Origin: Lentzea tibetensis
GTDB lineage: Bacteria; Actinomycetota; Actinomycetes; Mycobacteriales; Pseudonocardiaceae
DNA length: 64,000 nt
NCBI RefSeq assembly: GCF_007845675.1
Contig: NZ_VOBR01000010.1
Coordinates: 53,520 to 117,519 of the forward strand
Reading direction: 5' to 3'
Positions 1-64,000 of this stretch are shown piece by piece; the stretch's first letter is position 1; each line of letters starts with the position of its first letter. The position numbers and the translations under genes were made by a program. A model generated the notes under the pieces. That model worked only from the letters and a program-made list of their open reading frames with translations, had not been told where the DNA came from and searched no databases.

Positions 1-1173
1 CAGGCCAAGATCCTCGGCCGGTTCCACTTCGCGCTGGTGCCGCAGGGCGTGCTGTTCCTCGGCAAGGCCGAGATGCTGCTCAGCCACAGCCGGATCTTCG
101 ACCCGATCGACCTGAAGCGGCGCATCTTCCGCAAGGCGCCCAGCGGTCCCGGCACCACGACGCACTTCGTCACGCAGGCGTTCGCGCACGACCGCCGGGT
201 CGAGGTCGGCCCGCTGGACCAGCTGCGCGAGCACGCGTTCTCGGCGAGCCCGGTCGCACAGGTCGTCGTGTCGGCCGAGGACATCATCGCGCTGGTCAAC
301 AAGCAGGCGGAGACCGTGTTCGGCCTGTCGGCGAAGGACGTCGGCCGCCCGCTGCGCGACCTCGACCTGTCCTACCGGCCGGTCGAGCTGCGCGGCTACG
401 TCGAGCAGGCGCGGGTCGAGCGCAAGTCGTTGCGCATCAAGGAGGTCGAGTGGCAGCGCAGCCCCGGTGAGTCGCTGTGGTTCGAGATCCACGTGAACCC
501 GCTGATCGACCACGACAACGGCATACTCGGCGTGTCGATCGTGTTCCGCGACGTCACGTCCGCGCGCAGGCTGCTCGACGACCTGGAGTACGCCAACCGG
601 CAGCTCGAGTCGGCCTACGAGGAACTGCAGTCGACGAACGAGGAGCTCGAGACCACCAACGAGGAGCTCCAGTCCACCGTGGAGGAACTGGAGACCACGA
701 ACGAGGAGCTCCAGTCGACCAACGAGGAACTGGAGACGATGAACGAGGAGCTCCAGTCCACCAACGACGAGCTCCAGACGATCAACGACGCGCTGCGCGA
801 CCGCAGCTCGGAACTGGACCAGGTCAACGAGTTCCTCGAGTCGATACTGACGTCCCTGCGCGCCGGCGTCATCGTGCTGGACCTGGAGATGCGGGTGCTG
901 GCGTGGAACCGCGGCGCCGAGGAGCTGTGGGGCGTGCGGCGCGACGAGGCCGAGGGCGAGCACCTGCTCAACATCGATGCCGGACTGCCGCTGGCCGAGC
1001 TGCGCCCGGTGGTGCGGCAGGCGCTCAGCGACCCGGCGTTCATGACCGACGTGCGGCTACCGGCGGTGAACCGGCGTGGCCGCGCGGTGACGATCCGGGC
1101 GGTGTGCAGCTCGTTGCGCGCCAACGACGGCAGCCCCAGCGGCGCGATACTCGTGATGGAGCAGCTGCCCTGA
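1..1173 (+). CDS. CheR-type methyltransferase/PAS hybrid signalling protein, 3' part
   Basis: The reading frame is already open at base 1, so the 5' end lies outside the window; 390 residues are visible. The first residues (FALVPQGVLFLGKAEML) match the C-terminal strand of CheR methyltransferase domains. A PAS-like domain follows (about nt 215-570), then a long coiled coil (about nt 575-850) built of near-perfect heptads such as EELQSTNEELETTN, then a second PAS-like domain (about nt 840-1170). This is the usual order in CheB/CheR/PAS hybrid proteins of actinobacteria, which are thought to act as soluble sensory scaffolds. No kinase domain is seen before the stop, so output may go through a partner; the STAS protein next door is one possibility. 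Confidence 0.85.
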   Translation, partial: QAKILGRFHFALVPQGVLFLGKAEMLLSHSRIFDPIDLKRRIFRKAPSGPGTTTHFVTQAFAHDRRVEVGPLDQLREHAFSASPVAQVVVSAEDIIALVNKQAETVFGLSAKDVGRPLRDLDLSYRPVELRGYVEQARVERKSLRIKEVEWQRSPGESLWFEIHVNPLIDHDNGILGVSIVFRDVTSARRLLDDLEYANRQLESAYEELQSTNEELETTNEELQSTVEELETTNEELQSTNEELETMNEELQSTNDELQTINDALRDRSSELDQVNEFLESILTSLRAGVIVLDLEMRVLAWNRGAEELWGVRRDEAEGEHLLNIDAGLPLAELRPVVRQALSDPAFMTDVRLPAVNRRGRAVTIRAVCSSLRANDGSPSGAILVMEQLP

Positions 1174-1261
1174 CCGGTCACTCCGACAGCCCGACTCCCG
1201 CGACAGCACAGCCGCACTGGCCGGTCTCGTCGGCAGCCGACACCGTGACGGTGCAGCTGCC

Positions 1262-1606
1262 CTAACCGGTCTCGGCGTCCCCGGCGCAGCGGAAGTAGGT
1301 GTCCAGGCCGGTCAGCTCCAGCGTCCGGCGCACGGCGGCCGAGCACTCGCTCAGCCGGAACGCCACGCGCTGCCGGGCGCACTCGCTGTTCAACGTGATC
1401 AGCGCGATGACACCGGCCGAGCCGAAGAAGGTGACGCCGGCCAGGTCGAGCACCACCGCCCCGCCGCCGATCCGGGCGCGCACGTACTCCTCGAGCTGGG
1501 GCGCGGTCACCATGTCGAGCTCACCCGCGACGTGGACGACCGTCGCCCCGCGAGACTCATCGGCGGTCAGCGACACCTGGTCGTCCGGCGGTTCGACTGC
1601 GTCCAC
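1262..1606 (-). CDS. STAS-domain anti-sigma factor antagonist
   Basis: About 114 residues forming one STAS domain: a strand-rich start (VVHVAGELDMVTAPQLEEYV), then VVLDLAGVTFFGSAGVIAL, whose serine in FFGSAG sits where SpoIIAA-type antagonists are phosphorylated by a partner kinase. Such proteins release sigma factors in partner-switching pathways. I chose the GTG at 1606 because GAGGG lies about five bases upstream; in-frame GTGs at 1609, 1618 and 1651 are possible. The gene converges on the CheR/PAS gene and diverges from the membrane protein gene at 1729. Confidence 0.85.
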   Translation of the reverse strand: MDAVEPPDDQVSLTADESRGATVVHVAGELDMVTAPQLEEYVRARIGGGAVVLDLAGVTFFGSAGVIALITLNSECARQRVAFRLSECSAAVRRTLELTGLDTYFRCAGDAETG

Positions 1607-1728
1607 CACGTCCCTCACTGCTTCGACCAGTTCACTGTATGCCCTCCGCACCGCGCAGGGCGTGGCCAGTCGGGTGTGATCGCCTCGTCTGGCAGGATGC
1701 CGGTCATTCCGACGAGCGGGGGCGCGCG

Positions 1729-2799
1729 ATGAGCGAGACACCGGAGTGGTCCTCTCCTGACCAGCGACCGCAGCAGGAGAACAACCCGGCACCGCCTCCT
1801 CCCCCGCAGTACGGCCAGCAGCAGTACGGCCAGCCGTACCACCAGCCGCCGCAGGCGCCGAAGCCCGGCATCATCCCGCTGCGCCCGCTCGGCGTCGGCG
1901 AGGTGCTGGACGGCGCGATCACCACCATGCGGCGCTACCCGAAGGCCGTGCTCGGCGTGTCGGCGGTGGTCGTCGCGATCACCCAGCTGATCACGGTTCT
2001 GGTGGTGTGGCCGCTGATCAACGACATCAACAACCTCGCGTCCGTCGACCCGAACGACCTCACGCCGTCGCAGGCGCGGGAGATGGCGATCGACGTCATC
2101 TACAGCGGGCTCGTCGGCGGCGGCGTCTCGCTGCTGGTGCAGCTGGTGGCGCAGACGTTCCTGTCCGGGTACGTCACGGTCGTCGTCGGGCGCGCGGTGC
2201 TCGGCCAGCCCATCTCGTTCCGCGAGGCGTGGGACGAGTTCCGCCCGCGGCTGCTGTCGCTGCTCGGCGCGACCGCGCTCATCACCCTGATGCTCCTCAC
2301 CGGCGTGGCGCTCTGCGTCCTGCTCGGCGTGCTGTTCGTCCCGCTGAGCATCCCGCTGTTCATCCTGTCGGCGCTGCTGGGTGTCGCGCTGATCATCTGG
2401 CTGATGGTGATGTTCAGCCTGGTCACCCCGGCGCTGGTGCTGGAGCGCGGCCCGATCGTCGAGTCGTTCCGCCGGTCGCGCCTGCTGGTGCAGGACGCGT
2501 GGTGGCGCACGTTCGGCATCCTGCTGCTGGCGCTGCTGATCGGCTCGATGATCAACAACATCATCGGCCTGCCGTTCAGCCTGCTCGGCACGGACTTCAG
2601 CGCGATCATGGCGGGCAAGCCGGCGACGACGTCGTTCGGCGCGCTGCTGCTGACCGCCGTCGGCGGCACGATCGCGGGCACCATCACCTACCCGTTCAGC
2701 TCGGCGGTGACCGTGCTGCTGTACGTCGACCGCCGCATCCGCCGTGAGGGCATGGACATCGAACTCGCCCGCGCGGCCGGGCTCACCGGCGGACAGTAG
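1729..2799 (+). CDS. Six-TM membrane protein with Pro/Gln-rich N-terminal tail
   Basis: 356 residues. A cytosolic Pro/Gln/Tyr-rich tail of about 45 residues (PQYGQQQYGQPYHQPP) precedes about six hydrophobic segments. The motif IPLRPLGVGEVLDGA before the first membrane segment is typical of the actinobacterial 'glycerophosphoryl diester phosphodiesterase membrane domain' proteins; no catalytic phosphodiesterase domain is present. The ATG follows a G-rich ribosome site (AGCGGGGG). It leads a run of closely packed genes (DUF4129, DUF4350, MoxR, DUF58), a conserved actinobacterial arrangement, so a shared role in envelope function is likely. The exact function is unknown. Confidence 0.85.
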   Translation: MSETPEWSSPDQRPQQENNPAPPPPPQYGQQQYGQPYHQPPQAPKPGIIPLRPLGVGEVLDGAITTMRRYPKAVLGVSAVVVAITQLITVLVVWPLINDINNLASVDPNDLTPSQAREMAIDVIYSGLVGGGVSLLVQLVAQTFLSGYVTVVVGRAVLGQPISFREAWDEFRPRLLSLLGATALITLMLLTGVALCVLLGVLFVPLSIPLFILSALLGVALIIWLMVMFSLVTPALVLERGPIVESFRRSRLLVQDAWWRTFGILLLALLIGSMINNIIGLPFSLLGTDFSAIMAGKPATTSFGALLLTAVGGTIAGTITYPFSSAVTVLLYVDRRIRREGMDIELARAAGLTGGQ

Positions 2800-2801
2800 G
2801 C

Positions 2802-3383
2802 GTGGACGTCCCGGTCGACGTCGGGCCCGACGAGGCGCGCGACGCCGCCGTCCGCGAGCTGTCGGACCCGGCGTACGCGCAGGCGCGGCCCGGTGTGCTG
2901 GAGAAGGCGCTCGACTGGGTGCTCGACCGGCTGGACGAGCTGTTCGGCGCGGGCAGCGGTGCGGGCGGCGTCGCGTTGCTGCTGCTGGTCGTCGTGATCG
3001 CACTGGCCGTCGTCATCCGGCTGTTCACCGGGCGCGTGACTCGGGCGGCGCGGACGGGTGCGGTGTTCGGCGACGCGACCAGGTCGGCGAAGGACCACCG
3101 CGCCGCCGCGCAGGAGGCGTTCGCGCGCGGTGAGTTCGCCGAGGCGGTGCGCGAGCGGTTCCGCGCGCTGGTGCGGGAACTGGAACAGCGCGGCGTGCTC
3201 GACGAACGGGCGGGGCGCACGGTCGACGAGGTCGCGGCCGATGCCGGGCGCGAGCTGCCCGCGCACGCGCGGGACCTCCGCGTGGCGGCCGTGCTGTTCG
3301 ACGACATCTGGTACGGCGGCCGCACCGCGACCGAAGAGGCCTACCGCTCCATCGCGTCGCTCGACGACCGGGTGCGCGGATGA
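2802..3383 (+). CDS. DUF4129 domain protein
   Basis: 193 residues. One transmembrane helix around residues 47-72 (LLLLVVVIALAVVI) is followed by a cytosolic helical domain ending in WYGGRTATEEAYR, a signature of the DUF4129 C terminus, where Y/WxG..x(T/S) recurs. It starts with GTG two bases after the previous stop and overlaps the next gene by four bases, so it is translated as part of one operon. In many actinobacteria DUF4129 proteins sit beside MoxR and DUF58 genes, as here. Molecular function is not established. Confidence 0.88.
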   Translation: MDVPVDVGPDEARDAAVRELSDPAYAQARPGVLEKALDWVLDRLDELFGAGSGAGGVALLLLVVVIALAVVIRLFTGRVTRAARTGAVFGDATRSAKDHRAAAQEAFARGEFAEAVRERFRALVRELEQRGVLDERAGRTVDEVAADAGRELPAHARDLRVAAVLFDDIWYGGRTATEEAYRSIASLDDRVRG

Positions 3384-4453
3384 GCGCGCCGACCTCGCCG
3401 GACGCGCGGCGGATCTGGGCCGCCGCCAAGGGACCCGTGCTCGTCGGGCTCGTGATCCTGGTGTCCAGCATCATCCTGGTGCTCGTCAGCTCGCCCAGCG
3501 AGGGCGGCTCGCTCGACCCGCGCTCGGTGACCCAACCGGGCAGCCGCGCGCTGGCGAAACTGCTGGAGGGCCAAGGCGTCACGGTCGAGTACACCGAGAC
3601 CGCACCGTCCTCGGTGGACGGCGCGACGCTGCTCGTGACCCGCCCCGACCTCATCGACCCGGCCCGGCTGTCACCGCTGATCGCGAGCGCGCGGGACGCG
3701 GTGCTCGTGCAGCCGCAGCGCTGGCTCCCCGACGGGATCGGCGTCGCCGACCGCGCCAGGGTGGACGACCTGCCGCCCGGCTGCGTGCTGGCCGCGCGGT
3801 TCGGCCGCGCCACCATGGGCGGCGCCACGTACGCCGCGGCCGACGGCGAGTCGTGCTACGAGTCGTCGTTGGTGCACAAGGGAAACGTGATCGTGCTCGG
3901 CACCGGCGCGCCGATGACCAACGACAAGCTGGACGAGGTCGGCAACGCCGCGTTGATGATGACCCTGCTCGGCCGCAACGACCGGCTCGTGTGGTGGGTG
4001 CCCGCGGTCGCCGACCCCGGCCGCGAGCAGTCGGTGTTCGACCTGCTGCCGGACGGCTGGAAGTTCGGCGGAGTTCAGCTCGTCGTCGCGGTCGCGCTGT
4101 TCGCGCTGTGGCGCGCGCGACGGCTCGGACCCGTTGTCACCGAACGCCTTCCGGTCGTGGTGCGCGCGGCCGAGACCGTCGAGGGACGGGCGCGGCTCTA
4201 CCGGCGGACGCGGGCCACCGGGCACGCGGCGGCCACGTTGCGGCGCGCGGCGCTGGACCGGATGACACCAGCACTAGGACTGCCGCACGACGCGCCACCC
4301 GCCGCGGTGGCGACGGAGGTCGCGGCGCGCGGGTCGCGTTCCGCCGACCAGGTGCTCTCACTGCTCTACGGACCCCAGCCCGCGGACGACCGCGCGCTGG
4401 TCCGGCTCGCCGACGAACTGGACGTACTGGAGAACGAGGTGTGCGGGGGATGA
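3380..4453 (+). CDS. DUF4350 domain membrane protein
   Basis: 357 residues with an N-terminal membrane helix (VLVGLVILVSSIILVLVS), a soluble domain of about 220 residues containing SLDPRSVTQPGSRALAKLLEGQG, a feature of DUF4350 proteins, and a second membrane helix near residue 235 (LVVAVALFALWRARRLGP). The start overlaps the DUF4129 stop and the stop overlaps the MoxR start (ATGA), which indicates translational coupling. The family has a GATase-like fold of unknown function and is regularly found with MoxR ATPases. Confidence 0.87.
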   Translation: MSAPTSPDARRIWAAAKGPVLVGLVILVSSIILVLVSSPSEGGSLDPRSVTQPGSRALAKLLEGQGVTVEYTETAPSSVDGATLLVTRPDLIDPARLSPLIASARDAVLVQPQRWLPDGIGVADRARVDDLPPGCVLAARFGRATMGGATYAAADGESCYESSLVHKGNVIVLGTGAPMTNDKLDEVGNAALMMTLLGRNDRLVWWVPAVADPGREQSVFDLLPDGWKFGGVQLVVAVALFALWRARRLGPVVTERLPVVVRAAETVEGRARLYRRTRATGHAAATLRRAALDRMTPALGLPHDAPPAAVATEVAARGSRSADQVLSLLYGPQPADDRALVRLADELDVLENEVCGG

Positions 4454-5418
4454 CGCAGGAGATGACTGCGACTACCGAAGAGGCGCGTTCCGCATTGCTC
4501 GCGCTGCGCGCCGAGATCGGCAAGGCCGTCGTCGGCAACGACGCCGCGGTGACCAGCCTGATCCTCGCGCTGCTGTGCCGGGGCCACGTGCTGCTCGAAG
4601 GCGTGCCGGGCGTCGCGAAGACGCTGCTGGTGCGGGCGCTCGCGACGGCGCTGGATCTGACGTACAAACGGGTGCAGTTCACGCCGGACCTGATGCCGGG
4701 CGACCTGACCGGGTCGCTGGTGTACGACGCGCACTCGGCGGAGTTCTCGTTCCGCGAGGGCCCGGTGTTCACGCACCTGCTGCTCGCCGACGAGATCAAC
4801 CGGACGCCGCCGAAGACGCAGTCCGCGCTGCTGGAGGCGATGGAGGAACGGCAGGTCTCGGTCGACGGGCGGGCGCGTCCGGTGCCGTCGCCGTTCATCG
4901 TGGTGGCGACGCAGAACCCCGTCGAGTACGAGGGCACCTACCCGCTGCCCGAGGCGCAGCTGGACCGGTTCCTGTTCAAGCTGACGATGCCGATCCCGCC
5001 GCGCGACCAGGAGATCGACATCCTGACGCGGCACGCGTCCGGCTTCGACCCGCGCGACCTGTCGTCGCTGCGGCCGGTCGCGGGTGCCGAGCACCTCGAC
5101 GCCGGCGCGCTGGCGGTGCGGTCGGTGACCGTCGCCCCGGAGGTCGTCGGGTACGTCGTGGACGTGTGCCGCGCGACCCGCCAGTCGCCGTCGGTGCGGC
5201 TCGGCGTCTCACCGCGCGGCGCGACGGCGTTGCTCGCGGCGGCACGGGCGTGGGCGTGGCTGTCCGGCCGCGCGTACGTGACACCGGACGACGTGAAGGC
5301 GTTGGCGCGCCCCGCGTTGCGGCACCGGCTGGACCTGCGTCCGGAGGCCGCGCTGGAGGGTGCGACCGCGGACGGGATCCTGGACGGCGTGCTCGCCGCG
5401 GTCCAGGTCCCGCGCTGA
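4450..5418 (+). CDS. moxR: MoxR-family AAA+ ATPase
   Basis: 322 residues. Walker A is GVPGVAKT and Walker B is LLADEINRTPPKTQSALLEAM, both classical for MoxR proteins; the sensor region VATQNPVEYEGTYPLPEAQLDRF is also present. MoxR ATPases act as chaperones that help assemble or activate protein complexes, usually with a VWA or DUF58 partner. The ATG overlaps the preceding stop and the DUF58 gene starts one base after this stop. Length is normal for the family. Confidence 0.95.
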   Translation: MTQEMTATTEEARSALLALRAEIGKAVVGNDAAVTSLILALLCRGHVLLEGVPGVAKTLLVRALATALDLTYKRVQFTPDLMPGDLTGSLVYDAHSAEFSFREGPVFTHLLLADEINRTPPKTQSALLEAMEERQVSVDGRARPVPSPFIVVATQNPVEYEGTYPLPEAQLDRFLFKLTMPIPPRDQEIDILTRHASGFDPRDLSSLRPVAGAEHLDAGALAVRSVTVAPEVVGYVVDVCRATRQSPSVRLGVSPRGATALLAAARAWAWLSGRAYVTPDDVKALARPALRHRLDLRPEAALEGATADGILDGVLAAVQVPR

Positions 5419-5419
5419 C

Positions 5420-6715
5420 GTGGCGCTGACCGGCCGGGCGGGCCTGCTGGCGCTGCTCGGCGTCCTGGTCGTCGGGACCGTGCTGCCGTCGTGGACGGGC
5501 GTGCTGGGCGTCGGTGCTCTCGTGGTGCTGTGCGTGCTGATCGACCTCGCGCTGGCCGGTGGGGTGCGCGGGCTCGAGCTGTCCCGTTCCGGCGCGGTGA
5601 AGGTGCGGCTCGGCGAGTCGGTCGGGGTCGAGCTGACCGTCCGCAACCCCGGTCCGCGCTGGGTGCGCGGCGTGCTGCGCGACGCCTGGTCCCCGTCGGC
5701 CGGTGTCGTGTCCGACCGGTTCTCCGTCGACGTGCCCGCCGGGGCGTCGCGCAAGATCTCCGTTGCGCTGCAACCGGTTCGCCGCGGTGACCGGCGGGCG
5801 TACCGGGTGACCGTGCGCTCGCTCGGCCCGCTCGGTGTGGCGGCGCGGCAGGGTGCGCACGACGTGCCGTGGACGGTGCGCGCGCTGCCTCCGTTCCACA
5901 GCCGCAAGCACCTGCCGCCGCTGCTGGACCGGCTGCGCGAGCTGGACGGCAGGCGCGCGGCGCTGGTGCGCGGCCAGGGCACCGAGTTCGACTCGTTGCG
6001 CGAGTACGTGATCGGTGACGACGTGCGCTCGATCGACTGGCGGGCAACGGCTCGCTCGTCGGACGTGATGGTGCGGACGTGGCGCCCCGAACGGGACCGG
6101 CACGTGCTGATCGTGCTCGACACCGCTCGTACGGCGGCCGGCCGGGTCGCGGGTGAGCTGGGCGGACTCCCCCGGCTGGACACCGCGCTCGACTCAGCGC
6201 TGCTGCTGTCCGCACTGGCGTTGCACGCGGGTGACCGGGTGGATCTCATCGCCTACAGCCACGTCGTGCGCGCGTCGGTGCCGCGGGCCGACCTGCCGTC
6301 GCTGGTGTCCGCGATGGCGCCGCTGGAGGCCGAGCTGGTCGAGTTCGACGCGCGCGGCATGGTCGCCGAGGTGCTGCGCCGATCCCGGCAGCGCTCGCTC
6401 GTGGTGCTGCTGACCGGACTGGACTCCGCCGCGCTGGAGGAGGGCCTGGTGCCGGTGCTGCCCGCGCTGACGTCCCGGCACCGGCTGCTCGTCGCGTCCG
6501 TGACGGACCCCGCGGTCACGGCGATGGCGCGCGGACGTGGTGACGCCGAAGCCGTGTTCGGCGCGGCGGCCGCGGAACGCACGCTGTCAGAACGCCGGCA
6601 CGCCAAGGCTTTGCTGACCCGCCACGGCGTCGAGGTCGTCGACGCCGAACCCGACGCCCTCCCACCCGCACTCGCCGACCGCTACCTGACCCTCAAAGCA
6701 GCGGGCAAGCTCTAG
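5420..6715 (+). CDS. DUF58 domain protein (MoxR partner)
   Basis: 431 residues. Two N-terminal membrane helices (LLALLGVLVVGTVLPSW and VLGVGALVVLCVLIDLAL) precede the DUF58 core, seen as TEFDSLREYVIGDDVRSIDW followed by a VWA-like strand VLIVLDTARTA. DUF58 proteins are the standard partner of MoxR ATPases. The GTG start lies one base past the moxR stop. The stop codon shares the palindrome CTAG with the convergent gene on the other strand. Confidence 0.93.
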   Translation: MALTGRAGLLALLGVLVVGTVLPSWTGVLGVGALVVLCVLIDLALAGGVRGLELSRSGAVKVRLGESVGVELTVRNPGPRWVRGVLRDAWSPSAGVVSDRFSVDVPAGASRKISVALQPVRRGDRRAYRVTVRSLGPLGVAARQGAHDVPWTVRALPPFHSRKHLPPLLDRLRELDGRRAALVRGQGTEFDSLREYVIGDDVRSIDWRATARSSDVMVRTWRPERDRHVLIVLDTARTAAGRVAGELGGLPRLDTALDSALLLSALALHAGDRVDLIAYSHVVRASVPRADLPSLVSAMAPLEAELVEFDARGMVAEVLRRSRQRSLVVLLTGLDSAALEEGLVPVLPALTSRHRLLVASVTDPAVTAMARGRGDAEAVFGAAAAERTLSERRHAKALLTRHGVEVVDAEPDALPPALADRYLTLKAAGKL

Positions 6716-7719
6716 GCGGCGACCGGAGCCTCGTCGCCCGCGTACTGCTGGTCCAGGTCACCGGTCTCGCCCTCGCGCGCGGCCCGGCGTCCGACGACGA
6801 AGACGTAGGCCAGGAAAGCGATCTCGGCCGCGACACCGATCGCGATGCGCGCCCAGGTGGGCAGTCCGGACGGCGTCACGAACGCCTCGATGACACCGGA
6901 CACGAACAGCACGCAGGTGAGCCCGAGCGCCATCAGCACGACGGTGCGGCCCTGCCGGGCGAGTGCCTGCCCGCGCGGCAGGCCGCCGGGGTCGATCACG
7001 GTCCAGCCGAGCTTCAACCCGGTGCCCGCGGCGACGAACAACGCGGTGAGCTCGAGGAGTCCGTGCGGCGCGATGAGACCCAGGAACACGTCGCCGCGCC
7101 CGGCGGCGAACATCAGGCCGCCGCTGATGCCGACGTTGATGGCGTTGACGCCGAGCATGATCACGACCGGGATGCCCAGCAGCACACCGAGGAGCAGGCA
7201 GCCCGCGGCGACCCACGCGTTGTTCGTCCACACGCGTGCGGCGAACGAACTGGCGGGCGAGCTGGAGTAGTAGGACTCGAAGTCACCACCGGACCGGGTG
7301 AGCTCGCGGACCTCGTCCGGCGCGGCGATCGTCGCCTGCACCTGCGGGTCGCGCGCGACCCACGCCGCGAGCAGTCCGGTGAGGAGCAGGAACACCGCGC
7401 TCGTCGGCACCCACCAGCGCCACGTCCGGTACATCGCGGCGGGCAGTCCGCGGGTGAAGAACAGGCCGAACTCGCGCCACGCGGGCGCGTGCGTGCCGGT
7501 GACGGCGCTGCGGGCCTGCGCGGTGAGCGCGGACAGCCGTTCGACGACCACGGGGTCCGGCGCCTTGCTGCGGACGACGGACAGGTGCGTGGCGACCCGC
7601 TGGTAGAGCGTGATCAGTTCGTCGGCCTCGGCGCCGCTGAGCGAGTTCTGCCTGCGCACCAACTCCGCGAGCCGGTCCCATTCCGGGCGGTGCGCGGCGA
7701 TGAACACGTCCAAGTCCAC
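6712..7719 (-). CDS. Stage II sporulation protein M-like membrane protein
   Basis: 335 residues. The N-terminal soluble helical part (VDLDVFIAAHRPEWDRLAELVRR) is followed by several membrane segments, including the SpoIIM-like block around FFTRGLP, WTNNAWVAAGCLLLGVLLGIP and FLGLIAPHGLLEL. In actinobacteria this SpoIIM-domain protein is usually next to an RDD gene, as here with the divergent gene at 7745. I chose the GTG at 7719 because homologues begin with this VDLDVF sequence and because it leaves room for a promoter between the two genes. It has no known link to sporulation in non-Firmicutes. Confidence 0.88.
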   Translation of the reverse strand: MDLDVFIAAHRPEWDRLAELVRRQNSLSGAEADELITLYQRVATHLSVVRSKAPDPVVVERLSALTAQARSAVTGTHAPAWREFGLFFTRGLPAAMYRTWRWWVPTSAVFLLLTGLLAAWVARDPQVQATIAAPDEVRELTRSGGDFESYYSSSPASSFAARVWTNNAWVAAGCLLLGVLLGIPVVIMLGVNAINVGISGGLMFAAGRGDVFLGLIAPHGLLELTALFVAAGTGLKLGWTVIDPGGLPRGQALARQGRTVVLMALGLTCVLFVSGVIEAFVTPSGLPTWARIAIGVAAEIAFLAYVFVVGRRAAREGETGDLDQQYAGDEAPVAA

Positions 7720-7744
7720 GCGGGAGACACTACGGTGTACGGCT

Positions 7745-8512
7745 GTGGGGGACCTGGTCACCGGTGAAGCCGTCGTCGTCTCGCTCCGCACCGCGCGGCT
7801 GGCGAGCCGGGCGCTCGCGTTCGCGCTCGACGTGGTGCTGCAAGCGATCGTGCTCTTCGTCGTCTACCTGGCACGGCCATCGGCGGACGACGAGGCGCTG
7901 CTCAGCGCCACGACGCTCGTGCTGACCGTGGCGGTGCTCGTCGGATATCCGGTGCTGTGCGAGACGCTGACCCGCGGCCGCACGCTGGGCAAGGTCGCGT
8001 GCGGGCTGCGCGTGGTGCGCGACGACGGCGGGCCGATCCGGTTCCGGCACGCGCTGGTGCGCGGGCTCGCCGGGTTCTTCGTGGACTTCTGGGCGCTCGG
8101 GCTCGGCGGTGCGGTCGCGTTGTTCGTGTCGCTCGTGTCGCCGCAGGGCAAGCGCGTCGGTGACTACCTGGCGGGCACGGTGGTGATCCGGGTGCGCGTG
8201 CCGCAGACCGAGCCACCGCAGATCGCCATGCCTCCCGAGCTCGCCGCGTGGGCCGCGACGCTCGACCTGTCGCGGCTGCCGGACGACCTGGCGCTGGCCG
8301 TCCGGCAGTACCTGGGGCGGTTCGGCCAGCTCAGCCCGGACGCGCGTGCGTCACTGGGCGGGCGGCTCGCGGGCGAGGTGGCCGGGTGGATCGCCGCGCC
8401 ACCGCCGCCCGGTGTGCACGTGCACGCCTACCTGTCTGCGGTGCTGGCCGAGCGCCGCAACCGCGCGCTGAGAGGCCCGGACAACCCGTTCGCACCACCG
8501 CGTACGGAGTAG
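7745..8512 (+). CDS. RDD family membrane protein
   Basis: 255 residues. The RDD domain (about residues 15-145) shows the defining pattern: LASRALAFALDVVLQA with Arg/Asp in the first helix, RGRTLGKVACGLRVVRDDG before the second, and the late motif GKRVGDYLAGTVVI. Three to four membrane helices are predicted, followed by a soluble tail of about 100 residues. RDD proteins are proposed transporters or ion exchangers. The start is GTG at 7745, divergent from the SpoIIM-like gene with only about 25 bases between them, so the promoters must overlap or lie within coding ends. Confidence 0.9.
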   Translation: MGDLVTGEAVVVSLRTARLASRALAFALDVVLQAIVLFVVYLARPSADDEALLSATTLVLTVAVLVGYPVLCETLTRGRTLGKVACGLRVVRDDGGPIRFRHALVRGLAGFFVDFWALGLGGAVALFVSLVSPQGKRVGDYLAGTVVIRVRVPQTEPPQIAMPPELAAWAATLDLSRLPDDLALAVRQYLGRFGQLSPDARASLGGRLAGEVAGWIAAPPPPGVHVHAYLSAVLAERRNRALRGPDNPFAPPRTE

Positions 8513-8553
8513 GCCACTGGCACGCGTGGCCGCCAACCGGTACGAGTGGAGTC

Positions 8554-9239
8554 ATGGACCTCGCGACCAGGTGCGAGGACGACGTCGTCCTGGTCTCCCC
8601 GGTGGGACGGCTGGACCTGTCGACCTACGTCGCACTGCGGGACGGGCTGCTCAAGCAGGTGGCCGAGCAGCCGCCTGCCGTCGTCGTGGAGCTGACCGCG
8701 GCCTTCGAGATCGGCAGCGACACGCTGGCCAGCGTGTTCGCGACGGTGTGGCTGCGCATCGCGCCGTGGTCCGGGGTGCGCCTGGCGCTCGTGCCCGCGA
8801 CGGTGCGGCACCAGCGGATGCTCGCCCGCACCGGCGTCGCCCGGTTCGTGCCGACCTACCGCTCGGTCGCCGACGCACTCTCGTCGCCGCGGGAGCGGTG
8901 CCGCGACGAGATCCAACTGCCCCGCGACCACACCGCCGCCGGGATGGCGCGGCAGTTCGTGCTGCGGGCGTGCGACAACTGGAGCGTGCAGCCGGCCGCG
9001 GTGCGCGCCGTGCTGATCGCCGGTGAGCTGGTCGAGAACGTCATGAAGCACACCCGGTCCGCGCCCACGCTGCGGATCGAGCGGTTCCCGCGGCACCTCG
9101 CGGTGGCGGTGCGCGACGGCGAACCGTGGCGCGACGGGCCGCCGGCCCGCGGGGCGGCGCTGTTCGACCGGCTGGCCGGCGCGTGGGGGCACAACACCAC
9201 GCTCAACGGCGGCAAGCTCGTGTGGGCGACAGTCGCGCT

Positions 9240-9243
<4 letters not shown>
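8554..9243 (+). CDS. STAS-HATPase fusion (anti-sigma type regulator)
   Basis: 229 residues. Residues 1-110 resemble a STAS/MlaB-like domain (VLVSPVGRLDLSTYVALRDGL). Residues 115-229 form an HATPase_c domain with the N-box GELVENVMKH and a compact nucleotide-binding end (LTLNGG-like GGKLVW region). The combination puts an antagonist-like domain and an anti-sigma-like kinase domain in one chain, as in some actinobacterial phosphatase/kinase regulators of partner switching. The usual acceptor serine region reads FEIGSDTLAS. The stop overlaps the convergent ECF transporter stop in a shared CTAG. Confidence 0.82.
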
Positions 9244-10654
<1,411 letters not shown>

Positions 10655-10658
<4 letters not shown>

Positions 10659-10936
10659 CGCACGGGCTTCTTGCGCAGCAACCAGAACAGCCCGACCGCG
10701 ATCACGAGGGTGACCAGCACGCCGAGCATGCCCGCGAGGCCGGTGAACTTGTCGTCGCCGCCGACCGCGTAGTCGGCGAACAGCCCGCCGCCCAGCGGGT
10801 GCTCCTGCGCGTGCTGCGCGATGCCGGTGTCCTCGGTGGCCTTGTCCAGACCGTCCGGAGCGGACGACGCGAAGTACGACAGCACCCCGGCGATCAGCAG
10901 TGAGACGACCCCGAACCCGATGAAGAACCGCTTCAC
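10655..10936 (-). CDS. PDGLE-domain (CbiN-like) component of metal ECF transporter
   Basis: 93 residues with one membrane helix at each end (FIGFGVVSLLIAGVLSYFA and MLGVLVTLVIAVGLFWLL) and an extracytoplasmic loop carrying SSAPDGLDKATED, the PDGLE motif. This matches the CbiN-like auxiliary subunit that works with CbiM in cobalt or nickel uptake. The GTG start overlaps the cbiM stop by four bases and the stop overlaps the CbiQ-CbiO start, so the three genes form one coupled operon. Confidence 0.92.
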
Positions 10937-11604
10937 GCCCGCACCTCCAGCTTGGTCTCCGTGCCCCGCAGCAGGTACACGAGGTCGGGTCGCACGGACG
11001 CCACCGACGTGACGGTCGCGGCCGTGATCAGGCCCTCGCCGATGCCGATGAGCACGTGGAACCCGAGGATGGCCGCCGCGACCGTGCCGAGACCGACACC
11101 GCCGACGCCACCGATGCCGTACTCGACGATGAAGCCGGTGGACGCGATGACGGTGTTGACCATCGCCGACGCGAACCCGACGACCGCGAGCCCCGCCCTG
11201 CCGCGCGCGGCGAACTTGCGCAGAGCCAGCGCGACGAAGAAGCCGACCGCGGTGCCGAGCAGCGCCATGTTCGTGACGTTCGCGCCGAGCGCGGTGAGCC
11301 CGCCGTCCGCGAACAGCAGCGACTGCACGACGAGCACGATCGTCACGCACAGCGCGCCGACCCACGGCCCGACCAGGATCGCGGCGAGCGCGCCGCCGAG
11401 CAGGTGACCGCTCACGCCGGGCAGGATCGGAAAGTTGATCATCTGGACGGCGAAGATGAACGCGGCGACGAGGCCCGCCATCGGTGCCGTCTTGTCGTCG
11501 AGGTCGGTTCGCGCCCTCGTGAGGGCGAACCCGACACCCAGCGCCGCGACCACCAGGAACGCGACCGAGGTCGGTGCGTTCAACAGGCCGTCGCTCATGT
11601 GCAT
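10933..11604 (-). CDS. cbiM: CbiM-type substrate-binding component of Co/Ni ECF transporter
   Basis: 223 residues, about six membrane helices. I placed the start at 11604 so that the protein begins Met-His (MHMSDGLL): in CbiM/NikM proteins the N-terminal amine and His2 bind the metal, so the start is functionally fixed. A second metal-site region, PGVSGHLLGGALAAILVGPW, is intact. Upstream in-frame ATG at 11619 would bury His2. No cobalamin riboswitch could be recognised upstream; a TTAT...ATAA dyad at 11649-11671 may be an operator instead. Confidence 0.92.
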   Translation of the reverse strand: MHMSDGLLNAPTSVAFLVVAALGVGFALTRARTDLDDKTAPMAGLVAAFIFAVQMINFPILPGVSGHLLGGALAAILVGPWVGALCVTIVLVVQSLLFADGGLTALGANVTNMALLGTAVGFFVALALRKFAARGRAGLAVVGFASAMVNTVIASTGFIVEYGIGGVGGVGLGTVAAAILGFHVLIGIGEGLITAATVTSVASVRPDLVYLLRGTETKLEVRA

Positions 11605-11648
11605 GGCTACGGAGGACATGGTCGCCAACGCTAGTTGCCACCTCCCGG

Positions 11649-11671
11649 TTATGGCCAGATCCATGCAATAA
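11649..11671. promoter_or_regulatory. Candidate operator upstream of cbiM operon
   Basis: An imperfect dyad runs from TTATGGCCAGA to CCATGCAATAA: the outer TTAT/ATAA ends and inner GC pairs match (7 of 11 positions per arm). It lies 45-67 bases upstream of the cbiM start, in the A/T-richest part of the divergent region. A metal-responsive repressor site (Nur- or NikR-like) is one guess; it does not match a consensus closely enough to name the regulator. Confidence 0.3.
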
Positions 11672-11818
11672 CAACTGTCTGGCTTTACGAGACGTACGTG
11701 ACACCCGCCGTCCCGGTTCACCGGACTTCTGCGGCCGAACGGACACGACAACGGTCTAGTCATCGGATGAATGTTGGCTATGATCCGGTTCGCCGCCGTC
11801 CTACACGGAGGGACACGC

Positions 11819-14059
11819 ATGACAGAGTTGTCGAGAAGGACCTTCCTGTACGGGACCGGCGCGGCAGCCACCATGTCAGCGCTGGGCACCACACCAGCAC
11901 TCGCCCAACCCCAAACATCGGGTCACCGGCTGCACGAAAGCATCCTGAACGACGCCCGCATGGAATGGCGCACGCTGCCGAAGAACTGGGGCGACAGCCC
12001 GTTCCTCGCCAACGGCTTCCTCGGCGTCCAGATCTACGCGGGCCGCACGCCCAACGAGCTGAAGCTCATGCTCAGCCACTCCGAGGTGCAGGACCAGCGG
12101 GTGCAGTGGGAGGCGGCGGTCGGTCTCTCCAGACTGCCGATCGGCTACCTGACGATGACGTTCGCCGGCGCGATCACGGCGGTCGACTGGACGCTCGACC
12201 TGTGGAACGCCGAGCTGCGCGGCACGGTCACCACCGCGCAGGGCGGCGCCGAGTTCCGGATGTTCGTCCACAACAGCACCAGCACGCTGATCGCGGACAC
12301 CAGGGGCGAGGTCACCTGGAACTTCCAGCCGCTCGAGTCCGCGACGACCCGCACGATCCGCAAACCACCGGAGTACACCGCGAACCCGCCGTGGACGCTC
12401 GGCGCCGCGAACGGCGTCAGCTACGCGAAGCAGACGATGCACGCGGGCGGCGGCTACACGACCGCGTGGCAGGCGCGCGACGGCCGGTTCGCCGCGCACG
12501 TCGGCTACAGCTTCCCGCAGGACACGCACACGTCCGACGCGATCCGCGAGGTGCGCCACGCGCTCGCGAACCCGAAGGTCGAGCAGCACCGCCGCTGGTG
12601 GCACAACTACTACACGCGCAGCCTCGTCTCGGTCCCGGACAAGCTGGTGCAGCGGTACTACTGGCTCCAGCTGTACAAGATGGCGTCCGCGACGCGCGCC
12701 GACGCGCCGGTGATCTCCGAGTGGGGCCCGTGGTTCCCCGAGCAGGGCAACAGCTGGACCGCGGTCTGGTGGAACCTCAACGTCCAGGTCTCCTACCCGG
12801 TGATCAACGGCTCGAACCACCACGAGCTCGACGCGGTCACCGCGACGCTCAAGAAGTTCGAGAGCAACCTAGAGTCCAACATCCGCCCGGAGTTCCGCGA
12901 CGGCAAGTCCTACGCGATCTGCCACCCCGGCGACCGCACGCTGCGACCGGGTCCCCGCTACTGCGGCGTGCCCGGCGTCGCGCCGAACGACCACACCGGC
13001 AACCTGTTGTGGGCCATGCACAACGTGTGGCTCGGCTACCGGCACACGATGGACCGCAAGGTCCGCGACGAGGTGCTGCTGCCGATCCTGGGCAAGGCGG
13101 TCAACTACTACGCCCGGTTCCTCGTCGAGGGCCCGGACGGGAAGCTGCACCTGCCCGAGACCCGCTCCCCCGAGTACGCCAACGCCACGGACACGACCTA
13201 CGACCTGTCGCTGATCCGCTGGGGCGTCACCACGTTGCTCCAGTACGCGCCGAGCGACCCGCGTGCTCCGCAGTGGACGGACATCCGCAACCGGCTGGTC
13301 CCCTACCACCGCGGCGACCAGGGCGTGCTGATCGGCGCGAACGTGCCGCTGAACGACTCGCACCGGCACTTCTCGCACATGCTGTGGTTCTACCCGCTGC
13401 GCGAGCTGACCTGGGACGACCCGGCCAACCGCGACCTGATCACCCGCACGTTCGACCACTGGGTGAGCCGCCGCAACCTGTGGGCCGGCTACAGCTACGG
13501 CGCGGCGTCGTCGATGGCGTCCGCGATGAACCGGCCGGAGGAGGCGCTGCAGTTCCTGCGCTACTTCCTGGACCGCAACCAGGTCGGCACGAACGCGACG
13601 CTCACCGAGAACACCTTCTACCGCGAGGGCGGCAACCTGGCCATCGAGAGTCCGCTCGTGTCCGCGCAGGCGGTGCTGGAGATGCTGATCCAGAGCCACA
13701 ACGGCGTCGTGCGGGTGTTCCCGTCCGTGTCGAGCACGTGGCGCGACGCCTCCGTCGAGTCGCTGCGCACTCAGGGCGCGTTCCTCGTCGACGCGTCCCG
13801 CAGCAACGGCGCGACGGACTGGGTGCGCGTGCACAGCGAGGCGGGCGAGCCGCTGGTCCTGCAGCACGGCATCGCGGGTGAGATCGACGTGCGCGACCAG
13901 TTCGGCCGCAGGCTCGAGCACCGCCAGCAGGCGGGCGGCACGGCGATCAAGCTGCGCAGGGGCCAGACGGCGATCGTCAGCCGCAAGGGCAGCAGGCCTG
14001 ACCTGTGCGCCCGTGACGTACCCGCCAACGGCACCGCACCGCGTTGGGGACTTCCGTAG
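11819..14059 (+). CDS. Tat-exported GH95-like glycoside hydrolase
   Basis: 746 residues. A twin-arginine signal (SRRTFLYGTGAAATMSALG, cleavage near ALAQ at residue 30) directs export. The central part resembles GH95 (alpha-L-fucosidase/galactosidase) catalytic domains: NSWTAVWWNLNVQVSYP (residues 311-327), where GH95 has its conserved Asn-x-Asn, and ETRSPEYANATDTTYD (residues 447-462), where the S-P-E glutamate corresponds to the general acid. Overall similarity to characterised fucosidases looks distant, so the sugar is uncertain. The ATG is preceded by GGAGGG at ideal spacing. It stands alone, divergent from the metal importer. Confidence 0.75.
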   Translation: MTELSRRTFLYGTGAAATMSALGTTPALAQPQTSGHRLHESILNDARMEWRTLPKNWGDSPFLANGFLGVQIYAGRTPNELKLMLSHSEVQDQRVQWEAAVGLSRLPIGYLTMTFAGAITAVDWTLDLWNAELRGTVTTAQGGAEFRMFVHNSTSTLIADTRGEVTWNFQPLESATTRTIRKPPEYTANPPWTLGAANGVSYAKQTMHAGGGYTTAWQARDGRFAAHVGYSFPQDTHTSDAIREVRHALANPKVEQHRRWWHNYYTRSLVSVPDKLVQRYYWLQLYKMASATRADAPVISEWGPWFPEQGNSWTAVWWNLNVQVSYPVINGSNHHELDAVTATLKKFESNLESNIRPEFRDGKSYAICHPGDRTLRPGPRYCGVPGVAPNDHTGNLLWAMHNVWLGYRHTMDRKVRDEVLLPILGKAVNYYARFLVEGPDGKLHLPETRSPEYANATDTTYDLSLIRWGVTTLLQYAPSDPRAPQWTDIRNRLVPYHRGDQGVLIGANVPLNDSHRHFSHMLWFYPLRELTWDDPANRDLITRTFDHWVSRRNLWAGYSYGAASSMASAMNRPEEALQFLRYFLDRNQVGTNATLTENTFYREGGNLAIESPLVSAQAVLEMLIQSHNGVVRVFPSVSSTWRDASVESLRTQGAFLVDASRSNGATDWVRVHSEAGEPLVLQHGIAGEIDVRDQFGRRLEHRQQAGGTAIKLRRGQTAIVSRKGSRPDLCARDVPANGTAPRWGLP

Positions 14060-14071
14060 TCGGATTCTCAG

Positions 14072-14093
14072 TTCGTGCGGGTTACCGTACGAA
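14072..14093. terminator. Hairpin between GH95 and decarboxylase genes
   Basis: A nine-base-pair stem (TTCGTGCGG / CCGTACGAA, one G-U pair) with a four-base loop lies 13 bases after the GH95 stop. No T-run follows, so it could be a terminator or an operator for the decarboxylase gene 35 bases downstream. Confidence 0.4.
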
Positions 14094-14127
14094 TTCGAAC
14101 GTTCCCGCGCGACGAGTGAGGCTGAAA

Positions 14128-15477
14128 GTGGATCTTCAGTTCTGGATCGAGAAGGCGCTGGTCAACCACGAGAAGTGGACCGCGGAGTTCGGCACCTTCA
14201 CGCCTCACTCGTCGGTGCGGGTCGACGACACCGCGTTCGGCGACGCGCTGGAGCAGCTGCAGGAGCGGCTCCGTGACAACTACCCGTTCTTCCACCCGCG
14301 CTACGCGGGGCAGATGCTCAAGCCGCCGCATCCGGCCGCGGTCGTCGGCTACCTGTCCGCGATGCTGATCAACCCGAACAACCACGCGCTCGACGGCGGC
14401 CCGGCGACCGCGCAGATGGAACGCGAGGTCGTCGCGCAGCTGGCCACGATGTTCGGCTACGGCGAGGAGCACCTCGGCCACCTCACGTCCAGCGGCACGA
14501 TCGCGAACCTGGAGGCGCTGTTCGTCGCGCGCGAGCTGCACCCCGGCAAGGGCGTCGCGTTCAGCGCCGAGGCGCACTACACGCACTCGCGCATGTGCGG
14601 CGTGCTCGGCATGCGCGGCCACAAGGTCCCGGTCGACGGGCGCGGCCGGATGGATCTGGACGCGCTGGAGGCTCTCCTGCGCACCGGCGAGATCGGCACG
14701 GTCGTCCTCACGCCCGGCACGACCGCGCTGGGCGCCGTCGAGCCCGTCCACGAGGCGCTGGCGCTGCGCGAGCGCTACGGGGTGCGGATCCACGTGGACG
14801 GCGCCTACGGGGGCTTCTTCACGCTCCTGGCGGGCACGGAGCTGGCTCCGGAGCCGTGGCGCGCCATCGCGCAGTGCGACTCGATCGTCGTCGACCCGCA
14901 CAAGCACGGGCTCCAGCCGTACGGCTGCGGCGCGGTGCTGTTCCGCGACCCGTCCGTCGGCCGCTACTACCTGCACGACTCGCCGTACACGTACTTCACG
15001 TCCGACGAGCTGCACCTCGGCGAGATCAGCCTGGAGTGCTCACGGGCGGGTGCCGCGGCGGCTGGGCTCTGGCTGACGTTCCAGCTCCTCCCGCCGACCC
15101 GTGAGGGCCTGGGCGAGGTGCTCGCGGCCGGGCGCCGCGCGGCGGTCCGCTGGGCGGACATGATCTCGGCGTCCGACGAGCTGGTGCTCTACCAGGAGCC
15201 GGAGCTCGACATCGTCACGTACTTCCCGCGCACGTCACCGCTCGCGCTGTCCGCGATCGACGAGGCGTCCAACCGGGTGATGCACGACGGCATGAACGCC
15301 GCCGCCGATCCGGTCTTCCTCAGCGTGGCCCGCGCGTCGTCCGAGGCGTTCGCGCAGCGCCACCCGCAGGTCGACCGGGACGCCGACGGCGCGCGCGTGC
15401 TGCGCAGCGTCCTGATGAAGCCGGAGTCCGAGGACCACCTCGACACCCTCCACGCCCGCGTGCTCAGCTTGCTCTGA
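14128..15477 (+). CDS. PLP-dependent group II decarboxylase
   Basis: 449 residues with the aspartate aminotransferase fold of glutamate/aromatic amino acid decarboxylases. The PLP lysine is K259 in DPHKHGLQPYG; H150 in SAEAHYTHSR stacks on the cofactor and D224 in HVDGAYGG binds its ring nitrogen. The FHPRYAGQM motif near residue 55 lines the active site in this family. GTG at 14128 was chosen because GAGG precedes it by six bases. Substrate cannot be told from sequence; aspartate, glutamate, tyrosine or diaminobutyrate are possible. It converges with, and overlaps by 14 bases, the TetR gene. Confidence 0.85.
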   Translation: MDLQFWIEKALVNHEKWTAEFGTFTPHSSVRVDDTAFGDALEQLQERLRDNYPFFHPRYAGQMLKPPHPAAVVGYLSAMLINPNNHALDGGPATAQMEREVVAQLATMFGYGEEHLGHLTSSGTIANLEALFVARELHPGKGVAFSAEAHYTHSRMCGVLGMRGHKVPVDGRGRMDLDALEALLRTGEIGTVVLTPGTTALGAVEPVHEALALRERYGVRIHVDGAYGGFFTLLAGTELAPEPWRAIAQCDSIVVDPHKHGLQPYGCGAVLFRDPSVGRYYLHDSPYTYFTSDELHLGEISLECSRAGAAAAGLWLTFQLLPPTREGLGEVLAAGRRAAVRWADMISASDELVLYQEPELDIVTYFPRTSPLALSAIDEASNRVMHDGMNAAADPVFLSVARASSEAFAQRHPQVDRDADGARVLRSVLMKPESEDHLDTLHARVLSLL

Positions 15478-16042
15478 CCAGCGGCAGGTAGACGTCGTCG
15501 ACGATCTCGACGATCACCTCGTCGGAAACGCTGGTGATGCCGCGCGTCACGTACTCGTTGCGCAGCAGCACGATCGCGACCGTGGCGATGCGGGGCCTCA
15601 GTGCCGTCTCCGCGACTTCACCACGGCCCACCGCGCGCCTCAGGATCGTCAGCCACAGCTCGGCGCCGCCGTCCGCCATGCGCTCGTGCAGCGCGGCGAG
15701 CAGCTCCGGCTCCTCCTGCATGCTCGCCAGCAGCCCGCGCAGGATGTCGCCGTTGGGCGAGGACAGCTGCTCGTTCGCGTGCCGCAACGTGGCCAGCACG
15801 TCACCGCGCAGCTCGCCGGTGTCCGGGACGCGCGTGTTGTCCTTGACCAGCAGTTGGTAGGCGGCGATGCCGAGCGCCGCGCGGTTGGGCCACCGCCGGT
15901 AGATCGCGTTCTTGTTGGTGCCCGCGCGCTGGGCGACCCGGTCCATCGTCACGCCCGGATATCCGGACTCGGCCAGCTCGCCGGCGGCCGCCCGCAGGAT
16001 CGCCTCTTCGAGCTCCGCCCCGCGCCGCCTCGTCTGCGCCAT
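15464..16042 (-). CDS. TetR-family transcriptional regulator
   Basis: 192 residues. The N-terminal helix-turn-helix reads LEEAILRAAAGELAESGYPGVTMDRVAQRAGTNKNAIYRRW, a textbook TetR domain; the C-terminal part is a helical ligand-binding domain. The gene diverges from the TIM-barrel gene at 16084, and the 41-base gap holds a near-perfect inverted repeat (16057-16077) that is the obvious operator for both genes. The 3' end overlaps the decarboxylase 3' end. Confidence 0.93.
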   Translation of the reverse strand: MAQTRRRGAELEEAILRAAAGELAESGYPGVTMDRVAQRAGTNKNAIYRRWPNRAALGIAAYQLLVKDNTRVPDTGELRGDVLATLRHANEQLSSPNGDILRGLLASMQEEPELLAALHERMADGGAELWLTILRRAVGRGEVAETALRPRIATVAIVLLRNEYVTRGITSVSDEVIVEIVDDVYLPLVRAS

Positions 16043-16056
16043 GACTTGATCCTACC

Positions 16057-16077
16057 TAAGGTACTGTGTGTACCTTA
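16057..16077. promoter_or_regulatory. TetR operator, inverted repeat
   Basis: TAAGGTAC-N5-GTACCTTA forms perfect eight-base arms around a five-base spacer. It lies in the 41-base gap between the divergent tetR and TIM-barrel genes and ends seven bases before the latter's ATG, so bound repressor would block both promoters. Confidence 0.85.
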
Positions 16078-16083
16078 TTTGTC

Positions 16084-17070
16084 ATGAGAGCTCACGGCAT
16101 CAGCTACGACACCGGCTTCTTCGACCACGGCGAGAGCAGCCACGAACCGTTCGACCTGGCGGTGGTGGCACGCGAGCTGCGGGTCATCAGCGACGAGCTG
16201 CACTGCACCGCGGTGCGCCTGATCGGCAGCTCACCGGACCGGCTGGAGGCCGCGGCCCGCATCGCGGCCGGCCTCGGCATGGAGGTGTGGATCTGCCCCT
16301 GGACGTCCGACTTCACCCGGGCCGAGCTGCACGACCTGCTCGTCGACCTGGCCGTACGCGCCGAGCGGCTGCGGCTGACCGGGGCGGAGGTCGTCCTGCT
16401 CACCGGGGCGGAGCTCAGCCTGCTGACCAGGGGTTTCCTCGACGGCGACACGATCGCGGACCGGATCGACGGGATCATGGCGCGCCGCGAGCAGGTGCGC
16501 GAACTGCCCCCGCGCATCAACGCGTTCCTGGGCGAGGTGGTGGCCGCCATCCGGCAGCACTTCGGCGGGAAGGTCAGCTACGCGTCGATCCCGTTCGAAG
16601 GCGTCGACTGGACGCCGTTCGACGTCGTCGGGGTCGACCTCTACCGCACGGCCGAGACGGCGCACATCTTCGAGGAGAGCGTGCGAAAGCTCGTCGACCA
16701 GGGAAAACCGGTCGCGATCACCGAGTTCGGGTGCGCCACCTTCAAGGGCGCTGCCGACCTGGGTGCGCGGATCGTCGCGGTCATCGAGTACGACGGGCAC
16801 AAGCCCGTGCGGCTGGACCGCGAGTACGTCCGCGACGAGCAGGAGCAGGCCACCTGCCTGCGTGAACTGCTCGACGTCTTCACCAGGGCGGGCGTGGACG
16901 CGGCGTTCGTCTTCACGTTCGCCTGCTACGCACTGCCGCACCGGCCAGGAGCAGGGGCGCGCGAAGACCTCGACCTGGCCAGCTGCGGCATCGTGACGGT
17001 GCACGACGACCGCAGTTGGACCCCCAAGGCGGCTTTCGCCACCGTCGCCGAGTACTTCCGGCGCGACTAG
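16084..17070 (+). CDS. TIM-barrel glycoside hydrolase-like protein
   Basis: 328 residues. The pattern of alternating strands and helices, with SYDTGFFD at the start, AVRLIGSSPDRLEAAARIAAGLGMEVWICPW, VVLLTGAELSLL and KPVAITEFGCATFKGA, suggests a (beta/alpha)8 barrel with glutamates at strand ends (GAELSL, ITEFGC) as in clan GH-A hydrolases. Related actinobacterial proteins are often labelled 'abortive infection protein', a name I cannot support from this sequence. It is controlled by the adjacent TetR operator. The upstream in-frame ATG at 16066 lies inside the operator and is unlikely. Confidence 0.7.
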   Translation: MRAHGISYDTGFFDHGESSHEPFDLAVVARELRVISDELHCTAVRLIGSSPDRLEAAARIAAGLGMEVWICPWTSDFTRAELHDLLVDLAVRAERLRLTGAEVVLLTGAELSLLTRGFLDGDTIADRIDGIMARREQVRELPPRINAFLGEVVAAIRQHFGGKVSYASIPFEGVDWTPFDVVGVDLYRTAETAHIFEESVRKLVDQGKPVAITEFGCATFKGAADLGARIVAVIEYDGHKPVRLDREYVRDEQEQATCLRELLDVFTRAGVDAAFVFTFACYALPHRPGAGAREDLDLASCGIVTVHDDRSWTPKAAFATVAEYFRRD

Positions 17071-17642
17071 ACCTGCTTGGCGCGACGTCCGGATCGGCGC
17101 GGCGGCAGCGGGGTGTCGCCGCGCAGGTCCATCCGCCGCTGCTCGCCGTTGGCCTCCAGATGGGTGACCATGCGGCGGAGCATGTCGGCGAGCGACTGCG
17201 CCTCCTCCCGCTCCAGCGGGTCGGAGACGAAGACCTCTTCCTCGTTGAACCGGGGGAAGAGGTCGCCCATCAACTCTTCACCCTCGGGCGTGAGGCGCAG
17301 GACCGCGAGGCGTCCGTCCGTCGGGTGGCCGAGGCGTTCCAGCAGGCCACGTGACTGCAGCGTCTTCGCGACGCCGGTCAGCGTGCCCTTCGAGATGCCC
17401 GCCTCTTCCGCGACGTACCGGGTCTCCATCTCGCCCCAGATCCACACGACCCAGAGCACGACGAAACCGGTCCAGGTCAGATCGCTGCTGCGGAGCACCG
17501 AGTTCTCGAGGTGCTGCCGTATCGCGGTCGCGGCCCGGTGGATGTTGGACACCGCCGCCATCTGCTCACGATGCAGCGGTACCGCACCGAGCTTCGCCTG
17601 GACGGCCTTCTCGGTCTCGGCAATCGTGTGGTGACCAGACAA
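17067..17642 (-). CDS. MarR-family transcriptional regulator
   Basis: 191 residues. The winged helix reads ETRYVAEEAGISKGTLTGVAKTLQSRGLLERLGHPTDGRLAVLRLTPEG, with the conserved wing DGR. I chose the TTG at 17642 because GGGAGA lies seven bases upstream and no family sequence is visible further out. The stop is shared through CTAG with the convergent TIM-barrel gene. The target may be its own promoter or the glutamine-synthetase-like gene across the 298-base gap. Confidence 0.88.
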   Translation of the reverse strand: MSGHHTIAETEKAVQAKLGAVPLHREQMAAVSNIHRAATAIRQHLENSVLRSSDLTWTGFVVLWVVWIWGEMETRYVAEEAGISKGTLTGVAKTLQSRGLLERLGHPTDGRLAVLRLTPEGEELMGDLFPRFNEEEVFVSDPLEREEAQSLADMLRRMVTHLEANGEQRRMDLRGDTPLPPRRSGRRAKQV

Positions 17643-17940
17643 CTGACGTTCTCCCGTGCTCGGACGTGGTAGTTCCCGGCACAATACTTGCGCTAACAAA
17701 CTATGTCTTGGAGATGTTGCGAGTCTCCTCGCAGTTTGATCACGATCCCACATTGCACATGATCTCGTGACAGTGGTCACCCGTCCAGTTACGGACGGTT
17801 GCACCATGCTGGACGATGAGTGTGGAGTACCCACTGAGACCGATCATGGTCTTTAGCTCCACGGCCGGGTAGATAGCGTTCGTGTCCTTACGTTATCCCC
17901 TCCGAGCCAGCAATACACGTTGCCGGAAAGGTAGTTCGGC
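17643..17940. other. Divergent intergenic region, MarR / GS-like genes
   Basis: No gene is visible. It holds two small dyads: GTGAC-N4-GTCAC (17767-17780) and CCGTCC-N6-GGACGG (17781-17798), which lie next to each other and could be regulator sites. It presumably contains both divergent promoters. The GS-like start is preceded by GGAAAGG. Confidence 0.5.
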
Positions 17941-19290
17941 GTGGTCCAGGAGCACGTGACACGAGAACTCGCGGCGAAGCTCGGCGAGGACGGGATCGAC
18001 GTGGTGCGGGTGGTCTTCCCGGACCTCCTCGGCACCGACCGGGGCCGTGACGTGCTGGTAGAGCACCTGCCCACGGTGACCGAGCGCGGTCTGTCGTTCT
18101 GCCGGGCCGTCTACAACGCGACCGCGACGGGCAAGACGACGGAAACCGGCGGGGTGCTCGACGCGGGCCTGCCGGACATCATCGTCATACCCGATCTGAG
18201 CACCATGCTTCCCATACCGTGGGAACCGGGGGTCGCCTGGTGCATCGGCGACGCGGTGAGCCCTGCCGACGAGAGACCCGTGGACGAGGCGCCGCGACAG
18301 GTGCTGCGCCGCGTCCTGGAAATATTCGACACCAATGGCCTAACGCCGGTCGTGGGTCCGGAGCTCGAGTACTACCTGTGCGTCAAGGACGAAGATCGCC
18401 CGAACGGGTGGCGTCCCTACTGCGACGAGCCCGGGAACGTCTACGCGACCGGTCGTCGCGGCGACGGTGACGGGCATCTACTGCGGACGTTGCGGACGCT
18501 CAGCTCCGCCGGTCTGCAGACCACCGGCGGCAACCACGAGTACTGCGGCGGCCAGTTCGAGATCAACCTCATCCACTCCCCCGCACTCGACGCGGCGGAC
18601 CGGGCGTTCCGGTTCAAGACGTCGGTGAAGGAGCTGGCGCGGCGCGAGGGCAGGCTCGCCACGTTCATGGCGAAGCCGTTCAACGACGGCGGCGGCTCGG
18701 GCTTCCACCTGCACCTGTCGTGCCACGAGCCGGACGGGCGCAACGCGTTCCAGGCGCCCGGCACGCCGCACGGCCTGTCGGACGAGGCCCGCTGGGCGAT
18801 CGGCGGCATCCTCAGCCACGCGTCCGCGCTCGCGGCGCTGCTCAACCCCACGGTGAACTCCTACAAGCGGTTCGGGCCGGACTCGCTCGCGCCGTGGCTG
18901 ATCGACTGGGGCCTGGACAACCGCAGCGCGATGCTGCGCGTCCCGGCCGAGCGCGGCGAGACGACCCGGTTGGAGCTGCGGCTCGGCGACGCGAGCGCGA
19001 ACCCGTACCTCGGCATCGCCGGCCTGCTCGCGGCCGTCCACCTCGGGCTGCGCGACAAGATCGACCCGCCGCGCCCGTCCGCGGGCTACGGCTACGACCC
19101 GGCGAAGGCGCCGACGCTGCCCGCCACGCTGCCGGACGCGCTGGCGTTCCTCGAGGAGGACACCGAGCTGGTCGAGGTGCTCGGCAAGGACTTCGTGCGG
19201 TCCTATGTGGACTTCAAGTGGGAGGAGGTGGCCCGCTTCCAGCGGTTCGTGACCGACTGGGAGTTCACCGAATACGCGTACCACATATGA
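17941..19290 (+). CDS. Glutamine synthetase-like gamma-glutamyl ligase
   Basis: 449 residues. GS-fold signatures are present: GPELEYYL (metal-binding Glu), GGNHEYCGGQFEINL, HLHLSCHEPDG, NSYKRFGPDSLAPW and GETTRLELRLGDASANPYLGIAGLL. It differs from canonical GlnA (no adenylylation loop tyrosine motif) and is nearer to the PuuA/GlnA3/GlnA4 type, which joins glutamate to polyamines or other amines. Substrate is therefore an amine rather than surely ammonia. The GTG follows GGAAAGG. It is transcribed toward the helicase gene, ten bases away, though a functional link to it is unlikely. Confidence 0.85.
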   Translation: MVQEHVTRELAAKLGEDGIDVVRVVFPDLLGTDRGRDVLVEHLPTVTERGLSFCRAVYNATATGKTTETGGVLDAGLPDIIVIPDLSTMLPIPWEPGVAWCIGDAVSPADERPVDEAPRQVLRRVLEIFDTNGLTPVVGPELEYYLCVKDEDRPNGWRPYCDEPGNVYATGRRGDGDGHLLRTLRTLSSAGLQTTGGNHEYCGGQFEINLIHSPALDAADRAFRFKTSVKELARREGRLATFMAKPFNDGGGSGFHLHLSCHEPDGRNAFQAPGTPHGLSDEARWAIGGILSHASALAALLNPTVNSYKRFGPDSLAPWLIDWGLDNRSAMLRVPAERGETTRLELRLGDASANPYLGIAGLLAAVHLGLRDKIDPPRPSAGYGYDPAKAPTLPATLPDALAFLEEDTELVEVLGKDFVRSYVDFKWEEVARFQRFVTDWEFTEYAYHI

Positions 19291-19300
19291 TGCGCGTGCG

Positions 19301-21787
19301 ATGACGACTCTCACCGACCGGCTGCCCACCATTGCCGACCCAGACGAACTGTACGAGGCCTTCGCCGGCTGGGCCGCCGAGCGGGGACTGGAGCTGTACC
19401 CGGCGCAGCAGGAGGCGCTGATCGAGCTCGTCTCCGGGTCGAACGTCATCCTGAGCACACCGACGGGCTCGGGCAAGAGCCTCGTCGCGATGGGCGCCCA
19501 CCTGGCCGCGCTCGCGGCCAACCAGCGCACCTTCTACACCGCGCCGATCAAGGCGCTGGTGTCGGAGAAGTTCTTCGCGCTGTGCGAGGTGTTCGGCGCC
19601 GCGAACGTCGGCATGATGACCGGCGACGCGTCGGTCAACGAGGGCGCCCCGATCATCTGCTGCACCGCCGAGATCCTGGCGAACATCGCGCTGCGCGACG
19701 GCGCGGACGCCGACGTCGGCCAGGTCGTCATGGACGAGTTCCACTTCTACGCCGAGCCGGACCGCGGCTGGGCGTGGCAGGTGCCGATCGTCGAGCTGCC
19801 GCACGCGCAGTTCCTGCTGATGTCCGCGACGCTAGGCGACGTCACGTTCTTCGAGAAGGACCTGACCCGGCGCACCGGACGCCCGACCGCGGTCGTGCGG
19901 TCCGCGCAGCGGCCGGTGCCGCTGAACTTCCAGTACGTGCTGACGCCGTTGCACGAGACGATCGAGGACCTGCTGCACGGCCGCGAGGCGCCGATCTACG
20001 TCGTGCACTTCACCCAGGCGTCCGCGCTGGAGCGCGCGCAGTCGCTGATGAGCGTGAACGTCTGCACGAAGGCCGAGAAGGACGCGATCGCGGCCGAGAT
20101 CGGCAACTTCCGGTTCAGCACCGGGTTCGGCAAGACGCTGTCGCGGCTGGTGCGGCACGGCATCGGCGTGCACCACGCGGGCATGCTGCCGAAGTACCGC
20201 AGGCTCGTCGAGACGCTCGCGCAGGCCGGCCTGCTCAAGGTCATCTGCGGGACGGACACGCTCGGCGTCGGCATCAACGTGCCGATCCGCACCGTCGTGT
20301 TCACCGCGTTGTCGAAGTACGACGGTGTGCGCACCCGGATCCTCAAGGCCCGCGAGTTCCACCAGATCGCCGGCCGGGCGGGCCGGGCGGGCTACGACAC
20401 GATCGGCACGGTCGTCGTGCAGGCGCCCGAGCACGTCGTGGAGAACGAGAAGGCGCTCGCGAAGGCCGGTGACGACCCGAAGAAGCGGCGCAAGGTCGTC
20501 CGCAAGAAAGCGCCGGACGGGTTCGTGTCGTGGGGCGAGGCGACCTTCGAGCGGCTGGTCGGCGCCGAGCCCGAGCCGCTGACCTCGTCGTTCGCCGTCT
20601 CGCACGCGATGCTGCTGAACGTGATCGGCCGCCAGGGCAACGCGTTCGCGGCGATGCGGCACCTCCTCGAGGACAACCACGAGGAACGTCCGAAGCAGAT
20701 CAGGCACATCCGGCGGGCGCTGGCGATCTACCGCGCGCTGCTGGCGGCCGGGGTCGTCGAGCGCGCGGGTGACGACGTGCGGCTGACCGTCGACCTGCAG
20801 GTCAACTTCGCGCTGAACCAGCCGCTGTCGCCGTTCGCGCTGGCCGCGATCGAACTGCTCGACCGCGAGGCGCCGGGCTACGAGCTGGACGTGCTGTCCG
20901 TCATCGAGTCCACTTTGGACGACCCTCGCCAGATCCTCGGCGCGCAGGAGCACAAGGCGCGCGGCGAGGCGATCGGCGCGATGAAGGCCGAGGGCATCGA
21001 GTACGACCAGCGGATGGAGCTGCTGGACGACGTCACGTACCCGAAGCCGTTGGAAGAGCTGCTGTTCGCGGCGTTCGAGACCTACCGGCGCGGCCACCCG
21101 TGGGTGGCGGACCACCACCTGTCGCCGAAGGCGGTCGTGCGCGACATGTACGAGCGCGCGATGACGTTCAGCGAGTACGTCAGCTTCTACGGGCTGGCGC
21201 GCTCGGAGGGCCTGGTGCTGCGCTACCTCGCGGACACCTACAAGGCGCTGTCGCAGACGGTGCCGGAAGAGGCGAAGACCGAGGAGCTGAACGACCTCAT
21301 CGCCTGGCTCGGCGAGCTGGTGCGGCAGGTCGACTCGTCGCTCATCGACGAGTGGGAGAAGCTCACGAACCCGGACGCGCCGGTCGCGGAGGTGCGGGTC
21401 GACGACCGCCCGCCCGCCGTCACGCGCAACGTCCGCGCGTTCCGCGTCCTGGTGCGCAACGCGCTGTTCCGCCGGGTGGAGCTGGCGGCGCGGCGCGACT
21501 GGTACTCGCTGGGCGAGCTGGACCACGAGTCCGGCTGGACGGCCAAGGAGTGGATGGACGCGCTGGAGCCGTACTTCGAGGAGCACTCGGACATCGGCAC
21601 CGCCGCCAATGCGCGCGGCCCGGCCCTGCTGATCATCAACGAGGAGAAGGACCGCTGGGTGGTGCGGCAGATCTTCGACGACCCGGCAGGCGACCACGAC
21701 TGGGGCATCAACGCGGAGATCTCGCTCGCGGACTCCGACGAGCTCGGCGCGGCCGCGGTGACGATCACGGACGTCGGACAGCTGTAG
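19301..21787 (+). CDS. DEAD/DEAH-box helicase with DUF3516 C-terminal domain
   Basis: 828 residues. Superfamily 2 motifs: Walker A TPTGSGKS (residues 53-60), Walker B DEFHFY, motif III MSATLG, and motif VI QIAGRAGRAGYD. The region after residue 400 (KKRRKVVRKKAPDGFVSWGEATFERL...) matches the DUF3516 domain that follows Ski2-like helicases in actinobacteria. Expected role is RNA or DNA unwinding in RNA turnover or repair. The next gene starts at the base after its stop. Full-length and intact. Confidence 0.93.
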   Translation: MTTLTDRLPTIADPDELYEAFAGWAAERGLELYPAQQEALIELVSGSNVILSTPTGSGKSLVAMGAHLAALAANQRTFYTAPIKALVSEKFFALCEVFGAANVGMMTGDASVNEGAPIICCTAEILANIALRDGADADVGQVVMDEFHFYAEPDRGWAWQVPIVELPHAQFLLMSATLGDVTFFEKDLTRRTGRPTAVVRSAQRPVPLNFQYVLTPLHETIEDLLHGREAPIYVVHFTQASALERAQSLMSVNVCTKAEKDAIAAEIGNFRFSTGFGKTLSRLVRHGIGVHHAGMLPKYRRLVETLAQAGLLKVICGTDTLGVGINVPIRTVVFTALSKYDGVRTRILKAREFHQIAGRAGRAGYDTIGTVVVQAPEHVVENEKALAKAGDDPKKRRKVVRKKAPDGFVSWGEATFERLVGAEPEPLTSSFAVSHAMLLNVIGRQGNAFAAMRHLLEDNHEERPKQIRHIRRALAIYRALLAAGVVERAGDDVRLTVDLQVNFALNQPLSPFALAAIELLDREAPGYELDVLSVIESTLDDPRQILGAQEHKARGEAIGAMKAEGIEYDQRMELLDDVTYPKPLEELLFAAFETYRRGHPWVADHHLSPKAVVRDMYERAMTFSEYVSFYGLARSEGLVLRYLADTYKALSQTVPEEAKTEELNDLIAWLGELVRQVDSSLIDEWEKLTNPDAPVAEVRVDDRPPAVTRNVRAFRVLVRNALFRRVELAARRDWYSLGELDHESGWTAKEWMDALEPYFEEHSDIGTAANARGPALLIINEEKDRWVVRQIFDDPAGDHDWGINAEISLADSDELGAAAVTITDVGQL

Positions 21788-24022
21788 ATGCTGTTCCCCT
21801 CGGTCACCGGTCAGTCGCGCGTGCTGCTGGACGCGTTGATCGAGGGTCCCAAGTCGACGGCCGAGCTGTCGGCGTTGCTGGGCACCCGGCACGTCGCGAC
21901 GTACGTCCTGCGGCTGCGCAAGGCGCTCGGGTCGCCGGAACTGGTGCGCACGACGTTCACCGGGTACGAGCTCGAGCTGCCGCACCGCCCGGCGCCGGTG
22001 TTCCAGCTGCCCGCGCCGGTCGCCGGGTTCGTCGGCCGCGCGGACGAGCTGCGCCGGGTGCACGAACTGGTGCCGTCCGGACCGGTGGTGATCAGCGGGC
22101 CGCCGGGCATCGGGAAGACGGCGCTGGCCACCGTGGCCGGGCACGCACTCGCCGACCTGCATCCCGGTGGCCAGTTGTACGTGAACCTGCGCGGTCACTC
22201 GCCGGAGCCGCCGCTGACCACCGCCGCGGTGCTGTCCCGGTTCCTGCGGGCGCTCGGTGTGCGGCCGGACCGGATCCCGGTCGATCCCGGAGCGCTCGGC
22301 CGGACGTTCCGGGAGCTGGTCCGCGGTACCCGGCTGCTCGTGCTGCTGGACAACGCGGCCTCGGTCGCGCAGGTGAAGCCGCTGCTGCCGGACGATCCGG
22401 GCTGCGGCGTGCTGATCACCAGCCGCGCGGACCTGTCGCCGTTCGACGGCGTGCGGCTGGGCGTCCTGCGTCCGGCCGAGGCCGCGGAGCTGCTCGGTGG
22501 CGACGACGAGCTCGCCCGGTGGTGCGGTTACTACCCGCTCGCGTTGCGGATCGCGCTGGGCAACCTGGTCGGCCGCGCCGACACCGAGTCCTATGTGGAC
22601 GAGCTGCGCGACGATCGGCTCGCCGCGCTCGCGGTGGACGGTGACACCGAGGTGCGACGCGCGTTCGACCTCTCGTACGCGGCGTTGTCACCCGACGAGG
22701 CCCGGCTGTTCGGCCTGCTGGGCGTCGTGCCCGGTCCGGACTTCGACGTGCACGCCGCGGTCGCGCTGCTGGAGGCTGATCGCGCGACGACGCGCACGTT
22801 GCTCGATCGGCTGGTGTCGGTGAACCTGGTGCAGCCGCAGGAGCCTGGGCGGTACGGGTTGCACGACCTGCTGCGCGACTACGCCGCTGAGAAGGTCGGC
22901 GGCGCCGACGACGCGCGGCTGCGCCTGCTGCGGTGGTACGTGGCCACCACGCACGCCGCGGCCGGGATCGTCTACCCCGAGCTCACCGGCCCTGGCGAGG
23001 TTCCGCTTTCCGCCGCCGTGCCGGAGCTGCCGGACACGGCCGCGGCGGTGGCCTGGCTGGGCGCCGAGCGGTTGAACGTCATCGCGGCCGTACACCACTG
23101 CGCGACCAACGGGCCCGTCGAGCTGACCTGGCAGCTGATCGACACGGTCGGCGGGTTCTTCGGCGCGTACGGCCACACCGCCGAGTTCGTGGCGACCGCG
23201 GAGGCCGCGCTCGGGGCCGCCCGCGCCACGGGACACTCCGAGGCGGAGGGCGCGATGCTGATCCTGCTCGCCGGCGCGCACTACAACCGGGGCGAACTGC
23301 GCCGTGCGCTGGAGCTGTTCCGCGAGGCCGACCGCCTCGGTGCCACCGCGCGCAACCCGTGGGTGCTGGGGTTCTGCTGCGTGCTCGAGCTCGGGCTCGG
23401 TGAGCTCGACGCGGCGCGCGCGACGATCGAGTGCGGAGCTGTGGCGGCTCCGCCGGACATCCCGTTCCCCGTGGTGCACTCGACGTTCGCGCGGGGCGCG
23501 CTGGCGCGGCTGACCGGCGACCTCGACGCCGCGGTCACCCACCAGCGAGCAGCACTCCGCCTGGCGGAGTCGCACGGGCTCAGCAGCCTGCGCGCGGCCG
23601 TGCTGATCGAGCTCGGCCGCTGTCTCGCTCCGGCCGAGGCGATCCCGTTCCTGCGCGAGGCCGTGGAGACGGCCGGACGCCTCGGCGTGACGAGGCTGCA
23701 CGCCGACGCGCTGTCCGCGCTCGCGATCGCCCAGTGCGGCGCGGGTGACGTCGCGGCGGCGCGGGAGAGCGTGACGCTGGCGCTCGACGACGTGACCGCA
23801 CTGGGCAGCACCACGCGGGTCGAGTCCGGCGTCCACTACGCGCACGGCGTGGTGCTGGCGGCGCTGGGCTCGTCCGACGAGGCGGAGGCGGCGTTCACGC
23901 TGGCACTGGACATGGCGCTGACCGCCGAGTCACCGCACGACGCGATGCGGGCCCAGCTCGGGCTCGGTGACGCGGACGCCGCGACGGCGTTGGCGCAGCA
24001 ACACGGGTTCGCGGTCGCATGA
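21788..24022 (+). CDS. NB-ARC/TPR regulator with short winged-helix N terminus (copy 1)
   Basis: 744 residues. Residues 1-65 resemble the C-terminal half of a SARP/OmpR winged helix (LRLRKALGSPELVRTTFTGYELEL), without the bacterial transcriptional activation domain. An NB-ARC STAND ATPase follows: Walker A GPPGIGKT (104-111), Walker B RLLVLLDNAAS, then GVLITSR and CGYYPLALRIALGNL. TPR-like helices fill the C terminus. Such AfsR-like proteins switch on ligand binding and ATP exchange. It begins one base after the helicase stop and overlaps its tandem paralogue by four bases. Confidence 0.9.
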   Translation: MLFPSVTGQSRVLLDALIEGPKSTAELSALLGTRHVATYVLRLRKALGSPELVRTTFTGYELELPHRPAPVFQLPAPVAGFVGRADELRRVHELVPSGPVVISGPPGIGKTALATVAGHALADLHPGGQLYVNLRGHSPEPPLTTAAVLSRFLRALGVRPDRIPVDPGALGRTFRELVRGTRLLVLLDNAASVAQVKPLLPDDPGCGVLITSRADLSPFDGVRLGVLRPAEAAELLGGDDELARWCGYYPLALRIALGNLVGRADTESYVDELRDDRLAALAVDGDTEVRRAFDLSYAALSPDEARLFGLLGVVPGPDFDVHAAVALLEADRATTRTLLDRLVSVNLVQPQEPGRYGLHDLLRDYAAEKVGGADDARLRLLRWYVATTHAAAGIVYPELTGPGEVPLSAAVPELPDTAAAVAWLGAERLNVIAAVHHCATNGPVELTWQLIDTVGGFFGAYGHTAEFVATAEAALGAARATGHSEAEGAMLILLAGAHYNRGELRRALELFREADRLGATARNPWVLGFCCVLELGLGELDAARATIECGAVAAPPDIPFPVVHSTFARGALARLTGDLDAAVTHQRAALRLAESHGLSSLRAAVLIELGRCLAPAEAIPFLREAVETAGRLGVTRLHADALSALAIAQCGAGDVAAARESVTLALDDVTALGSTTRVESGVHYAHGVVLAALGSSDEAEAAFTLALDMALTAESPHDAMRAQLGLGDADAATALAQQHGFAVA

Positions 24023-26238
24023 ACACGTTCCCTTCCGTGACGGGCAAGTCGCGCATCCTGCTGGACGCGTTGCTCGAGGGTCCCAAGTCGATGGCGGAGC
24101 TCGGCGAGCTGCTCGACACGCAGTACGTCGCGACCTACGTCCTGCGGCTGCGCAAGGCGCTGGGTGAGCCGGGACTCGTGCACACGACGTTCACCGGCTA
24201 CCGGCTGGAGCTGCCGCCACGTCCGGCGCCGGTGTTCCAGCTGCCCGCGCCCGTCGGTGGTTTCGTCGGCCGGGCCGACGAGATCTCCTGGCTGTCGGCG
24301 GGTCTGCCGGGGACGGTGCTGATCAGCGGTCCACCCGGTATCGGCAAGACGGCGCTGGCCACGTCCGTCGGACACGAGGTGCGCTCGCGGTTCCCCGGCG
24401 GCCAGCTCTACGTGAACCTCCGCGGCTACTCGCCAGAGCCACCGCTGTCGCCTTCCGTCGTGCTGTCCCGGTTCCTGCGGTCGCTGGGTGTCGAGCGGGT
24501 GCCGGACGACCTGGCCGGTGAGTTCCGCAAGCTGCTGCGGGACAGTCGGATCCTGGTCGTGCTGGACAACGCCGCGTCGGTCGAGCAGGTCACGCCGCTG
24601 CTGCCGCTGGACCCGACGTGCGGTGTGCTGATCACCAGCCGGTCGTCGCTGGCGCTCGACGCCGCCGAGGTCAGGCTCGGCACGTTGCATCCGGACGAGG
24701 CCGAGTCGCTGCTCGGCTCACTCGGGTCCGGTGCGCCGATCCAGCGGCTCGCCGAGTGGTGCGGGTACTACCCGCTGGCCTTGCGGATCGCGGCGGGCAA
24801 CCTGGTCGACCGTCCGGACGTGGCCGCTTCGGTGGACGACCTGCTGGCGTCCGACCGGATGGCGCTCGCCGTCGATGACGACGCCGAGGTGCGCCGCACG
24901 TTCGACCTGTCGTTCGCGGCCCTGTCCCCCGCTGACGCATCGCTCTTCGGGCTGCTGGGTGCGGTGCCCGGTCAGGACTTCAGTCTCGACGGCGCGGCGG
25001 CGCTGGCCGGTGGTCCGGTGTCGCTCGACCGGCTGGTGTCGGCGAACCTGGTGCAGCAGGCCGGTGCCCGGTACTCGATGCACGACCTGCTGCGCGAGTA
25101 CGCGCTGGAGCGCGCCGGCGACGTGTCCGTTGCGCGGCAACGCTTGTTCTCGTGGTACCTGACGCACGCCCAGACCGTCAGCGCGGCCCTGTACCCCGAA
25201 GCGGCCGTGCTGCCGCCCACCGGCCTGCCGTCGGTGGACGCCGCGCTGACGTGGATCAACGCCGAACGGTCGAACGTGCTGGCGGCGGCCGAGGACTGCG
25301 CCCGCAACGGCCCGGCGGCGTGGTCGTGGCAACTGGTGGACGCGGTCGGCGGCTTCTTCGGCGCGCAGGCGAACGGCGTCGAGTACCTGTCGGCGGCGTC
25401 TCTCGCGTTGGCCGCGGCCAGGTCCGTCGGTGACCGCGCGGCCGAGGCGCTCATGGTGGTGCGCATAGCGTCCGCCTACCGCAACCGCGGCGAGCTGCGC
25501 CGCGCACTGGACATGTTCGACGGCGTGCCGCTGGACTGCGGCGACCCGTGGGTGCCGAGCATGCGCGGCACCCTGCAGCTGGAGCTGGGTGATCTGGCGG
25601 CGGCGCGCGAGTCGTTCAACGCCGTGCTGGCACTGGGCGATCTGCCCCAGGTGCGAATCAGCGGCCTGTACGGCCTCAGCACCCTGGCGGTGCTGGCAGG
25701 TGACTTCACCGGTGCCGCCGAGATGCTGCGTTCCGGCGTCTCGCTGGCACGCGCGCACGACCTGGCGAACCTGGAGGCGACGTGCCTGACCTTCCTGGCC
25801 CTCTGCCACGCCGAGTGGGCTGAACACGCACACGCGATCTCCCTGCTGCGCAGGGCGTTGGAGCTGCGCGGCGAGCGCGGCACACCCCACCTGCGCACAG
25901 GTGTGCTGACGTACCTGGCCGTGGTGCTGAGCCAGGCCGGTCATGTCGACGAGGCCCGCTCGACGGTGACCGAAGCGCTGGACGCCTTGCCGTCACTGGG
26001 CGGCGCGACGCGCATCGAGTCGATGGTGCACCACGCGCACGGCGTGGTGCTCGACGCACTGGGCCTGGAATCCCGTGCGGCCTACTCGCTGGCACTGGAG
26101 CTGGCGGTGGCCGCGTCGTCCCCCTACGACGAGATGCGCGCCCGCCTGGGCCTGGGTGATCTGTCGGGCGCGTGGACGCTGGCCGCGCGGCACGGCTACT
26201 TCATCCGGATTCCGGGAACAGCCAGCCGAGAGCAGTAG
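24019..26238 (+). CDS. NB-ARC/TPR regulator with short winged-helix N terminus (copy 2)
   Basis: 739 residues, a tandem paralogue of the preceding protein. The first 80 residues are nearly the same (FPSVTGKSRILLDALLEGPKS; VATYVLRLRKALG; HTTFTGYRLELPPRPAPVFQ) and the NB-ARC core keeps GPPGIGKTAL, VVLDNAAS and GVLITSRSS; the TPR part is more diverged. The pattern suggests duplication with retained DNA target and changed ligand. The ATG overlaps the stop of copy 1 (ATGA). Its 3' end overlaps the convergent kinase gene by 38 bases. Confidence 0.9.
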   Translation: MNTFPSVTGKSRILLDALLEGPKSMAELGELLDTQYVATYVLRLRKALGEPGLVHTTFTGYRLELPPRPAPVFQLPAPVGGFVGRADEISWLSAGLPGTVLISGPPGIGKTALATSVGHEVRSRFPGGQLYVNLRGYSPEPPLSPSVVLSRFLRSLGVERVPDDLAGEFRKLLRDSRILVVLDNAASVEQVTPLLPLDPTCGVLITSRSSLALDAAEVRLGTLHPDEAESLLGSLGSGAPIQRLAEWCGYYPLALRIAAGNLVDRPDVAASVDDLLASDRMALAVDDDAEVRRTFDLSFAALSPADASLFGLLGAVPGQDFSLDGAAALAGGPVSLDRLVSANLVQQAGARYSMHDLLREYALERAGDVSVARQRLFSWYLTHAQTVSAALYPEAAVLPPTGLPSVDAALTWINAERSNVLAAAEDCARNGPAAWSWQLVDAVGGFFGAQANGVEYLSAASLALAAARSVGDRAAEALMVVRIASAYRNRGELRRALDMFDGVPLDCGDPWVPSMRGTLQLELGDLAAARESFNAVLALGDLPQVRISGLYGLSTLAVLAGDFTGAAEMLRSGVSLARAHDLANLEATCLTFLALCHAEWAEHAHAISLLRRALELRGERGTPHLRTGVLTYLAVVLSQAGHVDEARSTVTEALDALPSLGGATRIESMVHHAHGVVLDALGLESRAAYSLALELAVAASSPYDEMRARLGLGDLSGAWTLAARHGYFIRIPGTASREQ

Positions 26239-26902
26239 CGTCACGCCCGTGCACCAGGTCTTCGAAGATCGTGCACCGCGCGTAGAACTCGACCCGCTCG
26301 ACGAGGACGCCCGGACATGCGTCGAGCGCGGCGGGCCCGAGGTCCCGGTACAGCAGGCCGTAGTCGTACGCGGGATCGCAGATGGCCGCGTCGGTCCAGT
26401 CGATGATGCCGGTGATCTCGCCGTCCTGCGTGAGCACGTGCTCGGCGCCGAGGTCGTTGTGCGAGAACACCAGCTCGGTGGCCGGTTCGGGGAGCGCCTG
26501 GTTCTTCAGCTGCTCGGCGAGCTCGTGGTATCCCAGCTGCTCGGCGTACGTCACTGCCTCGTCGCGCCACTCGGTGAGCGGCTGGTGGTCGATCTCGACG
26601 AGGTCTTCGACGTCCTCGGTGTTCATCGCGTGCAGGGTGGCGAGGAAGTCTGCGAGCGTGTCCAGGAGTCGCGTGTCGCCGTTGAGCGGTGTGCCGGGCA
26701 GCTTCGGGTACGCCATGCACCGCTCGTCGGCGTAGATCGGTTCGGGTACGGGCAGCGGCGAGATGTCCTTGAGCAGTTTGAGCAGTTCGACTTCGTTGCC
26801 CATGCCTCGCTTGCTGCACCGGACGACGAGCATCCCGTTGACCTCGTAGGCGACGTTGTCGAGTCCTTCGCCGAGCAGCTCGACCGAGAACAGTTCGTGC
26901 AC
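26201..26902 (-). CDS. Aminoglycoside phosphotransferase (APH)-family kinase
   Basis: 233 residues. The catalytic loop FSHNDLGAEHVL and the metal-binding IIDWTDAAICDPAYDYGLL are typical of APH/choline kinase-like enzymes; the N-terminal nucleotide lobe (LGEGLDNVAYEVNGMLVVRCSK) is short. Family members phosphorylate aminoglycosides, macrolides or small metabolites; which is unknown here, and resistance should not be assumed. The GTG at 26902 was chosen as the start of the recognisable domain. It overlaps the NB-ARC gene tail-to-tail. Confidence 0.82.
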   Translation of the reverse strand: MHELFSVELLGEGLDNVAYEVNGMLVVRCSKRGMGNEVELLKLLKDISPLPVPEPIYADERCMAYPKLPGTPLNGDTRLLDTLADFLATLHAMNTEDVEDLVEIDHQPLTEWRDEAVTYAEQLGYHELAEQLKNQALPEPATELVFSHNDLGAEHVLTQDGEITGIIDWTDAAICDPAYDYGLLYRDLGPAALDACPGVLVERVEFYARCTIFEDLVHGRDATALGWLFPESG

Positions 26903-26931
26903 ACCGCAATACTGCCCTGACGCGCTGTGCC

Positions 26932-26953
26932 GTGTTCGGGCTTCGCCCGACAC
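26932..26953 (-). terminator. Hairpin downstream of DUF222/HNH gene
   Basis: GTGTTCGGGC-TTC-GCCCGACAC folds into a stem with one bulged base. It lies between the 3' end of the HNH gene (27091) and the start of the kinase gene (26902) on the same strand. Confidence 0.5.
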
Positions 26954-27090
26954 GAGGCGTCCCTCCGGGCCGCGTCGTACCGAGGAATCTGCCGCGGCGA
27001 TGCGGTGGTCCGATCCGCCACTCGCCTTTCGCGGTTCTGGTTGCACCGGATCCGTGGCTGCTGGCCGGCGCTCACCTCTTCGTCCTTTTT

Positions 27091-28230
27091 TCAGAAGGGT
27101 GGAATGTCGGCAAAGCCTGCCAATACCGGCTCTGGTTCGGTGACATATGTCTTTCCCGCTGGGCTTCGGTGGACGAACCTGCCTGGTGATGGCTGTGTGA
27201 CCACCCAGTCCGATTCGTGCTTCAACCGGTGGTGGCGTTTGCAATACGCACCGCAGTTGTCCACGGACGTCGCACCCTCGGGGAATGGGGTCGTGTGGTC
27301 GATTTCGCAGCGCTGCGCCTGCCGCATACACCCCGGGAATCGACACGTCTTGTCACGCGCCCAGATCGACTTCCGCAGCGCGGCCGGAGGCTTGTAGGTG
27401 ATCCGCCCGAAGTCCAGCAACTTCCCGTCCACCGGATCGGTCAACAACCGGCTCCACGTCGCATCACCCGCGAGTTCGCGGGCGAGTGACGCGCTGATCG
27501 GCCCGTACCCGGCGAGCTCGGCGGCCTCCTCGTCCAGCCCCATGAGGGTTGTGGCCGACACCGTCACATAGAGGTTGACCTTGACGCTGCTCGACCCGTC
27601 CGGCGTCGCCAACAGCAGATCCGCCACCACGTCCGCGCGTCGCTGGTTCAACGTGCGGGTGTCACCCGGTGTCTTTGCCCGCCTGGCCAGCACATCCACC
27701 CGATGCGCGATCGCGGTGCCCTGCTCCGCGGGCAGCATCGCGGACAACTGGGCCATCTCATCCTCGAGCGGCTCGAACCACGCCACGCGTTGCGCCCGCT
27801 TCTCCGCCCTGCGCTCTTCCCAGCCCTGTGGGTCGACCTTCATCACGAGCCGCCGAGCCCGCGCCCTCATCTGCTGACCCGTCTGCCCCGCAGCCTTACC
27901 CAACACCCGCTCCTCCACCTCACGGACCTGCTCATCCGAGAGCGGCTTGGTCAGATCATTCAAGGTACGAGCCTTGTACAGGTCGATCTCACCGCGCTGC
28001 AACGCATCGACCGTCTCCGGCAACCTGGTCACCAAATCCTCGGCGAGCGCCAACTGACTCGCCGCCCACCCCGACGTCCACTTCATCCACGCCGCAACCT
28101 CATCAGCCGCGAACTCATCCCGCCGCCGCGACTGAGCAAACTCAGCCAACGCCCGCACCATACGAGCCTGCCAATAATCGATCCCCCGCTGACACTCCCG
28201 AATGGAGTCCAGCGCCCCCACCTCACCCAT
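27091..28230 (-). CDS. DUF222/HNH endonuclease-like protein
   Basis: 379 residues. Residues 1-270 are the helical DUF222 region (RECQRGIDYWQARMVRALAEF; VDVLARRAKTPGDTRTLNQRRADVVADLLL). The C terminus carries an HNH motif: CRFPGCMRQAQRCEIDHTTP, then VDNCGAYCKRHHRLKH. These 13E12-repeat-type proteins are abundant in actinobacteria, often in several copies, and are related to phage or mobile endonucleases; cellular role unknown. The ATG at 28230 starts the conserved domain. The surrounding DNA is richer in A+T than average, which fits a mobile origin. Confidence 0.9.
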   Translation of the reverse strand: MGEVGALDSIRECQRGIDYWQARMVRALAEFAQSRRRDEFAADEVAAWMKWTSGWAASQLALAEDLVTRLPETVDALQRGEIDLYKARTLNDLTKPLSDEQVREVEERVLGKAAGQTGQQMRARARRLVMKVDPQGWEERRAEKRAQRVAWFEPLEDEMAQLSAMLPAEQGTAIAHRVDVLARRAKTPGDTRTLNQRRADVVADLLLATPDGSSSVKVNLYVTVSATTLMGLDEEAAELAGYGPISASLARELAGDATWSRLLTDPVDGKLLDFGRITYKPPAALRKSIWARDKTCRFPGCMRQAQRCEIDHTTPFPEGATSVDNCGAYCKRHHRLKHESDWVVTQPSPGRFVHRSPAGKTYVTEPEPVLAGFADIPPF

Positions 28231-28400
28231 GCCGCCAATATTACCGCAGCACGGACCTGCCAAATTAACTCGACTCAGTGAAAAATAGAAAATGATCAAG
28301 CGAGACCACAAACCAACTACCACACATCCCGAGCAACCAAGACCGCGAAACAAGAGCAGGGAACGGAACCCACCACCCAAACCGCGGCAGATTACTCAGT

Positions 28401-28441
28401 ACGACGGGTTTTCGATGACGGAGTCTTCGAAAACCCGTCGT
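28401..28441 (-). terminator. Strong hairpin downstream of methyltransferase gene
   Basis: Perfect 15-base arms (ACGACGGGTTTTCGA and its complement) flank an 11-base loop. A smaller stem CGGGC-GAA-GCCCG follows at 28444-28456. Both sit between the methyltransferase stop (28474) and the HNH gene start, and probably end transcription of the LuxR-methyltransferase operon. Confidence 0.7.
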
Positions 28442-28473
28442 GTCGGGCGAAGCCCGTCAACCCCACGCGCAAC

Positions 28474-29112
28474 CTAGTCGCAGCGAGCCCGGAACAACGC
28501 CGACCGCCCCACCATCTCCACCTCGAACGTGCTGAAGTGCTGCCCAAGCGCCTCCCGCAACCCGGACACCGTGTCGGACAGGTTGCTCCAGATCCCCCGC
28601 CGGTTGTAGCTGCGCAAAATCGCCCGCCCCAACAAGTTCTGATCCGGCGAAGCACCGGGCACGGTGGACCCGAACAACCAGGCCCCAGGCCGCATCACCG
28701 CACGCAGGTTGGCGAACACGACACCCTTGTCGGCGAACGACCCCGGCAGGCAGTGCAGCAGGCAGTTGAGCCCGATCGACCCGAACGGCCCGGCAGGCAG
28801 GTCGGCGAGCGACAACACGTTGCCCTGCACCAAGGTCGGTGAAAACGAACGCAACCGCCGCCCGGCCACTCGCAGCGAGTTGGGGTTCATGTCGAACAAC
28901 GTCAGCCGCGACACCGGCACCCGCCGCAGGAAGTACCCGGTACCGACGCCGACGTCGAGGTGGTCCGCGGACATCATCGACGAGTACAGCGACAAGATCC
29001 GTGACGACGGGCAGCGCCACGCGAGCGGCTGGGAGAGTCGGAGCACGGCCGTGTCGTAGACGGCCAGGATCGTGGGCGTGTAGACGGCTTGGCCGGGCAT
29101 CGGATCCAGCAC
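28474..29112 (-). CDS. Class I SAM-dependent methyltransferase
   Basis: 212 residues. The SAM-binding strand-loop is LDVGVGTGYFLRRVP, followed by the acidic loop LTLFDMNPNSLRVAGRRL and SIGLNCLLHCLPG, the order seen in small Rossmann methyltransferases. I chose the GTG at 29112 because GAGGGAG lies six bases upstream; the ATG at 29100 is the alternative. It follows the LuxR gene by 11 bases on the same strand and is probably co-transcribed. As the first enzyme of the cluster it may methylate the cluster product, but no substrate evidence exists. Confidence 0.85.
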   Translation of the reverse strand: MLDPMPGQAVYTPTILAVYDTAVLRLSQPLAWRCPSSRILSLYSSMMSADHLDVGVGTGYFLRRVPVSRLTLFDMNPNSLRVAGRRLRSFSPTLVQGNVLSLADLPAGPFGSIGLNCLLHCLPGSFADKGVVFANLRAVMRPGAWLFGSTVPGASPDQNLLGRAILRSYNRRGIWSNLSDTVSGLREALGQHFSTFEVEMVGRSALFRARCD

Positions 29113-29123
29113 AGCGGGCTCCC

Positions 29124-30002
29124 TCAGCAGAGGTCGTAGGGCTTCAAGGTGGGGAACAGGGAACTGATCAGCTGGCGGCGGCTGTTCACCGACAGCGCGG
29201 TGAAGACGGGCTTCAGGTGGTCCTGCACGGTGTGCGGCGAGATCTTCAGCTCGGCCGCGATCTCGGCGGACGTCATGCCGCGCAACACTCGCAGGGTCAC
29301 CTGCACCGCGCGGGGTGTCGCGCCGCGGGCGGCCAGCAGGATCGGTGCCACCTGCAACGGGCGCGCGGCCTGCAGGGACACGGTCACGCACCGCCTGCCG
29401 ACGCCGTGCTGCACGGTTCCGTGCACCTGCAGCCAGCCGAGGTTCTCGTCCGGCAGCAGCATCACGCCGCGCCTGCTGCCGCGCAGCAGGCCCGCGCACA
29501 ACGGGCGCAGTGCGATCGGCAGCAGCGGGTTGTCCGGACACCGTTGCGCGCCACCGAAGTCCAGCAGTTCGCGGCCCTGGTCGTTGATCGAGTCGACCGA
29601 GCCGTCGAAGCCGAGGTTGATCACGCCCAGGTGGTCGGACGGCACCCGGCCGACCGGGATGCGCAGGGCGCGGCGCATCAGCTCGGCCGTGAGGTCCCCG
29701 GCCATCCGCCGGAACGCGGTCTCCTCGGAACGGGAGAACGACACCGCGCGCCGGTACAGGGCCATCCGCCCCCAGCACACACCCTGAGCCGTCAGCAGCA
29801 TGCCCAGTTCGTGCGGGAAACCGAAGGGCCGCAACGAGTCTCCGAGAGCCAGCGTCTCCCACGGGCACGGCAGGCCGGACGACCAGCCGCCGTCGACCAA
29901 CCCGCTGAACGGATCGGTCGTACCCAGGAAGGCGCCGTCGCACTCGACCGGCAAGGAGGACACGACCGACCCGAGCACCACCGGCTCGGCCAGCGCGGTC
30001 AT
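29124..30002 (-). CDS. LuxR-type helix-turn-helix regulator
   Basis: 292 residues. The C-terminal DNA-binding domain reads RGMTSAEIAAELKISPHTVQDHLKPVFTALSVNSRRQL, a LuxR/FixJ HTH. The N-terminal about 220 residues have no domain I can name; the layout (GAF-like size) suits a small-molecule sensor. The ATG at 30002 begins the protein; an upstream ATG at 30020 lacks a ribosome site. It diverges from the VlmB-like gene, with a CCCAGCA-T-TGTTGGG dyad in the gap, and likely controls the biosynthetic cluster. Confidence 0.85.
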   Translation of the reverse strand: MTALAEPVVLGSVVSSLPVECDGAFLGTTDPFSGLVDGGWSSGLPCPWETLALGDSLRPFGFPHELGMLLTAQGVCWGRMALYRRAVSFSRSEETAFRRMAGDLTAELMRRALRIPVGRVPSDHLGVINLGFDGSVDSINDQGRELLDFGGAQRCPDNPLLPIALRPLCAGLLRGSRRGVMLLPDENLGWLQVHGTVQHGVGRRCVTVSLQAARPLQVAPILLAARGATPRAVQVTLRVLRGMTSAEIAAELKISPHTVQDHLKPVFTALSVNSRRQLISSLFPTLKPYDLC

Positions 30003-30012
30003 GCCGCACCGT

Positions 30013-30027
30013 CCCAGCATTGTTGGG
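30013..30027. promoter_or_regulatory. Candidate LuxR-regulator operator
   Basis: CCCAGCA-T-TGTTGGG is a dyad with six of seven arm positions matching. It lies in the 62-base gap between the divergent LuxR and VlmB-like genes, where a cluster regulator would be expected to bind. Confidence 0.4.
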
Positions 30028-30064
30028 ATTGTTCGTTGTACCCCAAGGGAAATAGCTTCGTAGC

Positions 30065-30958
30065 ATGCAGCACTACACGGTCGGTGGACAGGACCACATC
30101 GCCGAGGCGGGCCCCGAGGAGCACGACCTCGACCGGTGGACGAGCGCGCTCGCGGGCATCGAGACGAAGCTCCCGACACCGGAGTACCTGCTGGGCGAGG
30201 ACCCGTTGCGGCACGCGCTGCTCGCCGAGTTCGCGTTCCAGGCCATCGCGGAGGACAAGGCGACGCGCGCGATCACCGCGCTGGTCGCCGAGGCGCCGGA
30301 CAGCGAGACGCTCGAGTTCTACGCGAGCCAGCTCGTCGACGAGGCACGCCACCGCCGCATGTACCGCGAGCACATCCGTGATCTCGGCGTGCCAGCCGAG
30401 CAGCTGGACCAGGTGATCAACCAGTACGCGGAGGCGACCGCCGAGCTGGTGCTCGCGCCGATCGAGCGGTACGGGCTGGAGATGATGGCCCAGCACCAGG
30501 ACTTCTACCGCGGCGTCCTCGTCGTGACCGTGCTCGTCGAGGGCGTCGTCGCGCCGATCACCGAGCTCAGCGAGCGGAAGTGGCGGCCGCTCGACCCCGA
30601 GGCCGGGCGGATCCAGCGGGTCGCCAACCGCGACGAGACGCGGCACCTCGCGGTCGGCGGCACGATCATCCACCGGTACCTCAAGGACAATCCCGACAAG
30701 CGCGAAGGCCTGCTGGACGTCGTGCACGCCGGCCGCGAACTGTGGGACAGCGTCCCGATGGAAGGCCTGCAGCTCATGATGGAGCAGGTGTTCCAGCAGG
30801 GCATGGAACTGCACCGGGACCTCGTCGGCGGCCACGAGATCTGGCCGGGTCGCCGGATGATCGACACGACCCCCGAGGAACGCACCGCGATGGCGAGCCG
30901 GTGGGTGCGGCAGATCCAGGAGGAACGCCTGGAGTACATGATGCTCAGCGACCGATGA
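30065..30958 (+). CDS. VlmB-like ferritin-fold diiron protein
   Basis: 297 residues, helical. The full ferritin-type diiron ligand set is visible: E63 (AIAEDKATR), E93xxH96 (DEARHRRMY), E159 (VLVEGVVAP) and E191xxH194 (DETRHLAVGG). The family is named after VlmB of valanimycin biosynthesis, where diiron proteins act on nitrogen-containing intermediates; related diiron enzymes make azoxy or N-oxidised groups. Here it is probably an oxygenase or oxidase acting on the cluster product. Transcribed away from the LuxR gene; the 3' end overlaps the convergent P450 gene by 14 bases. Confidence 0.82.
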   Translation: MQHYTVGGQDHIAEAGPEEHDLDRWTSALAGIETKLPTPEYLLGEDPLRHALLAEFAFQAIAEDKATRAITALVAEAPDSETLEFYASQLVDEARHRRMYREHIRDLGVPAEQLDQVINQYAEATAELVLAPIERYGLEMMAQHQDFYRGVLVVTVLVEGVVAPITELSERKWRPLDPEAGRIQRVANRDETRHLAVGGTIIHRYLKDNPDKREGLLDVVHAGRELWDSVPMEGLQLMMEQVFQQGMELHRDLVGGHEIWPGRRMIDTTPEERTAMASRWVRQIQEERLEYMMLSDR

Positions 30959-32231
30959 CGGGCATCCGCCGCGCCCCTCGCAGCACGAACGAGTTGTACC
31001 ACTCGACGTCGCCTGCCAGCTCCAGCGAACCGAAGTGCGAGAACACGGACCGGAGCATGATCTCGCCCTCCATCCTGGCGAGCGCGGCACCGAGGCAGAA
31101 ATGGGGCCCCGCGGCGAAAGCGACGTGATCACCGCTGTTGCGCCGGGTGATGTCGAACCGGCCGGGCGACGCGAACACCGCCGGGTCGCGGTTGGCGCCA
31201 CCGAAGAGCACGAGGATCGGCGTGCCCGCCTTGATGCGATGACCGAACATCGAAACGTCCGTGCGCACGGTCCGCAAAGTGCTCTGCGCGGGCGCGTCGT
31301 AGCGCAACGCCTCGTCGACGGCCGCGGCAGCGAGTGAAGGATCAGCGCGCAGCAGAGCGAGTTGGCCGGGATTGCGCACGAACGCGAGAACAGACGTGCC
31401 GATGAAGTTCTTGAGGGTTTCGAATCCGGCGAACAACAACAATTCCACGAGGCCGAGAAGCTCTCGGCGCGACTTGACCACGTCACCCGCCGCTCCCTCC
31501 CCGACCAACCAGCCGACCAAACCTCTCCCTGGAGTGTGGCAGCGGAAATCTAGGAGATGACCGAAGAAATCCTCGACCTCCTCCAGAACCTCGGTCACAT
31601 CGGCGGCCTGTCCCACGCTGCGCACACCATCGGCCGCCTCACCGAGAATCGCACCCCATTTCGCGAGCTTCGGGACGTCCGGATCCGGAACACCGAGGAG
31701 GTCCGCCATCACCAGCGTCGGGAAAGGAACAGCGAAATTCTCGACGAGATCGAATTCCTCACCAATGGGAAGCCGTCTCACCAGGTCGCGGGCGATCCGG
31801 GTCGTCGCCTCCCGGCGCGCCGCAAGCGCTCGCGGGGTGAAGGCACCGGACACCAACCGCCGCAGCCGCGTGTGATCAGGCGCGTCCATACCGATGATGG
31901 AGTCGCGGATCGGGTGCAGCACGTGGTCCGGGAACGCCGCGATCGACGTCGCGCCACCGCCCGCCGCGCCGAGCACCGCGCTGCTGGCATCCGGGTGACG
32001 CACCAGCGCGGACACCACCTCGTGCGAAGCTGTGGCGTAGAAACCGAGCCTGCTGTGGTAAAAGGGCCCGCGTTCACGAATCTCGTCGTACAGCGGGTAA
32101 GGATCCCGCTGCCGTGACGGACGATCCAGTTCCGCGACCAGATCGCCGAATGCCGCAGCGGTTCGCGCGACCATTCGGGTGCCCCACAACGATCCGGCCA
32201 GCTTGAGATCCCGCATCCGTTCTCTGATCAT
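30945..32231 (-). CDS. Cytochrome P450 (stand-alone)
   Basis: 428 residues. Heme-binding loop FAAGPHFCLGAALARME with the ligand at C379, I-helix LLFAGFETLKN, K-helix EALRYDAPA and the Arg of the PERF-like region (GRFDI) are all present, so the enzyme looks active. It belongs to the soluble bacterial CYP type that needs ferredoxin partners, none of which is encoded in the window. Divergent from the aldehyde dehydrogenase gene across an 89-base gap. ATG at 32231 is taken; ATG at 32216 is an alternative. Confidence 0.92.
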   Translation of the reverse strand: MIRERMRDLKLAGSLWGTRMVARTAAAFGDLVAELDRPSRQRDPYPLYDEIRERGPFYHSRLGFYATASHEVVSALVRHPDASSAVLGAAGGGATSIAAFPDHVLHPIRDSIIGMDAPDHTRLRRLVSGAFTPRALAARREATTRIARDLVRRLPIGEEFDLVENFAVPFPTLVMADLLGVPDPDVPKLAKWGAILGEAADGVRSVGQAADVTEVLEEVEDFFGHLLDFRCHTPGRGLVGWLVGEGAAGDVVKSRRELLGLVELLLFAGFETLKNFIGTSVLAFVRNPGQLALLRADPSLAAAAVDEALRYDAPAQSTLRTVRTDVSMFGHRIKAGTPILVLFGGANRDPAVFASPGRFDITRRNSGDHVAFAAGPHFCLGAALARMEGEIMLRSVFSHFGSLELAGDVEWYNSFVLRGARRMPVIGR

Positions 32232-32320
32232 TCTCGGACAGTGCTGCTACCCGGTCGGCGAAGTCAACCCCAACAGTTTCGGGATAGCCGACGAATGCGC
32301 GCGGAATCTACCTTCGAACG

Positions 32321-33898
32321 GTGCGCAGCTATCAGACCTTCATCGGTGGTGAAGACCTACCCGCCGAGAACTGGATTCACGTCATCGCCGCTACGGACCT
32401 GATGGAGAACCCGCTCGCCGGGCTGCGTCTCAAACGCACCCTGGACCGCGGGCTCTCCACCGAGGACACGGGTGCGGTCGCGGGACGCGTCGCCAGGTCG
32501 ACGCCGGAGCAGTGGGCGCGGGCCACCGCGGCGGCCCGTGCCGCGCAGCGCGAGTGGGCCCGCCGTCCGCTGGCGGACCGGCTCGACCTGGGCGCGGCGC
32601 TCCGCGAGATCGTCCACGACCGGCTCGACGAGTTCGTCGACGTCCTCATCGCCGAGGGCCACCCGCGCCGCCTCGCCGAGTGGGAGGTCGCCGGCGTCCT
32701 GCAAGGACTTCAGCCCGAGACCATGACCACGCTCGCCGCGCTGCTGGAACGCGTCGAGCACGTCGGCGGCCGCGAGCTGCGGCTGGTGCGCAAGCCGGAC
32801 GGCGTCGTCTGCTTGAGCCCGCCGCAGAACGCGGCCGCATCCAACTCGATGCTCGGCGTCAGCACGTTGTTCGCGGGCAACGCGATCGTCGTGAAGGCGC
32901 CGCGCAGCTGCCCGCTCGGCGTCGCGTGGGCGTGGCGCGAGCTGGTCGGCGCCGCGTGCGCCGAGGTGAACGCGCCGCCCGGTCTGGTCAACGTCCTCTG
33001 CGGCGACCCGGCGCCGATCATGGACCACTGGCTGGACAGCCCCGACGTGGACACCGTCTTCTACTTCGGCGACAGCAGGCGCGGCATGGAGATCGGCAGG
33101 CGCTGCGCCGTCGTCGGCAAGAAGTCCCTGCTGGAGCTGGCGGGCAACGACGGGCTCGTCGTGTGGGCCGACGCCGAGCTGGACCTCGCCGCGCGGGCGC
33201 TGACCGAGTGCTTCTACGGCTCCAGCCAGATCTGCATGGTGCCCAAGTACGCGGTCGTGCACCCGGACATCGCGGACGACCTGATCGCGCGGGTCGTGAA
33301 GATGCTCGACGACGTGCGGCCGGGACTGCCGGACGACCCGGAAGCCCTGCTCACACCGGTGCTGCGGTCCGGTGACTTCTTCAAGCTCATCGAGGAGTCC
33401 ACCGCGGCGGGCGCCACGCTCGTCGCGGGCGGGCAGCGCACCGACCACACCGGTGAGCTCGACGAGACCGGTGTGTTCCTCCAGCCGACCGTGCTCAGGG
33501 TCGACGGCCTGGCCCGCGCCGACGAGCTGCGGGTCGTGCGCGAGGAGACGTTCTTCCCGCTGCTGCCGATCGTCGTCGCCGACACCGGCGATCTCCAGGC
33601 GATGATCGACTTCATCGACGCCAACCCGTACGGCCTGCGGAACTCGCTGTGGGCGCAGGACCCCGAGGTGATCGACGAGTTCTGCCGCTCGGTGCACAAC
33701 GGCGGCCTGCTCAAGATCAACGACTCGCACCTGGGCTTCGCGCCGACCCTGCCGACGCACGGCGGCACCGGACTGACCGGCGGACCGCACGGCGAGGTCA
33801 ACTTCCCGGCGCTGCGCACGAGCCGGTTGCAGGGCATCAGCATCGCGACCGGCGTCACCCCGCGCGAGAGCATCTTCGACAGCGCGAAGGCCACGTGA
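32321..33898 (+). CDS. Aldehyde dehydrogenase superfamily / acyl-reductase-like protein
   Basis: 525 residues. ALDH-fold motifs: N170 in SPPQNAAASNSM, E272 in LELAGNDGLVV and nucleophile C305 in GSSQICMVPKY. The active-site neighbourhood differs from ordinary fatty aldehyde dehydrogenases, and the context (acyl-AMP ligase, carrier domain, aminotransferase) would also suit an acylating enzyme that reduces a thioester to an aldehyde. The start codon GTG at 32321 lacks a clear ribosome site. The stop overlaps the acyl-CoA dehydrogenase start (TGATG), so four genes follow as a coupled operon. Confidence 0.82.
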   Translation: MRSYQTFIGGEDLPAENWIHVIAATDLMENPLAGLRLKRTLDRGLSTEDTGAVAGRVARSTPEQWARATAAARAAQREWARRPLADRLDLGAALREIVHDRLDEFVDVLIAEGHPRRLAEWEVAGVLQGLQPETMTTLAALLERVEHVGGRELRLVRKPDGVVCLSPPQNAAASNSMLGVSTLFAGNAIVVKAPRSCPLGVAWAWRELVGAACAEVNAPPGLVNVLCGDPAPIMDHWLDSPDVDTVFYFGDSRRGMEIGRRCAVVGKKSLLELAGNDGLVVWADAELDLAARALTECFYGSSQICMVPKYAVVHPDIADDLIARVVKMLDDVRPGLPDDPEALLTPVLRSGDFFKLIEESTAAGATLVAGGQRTDHTGELDETGVFLQPTVLRVDGLARADELRVVREETFFPLLPIVVADTGDLQAMIDFIDANPYGLRNSLWAQDPEVIDEFCRSVHNGGLLKINDSHLGFAPTLPTHGGTGLTGGPHGEVNFPALRTSRLQGISIATGVTPRESIFDSAKAT

Positions 33899-34995
33899 TG
33901 GGGTTCCTCGACCGCGAACGCGAGGCACTCGCGACCGCACTCCCCGGACTCGACGACAAGCTCGTCCACTGCGGACTGACGGCGCTGGAGCAGCCGGTCA
34001 ACCCCGGACTCGGTCTGTTCTCCGACGCGGGCGGACCGGGTCTGCTGGTGCCCGCCGAGCACGGCGGCACCGGCGCGTCGGCGGTCGACGCGGTGCGCTG
34101 CACCAGGGCCATCGGCGCGCGCTCGCCGTCACTCGCGATCGCCGCGACCATGCACAACTTCTCGGTCGCGAGCCTGGTCGCGCTGGCCGAGAGGTCCGAC
34201 GGCTGCGAGTGGATGCTGATCGACGCCGTCGCGAACGACCGGCTGCTCATGTCGAGCGCGTTCGCCGAGGGCCGGTCGGGCCAGAACATCCTGCGCCCGG
34301 CCATGCGCGCCGATCGTCGCGGCGACGCCTGGCTGGTGTCCGGCAGCAAGAAGCCGTGCAGCCTCTCCCGCTCGATGGACCTGCTCACCATGAGCGTCGC
34401 GCTCGACGGCGACGCCCTCGGCATCGCCGTGATCCCCGCGAAGCAGCCGGGGATCGCGGTGCGGCCGTTCTGGAACGGGCTCGTGCTGACCGGCGCGGAG
34501 AGCGACGAGGTCGTGCTCACCGACGTCGAGGTGCCCGACGAGCTGATGGTCCGCCCGGACGGCGCCGACGACGAGCTCCAGGTCATCGGCATGATCTGGT
34601 TCAGCCTGCTGGTCGGCGCGTCCTACCTCGGCGCCGCGTCCGCACTGGCCGCGCGGATGATCGAGGAACGTCGCGGCAGTCCGGACACGAGGGCCGAGGT
34701 GTGCTGGTCGCTCGACACCGCGATGTTCGCGCTGGAACGCGTGGCCGCGCAACTGGACCGGGGCGAGCACGACCTGGCGTCCGCGCTCTCCGCGCGGTAC
34801 GGCACGCAGCAGGTGATCAGCCGGGTGACGCCGACCGCGGTGGAAGCGTTGGGCGGCATGGCCTTCATCGGCTCCCCCGAGGTCGCCTACCTCGCCGCGG
34901 CCACGCACGCGGTCGCGTTCCACCCGCCGTCGCGGACGTCGCTCGCCGGGGCGTTCGACACGTACTTCGCAGGGGGCGCGCTGTGTCTGGGCTGA
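33898..34995 (+). CDS. Acyl-CoA dehydrogenase-like flavoprotein
   Basis: 365 residues. The N-terminal helical part contains LLVPAEHGGTGASAVDAVR, usual for acyl-CoA dehydrogenases; the middle beta domain shows SSAFAEG and WLVSGSKKPCSLSRSMD; the C-terminal helices follow. It is shorter than the family norm of about 380 residues and the catalytic base region is not clearly recognisable. It could desaturate a carrier- or CoA-bound acyl chain in the cluster. Its start overlaps the ALDH stop; its end overlaps a 28-codon ORF. Confidence 0.78.
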   Translation: MGFLDREREALATALPGLDDKLVHCGLTALEQPVNPGLGLFSDAGGPGLLVPAEHGGTGASAVDAVRCTRAIGARSPSLAIAATMHNFSVASLVALAERSDGCEWMLIDAVANDRLLMSSAFAEGRSGQNILRPAMRADRRGDAWLVSGSKKPCSLSRSMDLLTMSVALDGDALGIAVIPAKQPGIAVRPFWNGLVLTGAESDEVVLTDVEVPDELMVRPDGADDELQVIGMIWFSLLVGASYLGAASALAARMIEERRGSPDTRAEVCWSLDTAMFALERVAAQLDRGEHDLASALSARYGTQQVISRVTPTAVEALGGMAFIGSPEVAYLAAATHAVAFHPPSRTSLAGAFDTYFAGGALCLG

Positions 34996-35069
34996 CAGTG
35001 TTGGACGGCACGACCTTCAACGGCTCACCCGAGGTCGCGTACGCGCGGGAGGCACTGTGTCTGGGTTAA
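34983..35069 (+). CDS. 28-codon small ORF between acyl-CoA dehydrogenase and aminotransferase
   Basis: A GTG preceded by AGGGGG opens a 28-residue frame (starts MSGLTVLDGTTFNG, ends REALCLG) that overlaps the preceding stop by 13 bases and the aminotransferase start by 13 bases. Its first residues copy the aminotransferase N terminus (MSGLTLFE) and its last residues copy the dehydrogenase C terminus (GGALCLG), so it may be a duplicated gene junction. GSPEVAY also occurs within the dehydrogenase. It may be a translational-coupling relic or a real peptide; no homologue is recognised. Confidence 0.4.
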   Translation: MSGLTVLDGTTFNGSPEVAYAREALCLG

Positions 35070-36271
35070 CGTTGTTCGAGCGGCACCTGAGCTCCGCGCG
35101 CGCCGCGATGTCGCGGATGTTCGACGACCACGAGGAGGTGCGCTCGGAGGGCGCGCTCGTGTGGGCCGCGGACGGCACGGAGTTCCTGAACTGCGCGGGG
35201 TACGGCGTGTTCCTGCTCGGCGCCCGCCACCCGCGCGTCGCGCAGGCGGTGATCGACCAGGTGGTCAGGCACCCGCTCTCCACCCGCATCCTGCTGGAGC
35301 CCACCAGCGCGCACGCCGCGTCGGTCCTCGCGGACGTCTGCCCGCCCGGACTGTCCAAAGTGCACTTCGCGGGCTCCGGCGCCGAAGCCACCGAGGCCGC
35401 GATCAAACTAGCGAGGGCGCACGGCATCCGGCGCCTGGTCAGCTGCACCAACGGGTACCACGGCAAGACGCTGGGCGCCTTGAGCGTCACCGCGAGGGAC
35501 GTCTACCAAGCACCGTTCCGCCCCCTGCTGCCGGACGTGGTCACCGTGCCGTTCGGTGACGTGGTCGCGCTCGCGGACGTGCTGTCCGACGGCGTGCCGT
35601 CGTGCTTCATCGTCGAACCCGTGCAGGGCGAGGGCGGCGTGATCGTCCCGCCGTCCAGCTACCTCAGCGACGTCGAACGGTTGTGCCGCGAGCACGGCGC
35701 GTTCCTCGTGGTCGACGAGATCCTCACCGGGCTCGGCAGGCTGGGCCGCTGGTGGGGCTGCGGCGACGTGACGCCGGACGTCCTGCTGGTGGGCAAGGCG
35801 TTGAGCGGCGGCATCGTGCCGGTGTCCGCGGCCGTGTGCACGCCCGAGGCGTACCTGCCGTTCGACAAGGACCCGTTCCTGCACACCTCGACGTTCGCCG
35901 CCGCGCCGATCGCGGTCGCCGCCGCGCGGGCCGCCGTCGAGGCGATCATCGTGGACGACCTGGTCCCGCGCGCCGCGGCCATCGGCTCGTTCCTGCTCAA
36001 GTCGTTGCGGGACAGCGCGAACCGGCACTGCCCGGACGTCGTGCGCGACGTGCGCGGCGAGGGCCTGCTGATCGGCGTCGAGCTGGTCGACGCGGGGTTC
36101 ACCGGCGAGTTGCTGCTCGCGTTGCTCGACGAGCAGGTGCTGGTCAACCACTCGCTCAACAACTCGGCGGTGCTGCGGCTGACCCCGCCGGCAGTGCTCA
36201 CCGACGCGCAGGCCTCACGGATCGGTGCCGCGTTCGACGCGGCTTTCGCACAGCTGGCGAGGAGGGTCTGA
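35057..36271 (+). CDS. Class III PLP-dependent aminotransferase
   Basis: 404 residues. PLP lysine K247 in DVLLVGKALSGGIVPVSA; D220 in FLVVDEILTGLGRLG; phosphate-binding SGAEATEAAIKLAR; substrate loop CTNGYHGKTLGALS. This is the ornithine/acetylornithine/omega-amino acid class. In the cluster it is a good candidate for turning an aldehyde or keto group into an amine. The GTG at 35057 follows GGGAGG. The stop overlaps the next gene's start (TGATG). Confidence 0.93.
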   Translation: MSGLTLFERHLSSARAAMSRMFDDHEEVRSEGALVWAADGTEFLNCAGYGVFLLGARHPRVAQAVIDQVVRHPLSTRILLEPTSAHAASVLADVCPPGLSKVHFAGSGAEATEAAIKLARAHGIRRLVSCTNGYHGKTLGALSVTARDVYQAPFRPLLPDVVTVPFGDVVALADVLSDGVPSCFIVEPVQGEGGVIVPPSSYLSDVERLCREHGAFLVVDEILTGLGRLGRWWGCGDVTPDVLLVGKALSGGIVPVSAAVCTPEAYLPFDKDPFLHTSTFAAAPIAVAAARAAVEAIIVDDLVPRAAAIGSFLLKSLRDSANRHCPDVVRDVRGEGLLIGVELVDAGFTGELLLALLDEQVLVNHSLNNSAVLRLTPPAVLTDAQASRIGAAFDAAFAQLARRV

Positions 36272-36750
36272 TGCACGCGACCGAGTTCTCGGCGATCGTC
36301 ACCGGACGCAGCACCGACGAGGTGTTCGACACCGTGGCGGACTTCGCCCGCTACCCCGACCTGGTGGACGCGGTGGTGTCCGTCGAGGTCCTGCCGCCGC
36401 AGGAGGACGGCGCGATCCCGTCGCACTGGGAAGTGCTGTTCCGCAAGGGAGTTCTGCGCTGGTCGGAGGAAGACCTGCTGGACCGGGAGAACGGGGTGAT
36501 CACGTTCACCCAGACCGACGGCGACTTCGACGTGTTCGAAGGGGGCTGGGAGATCACCGCGGCACCCGAAGGCGTCGCGCTGACGTTCCGCGCCAAGTTC
36601 GACTTCGGCGTGCCCAGCATGGCGAGCATCATCGACCCGGTCGCCGGTCGCGTCCTGCTGGAGAACCTGGGCCTGATCGTGCGCGGCCTGTTCTCCCCCG
36701 ACTCGGTCCGGATCACCAGGGCCGAGCACGGGTCACCAGCGCAGGTGTAG
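36271..36750 (+). CDS. SRPBCC (START-fold) protein, COQ10/cyclase-like
   Basis: 159 residues. The helix-grip fold is suggested by STDEVFDTVADFARYPDLVDAVVSVEVL at the start, a long beta sheet in the middle (WEVLFRKGVLRWSEEDLL; GVITFTQTDGDFDVFEGGWEI) and a C-terminal helix (RVLLENLGLIVRGLF). These proteins bind hydrophobic ligands and include polyketide cyclases and quinone-binding proteins. No polyketide synthase is present, so it more likely binds the acyl intermediate or product. Translationally coupled to the aminotransferase (GGAGGG before ATG); overlaps the fusion gene tail-to-tail by 18 bases. Confidence 0.85.
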   Translation: MHATEFSAIVTGRSTDEVFDTVADFARYPDLVDAVVSVEVLPPQEDGAIPSHWEVLFRKGVLRWSEEDLLDRENGVITFTQTDGDFDVFEGGWEITAAPEGVALTFRAKFDFGVPSMASIIDPVAGRVLLENLGLIVRGLFSPDSVRITRAEHGSPAQV

Positions 36751-39700
36751 CGACTCCAGCCCGCGCAGCGCAGGGTCCGGCCGGAACACCGGCGCCGGCG
36801 CGTCCGGGTCCAGCCGCAGGTGCGGGAACCTCCGCGCCAGCATGGGGAACAGGATCTGCCCCTCCATGCGGCCCAGCGCGGCGCCGATGCAGAAGTGGAT
36901 GCCGGACCCGAACGTCAGGTGCGTGACAGCGGAGGCCCGCCTCAGGTCCAGCCGGTCCGGCTCCTCGTACTGCGCCGGGTCGCGGTTGGCGGCACCGAGC
37001 ACCGGGAAGATCAGCTCGCCGGCGCGGATGAGCCGTCCGGCGACCTCGATGTCCTCGGTCGCCAGCTGCGGCGTGATGATCGGCGCCGGGCTGTCGTACC
37101 GCAGCAGTTCCTCCGCGGCGGTGACCGCGATCGACGGATCCTCGCGCAGCAGCGCGAACTGGTCGGGGTGGCGCAGCAGGGCGAGGGTGCCGTTGCCGAT
37201 CCAGTTCGCCGTCGTCTCCAGCCCCGCGTTGATCAACGCGATGACGTTGACGATCAGCTCCTCGTCGCTCTCCCACCGCCCGCGCTCGCCGAACAGGTCA
37301 CCCGTGTCGTCCGCGGCGGCCAGCTGCTCGGACATCAGGTCGTCGCCGGGGTTCGCCCGCTTGACCGCGATCAGCCCGTGCAGGTACTCGACGAGCGAGT
37401 CCATGGCGGCGCTGGACAACGCGGCGACCGCGATCGGGTCGTCGCCGAACTGCGCCTCGCCGAGCGTCTTCATGACGTCGACGCCCCACCGCATCAGCTC
37501 GGCGTGGTCCGCGCGCGGCACGCCGACGAGGTCCATCACGACCCGCGACGGGAACGGGTAGGCGACCTGCGTCATGAAGTCGCCACCGCGGAAGTCGTCG
37601 AGCAGTTCCGCGCACGTCCGCTCGACGACGTCGTGCCGCTGCCGCATGGCGCGCGGCGTGAAGCTGCGGTTCATCAGCTTGCGCAGCCGCGTGTGCGACG
37701 GCCGGTTGCTGAACGGCAGGCTGGCGTCCATCCGCCGGATGAACGGGTTCATCGACGCGAGAACGTCCTCCGGCAGCCGGGTCAGCAACGTCTCGGTCGA
37801 CGGGCGCACCACGGTCGGCCTGCGCAGCACGTCGGTCACCTCGGCGTACCGGGTGAGCACCCAGCCGTCCAGCGCCTCGTCGCGGTAGACCGGGGCGAGG
37901 TCCCTGAGCAGGTCGTAGAAGGGGTACGGGTCGGCGAGGAAGTCCGGGTTCATCGGGTTGATGTGGATGGACGCCTCGACGTTGAGCTGCCTCGGCGGCG
38001 GTGGCGCGGGGATCTTCGCGATCGCGCCCAGCACCGCGTTCGCCAGTGCCGTGAGCGACGGCGGCACCAGCGCGTTGAAGTGGTCGCCCGGCACGTGCAC
38101 GACCTCGAGCTCGCCGGTCCTGACGCGCTCCCAGCCGTTCGCCGGGTCGTCGAGGTGCAGCTCGATGTGCCGGTCGTCCTTGAGCACCTGCGGGAAACCG
38201 CCGTCGGCCTTGACGAGCGTGATCTTGAGGTCGGACGGCGGCGGCTCGTACCGCACGATCGCCTCCACCTGCGCCTGGTAGACGCGCATGATGTTCGCGA
38301 TGTGCTCCTCCACCGGCAGGGTGCCGCTCGCACCGAGGAACCGGCCGAGCTGCTCGCGTCGCTCGGCGGGAGACAGCGACTGGTCGACGCGGCGGCGCGG
38401 GGCGTCCTCGTCGCGGAACGCGTGCTGCCGGATCGTCCACAGCTCGTCGATGATCGCCATCTCGTCCCACGGCGGCTCGTACTGGCCGGGCACCGCGGGG
38501 TAGGAGTCGATCATGATCACGCGCGCCACCTGCTCGCCGCGCGCCCGCAGCTGCCTGCCCACCTCGTACGCGACGATGCCGCCGAACGAGTGTCCGCCGA
38601 TGACGTACGGGCCGTACGGCTGGATCAGCTTGATCTCGTCGATGTACCGCGCCGCCAGGAGCTCCACCTCGTCGACCGGTTCCTCGGTGCCGTCGAAACC
38701 CGGTCCCTGCAGGCCGATGAACGGCTGACCCTGTCCCATCGCGCGGGCCAGCGGCAGCAGGTAGTACGCCGCGCCGACCGCGCCGCCGATGCAGAAGAAC
38801 GGGCGCTGCGGCGTGAGCGACAGCGCGAGCTTCGGCTGCCGCTGCACGACGACCTCGGGTTCCTCGGCGGAAACCCGTTGCGCGGCCAGGTACTCGGCCA
38901 TCGCGTCCACTGTGGGCAGTTCGAGGAACAGCGTGTGCGGCACGCGGAAACCCAGCCAGTCCGACAGCGCCGACTGCAGGGTGGCGATCGACAACGACTC
39001 CAGGCCGAGCGAGCTCAGCTGCGCGTCCGCGCGGATCGACCGCGGCGGCACCCGCAGCTCCAGCGCGACGTGCTCCAGCAGCCACTCGCGGATCGTCGTC
39101 GCGTCGATCTGCGCGCGCCGCGGCGTGCCGTCGCGGAAGAAGCGGTCCACCACGTCACGCGCGTACGCCATGGCGCACTCGACGAGCTCGAACGCCGGGA
39201 GGCTGCCCACGTGGTAGGTGTGCCGCTGGCCCTGCAGCAGCTCGATCCGGTCGAGCACGCCGTCGGCCAGCTGCTCCCCCGTGAAGTGCGGCATGAACCT
39301 CCACCCGCGCTGCACGTGCGGCGACCGCACCTCGCCACCCATGGCCGCCACGTCGTCGCGCAGCTGCTCGGACACGTCGAGGCCCTCGTAGCCGTCGACG
39401 CCGTCCAGCTCGTCGGCGCCGTAGGAGTAGCAGGCGTAGACGTCGCTGTCTTCGTAGCGGTGGTGGAACGACACGCAGTGCCCGGCGTGCTCCGACGACG
39501 CGGTGTGCTTCTCCAGCAACGAGAACGCCGAACGCGGCAGGCCGTCGGCCGAGCACATCGTGGTGTAGTAGTCGAGGTAGCGGACCTGGCGCGCGAGGTC
39601 GCGTTCCTCCTCGGTCGCGTCCAGCGCGGGCAGCACCTGGTCGATCGGCACGGTCAGCACGAGCGCGTCCGCCTCGATCACCTCGTGGTCCACGCGGATC

Positions 39701-40386
39701 CGCACGCCGTGCTCGTGGCGTTCGACGTGCTCGACGCGCACCCCGCACCGGACGTCCCGCAGCTGCGCGGCGACGCGGTGCCACAGCGAGCCGAAGCCGC
39801 CCTTGATCGTGAAGCTGCCCGCGTGGCCGAGCAGGTCGCGCGTGCTGGAGAGCAGGCCGGTCATCTCGGCGTACTTCACGAAGTACAGCGCGGGGATGTC
39901 GCGGTCGAGGTAGCCGTAACCCGCGGCGGTGTAGCCGGTGCCGAGCGACTCGGCCATCTCCTCCAGCCGGTGCTCGCGCAGCCACTCCCCGACCGGCCTG
40001 CTGAGCGCCTTCGCCGAGTGCGCCAGTCCGGGTTCACCGATGTGCGGGAACTCCGCGGCGCGCAGCTTGGTGTAGCGCTGGAAGACCTCGCGGGTGAAGA
40101 ACGCCGAGCTCTGCGGGCGCGACCGCGTGCCGTCGAACACCCGGTGCGGCGTCGTGGGTTCGGTCTCCATGCCCAGCTCGGTGACGAGCTCGGCGAGCCG
40201 CTCGTACTTCGTCGTGCAGACGTGGCCGCCGAGGTCGTAGGCGTGGCCGTCGATCTCGACCGACGCGCACTTGCCCGCGATGGTCTTCGCCTGCTCCAGC
40301 ACGATGACGCGGTGCCCCGCGTTCTCGAGCTCGCGGGCGGTCATCAGGCCGCTGACGCCGGCACCGATCACGCAGATCGTCCTCAC
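36733..40386 (-). CDS. Four-domain fusion: FAD oxidoreductase - acyl carrier - thioesterase - cytochrome P450
   Basis: 1217 residues. Residues 1-420: FAD/NAD(P)-binding oxidoreductase with dinucleotide motif VIGAGVSGLMTARELENAG, then VIVLEQ and YDLGGHV, like amine oxidase/protoporphyrinogen oxidase enzymes. Residues 428-503: acyl/peptidyl carrier domain with pantetheine serine S464 in SLGLESLS. Residues 525-790: type I thioesterase with S600 in GGHSFGG, D627 and H769 (PGDHF). Residues 805-1217: P450 with I-helix INAGLETTAN and heme ligand C1166 in FGSGIHFCIG. All catalytic residues look intact. The GTG start overlaps the acyl-AMP ligase stop (GTGA), so the ligase is its likely loading partner. 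I know no described enzyme with this order. Confidence 0.9.
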   Translation of the reverse strand: MRTICVIGAGVSGLMTARELENAGHRVIVLEQAKTIAGKCASVEIDGHAYDLGGHVCTTKYERLAELVTELGMETEPTTPHRVFDGTRSRPQSSAFFTREVFQRYTKLRAAEFPHIGEPGLAHSAKALSRPVGEWLREHRLEEMAESLGTGYTAAGYGYLDRDIPALYFVKYAEMTGLLSSTRDLLGHAGSFTIKGGFGSLWHRVAAQLRDVRCGVRVEHVERHEHGVRIRVDHEVIEADALVLTVPIDQVLPALDATEEERDLARQVRYLDYYTTMCSADGLPRSAFSLLEKHTASSEHAGHCVSFHHRYEDSDVYACYSYGADELDGVDGYEGLDVSEQLRDDVAAMGGEVRSPHVQRGWRFMPHFTGEQLADGVLDRIELLQGQRHTYHVGSLPAFELVECAMAYARDVVDRFFRDGTPRRAQIDATTIREWLLEHVALELRVPPRSIRADAQLSSLGLESLSIATLQSALSDWLGFRVPHTLFLELPTVDAMAEYLAAQRVSAEEPEVVVQRQPKLALSLTPQRPFFCIGGAVGAAYYLLPLARAMGQGQPFIGLQGPGFDGTEEPVDEVELLAARYIDEIKLIQPYGPYVIGGHSFGGIVAYEVGRQLRARGEQVARVIMIDSYPAVPGQYEPPWDEMAIIDELWTIRQHAFRDEDAPRRRVDQSLSPAERREQLGRFLGASGTLPVEEHIANIMRVYQAQVEAIVRYEPPPSDLKITLVKADGGFPQVLKDDRHIELHLDDPANGWERVRTGELEVVHVPGDHFNALVPPSLTALANAVLGAIAKIPAPPPPRQLNVEASIHINPMNPDFLADPYPFYDLLRDLAPVYRDEALDGWVLTRYAEVTDVLRRPTVVRPSTETLLTRLPEDVLASMNPFIRRMDASLPFSNRPSHTRLRKLMNRSFTPRAMRQRHDVVERTCAELLDDFRGGDFMTQVAYPFPSRVVMDLVGVPRADHAELMRWGVDVMKTLGEAQFGDDPIAVAALSSAAMDSLVEYLHGLIAVKRANPGDDLMSEQLAAADDTGDLFGERGRWESDEELIVNVIALINAGLETTANWIGNGTLALLRHPDQFALLREDPSIAVTAAEELLRYDSPAPIITPQLATEDIEVAGRLIRAGELIFPVLGAANRDPAQYEEPDRLDLRRASAVTHLTFGSGIHFCIGAALGRMEGQILFPMLARRFPHLRLDPDAPAPVFRPDPALRGLESLHLRW

Positions 40387-42089
40387 ACCGACACCCCCTC
40401 GACGTACGCTTGGCGGCACGCGCGACGGCGAACCTTGCCGCTGGTGGTCTTGAGCACGAGTCCCTGTCTGCCGACGAGCACGTCGTCGCAGGCGAGCTGG
40501 TGCGTGGTGTAGAGCCGCCTGCGGACCGCGTCGGCGATCTCCGCGCGCAGCTCGTCGTCCGCCTTCTTCTCGTTGCACTCCACGAAGATGACGAGCCGTT
40601 CGCCGTCGTCGCCGGACACGCTGAACGACGCGAGACCACCGGGCCGGATGCCGGGGTGGCTGTCGCGGACGGCGTCCTCGATGTCCTCGGGGTAGAAGTT
40701 GCGGCCGTTGACGATGATCACGTCCTTGTGCCGCCCGGTGATGAACAGCTCGCCTTCGTGCAGGAAGCCGAGGTCACCGGTGCGCAGGTACGGGGTGTCG
40801 TCGCCGTCGACTCGGGCGTGGAACGCGCGCCGCGTCTCCTCGTCGAGCCCGTGGTAGCCGAGCGCCTTGGTGCCCGAGCTGACCCACACCTCGCCGACCT
40901 GGTCCGGCCCGCACGGCAGCAGGCTCTCCGGGTCGACGATGCGGATGCGGCCGTCCGGCTTGGTCATCCGGCCGCAGCCGACGAGGCGCGTGCCGTTCTC
41001 GGTGATCTTCACGTTGCCCGCGCGCAGTGCGACGGGGTCCAGTGACAGCACGAGCTTGCCGCCCATGGAGACGCTCACCGTGTGCTCGGCCAGTCCGTAC
41101 GCGGGGTAGAAGCTGTCCCGGCGCAGGCCGGTCGGGCCGAACGCGGTGTAGAAGGCGTCCACCGTGGCCGCGCGGATCGGTTCCGCGGCCGACATGACGA
41201 CGCGGAGTGCGCTGAGGTCCCACTCGGCGCGCTGCGCGGGCGTCGTCTTGCGGACGGCCAGGTCGAACGCGAAGTTCGGCGCCGCGGTGTGCGTGGCTTT
41301 CACCCGTGACATCACGTCGAACCAGACGGACGGGTGCTGCAGGAACGTCAACGGTGACAGGACGTAGGTGTGGCCGTTGCCGGCGAGCGTGCTGAGGATG
41401 ACGCTGATCAGGCCGAGGTCGTGGTACTGCGGCACCCAGAAGACACCGCGCGTGCCGTCGCCGAGGCCCAGGTCGGTGGCGTTGGTGCGGACCTCCTGGC
41501 TGAGGTTCCCATGGGTGATCACCACGCCCTTGGGCGCCGAGGTGGAGCCGGAGGTGTACTGCAGGAGCGCGGGTTCGTCGGCGCTGCTGGGCTCGTGCCA
41601 CTCGAACGGCGCACCGGCCGGCCTGCACCTGTCCGTGCGGTGCCAGCGCAACCGCGGCCACGAGGGCTTGCTCCGGTCGAACAGGCCGGTCACGGCACCG
41701 ACCGTGCGCGCGCGGTCGTAGGCCGAGTTGGTGAGCACCGCGTGCGGCTCGCTGCTCTCGACGATCCCGTTGAACCCCACCAGGTCCTGCTTGAGGCGCA
41801 CCGGGTTCGGCGGGTACACGGGCACGGGCACGACGCCGGCGAGCAGGCAGCCGACGAGTGCGCGCACGAAGTCCGGGCCGGGCGGGTAGACGAGCACCGC
41901 CCGGTCGCCGGGCTGGAAGCCCCACGCCCGCAGGGACGCCGCGATCGTGGCCGCCGAGTCCGCCAACCCGGCGACGGTGATCGTTTCCTCGTCCCTGCCC
42001 CGGTCGTCCACGAACGTGAACATCGGACGGGCGGGCTCGCGGTCGCACAACACCCGGAATGAGGAGAGCAGCGAATTGCTTGTTTTCAT
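40383..42089 (-). CDS. Fatty acyl-AMP ligase (FAAL)
   Basis: 568 residues. Adenylate-forming motifs: LLQYTSGSTSAPKGVVITHGNL, YGLAEHTV, and YLRTGDLGFLHEGELFITGRHKDVIIVNGRNFYPEDIE. The wording SAPKGV and the PNFAFDLAVRK region are typical of fatty acyl-AMP ligases, which pass acyl adenylates to carrier proteins rather than to CoA. No carrier domain is attached; the four-base overlap with the fusion gene points to its carrier domain as acceptor. A C-terminal extension is short (LKTTSGKVRRRACR). Length is normal. Confidence 0.93.
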   Translation of the reverse strand: MKTSNSLLSSFRVLCDREPARPMFTFVDDRGRDEETITVAGLADSAATIAASLRAWGFQPGDRAVLVYPPGPDFVRALVGCLLAGVVPVPVYPPNPVRLKQDLVGFNGIVESSEPHAVLTNSAYDRARTVGAVTGLFDRSKPSWPRLRWHRTDRCRPAGAPFEWHEPSSADEPALLQYTSGSTSAPKGVVITHGNLSQEVRTNATDLGLGDGTRGVFWVPQYHDLGLISVILSTLAGNGHTYVLSPLTFLQHPSVWFDVMSRVKATHTAAPNFAFDLAVRKTTPAQRAEWDLSALRVVMSAAEPIRAATVDAFYTAFGPTGLRRDSFYPAYGLAEHTVSVSMGGKLVLSLDPVALRAGNVKITENGTRLVGCGRMTKPDGRIRIVDPESLLPCGPDQVGEVWVSSGTKALGYHGLDEETRRAFHARVDGDDTPYLRTGDLGFLHEGELFITGRHKDVIIVNGRNFYPEDIEDAVRDSHPGIRPGGLASFSVSGDDGERLVIFVECNEKKADDELRAEIADAVRRRLYTTHQLACDDVLVGRQGLVLKTTSGKVRRRACRQAYVEGVSV

Positions 42090-43290
42090 CTGAAGCCCGA
42101 TCCGTCAGACCGTAGAACAACGAGACACAGACGAAAGCAACGTCTGGAGCTTTTGGCACGGCGACGGTAGCAACCGGTTCTGAGCAGTCAAAGCCTCCGC
42201 TTCCAGAACGCTCCCGCACTGTTACCGTTCGACCGCTCGGCGCACCGGAAAGCACTGGCCGATGCCAGACAGGAATCTTGACTTCTGCACCGGTGCTCAA
42301 TCCTCAACTCGGTTGTGGCGTCGAAAGGAATCAACACCCTGTCGATTCGCTGTCAACGCTCTGAACTGCAGATATACAGGTCGCCGTACTCCGAACGGCC
42401 CATTCAGCGGATTCGTTTGATTACAAAGCATCAGTTCGATGCGGCCTTGCGGGCATATTGGAATGCGCCGAAATGAGACATCCAATGTCCGTTCAACCGC
42501 TCGTCGCTGCACGCCTTCCAATTGAGACGACGAGTGGCCGATGGATACATGCCGAGACGGGCAGCCGACCTCTGGGTGTGATTGCGCAGAAAACTAGTCG
42601 CTTGTCAATGTCGGCGAGATGCCTTCCGATTCACGGTGTGGATGCATTTGTCCGCACCGGACGTCGAATGGTCCCAAATAACTCGTTCGGCCCACTCGCC
42701 GCCACCGACCGCGTCCCCGGCGCGACGGCTGGGCCGACCGGGTGAAAGAGATCATCGCGCGCGATCATCCGGCGCGAGTGACGAGGGTTCACCCTAGCGA
42801 AATCCTGTATGAACCCGAACGACTGATGTTCGAACGTGAACAGCGCGAGAGTGACTACGTACGCGAAGACCTGACGGTTCAAAAGAGGGAAGACGACAGT
42901 TCTTTCGGTTACTCCTGATTCAATGCACTCACCATGCGATCTCGGACACACCGAATCGGCCCAATCGAGCCGATCACACGTTCCACCAGGCGGTCCAGTG
43001 CTGGCACAAACCGACAAGACGTCGGGCAAAACCGACGCTTCGTCGGTTCTGAGCATTTCCCGCACGTCGGCATATCGGGCGGCCAGTTGAGACAAGGACC
43101 TATTGAGACGAATTGCTCGGGCGATTGACCGGCCAGCCTGGTGTCAGGCAACATCATTGCGCTGGACCGATGCGGCCGACCGCTGCCCGATCCGCCGACA
43201 ATGGTGCGTTTCACGTAGTGGAGAGAATGTCCGCCTTTGTCCTCACCAGCCGCAGCGGTCCACCTGGTGCAGCACGATCGGGAGGCAACC
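42090..43290. other. 1.2-kb region without a recognisable gene
   Basis: Codon-position GC bias is weak on both strands and base composition is more even than in the flanking genes. Short frames exist on both strands but none has a ribosome site plus a recognisable domain. It holds a 12-base palindrome ATCGCGCGCGAT (42754-42765) and a hairpin at 43030-43048. The FAAL promoter should lie at its left end. It may be decayed coding DNA at the cluster edge. Confidence 0.5.
43030..43048 (-). terminator. Hairpin with T-run on the minus strand
   Basis: AACCGACG-CTT-CGTCGGTT gives an eight-base-pair stem with a three-base loop; read on the minus strand it is followed by TTTT. No gene is recognised upstream of it on that strand, which supports loss of a former gene. 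Confidence 0.45.
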
Positions 43291-43578
43291 GTGGACCAGG
43301 CACTGGACGCCCTGCGTGACCGCCTGGCGGAGATCGTGGCGTCCCCGCCTGAGAACTCCGAAGACCTGGTGGAAACCCTCGCTGGCCTCGCCAAGCTCTC
43401 CAACCAGTGGTCCGAGGCGATCCAGGCGCTGCGCGCCCCCACGAGACGCCTGGTCGGCCCCGCTGCCGCCGCGTCCGTGAGCGTGGCCGCGCGCCGTGCC
43501 GAGGAGTCGTTCATCGAGCTGGAGATCACTCTCGGTGACGCGTTGGCCGCACAGCCGCGCGTGATCCGGCAGCCCTAG
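43291..43578 (+). CDS. Small helical protein of unknown function
   Basis: 95 residues, no family recognised. The GTG at 43291 has GGGAGG five bases upstream, which decides the start. The sequence (MDQALDALRDRLAEIVASPPENSEDLVETLAGLAKLSNQW) looks all-helical and acidic, with no membrane helix, signal or cysteine. High third-position GC supports real coding. It lies alone between the gene-free region and the LytTR operon. Confidence 0.6.
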   Translation: MDQALDALRDRLAEIVASPPENSEDLVETLAGLAKLSNQWSEAIQALRAPTRRLVGPAAAASVSVAARRAEESFIELEITLGDALAAQPRVIRQP

Positions 43579-43901
43579 CTCTTTTCCGGCACTGATCAGC
43601 CCCCTGCACTCTGGGTGAGCCGTACCCGATCGATCCCGTGCTGAGACACACCCGATCGGAGGTTCCCGGACATCCTCCGGCTGGCGGATGATGCGCCCGA
43701 TCAAGGTCGTTGAGACGGGCGGGAGGTCGCAACCGTGCGTGGGCGCACCCCAGCTCCCAGTCACCCTCCGTGAGGGTGGATGATCTCGTACCCGATCATC
43801 GTCGGCTCCCGAGAATCCTCTCGCCGCGCACGACCGGACCTCTCGTGGTCTAATCGCCGCCACGTGAGGATCGGCCGTAAAACGTTTGGACTCGATCTCG
43901 A
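43579..43901. other. Upstream region of LytTR operon
   Basis: No gene seen. It carries four copies of CCCGATC (see separate entry) and a hairpin CACCCTC-CGT-GAGGGTG (43762-43778) that could terminate the preceding small gene. The response regulator promoter should be here. Confidence 0.5.
43624..43797. repeat. CCCGATC direct repeats upstream of LytTR operon
   Basis: CCCGATC occurs at about 43625, 43651, 43696 and 43791. The first two are extended to ACCCGATCG and lie 26 bases apart. Repeated direct elements of this kind upstream of a response-regulator gene may be binding sites of the LytTR protein itself. Confidence 0.4.
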
Positions 43902-44804
43902 ATGACCTCAGGTCTGCCCTGCCCCGTGTGCGAGGGGCCAGATCGACGTGGCAGCCTCGAGCGCTCCCTGCGGGTGCTCGCAGTTGACGACGAGGCGCCC
44001 GCGTTGGAAGACCTCGTGTACCTGCTGCGCTCAGACCCGCGCATCGCCCACGTGGAAGCCGTCACCGACGCGACGAAGGCGCTGCGCGTGCTGCACCGCG
44101 CCATGGACGCCGGCCAGCCGCTCGACGCGGTCTTCCTCGACATCCGCATGCCCGGACTGGACGGACTCGACCTGGCCCGCGTGCTCTCGCGCTTCGCGCA
44201 GCCGCCGCCCGTCGTCTTCGTCACCGCGCACCAGCAGCCCGCCGTCGAGGCGTTCGAGCTGAAGGCGCTCGACTACCTGCTCAAGCCCGTGCGCGCGGAA
44301 CGGCTCGCCGAGTCGGTGCACCGCATCGTGCACGAGGTGTGGGACAGCAAGACCCCCGCCGAACCGACGCAGACCTCAGCCGCGCAGCAGACCGCGCCGC
44401 CCGAGGTCGGCGACGAGGTCATCCCGGTCGAGCTCGGCGGCGTCACCCGGTTCATCCGGCTCGCCGACATCCGCTACGTCGAGGCGCACGGCGACTACGC
44501 CCGCCTGCACACCGCGACCGGCAGCGGGCTCGTCCGCGCCGCGCTCAACGGACTCGAGGAACGGTGGCGCTCGGCGGGTTTCGTGCGCATCCACCGCAGC
44601 CACCTGGTGTCGCTCGGCCACATCGACGAGCTGCGGCTCGAAGACGGCCACCTGAGCGTCACGATCGGCGGTGCAGTGCTGCCGGTGTCCCGCAGGCACG
44701 CCCGGCACCTGCGGCAGCTGCTGGTGCGCAGGGCGCGGCCGATGATCCAGAACCAGGGTGGCGTGCCCGCCGCACCGCAACCCAGGAACGGAATCGGTTC
44801 GTGA
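43902..44804 (+). CDS. LytTR-family response regulator
   Basis: 300 residues. The receiver domain (about 22-145) has the acidic pocket VLAVDDEAPALEDL, phosphoacceptor D80 in VFLDIRMPGLDGLDL and K128 in YLLKPV. A linker leads to a LytTR DNA-binding domain (about 175-280): IRLADIRYVEAHGDYARLHT, FVRIHRSHLVSLGHI. An unusual N-terminal stretch CPVCEGP precedes the receiver. It heads an operon with a DUF485-type protein, a symporter and a histidine kinase, a set in which the pair senses and controls uptake of the transported solute. Confidence 0.93.
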   Translation: MTSGLPCPVCEGPDRRGSLERSLRVLAVDDEAPALEDLVYLLRSDPRIAHVEAVTDATKALRVLHRAMDAGQPLDAVFLDIRMPGLDGLDLARVLSRFAQPPPVVFVTAHQQPAVEAFELKALDYLLKPVRAERLAESVHRIVHEVWDSKTPAEPTQTSAAQQTAPPEVGDEVIPVELGGVTRFIRLADIRYVEAHGDYARLHTATGSGLVRAALNGLEERWRSAGFVRIHRSHLVSLGHIDELRLEDGHLSVTIGGAVLPVSRRHARHLRQLLVRRARPMIQNQGGVPAAPQPRNGIGS

Positions 44805-45187
44805 CGAACCCACCACCACCGCGGCCGACCCAGCGCGTGGTGGTCACCAGCCCCCGCACCCGCGCACCCCGTGCGCGCCGCCCGTACTCGGGCACGCGGG
44901 AGATCAACGAGCAGAGCGAGCTCGGCGCCGTCTACATGCGCACGCTCATCCGCGCGCAGCGCAGGCTCGGCCTGCTCGTGTGCCTGATCGTGTGCGGCAG
45001 CCTCGCGACGCTGCCGCTGCTGTTCACGATCACCGACGTCGGCCGGGTCCGCGTGCTCGGGCTCGGCCTGCCGTGGTTCCTGCTGTGCGTCGTCGTGTTC
45101 CCCATGCTCCTGCTGGCAGGCTGGTTCTACGTGCGCCAGGCCGAACGCAGCGAGCGTGAGTTCGCGGAGCTGGTCGAACGTCCATGA
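44801..45187 (+). CDS. DUF485-like small membrane protein
   Basis: 128 residues. A basic, proline-rich cytosolic tail (RTRAPRARRPYSGTREI) is followed by two membrane helices (LGLLVCLIVCGSLATLPLLFTI-region and WFLLCVVVFPMLLLAGWFYV). It corresponds to the YjcH/DUF485 proteins that accompany acetate-type symporters. The GTG overlaps the response regulator stop (GTGA) and the stop overlaps the symporter start (ATGA). Confidence 0.8.
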   Translation: MTNPPPPRPTQRVVVTSPRTRAPRARRPYSGTREINEQSELGAVYMRTLIRAQRRLGLLVCLIVCGSLATLPLLFTITDVGRVRVLGLGLPWFLLCVVVFPMLLLAGWFYVRQAERSEREFAELVERP

Positions 45188-46911
45188 CGAGTACGTACGC
45201 GGTCGTCGCCGTGCTGGGTGTGGCACTGGGCACGATCCTGGTCGGCACCTACGGGTTGCGCGTCTCCCGCACCACGTCGGACTTCTACGTCGCGTCGCGC
45301 ACGGTGTCGCCGTGGTGGAACGCGTCCGCGATAGGCGGCGAGTACCTGTCCGCCGCGTCGTTCGTCGGCATCGCCGGGCTGATCTTCGCGTACGGGCCGG
45401 ACATGCTGTGGTTCCCGGTCGGCTACACCGCCGGGTACCTGGTGCTGCTGACGATGGTCGCCGCACCGCTGCGCCGTTCCGGCGCCTACACGCTGCCGGA
45501 CTTCGCCGAGGCCCGGTTCCGCTCGCGCGTCGTGCGCGCGGTCGCGTCGATGCTGGCGCTGATGATCGGCTGGCTGTACCTGCTGCCGCAGTTCGAGGGC
45601 GCCGGGCTCACCCTCCACACGGTCACCGGCGCGCCGGACTGGGTGGGCGCGCTGATCGTCGCGGTCGTCGTGACGGTGAACGTCATGTCCGGCGGCATGC
45701 GCAGCATCACCTTCGTGCAGGCGTTCCAGTACTGGCTCAAGCTGACCGCGATCACCGTGCCGATCATCTTCCTGATCGTGGCGTGGCAGTCGCAGGGCGC
45801 GGAAAGCCTGACCAAGCCGGAGTTCCCGACGTTCCGCGAGGACACGACCGTCACGTTCCAGAAGGACACGGCGATCCACGCGGACAAGCCGATCTTCATC
45901 AACGGCTCGGGCGTAGTCGACCGGCTCACCATCGAGAACGCGGGCCACTTCCTCACCTCGGGCGACCACCGGATCGGCGCGAACTCGCAGTTCGTGTTCC
46001 CCAAGGGCGCCACCGTTCCGCACGTGCACGAGACCGCGCACAACACCAACGAGTCGTGGTCGCTGCCGCTGTCGAGCAACTCGCCGTTCCCGCTGTACGC
46101 GGCGTACTCGCTGATCATCGCGACGTTCCTCGGCACCATGGGGCTGCCGCACGTGATCGTCCGCTTCTACACCAACCCGAACGGCCACGCGGCGCGGCGC
46201 ACGACGCTGATCGTGCTGGGGCTGCTGAGCGTCTTCTACCTGATGCCACCGATGTACGGCGCGCTCGGCAGGCTCTACGTCCCCGAGCTGCTGATGACCG
46301 GCCAGACCGACGCGGTGGTGCTGGTCTTGCCCAGCAAGATGATCGCCGGTGTCGGTGGTGAGCTGCTCGGCGCTTTGGTCGCCGGTGGGGCTTTCGCCGC
46401 GTTCCTGTCGACGTCGTCGGGGCTGATGGTGTCGCTCGCGGGTGTGCTGTCGCAGGACGTGCTGCGCCTCGGCGGGGTGCGCGGGTTCCGCATGTCGACC
46501 GTGCTCGCCGGGATCGTGCCGCTGTCGATGACGTTCGTGTCGACCGGAATGCCGGTCGCGGACATGGTCGGGCTCGCGTTCGCGGTGGCCGCGTCGTCGC
46601 TGTGTCCGTTGCTGCTGCTGGGAATCTGGTCGTCGCGCATCACCACGGTCGGCGCTGTGGCCGGCATGCTCGCCGGTGGTTTACCCGCGCTGACGGCCGG
46701 TCTGGTGACCATGTTCACCGACACGGGCGACGCTTGGTACGAGGTCCTGCTGTCGCGCCCGGCGGCGTGGACGGTACCGCTCGGCTTCTCCGTCATGTAC
46801 GTCGTCTCGCTGCTGACCCCGCGCAGGGTGCCCGCAGGCGTGAACCGTGCGATGGTCAAGCTCCACGCGCCGGAAAACCTCGGTCTCGAGGCGGGCGAGG
46901 AACGAACTTGA
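45184..46911 (+). CDS. Sodium:solute symporter (SSS family), acetate/monocarboxylate-type
   Basis: 575 residues with about 13 membrane helices. SSS features: FYVASRTVSPWWNASAIGGEYLSAASFVG near the start and ATFLGTMGLPHVIVRFYTNPNG in the middle, as in ActP-type cation/acetate symporters. A soluble loop of about 85 residues (roughly 205-290) interrupts the helices. Coupled by overlap to the DUF485 protein. Substrate is inferred only from the partner protein: acetate, pyruvate or another small carboxylate. Confidence 0.88.
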   Translation: MTSTYAVVAVLGVALGTILVGTYGLRVSRTTSDFYVASRTVSPWWNASAIGGEYLSAASFVGIAGLIFAYGPDMLWFPVGYTAGYLVLLTMVAAPLRRSGAYTLPDFAEARFRSRVVRAVASMLALMIGWLYLLPQFEGAGLTLHTVTGAPDWVGALIVAVVVTVNVMSGGMRSITFVQAFQYWLKLTAITVPIIFLIVAWQSQGAESLTKPEFPTFREDTTVTFQKDTAIHADKPIFINGSGVVDRLTIENAGHFLTSGDHRIGANSQFVFPKGATVPHVHETAHNTNESWSLPLSSNSPFPLYAAYSLIIATFLGTMGLPHVIVRFYTNPNGHAARRTTLIVLGLLSVFYLMPPMYGALGRLYVPELLMTGQTDAVVLVLPSKMIAGVGGELLGALVAGGAFAAFLSTSSGLMVSLAGVLSQDVLRLGGVRGFRMSTVLAGIVPLSMTFVSTGMPVADMVGLAFAVAASSLCPLLLLGIWSSRITTVGAVAGMLAGGLPALTAGLVTMFTDTGDAWYEVLLSRPAAWTVPLGFSVMYVVSLLTPRRVPAGVNRAMVKLHAPENLGLEAGEERT

Positions 46912-46921
46912 GGTGTCAGCC

Positions 46922-48097
46922 ATGCAGGACTTCCTGACCGCCGGGGCGATCCTGATCGTCGGTGGCGCCGCCGTGCTGGTTCTGTGGCGCGGCACGCGCA
47001 ACAAGCAGTCGCTGTCGACCGAGGCGCAGCGCGTCACGTACGAGACACTGCACACCGCGTGGTCCGCCGCACCCCCGCTGCGCGCGGGCCTGGTGCCCGA
47101 CGCGGCGAAGAAGTCCGCCCGCCACCTCCGCACCCTGCTCGACACACCCGCACTGGCACTGACGGACGAAACCGAGGTGGTCGCCTGGGAAGGCGTGTCC
47201 GACCACCACTCGGCCGACGCCATGTCCCAGGCCGAAGACGTCTTCCTGACCGGCCGCACCCAGGCGTTCGACATCGGCTGCGCCGAACCGAACTGCCCGA
47301 TCAACTGCGCGGTCGTGGCACCGCTGACAGTCGAGGGCCGGGTGGTCGGCACACTGGCCGCGTACTCACGCGAGGCCTCGGCCGGTCTGGTGCGCGCCAC
47401 CAACCAGGTAGCGCGCTGGGCGGCCGGCCAACTGGAACTGGCCGAACTGGACCGCTCCCGAACCCGCTTGGTCGAGGCCGAGGTCCGCGCCCTGCGCGCC
47501 CAGATCTCACCGCACTTCATCTACAACTCGTTGTCCGCCATCGCGTCCTACGTCCGCACCAACCCGGAACGCGCCCGCACCCTGCTGCTGGACTTCGCCG
47601 ACTTCACGCGCTACTCGTTCCGCAGGCACGGCGACTTCACCACGCTGGCCGAGGAACTGAAGTCGATCGACCAGTACCTCGCGCTAGAGCGGGCCCGGTT
47701 CGGTGAGCGCCTGAAGGTCACCCTGCAGGTGGCACCCGAGGTGCTGCCCGTGACAGTTCCCTTCCTGTGCCTGCAACCGTTGGTGGAGAACGCGGTACGG
47801 CACGGCATGGAGGGAAAGGTCGAGCCCGGCCACATCCAGATCCACGCGGCCGACAGCGGCGCCGAGGCCGAGATCACCATCGAGGACGACGGCATCGGCA
47901 TGGACCCGGAGAAACTGCGCCGGACGCTGGCAGGCCAGGTCGACGAGTCCGCGGGCATCGGGCTGGGCAACATCGACGAGCGGCTGCGACGCGTGTACGG
48001 CGACGAGTACGGCCTCGTGGTCGAGACCGCGTGCGGCCTGGGCACGAAGATCACCGTGCGGGTACCCAAGTACCACGCGGGAATCAACGGCATGTGA
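46922..48097 (+). CDS. LytS-like sensor histidine kinase
   Basis: 391 residues. One N-terminal membrane helix, a GAF-like domain (about 40-170), then the His_kinase motif LRAQISPHFIYNSLSAIASY with phosphoacceptor H198, and an HATPase domain with N-box LQPLVENAVRHG and DDGIGMD. The GAF part contains C120, C125 and C129 (GCAEPNCPINC), which could bind metal or sense redox. The ATG follows GAGGTG at six bases. It is the cognate kinase of the LytTR regulator, four genes in one operon. Confidence 0.93.
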   Translation: MQDFLTAGAILIVGGAAVLVLWRGTRNKQSLSTEAQRVTYETLHTAWSAAPPLRAGLVPDAAKKSARHLRTLLDTPALALTDETEVVAWEGVSDHHSADAMSQAEDVFLTGRTQAFDIGCAEPNCPINCAVVAPLTVEGRVVGTLAAYSREASAGLVRATNQVARWAAGQLELAELDRSRTRLVEAEVRALRAQISPHFIYNSLSAIASYVRTNPERARTLLLDFADFTRYSFRRHGDFTTLAEELKSIDQYLALERARFGERLKVTLQVAPEVLPVTVPFLCLQPLVENAVRHGMEGKVEPGHIQIHAADSGAEAEITIEDDGIGMDPEKLRRTLAGQVDESAGIGLGNIDERLRRVYGDEYGLVVETACGLGTKITVRVPKYHAGINGM

Positions 48098-48100
48098 ACC

Positions 48101-48185
48101 ACGAAGCCGAAGGCGAGCACCCCAAAGCCCGCGATGCCGAAGGCGAGCCGACCAAGGCACGAAGCCGAAGGCGAGCACCCAAAGC
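48101..48185. repeat. Short direct repeats after the kinase gene
   Basis: A 27-28-base unit beginning ACGAAGCCGAAGGCGAGC occurs at 48101-48128 and 48159-48185, with a partial copy (GCCGAAGGCGAGCC) at 48136-48149. Each contains the mini-hairpin GCC-GAA-GGC. They begin three bases after the kinase stop. Confidence 0.7.
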
Positions 48186-48241
48186 GCCGAAGGCGCAAGA
48201 ACCACAGGTGGGGGCGACCCACTATGAAACCCAACCATGGA

Positions 48242-48287
48242 CCTCCGGTGGTGCCGGGGTCCGGGGCGGAGCCCCGGCCGCCGGAGG
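48242..48287. terminator. Bidirectional terminator-like hairpin
   Basis: CCGGGGC-GGA-GCCCCGG (48261-48277) is enclosed by outer complementary arms CCTCCGG/CCGGAGG. It lies between the convergent kinase and MDMPI-like genes and could stop transcription from either side. Confidence 0.7.
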
Positions 48288-48297
48288 CCAACCCCGG

Positions 48298-48924
48298 TCA
48301 AATAGCAGCGATCGACCCAGGCGCCCGCTCAGCACGACTCAACGCCCGGAGCACGGGAACCGCACCATGCCGCCGAACAGCCAACCGCGACAACAGATCG
48401 ACGACAGTCTGAACAGCACTCTCCGGCAACTCGGGCGTCTCAACCCCCACACTGCAAGCCAGGTCATCCACGTGAACGGCCAACTCCATCATCCGAGTGA
48501 CCAGCATGTCGTCAAGCGTGAGCGACCACGCCCCCCACAAGGCCAGCCGCACCGCCCGGTTGGGAACCGAGGAGAGATCCACCGCAGCCAACGCCGCGTC
48601 CACCTGTTCGGCCAAAGCAAGAGGGCCCGAGACAGCCAACTTCTCGCCACCATCACGGATACCCACGTTGAAGTCCGAGTCAACCGGCGACCCGATCCAG
48701 TCGACGCGCCGGTAGTGCTCGAGAACAGAAACGGTCTCCTCGCCCGGAACAGGCGCGCTCAGCAGCTTGGGAATCATCAGCACCTGGAACGCGAGATGGC
48801 CGGCGAGACCACTGACCCGGAACTCGGGCAACGCGCTGGGCGACTCCCACCCGGCCTCGACAGCGGGGTCGCGCAACAGGGATGCGGCCACACGAGCCGT
48901 GGCAACGAAGTCGTCTCTCACCAT
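48298..48924 (-). CDS. Maleylpyruvate isomerase-like (MDMPI/DinB-fold) protein
   Basis: 208 residues. The helical-bundle fold of mycothiol-dependent maleylpyruvate isomerases is indicated by FRVSGLAGHLAFQVLMI near the start and MMELAVHVDDLACSVG later, which supply metal-binding histidines in this family. The C-terminal SCP2-like domain of full-length enzymes is missing or very short (RLAVRRHGAVPVLRAL). Such proteins are mycothiol S-transferase-like; true isomerase activity is not implied. Confidence 0.8.
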   Translation of the reverse strand: MVRDDFVATARVAASLLRDPAVEAGWESPSALPEFRVSGLAGHLAFQVLMIPKLLSAPVPGEETVSVLEHYRRVDWIGSPVDSDFNVGIRDGGEKLAVSGPLALAEQVDAALAAVDLSSVPNRAVRLALWGAWSLTLDDMLVTRMMELAVHVDDLACSVGVETPELPESAVQTVVDLLSRLAVRRHGAVPVLRALSRAERAPGSIAAI

Positions 48925-48962
48925 GCCCGCACGGTAGACCGCATGCCCGCACGGTAGACCGC
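48923..48962. repeat. 20-bp perfect tandem duplication
   Basis: ATGCCCGCACGGTAGACCGC is present twice head to tail, starting inside the first codon of the MDMPI-like gene on the complementary strand. It duplicates the leader next to the start codon. Confidence 0.9.
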
Positions 48963-49026
48963 CCAGCGCGTGAAAACGGCCCGGCCGGCGTCAACGCTCC
49001 ACCGACCGGGCCGAAGAACAAAGGGA

Positions 49027-49812
49027 CTAGCTGGCAGCCTTCGCAGCGCGACGGTCGGCGGCGTCGAGGACGGCGCGGATCCAGTCGACCTCGTCGGTGC
49101 CCGCGGCACCTTCCATGGCGGCACGGCGCAGGCGGACCCACAGGCCCAGGTCGGTCCACTCCTGGAAGCGGCGGTGCACGGTCGGCACGGTCACGCCGAA
49201 CGACGCGGGCAGGTGACGCCACGCGCAGCCCGAGGACAGGACGAACACGATCGCGGTGAAGACGGCGCGGTTGCAGACGCGGCCGCGGCCACCACCCTGA
49301 CGACGGACCTTGGCCGGCGGGATGAGCGGCTCGACGACCGCCCACAGCGACGGCGGCACCAGGCGCGACGACAGCTGCTCGATCACGTCACCACGGCCAC
49401 CGTCGCAGCTGTGCTCGGGCCACGCACCGGGCCGCATCCAGGAGTCCTGGCGCTGCGCGGGGGCACCGTGCGCGGAGCAGTCGGCGTTCCGTGTGTCCTG
49501 GCGGGCGGACTCGGCACGCTGACGCGAACGCAGCAGGGTGGCCAGCGCGGTGTCCTCGGCCGTGGTGCGGCGCTGCGGGACACCGGCGTACGCGGACTGC
49601 TGCTGCGCGTGGCGGGCGATCTCGGCGCCGACGGTCCGGCGGAACGAGGGGGAACCCGCGAGGCGCGGGTCGACAGGGGCGCCGTAGCGCTGCGGGACCT
49701 GGGCCGAGGGCACGTGCCGCGGGGGAAGCGGGCGCTGCGGGGCTTGGCGCGGTGGCACCTGCCTCGCGAGGCGCGGGTCGGGCGTGCGTGCTGCGAACTG
49801 TGACTCGGTCAT
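49027..49812 (-). CDS. Truncated DUF4096 transposase-like protein with Pro/Arg/Gln-rich N terminus
   Basis: 261 residues. Residues 1-140 are low-complexity and Pro/Arg-rich (RLARQVPPRQAPQRPLPPR). Residues 150-261 match the DUF4096 N-terminal domain of IS5/IS402-type transposases (LVPPSLWAVVEPLIPP; GGRGRVCNRAVFTAIVFVLSSGCAWRHLP; TVHRRFQEW), but the protein stops just after the region of the first catalytic aspartate (DWIRAVLDAADRRAAK). It has its own ribosome site (GGAGGA) and no terminal repeats nearby, so it could be a domesticated DNA-binding protein rather than an IS fragment. Confidence 0.75.
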   Translation of the reverse strand: MTESQFAARTPDPRLARQVPPRQAPQRPLPPRHVPSAQVPQRYGAPVDPRLAGSPSFRRTVGAEIARHAQQQSAYAGVPQRRTTAEDTALATLLRSRQRAESARQDTRNADCSAHGAPAQRQDSWMRPGAWPEHSCDGGRGDVIEQLSSRLVPPSLWAVVEPLIPPAKVRRQGGGRGRVCNRAVFTAIVFVLSSGCAWRHLPASFGVTVPTVHRRFQEWTDLGLWVRLRRAAMEGAAGTDEVDWIRAVLDAADRRAAKAAS

Positions 49813-50044
49813 TGGGGTCCTCCGCCAGGACATCTACCATCAGGTGACTGCGATCACAGTAGGAACGGCGCGAGGAAATAGGTAAGTACGTAGGCCAACT
49901 CAGGCGACGAGCGGATTGGGTATCGCGGCACGTGGTCGGGCGAACTGAGACGAGTGGACCGCCATCTGCGACGAACGGATGGGCGGTCGTTTCCCGTCAA
50001 ACGCCACTGGTTCGTGACACGGGGTGCCGGATAGGGTCCGCAGC

Positions 50045-50869
50045 GTGAAGCTTTGGGCCACCAGCGACCTCCACGTCTCTTACCAGGACAACCGTCATGT
50101 TGTCGAGGAGATGCGGTCGTCGTCGACCGGCGACTGGTTGATCATCGCCGGGGACATCGGCGAGAAGTTCACCGACATCGAGTGGACGCTCGAGACGCTG
50201 CGCCCCCGTTTCGACACGGTCGTCTGGTCGCCGGGCAACCACGAGCTGTGGACGACGAAGGACGACGCGAACCAGTCGCGCGGCGAGGTCCGCTACAAGC
50301 AGCTGGTCGAACTGTGCCGCAGCATCGACGTGGTGACGCCCGAGGACCCGTACCGCGTGTTCACCGGTGACGGCGGCCCGGTCACCGTGTGCCCGCTGTT
50401 CGTCGGCTACGACTACACGTGGCGTCCGGAGGGCACGCACGACGAGGAGTCCGCGCTGAAGGCGGCCCACGAGGCGGGCGTGGTGTGCACCGACGAGTAC
50501 TTCCTGCACCCGGACCCGTACCCGTCGCGCGCCGCGTGGTGCGCCGCACGGGCCGCGGAGACCGAACGCAGGCTGTCCGAGGTGCGCCCCGACATCCCGA
50601 CCGTGCTGATCAACCACTACCCGCTCGTGCGCGACCCCACGTTCATCCTGCACTACCCGGAGTTCGCACTGTGGTGCGGAACCGACCTCACCGCGGACTG
50701 GCACGTCCGGTTCCGCGTGAAGGAGATGGTGTACGGGCACCTGCACGTTCCGCGAACGACGCACCACGACGGCGTCCGGTTCGACGAGGTGTCACTCGGC
50801 TACCCGCGCGAGTGGAAACCGCGCGGCACCCGGCAGAAGCTGCTGCACGACGTGCTCCGGGAGTCATAG
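50045..50869 (+). CDS. Metallophosphoesterase
   Basis: 274 residues. All calcineurin-type metal motifs are present: TSDLHVSY (DxH), IAGDIGE, SPGNHELW (GNHE), LINHYPLV and YGHLHVPR (GHLH). A two-metal phosphoesterase is therefore expected; the substrate is unknown. The following phosphopantetheinyl transferase gene starts at the next base, a pairing common in actinobacteria, which suggests a role linked to carrier-protein or cofactor metabolism. Confidence 0.93.
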   Translation: MKLWATSDLHVSYQDNRHVVEEMRSSSTGDWLIIAGDIGEKFTDIEWTLETLRPRFDTVVWSPGNHELWTTKDDANQSRGEVRYKQLVELCRSIDVVTPEDPYRVFTGDGGPVTVCPLFVGYDYTWRPEGTHDEESALKAAHEAGVVCTDEYFLHPDPYPSRAAWCAARAAETERRLSEVRPDIPTVLINHYPLVRDPTFILHYPEFALWCGTDLTADWHVRFRVKEMVYGHLHVPRTTHHDGVRFDEVSLGYPREWKPRGTRQKLLHDVLRES

Positions 50870-51505
50870 GTGCTCGAGAAGTTGCTGCCACCACCGATCG
50901 CCGTGGTGGAGCGGAATGACGACCCCGAGGTCGACCTGTACCCAGAGGAGGCGGCGGTGCTCGGCAACGCCGTCGACAAGCGGCGCCGCGAGTTCAGCAC
51001 CGCCCGCTGGTGCGCGCGCGAGGCGCTGAAGGTGCTCGGCCTGCCGCCCGCCCCGATCCTGCCGGGCCCGAAGCGCGAGCCGCTGTGGCCGCCCGGTGTC
51101 GTCGGCGCCATCACGCACTGCACCGGGTACCGGGCCGTGGCGCTGGCGCACGCGTCGGACTTCTCCACGATCGGCATCGACGCCGAGCCGCACGCGCCCG
51201 CGCCGGACGGGGTGCTGAAGGCGATCGCGATCCAGGCCGAGCAGGACCGGATGGCGGACCTCGCCGCGACCGACCCGGCCGTCTGCTGGGACCGGTTGCT
51301 GTTCAGCGCCAAGGAGTCCGTCTACAAGGCGTGGTTCCCGGTCGCGCAGAGGTGGCTCGGGTTCGAGGACGCGGACATCACGCTGGACCCGTCGGGCACG
51401 TTCGAGGCGCGGATCCTGCTGGCGGACGCGCCCGTGTCCGGGTACTCCGGGCAGTGGCTGGTGCGCGACGGGATCCTGCTGACCGCGATCGCCGTGCCCG
51501 CCTGA
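50870..51505 (+). CDS. 4'-phosphopantetheinyl transferase (Sfp/EntD type)
   Basis: 211 residues. Motifs: RRREFSTARWCAREAL near the start, GAITHCTGYRAVALA, the metal-binding IGIDAEPH and the catalytic FSAKESVYKAWFP. These define the EntD/Sfp branch that attaches phosphopantetheine to carrier proteins. It is the only such gene in the window and could activate the carrier domain of the fusion protein at 36.7-40.4 kb, though it sits outside that cluster and probably serves the whole genome. Starts immediately after the phosphoesterase stop. Confidence 0.95.
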   Translation: MLEKLLPPPIAVVERNDDPEVDLYPEEAAVLGNAVDKRRREFSTARWCAREALKVLGLPPAPILPGPKREPLWPPGVVGAITHCTGYRAVALAHASDFSTIGIDAEPHAPAPDGVLKAIAIQAEQDRMADLAATDPAVCWDRLLFSAKESVYKAWFPVAQRWLGFEDADITLDPSGTFEARILLADAPVSGYSGQWLVRDGILLTAIAVPA

Positions 51506-51609
51506 GGCCGCGACGGTTACCAGAAAAGTGACATCGCTACACGGGTGTCGGATTGATCAACCGAGGTGCACAGTGGTGGGGTGAAGCCTCGACCGCGAGG
51601 AGACCTGCC

Positions 51610-53088
51610 ATGGGTGAAGACGTCGCGAAGCACGAGTTCAGCCGCGAGGACAGGACTCGGTACCGGACGAAGGTGCGCCGCTGCCTGGACGTGTTCGCCC
51701 GGATGCTGCGAGATTCCAGGTTCGACTTCGAACGGCCCATGACAGGGTTGGAGATCGAGCTCAACCTGATCGACGAGCAGGGCGACCCGGCGATGAAGAA
51801 CGCCGAGGCGTTGCAGGTGATCGACGACCCGGACTTCGTCACGGAGCTGGGCCAGTGGAACCTGGAGATCAACGTCGCGCCGCGCAGGCTCGCGGGCGGC
51901 GGGATCACGGCGTTCGAGGAGACCGTCCGGCGCAGTCTGAACGACGCCGAGAGCAAGGCGCGCGAGATCGGCGCGCACATGGTCATCACGGGCATCCTGC
52001 CCACGCTGCGCGCGCGGGACGTCAACCCGGAGCTGCTGTCGCACAACCCGCGGTACGCGCTGCTCAACGAGCAGGTGCTGGCGGCGCGCGGCGAGGACCT
52101 GCAGATCGCGATCGACGGCGTCGAGCGGCTGCACCTCACGGCCAACTCGATCGTGCCGGAGGCCGCGTGCACGTCGACGCAGCTGCACCTCCAGGTCAGC
52201 CCGGAGCAGTTCCCCGCATACTGGAACGCGGCGCAGGCCATCGCGGGCGTGCAGGTGGCGATCGGCGCGAACTCGCCGTTCTTCCTCGGCAAGGAGCTGT
52301 GGCGCGAGACGCGGATCGCGTTGTTCCAGCAGGCCACGGACACGCGGGGCGACGAGCTGAAGGCGCAGGGCGTGCGACCGCGCGTCTGGTTCGGCGAGAA
52401 GTGGATCAACTCGATCTTCGACCTGTTCGAGGAGAACGTCCGCTACTTCCCCGCGCTGCTGCCGATCTGCGACGACGAGGACCCGCTGGAGGTGCTCGAC
52501 CGCGGTGACACGCCCGGCCTGTCCGAGCTGCGGCTGCACAACGGCACGATCTACCGGTGGAACCGGCCGGTGTACGACGTGGTGCGCGACAAGCCGCACC
52601 TGCGGGTCGAGAACCGGACGCTGCCCGCCGGGCCCACGATCGTCGATACGCTCGCGAACGGGGCGCTCTACTTCGGACTCGTGCGCGCGCTCGCCGAGGA
52701 CGAGCGTCCACTGTGGTCGCAGATGTCGTTCCAGGCCGCCGAGGAGAACTTCTACGCGGCCGCGCGCAACGGCATGGAGGCCCAGATGTACTGGCCGGGC
52801 GTCGGCACGGTGCCGGTGGTCGAGCTGGTGCTGCGCCGCCTGCTCCCCCTCGCCCACGAGGGCCTGATCCGCTGGGGCGTCGACTCGGCGGAACGCGACC
52901 GGCTGCTCGGCGTCATCGAGCAGCGGTGCCTGGCGGGCGTGAACGGCGCGACGTGGCAGGCCCGCGAGTTCCACCGCCTGTACGACCACACCCACCTCGA
53001 CCGGGCCGACGCGCTGCGCACCATGCTCCGCACCTACGTCGAGCTCATGCACAACAACGAGCCCGTCCACACCTGGCCGTCCGGCTGA
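51610..53088 (+). CDS. Glutamate-cysteine ligase family 2 protein
   Basis: 492 residues. GCS2 features: MTGLEIELNLIDEQGDP at the start (metal-binding Glu), QWNLEINVAPRRLAGGG, QLHLQVSPEQFPAYWN, and NGTIYRWNRPVYD. The family makes gamma-glutamylcysteine or related gamma-glutamyl amides; in actinobacteria that use mycothiol, such proteins may serve ergothioneine or other pathways. ATG at 51610 follows GAGGAGA. Monocistronic, with no related genes next to it. Confidence 0.85.
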   Translation: MGEDVAKHEFSREDRTRYRTKVRRCLDVFARMLRDSRFDFERPMTGLEIELNLIDEQGDPAMKNAEALQVIDDPDFVTELGQWNLEINVAPRRLAGGGITAFEETVRRSLNDAESKAREIGAHMVITGILPTLRARDVNPELLSHNPRYALLNEQVLAARGEDLQIAIDGVERLHLTANSIVPEAACTSTQLHLQVSPEQFPAYWNAAQAIAGVQVAIGANSPFFLGKELWRETRIALFQQATDTRGDELKAQGVRPRVWFGEKWINSIFDLFEENVRYFPALLPICDDEDPLEVLDRGDTPGLSELRLHNGTIYRWNRPVYDVVRDKPHLRVENRTLPAGPTIVDTLANGALYFGLVRALAEDERPLWSQMSFQAAEENFYAAARNGMEAQMYWPGVGTVPVVELVLRRLLPLAHEGLIRWGVDSAERDRLLGVIEQRCLAGVNGATWQAREFHRLYDHTHLDRADALRTMLRTYVELMHNNEPVHTWPSG

Positions 53089-53201
53089 CCGAGGCCTGCG
53101 CCGTCACCGCTCGGCAGGTTCTCGTCGGGGGCGGGCTGCTGCCCTGCTGCCCATTGGGGCTGGGCTTGACTGCCGGTGCCGTCGGGCCGGTCCTTTTGCT
53201 C

Positions 53202-53290
53202 GGCTGCCCAGTTCTCGGCGGAGTTGGGCTCTCTGCTTGGCTGCCGGTTCTCGTCGGGGCCGGGTTCTTTGCCTGGCTGCCGGTTTCGTG
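53202..53290. repeat. Degenerate 36-37-bp tandem repeat
   Basis: GGCTGCC plus a following GTT/CTCG-rich stretch recurs at 53202, 53239 and 53275 (spacing 37 and 36), with looser copies further left. It lies in the gene-free convergent region and any frame through it is low-complexity. Confidence 0.6.
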
Positions 53291-53360
53291 TGGGCTGGGG
53301 TCTGATGCTTACGGTGTTTCGGTGTTTCGGTGTCGGTGGTTGCGTCGCGCCTTCGGCGCA

Positions 53361-53479
53361 GCGATTGGGCCTTGACTTGGGGCCCCTCGCGGCGTGGTGG
53401 GGCCGGCTCCGCCGGCAGGAAGAGCACCTGCCGGCCCGATAGGGGTACCACGCCGCACCCCAAGTCAAGGCCCAATCGC
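53361..53479. repeat. 119-bp nested palindromic element
   Basis: Outer arms of 22 bases (53361-53382 and 53458-53479) are perfectly complementary; inside them are a ten-base stem (53389-53398 / 53447-53456) and an eight-base stem (53400-53407 / 53430-53437). The outer arm begins GCGATTGGGCCTTGACTTGG. It could be a strong bidirectional terminator, a REP-like sequence or a MITE. It is in the 1.15-kb gene-free convergent region. Confidence 0.85.
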
Positions 53480-53534
53480 GCGGTGCCCACCACCCCGCTG
53501 ACTGCCGAAGCGCACACTCCTTGCCTGATCACAC

Positions 53535-53716
53535 CGACCCGCCTGCCGTCGGGCCCGCCTTCCCGTAGATGCACCGACCACCTGCCGACGGGCTCGCCTT
53601 CCGCAGTCGCACCTGCCCGCCTGCCGTCGGACTCGCCTTCCGTAGATGCGCCGACCCACCTGCCACCGGGCCCGCCAGCTCGACCCGCCTGCCGCTGGGC
53701 CCGCCTTTCGCCCGAT
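53535..53716. repeat. 39-bp tandem repeat (minisatellite-like)
   Basis: CCTGCC recurs at 53542, 53581, 53620 and 53659, exactly 39 bases apart, with a fifth shortened copy at 53688. Units share ACCCGCCTGCCGTCGGGC-type cores and CGCCTTCCGTAGATG-type ends. The multiple of three gives repetitive frames on both strands, but none has a start site or known domain. Confidence 0.75.
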
Positions 53717-53995
53717 GCGACACACCCCTGGCCCTGCGGGCCGCCGCTCGCGGCCGCGTCCCAGGCTCGCGCGGGCGTCCCCCAGCACACCAAGCAACCC
53801 GCCACGAAACCGGCAGCAACGAAGGTGGGCCACACCCGACCCGCAGGTACCAAGAGAGCCCGACGAAACCGGCGCATACCAAAAGAAAAGAGCGCCCGCC
53901 GCACCAGCGACCCCCGCACTGCCCAACGGGCGCGGCCCCCGAGCACAAACCGGCAGCCAAATGATCAGGACAAACTTTCCCGGAGGGCAGGGGGT

Positions 53996-54119
53996 GGGGA
54001 GGGTCTCGCTGATCAGGCGCAGCCTTGCCACATCGACAATGCCTTGTCAAGGCAGCTTTTCCGCCTTGACAAGGCATTGTCGATGTGGCGACCGTGAGGT
54101 GATCAGCGAGCCCCTCCCC
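53996..54119. repeat. 124-bp palindromic element with perfect 27-bp stem
   Basis: The inner stem 54027-54053 / 54063-54089 has 27 perfectly paired bases around a nine-base loop; each arm itself contains the palindrome GCCTTGTCAAGGC. Outer arms 53996-54015 / 54100-54119 pair at 19 of 20 positions. The two stems are separated by unpaired 11 and 10 bases. Its symmetry and size resemble a MITE or a cruciform-type REP element more than an ordinary terminator. Confidence 0.9.
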
Positions 54120-54191
54120 ATCCCACACCGCGAAAACTCAAGCCCCGAGGAGTCAGAGGCAAGGCTCCACGCGGTACAGGCGCAAACGGGT

Positions 54192-54237
54192 GGTCGTGAG
54201 TGCTTGGAGGCGCACAGTCCGCCAAACACTCACGACC
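54192..54237 (-). terminator. Hairpin downstream of the cellulase gene
   Basis: A 16-base stem (GGTCGTGAGTGCTTGG against its complement, 15 of 16 pairs) with a 14-base loop ends eight bases beyond the GH5 stop on the minus strand. Confidence 0.75.
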
Positions 54238-54244
54238 CCGACCG

Positions 54245-55930
54245 TCAGCTCGTCGGGAAGTCGTCCGGGGTGCGCATGCGGTCGCGCACCCAGACGCCGG
54301 CGGGCTTCAGCACGCCCGTGCCGGTGAACGAGTTGCCCGCGCACGTGCCGCCCTTGAACACGGCACCGGACCGGTTGTCGTCGGAGAAGTTCCAGTTGGT
54401 CCAGGAGATCTTCTTCTGGGCCATCAGGTCGATGTACTTCTGCGACGTGGCGAAGTCGTTGCCGCCGTCACCGGACGCGGTCTGCGTGCCGAACTCCGTC
54501 ACGAACACGGGAACCTCGTCCGCCACCCGCGACAGCGCGTTGATGTACTCCTGCTTGTGCGAGTTCGCGTAGAAGTGGAACGAGTACATGAAGTTCGTCG
54601 CGTTGACCTTGTTGTTGAGCACCGAGGTCACGTCCTGGCCGTCGGAGATGCCGAACGTCGACCAGCCGTGCGTGCCGGAGACGATCAGGCTGTCCGCGTC
54701 CTGCGCCCGGATCACCGGGATCATCTGCTCGGCGTAGGACTTGACCTTCGCCCACGAGACGTTGTTCGGCTCGTTGGCGATGTCGTAGATGATGTTCGTC
54801 TTGTCCTTGTGCCGCTGGGCGATCTCGGTGAAGAACGTCTTGGCGCGCGCCAGGTTGGCGTTCGGGTCGCCCGGCGTGAGCTGGTGCCAGTCGACGAGGA
54901 CGTAGATGCCGCGCTTGGTGGCTTCCTCGATGTAGCCGTGCATCATGTCGGTGAACTTGCGCGGGTTGGTCTCGTACCCGCCTTCCTGGATGTACATCGC
55001 GACGCGCAGGACGTCGCCGCCCCAGTCGCTCACCAGCGCGTCCAGCGAGGCGGTCTTGATGCACTGGCTGTACCACTGGATGCCGTGCGTGCTCATGCCG
55101 CGCAGCTGGATGGGCTTGTTGTACTGGTTGCACAACTTCACGCCGCACACGTGCAGCTGGCCGTTGACGTCGGCCGGGCGGCCACCGCTGGACGGCGGCG
55201 ACGTCGTCACGCTGACCGGTGCGGACGCGGGCGACAGGTTGCCCGCCGCGTCACGCGCCTGGACGGTGAACGTGTAGGCCGTGTTCGGCTGCAGGCCGCC
55301 GACGGTCGCGGTCGTGCCGGTGGCGGTCTGCCCGCCGGAGAGCACGTACCCGCTGACGCCGACGTTGTCGGTCGACGCGTCCCACTCCAGGGTCACGGAG
55401 TTCGAGGTCTTGCCGGTCGAACGCAGGTTCTGCGGCTGCGACGGCGCTTCGGTGTCCGGCGGCCCGGACGGCGGTTCGACGTCGAGGCGGTCGAGGTTCG
55501 GACCGCCGTTGGCGGTCGTCGCGATCGCCTTGATCTTGTTGGTGCCCGCGGTCACCGGGACGGTGACGGTGCGCGTCTGCCAGGTCGTCCACGCGCCGGT
55601 GCCGGGGAACGACAGCTCGTCCGCCGCCAGCGAGCTGCCGACCAGCACGTCCATCGGCCGGTTCGCCGTGGTGCCGTTGGCGTACCGGAAGGTGAGCGTG
55701 GCATTGCCGGACGACGGCGAGGTGACGGTGAACTCCACCGCGCTGCCGACCGCGTTGTTGTAGTTGACGAAACCGCTACCGGTGAAGCCCGCGTGGTTGG
55801 ACTCGACGACGCCCTGGGTGATGACGGTGCCGGTTTCAGCCTGGTACTCGGTCGGCGCGGCGACGGCCGCGGCGGGAACGGTGAGGACTAGTGCGGCCGC
55901 AGGAACCGCGGCGAGTAGGAATCTGGCCAC
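54245..55930 (-). CDS. Secreted GH5 cellulase with CBM and Fn3 modules
   Basis: 561 residues. A Sec signal peptide (LLAAVPAAALVLTVPAAAVAA) precedes a CBM6/35-like module (YQAETGTVITQGVVESNHAG to NLDRLDV, residues 28-152), a fibronectin type III domain (about 160-245) and a GH5 catalytic domain (about 250-560). The acid/base glutamate is in YDIANEPNN and the nucleophile in FVTEFGTQT. This is an extracellular endo-beta-1,4-glucanase or a close relative. The GTG is preceded by GGGAGG at seven bases. It stands alone with its own terminator. Confidence 0.93.
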   Translation of the reverse strand: MARFLLAAVPAAALVLTVPAAAVAAPTEYQAETGTVITQGVVESNHAGFTGSGFVNYNNAVGSAVEFTVTSPSSGNATLTFRYANGTTANRPMDVLVGSSLAADELSFPGTGAWTTWQTRTVTVPVTAGTNKIKAIATTANGGPNLDRLDVEPPSGPPDTEAPSQPQNLRSTGKTSNSVTLEWDASTDNVGVSGYVLSGGQTATGTTATVGGLQPNTAYTFTVQARDAAGNLSPASAPVSVTTSPPSSGGRPADVNGQLHVCGVKLCNQYNKPIQLRGMSTHGIQWYSQCIKTASLDALVSDWGGDVLRVAMYIQEGGYETNPRKFTDMMHGYIEEATKRGIYVLVDWHQLTPGDPNANLARAKTFFTEIAQRHKDKTNIIYDIANEPNNVSWAKVKSYAEQMIPVIRAQDADSLIVSGTHGWSTFGISDGQDVTSVLNNKVNATNFMYSFHFYANSHKQEYINALSRVADEVPVFVTEFGTQTASGDGGNDFATSQKYIDLMAQKKISWTNWNFSDDNRSGAVFKGGTCAGNSFTGTGVLKPAGVWVRDRMRTPDDFPTS

Positions 55931-56049
55931 AGGGTGCCTCCCACATCAATCAGTCAGAGGACGAGCAATGCGGCGGCGGCCGACTATTCGGTAAAGAAAG
56001 TTTCCTATCTGTGCGATGGATCACAGCACCTGGGACCGGGGTCTGTCAA

Positions 56050-56514
56050 TCACTCACGTCGCATTGCGACGGTGTGTTCGGTGACGAGCTGCCGGTAGGT
56101 GCGGAGCAGCTCGATCAGCATGGCGACATCCCGGTCGGAGTACCGGGAGAACGCCTCGCCGACATCGGCGTAGAGCCCCGCGAAGAGCTCGTAGGCCTGC
56201 TGGGCTCCGGCCGGTGAGGCGTGCAGCAGCACCCGGCGCCGGTCGTTCGGATCCATTTCCCGATAGGCGAATCCGCCCGCCTCCAGCCGGCCCGCCATCG
56301 GGCTGATGGCCGCGGCGGTGACCCCCAGCGTCGCCGCGACCTCCCCCGCGCTCAGCGGGCCGTGCCGGACGAGCAGGTGCAGGCAGATCAGGTCGGTCTG
56401 GTGCACACCGAGCCTGACCGCGGCGGCCTGGGCGATCAGGTCGACGGCGGCGCTCAGGTCCATCAGCTCGTGCGTGAGCGCCTGCCCGGAGTCCTCCACC
56501 AAGTTAATATCCAA
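56050..56514 (-). CDS. MarR-family transcriptional regulator
   Basis: 154 residues. Winged helix: LSAGEVAATLGVTAAAISPMAGRLEAGGFAYREMDPNDRRRVLLHASPAG, with the DRR wing. The predicted start is TTG at 56514; GTG at 56499 and ATG at 56463 are alternatives, as no ribosome site is clear. It diverges from a membrane protein gene and an A/T-rich dyad (56504-56530) overlaps its own start region, the pattern expected for autorepression plus control of the neighbour. Confidence 0.88.
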   Translation of the reverse strand: MDINLVEDSGQALTHELMDLSAAVDLIAQAAAVRLGVHQTDLICLHLLVRHGPLSAGEVAATLGVTAAAISPMAGRLEAGGFAYREMDPNDRRRVLLHASPAGAQQAYELFAGLYADVGEAFSRYSDRDVAMLIELLRTYRQLVTEHTVAMRRE

Positions 56515-56530
56515 CTCACTTGACTATTAA
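56504..56530. promoter_or_regulatory. Candidate MarR operator
   Basis: TTAATA-N15-TATTAA, a perfect six-base dyad in otherwise GC-rich DNA, covers the start of the marR gene and ends just before the possible ATG at 56531 of the divergent membrane protein gene. Confidence 0.55.
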
Positions 56531-56554
56531 ATGATTGAAGCGAATCCTAGCACC

Positions 56555-57172
56555 ATGCGACGCCTCATCGGTGCTCTCCTGACACTCGGCGGCGTGGCCG
56601 TGGTGGCCGCCGCGTCACTCCCGTCCCTGCTCCCGGTGTGGCGGGCGCGCGGCGTCGATGCCGTCGCGATCATCGGGCAGCACGTCGGCGCCTGGCAGCT
56701 GTCGAGCTGGCTGTTCGCGGTCGGCGCCGCGCTCACGCTGGCCGGTTTCGGCGCGTTGAACGGGGTGCTCGAGCGCACGACGTGGTCGAACGCCGGGCTG
56801 GCGCTGATGACCCTGGCGACCGCGCTGTGGATGGCGAACCTCGCGTTCCGGCTGACGGTCACCGTGCGGGTGGCCGAAGCGGTGCGCGCGGGTGGCCCGG
56901 TGCCCGAGTGGTACGAGCCGATCAACGCCTGGACCGGCGGCCTGCTGGCCGCGGCCGCCGTCACCGCGGGGCTCGCGTTGCTCTGCTACGGCGTGACGGT
57001 GCTGGACGGCGTGACGCTGCCGAGTTGGACCGGTTGGCTCGGCATCGGTTTCGGCGTGCTGGTGCTCGGATTGCTGGCCGCCACCAACAACGTTCCGCCG
57101 ATCCTGCTGTACCTGGCACCGCTGGCGTTCGGGATCGGCGCGTTAATTCGGAGGCCCCGTCTCGCCCGGTGA
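56555..57172 (+). CDS. Multi-pass membrane protein, MarR-controlled
   Basis: 205 residues, about six hydrophobic segments (LIGALLTLGGVAVVAAASL; SWLFAVGAALTLAGFGAL; GLALMTLATALWMANLAF; LLAAAAVTAGLALLCYGV; GWLGIGFGVLVLGLLAA; LYLAPLAFGIGALI). It resembles no family I can name; size and topology suit a DUF998- or DUF4386-like protein. I prefer the ATG at 56555; an in-frame ATG at 56531 adds eight residues. Divergent from marR, so probably its target. Confidence 0.75.
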   Translation: MRRLIGALLTLGGVAVVAAASLPSLLPVWRARGVDAVAIIGQHVGAWQLSSWLFAVGAALTLAGFGALNGVLERTTWSNAGLALMTLATALWMANLAFRLTVTVRVAEAVRAGGPVPEWYEPINAWTGGLLAAAAVTAGLALLCYGVTVLDGVTLPSWTGWLGIGFGVLVLGLLAATNNVPPILLYLAPLAFGIGALIRRPRLAR

Positions 57173-57188
57173 GGCATTCTCACCTGCG

Positions 57189-58250
57189 ATGAGATCAGCA
57201 GTAGCGGTCACGCCCGCTCAGCTTCCCGAGGTGCTCCTGCACGTCGCCGTCGTCCGGCCCGTGTTCCTCTGGGGTGCGCCCGGCATCGGGAAGTCGTCGC
57301 TGGTGCGCACGTTCGCCGAGTCGCTCGGGCTGGAGTGCGTGACGCTGCTCGGCACCCAGCTGGCACCAGAGGACCTGATCGGCGTGCCCGAGCTGGTCGA
57401 CGGCCGGTCGCGGTTCGCTCCCCCGGAGTCGATCGCACGCGACGAGCCGTACTGCCTGTTCCTCGACGAGCTCAACGCGTCCGCGCCCGAGGTGCAGAAG
57501 GCGTTCTACTCGCTGATCCTCGACCGCCGCATCGGTGCTTACGAGCTGCCGGAGGGTTCCGTCGTCATCGGCGCGGGCAACCGGAGCGTCGACAACGCGC
57601 TGGCGCGCCCGATGGCGTCCGCGCTGGTGAACCGGCTCGTCCACGTGCACCTCAACGCGTCGGCGAAGGACTGGCTCGCGTGGGCGGGCGAAGCGGGCAT
57701 CCACCCGTGGGTCACCGACTACGTCACCCAGCGCCCCGACCATCTGTGGAGCCCAGCGCCGAAGGTAGAGGAACCGTTCTCCACGCCACGCGGCTGGCAC
57801 ATGCTGTCCGACACGCTGCACTCGTTCGGCGACGACATCAGCGAGGAGATGCTGGGTGTGCTCGCGTTCGGCACGCTCACCTCCGGCCACGCGTCGATGT
57901 TCAAGGCCTACGTGAAGACCGTCCGGCACCAGTACGGGCTGGAGGCCGTGCTGCGCGGCGACGCCCGCTGGCCGCACGCCCCCGACGACCGGGACCTGCT
58001 GTACTTCCTGGCCGAGGCGTTCCGCGCGCGACTGGTCAAGGAACTGCCGCACGACAAGGCGTACGCGTCCGGCGCGGGCAAGCAGCTCGCGCACCGGGGC
58101 AAGGCGCTGCTGCTGGAGCTGGCCGAGCTGTCGCTGGAGATCGCGCAGATGGTGATCGCCGCGGACGACGACGGCCGCCCGGTGCTGCCGGCGTGGTTCC
58201 TGGTCGAGGTCACCCGCGACCTGCCCCGCCTCGTCGCCGCACGCGCATGA
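57189..58250 (+). CDS. MoxR-like AAA+ ATPase
   Basis: 353 residues. Walker A GAPGIGKS (29-36), Walker B LFLDELNASAPEVQKAFYSL, sensor-like GAGNRSVDNALARPMASALVNRL. It is more diverged than the MoxR at 4.5 kb. A helical C-terminal domain of about 150 residues follows. The stop overlaps the start of the VWA/metallopeptidase gene (ATGA), so the two form the usual AAA-VWA pair in which ATP hydrolysis remodels a target with the VWA protein as adaptor. Confidence 0.9.
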   Translation: MRSAVAVTPAQLPEVLLHVAVVRPVFLWGAPGIGKSSLVRTFAESLGLECVTLLGTQLAPEDLIGVPELVDGRSRFAPPESIARDEPYCLFLDELNASAPEVQKAFYSLILDRRIGAYELPEGSVVIGAGNRSVDNALARPMASALVNRLVHVHLNASAKDWLAWAGEAGIHPWVTDYVTQRPDHLWSPAPKVEEPFSTPRGWHMLSDTLHSFGDDISEEMLGVLAFGTLTSGHASMFKAYVKTVRHQYGLEAVLRGDARWPHAPDDRDLLYFLAEAFRARLVKELPHDKAYASGAGKQLAHRGKALLLELAELSLEIAQMVIAADDDGRPVLPAWFLVEVTRDLPRLVAARA

Positions 58251-59869
58251 GCCGCAAGCGGGTCGATCCCGCCGAGGAAGCCTTCACCAAGGCCGCTCTC
58301 GCGGTGCAACAGCACCCGCTGTTCGCCCCGATGTCCGGTCGTACTCATGTGTCCCGGAGGTCTGAGCACCCCTGGGCGTCGATCACGACGAACGGGTCGC
58401 TGGACGCCCACCCCAAGCGGGTCGCCGACGAGGCCGAGTGGCGCTGGGTGCTCTCACACTGCTTCCTGCACCTGGGTTTCGGCACACCGGAGTGCACCGA
58501 GGTGATCGAGTTCCAGGACGCGCTGAAGATGCCCGGACGGCCGGCGTCGTGGCAGCCGGGCTCGTGCCTGATCACCGAGCCGCCGCGGAGGTACGGTCCC
58601 GTCCCGCCGAACTGGACCGACCTGTTCGCGGCCGGGCTGTCCAACGCCGCCGTCGCCGCGGTGGACGTGGCGGGCGGTGCGCGTTCCTCGATGTCCGACG
58701 CACGGCCGGTGCGGGACAAGTGGGACCTGGCGCTGAGCTGGTTCGTCTCGTCCTACCCGCTGCTCGGCGCGCTGGCGTCGTCCATGAAGGTCGTCGCGGA
58801 CGCGGAACTCGCGCGCGGCTGGGACATCTCGATAGCGGCGGTCAGCACAGCCAGCGCGGAGATCTACATCAACCCGCTCGCGTCACTCTCGGCCGCGGAG
58901 TGGAGGTTCGTGCTGGCGCACGAGATGCTGCACGCCGCACTCCGCCACTGCGACCGCGTCGGCGGCCGCGACCACCACCTGTGGAACGTCGCGGCGGACT
59001 TCGTCGTCAACGGCTGGCTGGTGGAGATGGGCGTCGGCGAGATGCCGTCCGGCGTCCTCTACGACCAGGAGCTGCGCGGCCTGTCGGTGGAGTCCGCATA
59101 CGACCGGATTACAACCGACCTGCGCCGCTACCGGAAGCTGATGACGTTGCGCGGCAAGGAAGGCGACCTGCTCGGCGCACCGCTGCGCGGCCCGGCCGAC
59201 TTCGCGGACCTGGACGACTTCTACCGCCGCGCGCTGCTGACCGGACTGTCGTACCACTCGCCCGAGCACCGCGGCCTGCTGCCGGCCGGCCTGGTCCAGG
59301 AGATCCGCGCACTGGAGCAGCCACCGCTGTCGTGGGACGCCCAGCTGGCGCGCTGGTTCGAGGAGTTCGTGCCGTTGCTGGAGAAGCGCCGCTCCTACGC
59401 CCGCGCGTCCCGCCGCCAGGCGTCCACTCCGGACATTCCACGGCCGGGCTGGGTCCGTCCAGAGGAAGCGGTCGCGCGCAGCACGTTCGGCGTCGTGCTG
59501 GACACCTCGGGCTCCATGGACACCAAGCTGCTGGGCAAGGCACTCGGCGCGATCGCGTCGTACGCCGCGGCCCGCGACGTCCCAGCGGCACGCGTGGTGT
59601 TCTGCGACGCCGTCGCCTACGACGCCGGCTACCTGCCCGTTGAGGAGATCGCGTCACGCGGCCGCGTGCGCGGCCGCGGCGGCACGGTGCTCCAGCCGGG
59701 CGTTGATCTGATCGAACGCGCGGCCGACTTCCCCGCCACCGGCCCGATCCTGGTGATCACCGACGGCTGGTGCGACGTCCTGCGCGTGCGCCGGGAGCAC
59801 GCATTTCTGATCCCCGTGGGCGCGAAGCTGCCCTTCCACCCGCGCGGCCCCGTGTTCAGGATGAGCTGA
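58247..59869 (+). CDS. VWA-like/DUF2201-type putative metallopeptidase
   Basis: 540 residues. Zinc-peptidase motif EWRFVLAHEMLHAALRH with H225, E226 and H229; a downstream NVAADFVVN supplies the probable third ligand. The C-terminal domain has the VWA-like MIDAS motif VVLDTSGSMD (from residue 417). Residues 64-75 read EWRWVLSHCFLH, a degenerate copy of the peptidase motif with Cys in place of the catalytic Glu, so the N-terminal half looks like a decayed duplicate. Overlaps the MoxR gene and the DUF3800 gene (TGATG), forming a three-gene coupled operon. Confidence 0.87.
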   Translation: MSRKRVDPAEEAFTKAALAVQQHPLFAPMSGRTHVSRRSEHPWASITTNGSLDAHPKRVADEAEWRWVLSHCFLHLGFGTPECTEVIEFQDALKMPGRPASWQPGSCLITEPPRRYGPVPPNWTDLFAAGLSNAAVAAVDVAGGARSSMSDARPVRDKWDLALSWFVSSYPLLGALASSMKVVADAELARGWDISIAAVSTASAEIYINPLASLSAAEWRFVLAHEMLHAALRHCDRVGGRDHHLWNVAADFVVNGWLVEMGVGEMPSGVLYDQELRGLSVESAYDRITTDLRRYRKLMTLRGKEGDLLGAPLRGPADFADLDDFYRRALLTGLSYHSPEHRGLLPAGLVQEIRALEQPPLSWDAQLARWFEEFVPLLEKRRSYARASRRQASTPDIPRPGWVRPEEAVARSTFGVVLDTSGSMDTKLLGKALGAIASYAAARDVPAARVVFCDAVAYDAGYLPVEEIASRGRVRGRGGTVLQPGVDLIERAADFPATGPILVITDGWCDVLRVRREHAFLIPVGAKLPFHPRGPVFRMS

Positions 59870-60507
59870 TGGTCGAGATCGCGTGCGACGAGTCGGGTTC
59901 CGAGGGCACCAAGCTCGTCGGCGGCGTCACCGACGTCTTCGCGCACGCCGGCGTCGGGTTGTCCGTCGCGGCGGCGGCCGAGTGCGTGCAGGAGATCCGC
60001 GACTGGATCCGCTCGCCCGCGGTGGAGTACAAGGCGAACCACCTGCTGCGCTCCAAGAACCGCGCGGTACTCGAATGGTTCCTCGGCCCGACGAGCCCCG
60101 TTTTCGGCCACGCCCATGTGCACCTGGTCGACAAGGCACTCTTCCTGGCCAGCCGTGGCGTCTCGGATCCCTTGTACCCGGCCATTCTCAGGGCCGTCGA
60201 GCTGTGGCCCGGCCAGGTGTCGATCGTCCACGACCAGTACCGCTCACTCACCGACGACCGCATCTCACAGCTGAAGAGCCTGTCACCACGGCTGGCAGAC
60301 CTGACGCTCGTCGACTCCCGCTCCGACGCACGGGTGCAGCTGGCCGATTTCCTCGCGGGCGTCGCCCGCCGCATCGCGTCCGACTTCCTGAACGGCCGCG
60401 GCGACGAAGAGCTCATCGCACTGCTGAAGCCTTACGTGGACAGGTCTTCGGTGTGGGACCCGATCGGGTTCGCCCAGCTGATTCACCCGATCGGCGCACC
60501 GCGATAA
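59869..60507 (+). CDS. DUF3800-like protein
   Basis: 212 residues. The N-terminal acidic signature ACDESGSEG (D7, E8) and a later VHDQYRSLTDDRI and DSRSDARVQLADFLAG match the DUF3800 fold, which is RNase H-like with acidic active-site residues. DUF3800 genes are frequent in defence islands and mobile elements. It is translationally coupled to the metallopeptidase gene. Nuclease activity is an inference from fold only. Confidence 0.78.
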   Translation: MVEIACDESGSEGTKLVGGVTDVFAHAGVGLSVAAAAECVQEIRDWIRSPAVEYKANHLLRSKNRAVLEWFLGPTSPVFGHAHVHLVDKALFLASRGVSDPLYPAILRAVELWPGQVSIVHDQYRSLTDDRISQLKSLSPRLADLTLVDSRSDARVQLADFLAGVARRIASDFLNGRGDEELIALLKPYVDRSSVWDPIGFAQLIHPIGAPR

Positions 60508-60564
60508 CGCCTCCGGCAGACACCCCGATACCCGACTATCGGATAGGGCACGGGGAGGGGTTTC

Positions 60565-63500
60565 ATGCCGGATCGCGGTGTTTTCATCGGAGTTGGAATA
60601 GACGAGTACGACTGCGACCTGGCCAACCTCACCCACGCCGTAGCCGACGTCAAAGCCGTCGCGTCACTCCTCTCCGAAGGCTTCGACGGCGAGCCCCTGT
60701 TCAACGCCACGACCGCCGAAGCGAACGAGTACCTGAAATCCTTCAAGAACCAAGCAGGTGGACGCCCGCTGGTCCTGCTGTGGAGCGGCCACGGCAGCAA
60801 CGACGAAGGCCTGATGCTCGCGACGAAGGACGAGGCCGACGAGCTCGCCGCGGCCACGGTCATCCGCCACTGCGTGCGGTCGCGCGCGAACCAGCTGCTG
60901 CTCATCATCGACACCTGCCAGTCCGAGGCCGCGCTCGACCTGTCCCAGCAGGCATCCGGCTGGCTCGCCGACACGAAGGCGTCCGAAGGCCGCGTCTGGC
61001 TGGGCATCCTCGTGTCCTGCTCGACCGCGGACTACGGCGCTCGCGACGGCGCATTCGGCAACCTGCTGCGCAAACTACTGCTGGAGGGCCCCGACTCCGC
61101 CGACCAGAAGCGCCGCTGGTCCAAGCACAACGAGTACATCCACGGCGAAGACCTCGGCAACGCCCTGCTAGAGGAATGGATCAGCTCCGACCAACGTCCG
61201 CACTTCAGGCGCGAAGGCAACCCCTGGTACATCGTGCCCAACCCGCTTTGGACCCCAGGAGCACCAGAAGAGGTCGTCGAGCACCTGCTGCTCGCCGCAC
61301 GAGGCGGCAAGTCCGACGCCCACCACTCTTGGTTCACCGGCCGCACCGACGAGGTGAACAAGATCGCCTCGTGGGTGACCGCATCCCCCGGCGTGCGTGT
61401 CGTGACCGGCTCTGCCGGCACCGGCAAGTCTGCCATCGTTGGCCGCGTGGTGTCCCTGTCGAACCCGACCGAGCGGGCCAACCTTCAGCAAGCCGAACGA
61501 CCGTGGGGGCACGCCGACCCCGGCGAACGCTCCATCGCCGCACACGTCCACGCCCGCGGCCTGACGGCTGACCGCATGGCCGACGAACTGGACAGCCAAC
61601 TCGTGCGCGCTGGCGTCCTCACGCCCGAGGAAAACGGCAAGCGCAACGCATCTCTGCTCGTTGGCGCGCTCCAGCAGGTGGTCGAGGAGGGCAAAACTCC
61701 ACCAGTGATCGTGATTGATGGCCTGGATGAAGCTCGTGGCCAGTCCTTCGCCATCACTGATGATCTGATCACCCGCCTGGCGGCCTACGCCTCGGTAGTC
61801 GTCTCCACTCGTCCTTTGACCGACAACGATGACACCGAACTTCTGGACGCGCTGTCGCCCGACGAAGTGCTCGACCTCGACCATCCTGCACATCGTGAAT
61901 CCGGTCGTGCCGCAATCCGAGACTACGTCCGGGAACGTTTGTCCTATGTGGATGACGCCATGGATCCTTCGATGATCGCCGCGCACCTCGTGGACGAGTC
62001 GTCCGCAGTTGAGAAGCGACCATTCCTTCTGGCCCGCGTGATTACGGACCAGCTGCGTGCGAATCACGTGAACACAACGCAACCGGACTGGCGGACCCAC
62101 ATCGCCCACTCGATCGAGGAAGCATTCGATGTAGACCTCGGCCGGGTCGAACCACCGCCTGTGAACCTGCCCATTGGCCTGACCGCCCAACAGCTGGCTC
62201 GAACCATGCTCACCGCTTTGACGTGGGGCCTGGGCGCCGGTTTCCCAGAGGAGGAGTGGCTGACGGTTGCTTCCACCCTCGCCAACACCCAGTTGGAACG
62301 CGACCACGTGAGCTGGGGAGTCGATCAACTCGGCCGCTACGTCGTGCAGGACGGTGAAGCCGGAATGGCGGTGTACCGCTTGGCACACCAAAGCCTCGCC
62401 GACCACCTTCGACCGCCCTACCAGCCGTCTGGTGACTTCCCATTCGACCCTGCCGCAACCGTCGTGACCACCGCACTTCTCAAACGCTACGCCGACCTGC
62501 TCGCCAGTGGATTGCCCGCCAGGGCAGCTACCTACCTGTGGTATTACGCGTGGGTACACGCCGCGAACGCAGGGCTCGACGGACTGTCCAAACTCCGCCA
62601 ACTCGCGCGGTCAGACACGTCATTGGTGCCCGACGTAGCAATGGCAGATCTACAGGTAGCGGACTGGTCCGCAGCTTGGGGACGACGGACCGAAGCCGCA
62701 GCACCTACCGAAGAAGCCACCACCCACTACCGCGCACTCACCACCGACAACCCCGCCTACCTACCCAACCTCGCCAGCGCACTCAACAACCTCGGCATCC
62801 GCTACAGCGAAATCGGGCGCCACAACGACGCCGTCGCACCCACCGAAGAAGCCATCACTCACTACCGCGCACTCGCCGCCGACAACCCCGGCTACCTACC
62901 CGACCTCGCCATGGCCCTCACCAACCTCGGCAACCGCTACGGCAACATCGGACGCCACAACGACGCCCTCACACACAGCGAAGAAGCAGTCACACTCCGC
63001 CGTGCACAAACAGCCGACAACCCCGCCTACCTACCCGACCTCGCCATGGCCCTCAACAACCTCGGCATCCGCTACAGCAACACCGGACGCCACAACGACG
63101 CCCTCGCACCCACCGAAGAAGCCACGACCCACTACCGCGCACTCGCCGCCGACAACCCCGCCTACCAACCCGACCTCGCCAGCGCACTCAACAACCTCGG
63201 CATCCGCTACAGCAACATCGGACGCTACAACGACGCCCTCGCGCCCACCGAAGAAGCTCTAACCCTGCGCCGTGTTCAATCCGCCGACAACCCCGCCTAC
63301 CTACCCGACCTTGCCATGGCCCTCAACAACCTCGGCATCCGCTACAGCGAAATCGGACGCCACAACGACGCAGTCGCGCACACCGAAGAAGCCACGGCCC
63401 ACTACCGCGCACTCGCCGCCGACAACCCCGGCTACCAACCCGACCTCGCCAGCGCACTCAACAACCTCGGCAGCTGCTACGGCAACATCGGACGCTACAA

Positions 63501-64000
63501 CGACGCCCTCACACACACCGATGAAGCAGTCACACTCCGCCGTGCACAAACAGCCGACAACCCCGCCTACCTACCCGACCTCGCCATGGCCCTCAACAAC
63601 CTCGGCGGCTGCTACACCGACCTCAGACGCCACAACGACGCCGTCAGCCCCACCGAAGAAGCCACCACCCACTACCGCGCACTCGCCGCCACCAACCCCA
63701 GCTACCTACCCGACCTCGCCGGCGCACTCAACAACCTCGGCAACTGCTACGGCAACATCGGACGCCACAACGACGCCCTCACACACACCGATGAAGCAGT
63801 CACACTCCGCCGTGCACAAACAGCCGACAACCCCGCCTACCTACCCGACCTCGCCATGGCCCTCAACAACCTCGGCGGCTGCTACACCGACCTCAGACGC
63901 CACAACGACGCCGTCAGCCCCACCGAAGAAGCCACCACCCACTACCGCGCACTCGCCGCCACCAACCCCAGCTACCTACCCGACCTCGCCGGCGCACTCA
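60565..64000 (+). CDS. Caspase-like / NACHT-like NTPase / TPR protein, 3' end outside window
   Basis: At least 1145 residues, continuing past the window. ATG with strong site GGGGAGGGG. Residues 1-230: caspase-like peptidase (C14) with dyad H76 in WSGHGSND and C118 in IIDTCQSE. Residues 255-500: P-loop NTPase with Walker A GSAGTGKS (282-289) and Walker B VIVIDGLDEA (381-390), the DGLDEA wording of NACHT/STAND ATPases. Residues 500-710: helical linker. From residue 716: about 9.5 TPR units of 45 residues (THYRALAADNPAYLPDLA-type). Such proteins are sensor-triggered proteases in bacterial conflict or programmed cell death. It begins 57 bases after the DUF3800 gene. Confidence 0.9.
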   Translation, partial: MPDRGVFIGVGIDEYDCDLANLTHAVADVKAVASLLSEGFDGEPLFNATTAEANEYLKSFKNQAGGRPLVLLWSGHGSNDEGLMLATKDEADELAAATVIRHCVRSRANQLLLIIDTCQSEAALDLSQQASGWLADTKASEGRVWLGILVSCSTADYGARDGAFGNLLRKLLLEGPDSADQKRRWSKHNEYIHGEDLGNALLEEWISSDQRPHFRREGNPWYIVPNPLWTPGAPEEVVEHLLLAARGGKSDAHHSWFTGRTDEVNKIASWVTASPGVRVVTGSAGTGKSAIVGRVVSLSNPTERANLQQAERPWGHADPGERSIAAHVHARGLTADRMADELDSQLVRAGVLTPEENGKRNASLLVGALQQVVEEGKTPPVIVIDGLDEARGQSFAITDDLITRLAAYASVVVSTRPLTDNDDTELLDALSPDEVLDLDHPAHRESGRAAIRDYVRERLSYVDDAMDPSMIAAHLVDESSAVEKRPFLLARVITDQLRANHVNTTQPDWRTHIAHSIEEAFDVDLGRVEPPPVNLPIGLTAQQLARTMLTALTWGLGAGFPEEEWLTVASTLANTQLERDHVSWGVDQLGRYVVQDGEAGMAVYRLAHQSLADHLRPPYQPSGDFPFDPAATVVTTALLKRYADLLASGLPARAATYLWYYAWVHAANAGLDGLSKLRQLARSDTSLVPDVAMADLQVADWSAAWGRRTEAAAPTEEATTHYRALTTDNPAYLPNLASALNNLGIRYSEIGRHNDAVAPTEEAITHYRALAADNPGYLPDLAMALTNLGNRYGNIGRHNDALTHSEEAVTLRRAQTADNPAYLPDLAMALNNLGIRYSNTGRHNDALAPTEEATTHYRALAADNPAYQPDLASALNNLGIRYSNIGRYNDALAPTEEALTLRRVQSADNPAYLPDLAMALNNLGIRYSEIGRHNDAVAHTEEATAHYRALAADNPGYQPDLASALNNLGSCYGNIGRYNDALTHTDEAVTLRRAQTADNPAYLPDLAMALNNLGGCYTDLRRHNDAVSPTEEATTHYRALAATNPSYLPDLAGALNNLGNCYGNIGRHNDALTHTDEAVTLRRAQTADNPAYLPDLAMALNNLGGCYTDLRRHNDAVSPTEEATTHYRALAATNPSYLPDLAGAL
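62710..64000 (+). repeat. 135-bp tandem coding repeats (TPR), with 270-bp higher-order duplication
   Basis: About 9.5 units of 135 bases. Two unit types alternate in the later part, one with THYRAL, the other with TLRRAQ. The stretch 63497-63730 is identical to 63767-64000, a 270-base-offset duplication of two units that has not had time to diverge. The array runs off the window. Confidence 0.95.

Follow-up and report, generated by a model that had tools for sequence, protein, structure and literature searches.

What does a two-gene locus of Lentzea tibetensis produce, in which a gene for an acyl-AMP ligase overlaps one for a single protein that joins a flavin domain, a carrier domain, a thioesterase and a cytochrome P450? 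The locus lies in a 64,000-nucleotide stretch of DNA, called the window here, and was analysed by domain, family and structure searches, comparison with related loci and codon-level analysis. The pair consists of a fatty acyl-AMP ligase (FAAL) and a four-domain megaenzyme, with the following features:

40383..42089, minus strand: FAAL, 568 aa (Pfam AMP-binding and AMP-dom_DIP2-like)
36733..40386, minus strand: four-domain megaenzyme, 1217 aa (open frame and Pfam)
39112..40386, minus strand: FAD domain, polyunsaturated fatty acid isomerase-like, residues 1-425 (phmmer, profile and Foldseek matches to 2b9w)
38857..39111, minus strand: acyl carrier domain, residues 426-510 (Pfam 434-500), Ser464 (PP-binding, 6.4e-13)
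38059..38802, minus strand: type I thioesterase domain, residues 529-776, S600/D627/H769 (Thioesterase, 7e-33)
36736..37941, minus strand: cytochrome P450 domain, about residues 816-1217, heme Cys1166 (p450, 8.7e-21)

The megaenzyme and its acyl-AMP ligase

The megaenzyme frame runs from a GTG at 40386 to a stop at 36733, 1217 codons without a break, and its start shares four bases (GTGA, 40383-40386) with the FAAL stop, as the original prediction had stated. A 1281-aa form starting at 40578 in the open reading frame listing was set aside, its extra N-terminal part falling within the FAAL gene. Pfam placed Amino_oxidase at residues 11-362, PP-binding at 434-500, Thioesterase at 529-776 and p450 at 1040-1190, which is the domain order originally proposed, with the named catalytic residues in place. 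The absence of ketosynthase, condensation and adenylation domains, also claimed earlier, was borne out, as none of these families was among the Pfam matches of the megaenzyme. Ser464 of the carrier and each of S600, D627 and H769 of the thioesterase were identical in 8/8 aligned rows, and Cys1166 was kept in the 7/7 rows that have a P450 domain. The thioesterase is of type I, an alpha/beta hydrolase with a Ser-Asp-His triad located after the carrier; it also matched the Pks13 model, with a score far under the whole-protein cut-off. The P450 domain contains the heme cysteine, an ExxR motif (ELLR, 1093) and the acid-alcohol pair of the I-helix (AGLET, 1054), and its nearest PDB chains were bacterial P450s.

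A reading-frame error, the finding that by the original prediction would overturn it, is unlikely because the same four-domain order is unbroken in the paralogue of the same genome and in relatives from other genomes, and because purifying selection is evident in the codon changes relative to L009, the closest orthologue (dN/dS 0.26). The megaenzyme is a real, conserved protein, described nowhere in the literature within the scope of our search. Every one of its domains belongs to a known family, and their joining in this order appears new as far as we searched: within the open-licence literature, outside which most subscription journals lie, no description of the domain combination or of a tie to a polyunsaturated fatty acid (PUFA) synthase was found, and the earlier statement that no described enzyme has this domain order was not contradicted there.

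The best NCBIfam match of the FAAL was a fatty-acid-AMP ligase subfamily, with a score under the curated cut-off; ranks 1 and 3-7 were acyl-AMP ligases and rank 2 was an NRPS/PKS family, all under their cut-offs. PDB matches included FadD23, FadD28, FadD32 and a 'Fatty Acyl-Adenylate Ligase', and the top two PDB names were 'Polyketide synthase' and 'Saframycin Mx1 synthetase B'. The best family matches were acyl-AMP ligases, not acyl-CoA ligases, and its family predicts that the enzyme activates a fatty acid and passes it to the carrier domain.

Two kinds of known system resemble the pair. FadD32-Pks13, the mycolic acid system, likewise combines a FAAL with a protein that contains a carrier and has a type I thioesterase-like domain at its C-terminus, but the megaenzyme has no ketosynthase and has other domains around its carrier and thioesterase. 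In the FAAL-ACP lines of jamaicamide (JamABC) and bacterial polyynes, a fatty acid is loaded on a carrier and modified before release or hand-over. The pair would share with them the FAAL-loaded carrier and the modification before release or hand-over, but those lines use membrane desaturases or acetylenases, whereas in the megaenzyme the carrier is fused to an isomerase-like flavin domain and a P450.

Relatives of the megaenzyme and their added domains

A paralogue on contig C13 of the same genome matched the megaenzyme over its full length (56%) and has one more domain in front. One scan of genome contigs returned 29 matching loci. Full-length matches were found in Lentzea sp. NBRC 105346 (three loci), Micromonospora sp. 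CB01531 and Amycolatopsis xylanica, a match without the P450 in Streptomyces phyllanthi, and shorter matches in Actinorugispora endophytica and Streptomyces sp. cf386. In 21 of the 29 loci, all from Streptomyces, only the FAD domain matched, with nothing beyond residue 434; these homologues were put aside as a separate branch, their neighbours being judged by eye from sequence starts only. At 1e-150 a match was present in 6/100 related genomes (own included), all of one genus; the other five were G004, G013, G018, G019 and G024, the match in G019 being a P450 piece at a contig end. The FAD-carrier-thioesterase part was matched at 1e-90 in 5/394 genomes of the class (own included), two of these over the FAD part only. 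A plasmid search yielded 1496 records with a match and none in which one place covered 80% of the query.

Fourteen distinct loci were compared: the window, L009, L010, L039, L040, L041, L002, L014, L011, L012, L013, L031, L033 and L066. Left out of this count were same-place duplicates (L001, L038, L043, L044, L045, L059, L060, L062, L064 and L065), a P450 piece at a contig edge (L042) and the FAD-only loci (21 of the scan, G285 and G318). Each of the 14 was covered over a limited stretch, and 'none seen' there does not mean absent. A FAAL gene lies directly upstream of the megaenzyme or its relative in 12 of them, the exceptions being L010 and L033.

The exact FAD-carrier-thioesterase-P450 order was unbroken in 5/14 loci (the window, L009, L010, L039 and L040), so the architecture search suggested with the original prediction showed that it is not a one-off. 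L041 (G013; L041/L044) has the same four-domain order, but its P450 part is split across two frames. Three loci (L002, L012 and L014) encode five domains, with an added in-frame heme-like domain at the N-terminus, and L011 carries an OsmC/Ohr domain in its place. The S. phyllanthi protein (L013) consists of heme-like domain, FAD, carrier and thioesterase; L031 and L066 have only heme-like domain, FAD and carrier; and in L033 the heme-like domain is in another frame and the thioesterase match ends early. In 7/7 cases checked (six heme-like, one Ohr) neither a stop codon nor a change of frame separates the added domain from the FAD domain. Possible start codons near the FAD boundary were present in 5/7, with none in L013 and L031, and in relatives that have them separate translation of the added domain is possible. 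G455 encodes a FAAL and a heme-like-FAD-carrier protein, with a P450 (only 29% identical) and an acyl-CoA thioesterase of another family as separate nearby genes, a layout that fits all four activities sharing one pathway. In a tree of 21 FAD domains, rooted for drawing only and with several unsure forks, the four-domain group of the window sits among groups with the heme-like domain, which suggests that the group may have lost it.

Against the PDB, the added domain of L002 matched coral allene oxide synthase at 3.3e-31, two coral entries being the only matches up to 0.1. A profile of the added domain (7 rows) matched coral allene oxide synthase at 5e-44, 3e4w at 2.7e-10 and catalases at 2e-9, and the Pfam Catalase model was reached by the added domains of L002, L012 and L033 and not by those of L013 or L031. 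A predicted model of the two domains plus carrier of L012 had a mean pLDDT of 46.5 and was set aside. The coral enzyme acts on fatty acid hydroperoxides, and its residues include the heme ligand Tyr353, the distal His67, Asn137 and Thr66 (excerpts of PMC5617202). Compared with the residues given in those excerpts, the positions of Tyr353 and the distal Asn137 are kept in 7/7 added domains and that of His67 in 6/7 (Arg in L033), whereas the position of Thr66 is Phe in 7/7, and the residue set of an allene oxide synthase is not reproduced. An Arg near the heme-ligand Tyr is also conserved. Judged by these alignments, the added domain is a catalase-related heme domain; it may work like a catalase-related hydroperoxidase, and we do not class it as an allene oxide synthase. 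The likeness to the coral enzyme (catalase-related, 1u5u/3dy5) concerns this extra domain of the relatives only, which is absent from the window protein. The coral enzyme is, moreover, fused to a lipoxygenase, whereas a lipoxygenase search gave no match in 2/2 genomes (G000, the window's own, and G024), a weak negative since the control genomes were silent too.

PUFA synthase genes beside the pair and their probable loss from the window

PUFA synthase genes adjoin the pair in 6/14 loci: L009 (L054), L002 (L050), L014 (L052), L011, L012 and L013. PfaD, PfaA and PfaC were all three seen in L050, L052 and L054, and in L011, L012 and L013 the stretch ends within the set. PfaD and PfaA of L052 rest on gene calls, with starts that resemble those of L050. 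By Pfam, the L050 set comprises a PfaD-like nitronate-monooxygenase-like protein with a FabD-type helical insert, a PfaA-like protein with KS-AT-five carriers-KR-DH and a PfaC-like KS-AT-like protein with four FabA stretches. A synthase remnant was found in three further loci: G018 and G013 retain part of PfaA, and the window retains part of PfaC in place of a cluster; no synthase genes were seen in L010, L040 (L057), L031, L033 and L066 within the stretch covered.

Across the class, a PfaC match at 1e-100 was present in 12/394 genomes (G000, the window's own, included), and only G000 among these 12 belongs to the 5/394 genomes with a FAD-domain match; the PfaC-like genes of the class are mostly apart from the FAAL-megaenzyme pair. 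The one PfaC match in the window's genome lies beside the C13 paralogue. Among ten genomes searched, two had a PfaC match (G000 and G024), and none was found in G018, G004, G013 and G019, though the megaenzyme or pieces of it are present there. PUFA-synthase-like genes or clusters, some in Streptomyces, are described in PMC13291983, PMC12964715, PMC3098273 and PMC4675949, and no FAAL-megaenzyme partner appears in the excerpts of these four papers. The pfaABCD and pfa-like secondary lipid clusters (PMC3098273, PMC13291983) share with the relatives the PfaD-, PfaA- and PfaC-like genes; they differ in that their descriptions, in the same excerpts, include no FAAL with an isomerase-carrier-thioesterase-P450 protein, and in that the window has no synthase.

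Comparison with the orthologous locus L054 located the loss:

42736..42864, plus strand: PfaC remnant, C-terminal about 44 aa (59% identity to PfaC of L054, E 7e-9)
42593..42748, no strand: deletion junction (blastn against L054; about 15.6 kb missing)

The remnant scored 54.3 bits, and shuffling the query 200 times gave no score above 25.8. By blastn, window positions 42090-42593 matched L054 681-1183 (67%) and 42748-43902 matched L054 16790-17913 (85%); the approximately 15.6 kb without counterpart in the window correspond to PfaD, PfaA and nearly all of PfaC of L054. Because the last ~44 PfaC codons remain, loss of the synthase in the window is likelier than its gain in the relative.

The megaenzyme dN/dS of 0.26 between the window and L009 compares with 0.22 between G018 and G004, and with higher ratios between the window and more distant copies (0.35 for L039, 0.39 for L040 and 0.46 for L043). 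The constraint was strongest on the thioesterase and FAD domains and weakest on the carrier and linkers. Since the low ratio between G018 and G004 is found where neither genome has a PfaC match, the pair seems to outlive its PUFA synthase.

The flavin domain and the proposed reaction line

Against all PDB sequences, the FAD domain best matched 2b9w (phmmer, E 1.2e-33 over residues 4-417), with the runner-up at 2.9e-13 over residues 4-247, and a profile of 15 FAD-domain relatives matched 2b9w at 5.7e-54 and the next entry at 1.1e-21. This entry (PAI) is named 'putative aminooxidase' in the sequence search and 'CLA-producing fatty acid isomerase from P. acnes' in the fold search. When the domain was modelled with AlphaFold2 (mean pLDDT 76.8, pTM 0.83, much of residues 151-189 below 50), Foldseek again put 2b9w at rank 1, with a TM of 0.84; ranks 2-10 had TM 0.63-0.73, and the matches beyond rank 1 were largely oxidases. 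The domain is nearer to PAI than to amine oxidases in sequence and in predicted fold, and 'fatty acid isomerase-like' is a better supported label for it than 'oxidoreductase'. The simplest reading offered earlier, in which flavin and heme domains both oxidise the chain, does not sit well with a nearest structure that is a fatty acid double-bond isomerase. PAI is matched over its full length but is a 424-residue single-domain chain, whereas the domain studied here is fused to carrier, thioesterase and P450.

We hold it slightly more probable than its negation that the pair is a fatty-acid tailoring line, a reading that rests on sequence and predicted structure. In such a line the FAAL would activate an unsaturated fatty acid as acyl-AMP and transfer it to the phosphopantetheine arm at Ser464, as its family suggests, and the FAD domain would shift double bonds of the chain, most likely converting a methylene-interrupted diene to a conjugated one. 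The P450 would then hydroxylate or epoxidise the chain, and the thioesterase would either hydrolyse it off or pass it to an acceptor; substrate, step order and product are all inferred. The PUFA synthase beside the pair of the orthologue and several relatives could supply the chain, and the window line, its synthase lost, would draw on the PUFA synthase at C13 or on the cell's own lipids.

Several results argue for this tailoring line. The FAD domain matches 2b9w far ahead of amine oxidases in sequence and fold, the ligase is of the FAAL family and adjacent to the megaenzyme in 12/14 loci, and PUFA synthase genes or remnants accompany the pair in 6/14 and 3/14. Fatty acid hydroperoxides are the substrates of both families to which the extra N-terminal domains of relatives belong, coral allene oxide synthase and OsmC/Ohr. 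The separate P450 and thioesterase genes of G455 are what a shared pathway would lead one to expect, and purifying selection holds also between G018 and G004. The same synthase neighbourhood qualifies the original prediction of a self-contained line: the FAAL-loaded carrier with its own thioesterase is upheld by the adjacency, and the self-containment is called into question by synthase genes beside the pair in six loci and remnants in three more, the window included.

Other observations count against it. Identity to 2b9w is 24% on the model alignment, at which an altered reaction, as an oxidase or desaturase, is possible. Arg88 and Phe193 of PAI are, we assume, substrate-site residues, Arg88 presumably binding the substrate carboxylate. 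Arg88 corresponds to R82 of the window protein, invariant in 15/15 rows, and Phe193 aligns with Ser181, within a weakly aligned part. If Arg88 binds the free carboxylate, the conserved R82 would count against isomerisation on the carrier, and isomerisation may precede loading. The P. acnes isomerase takes the free acid, whereas the substrate proposed here would be ACP-tethered. Its described substrate is linoleic acid (excerpts of PMC13365329). No synthase was seen in 5/14 loci within the stretches covered, and the PfaC-like genes of the class are mostly elsewhere.

If the tailoring line is real, actinomycetes would use a flavin isomerase to produce modified unsaturated fatty acids while these are bound to a carrier protein, a chemistry that to our knowledge has so far been known solely for carrier-free fatty acids. 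The PUFA synthase genes beside several relatives point to a bacterial path to modified fatty acids that has yet to be studied. The pair comprises two genes only and is directly expressible and testable, and relatives that carry an allene-oxide-synthase-like or Ohr domain in addition offer a natural series for the order of steps.

The product may not be a free lipid. FAALs often feed other assembly lines, and the Pks13 thioesterase transfers its acyl chain to an acceptor, so the match of the thioesterase domain to the Pks13 model, weak as it is against the whole-protein cut-off, would agree with an acyl group handed to another line or to an acceptor. The scanned window genes next to the pair, however, contain no condensation or ketosynthase family, and the shared neighbours of relatives, where examined, are of other kinds; we regard this outcome as possible but the less likely one.

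Rather doubtful, in our judgement, is that the FAD domain works as an oxidase or desaturase, adding double bonds to the tethered chain with O2 and forming H2O2, with further oxidation by the P450. The domain does belong to the amine-oxidase superfamily, its fold matches below rank 1 are largely oxidases, and the catalase-like or OsmC/Ohr domains of relatives could remove the peroxide made; yet its nearest solved relative is by a wide margin an isomerase, and the four-domain form of the window has no peroxide-handling domain.

A further candidate reading, which we consider equally speculative, is a lipoxygenase-free bacterial oxylipin line on one protein. The PUFA synthase would make the chain and the FAAL load it, and the isomerase-like flavin domain would remove a bis-allylic hydride, giving a pentadienyl system open to oxygen. 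In the five-domain relatives the catalase-related heme domain (in one relative an Ohr-type reductase) would process the hydroperoxide, and the P450 would finish the chain ahead of release; the form in the window would be streamlined, without heme domain and dedicated synthase.

That the window pair is a relic, without a role since the synthase was lost, is improbable. A clean deletion removed the synthase, which is also reduced or not seen in G018, G013 and G004 of the genus; the ratio to L009 may date from selection that preceded the loss, and the higher ratios to distant copies stand beside the two low ones. Frames and catalytic residues are nevertheless intact, and dN/dS is low both against L009 and between G018 and G004.

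A set of genes on the opposite strand was also considered:

30065-36750, plus strand: ribonucleotide-reductase-small-chain-like protein, aldehyde dehydrogenase, acyl-CoA dehydrogenase-like protein, class III aminotransferase and a 174-aa protein

This set was rejected as part of the system on the distribution of its aminotransferase, the sole member compared: at E 1e-110 in 61 genomes the aminotransferase had no match in the other megaenzyme genomes G004, G013, G018, G019 and G024, and G014 had a match without a megaenzyme. A true amine oxidase making or breaking acyl amines with the help of this enzyme (35057-36271), as the Pfam name Amino_oxidase might imply, is very improbable, since the aminotransferase is unlinked to the megaenzyme and the closest fold match is a fatty acid isomerase.

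Neighbours common to relatives of the pair were a PIG-L-type gene (G018 and G013), an MDMPI-type gene (G018 and G019) and two-component genes (beside L012 and L014).

Synthase loss beside the megaenzyme-ligase pair

Comparison with the orthologous locus (L054) showed that the PUFA synthase genes, spanning ~15.6 kb, are cleanly missing from the window at 42593-42748, and that the tail of PfaC remains at this deletion site.

Megaenzyme variants and downstream genes in relatives

In the Micromonospora relative of the megaenzyme (L011:9563-9985), the allene-oxide-synthase-like domain is replaced by an OsmC/Ohr-type domain with cysteines at positions 56, 109 and 119. In the copy of the congeneric genome G013 (L041/L044), the P450 part is divided between two frames, which reflects either decay or an assembly error. 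Relatives containing the FAD domain only (~55-62% identity) were found in Streptomyces (L015-L037), where the neighbourhood recurs and, as judged by eye, appears to contain Gfo/Idh/MocA-type and transporter genes.

Downstream of the megaenzyme, G018, a further genome of the genus, carries a PIG-L-type and an MDMPI-type gene. The former was found again in G013 and the latter in G019, another congeneric genome; neither is present in the window. The stretches concerned are L055:14418-15918 and L058:6951-7700.

Other genes of the window

Further features of the window

11771-14059: GH95-like glycosidase
21788-26238 (+): two adjoining large proteins that resemble AAA/NB-ARC and TPR families weakly
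30065-36750 (+): genes forming a set of their own (ribonucleotide-reductase-small-chain-like, aldehyde dehydrogenase, acyl-CoA dehydrogenase-like, class III aminotransferase, 174-aa protein)
54245-55930: GH5 cellulase that also contains fn3 and CBM6 domains

The gene set at 30065-36750 is accompanied by a P450 on the opposite strand, and its class III aminotransferase showed no linkage to the megaenzyme in other genomes. The two adjoining large proteins appear regulator- or defence-like. The gene at 50024-50869 (+), ~8 kb from the fatty acyl-AMP ligase (FAAL), has a 60% identical relative (L031:5265-6074) that adjoins the FAAL of Actinorugispora, perhaps by coincidence.
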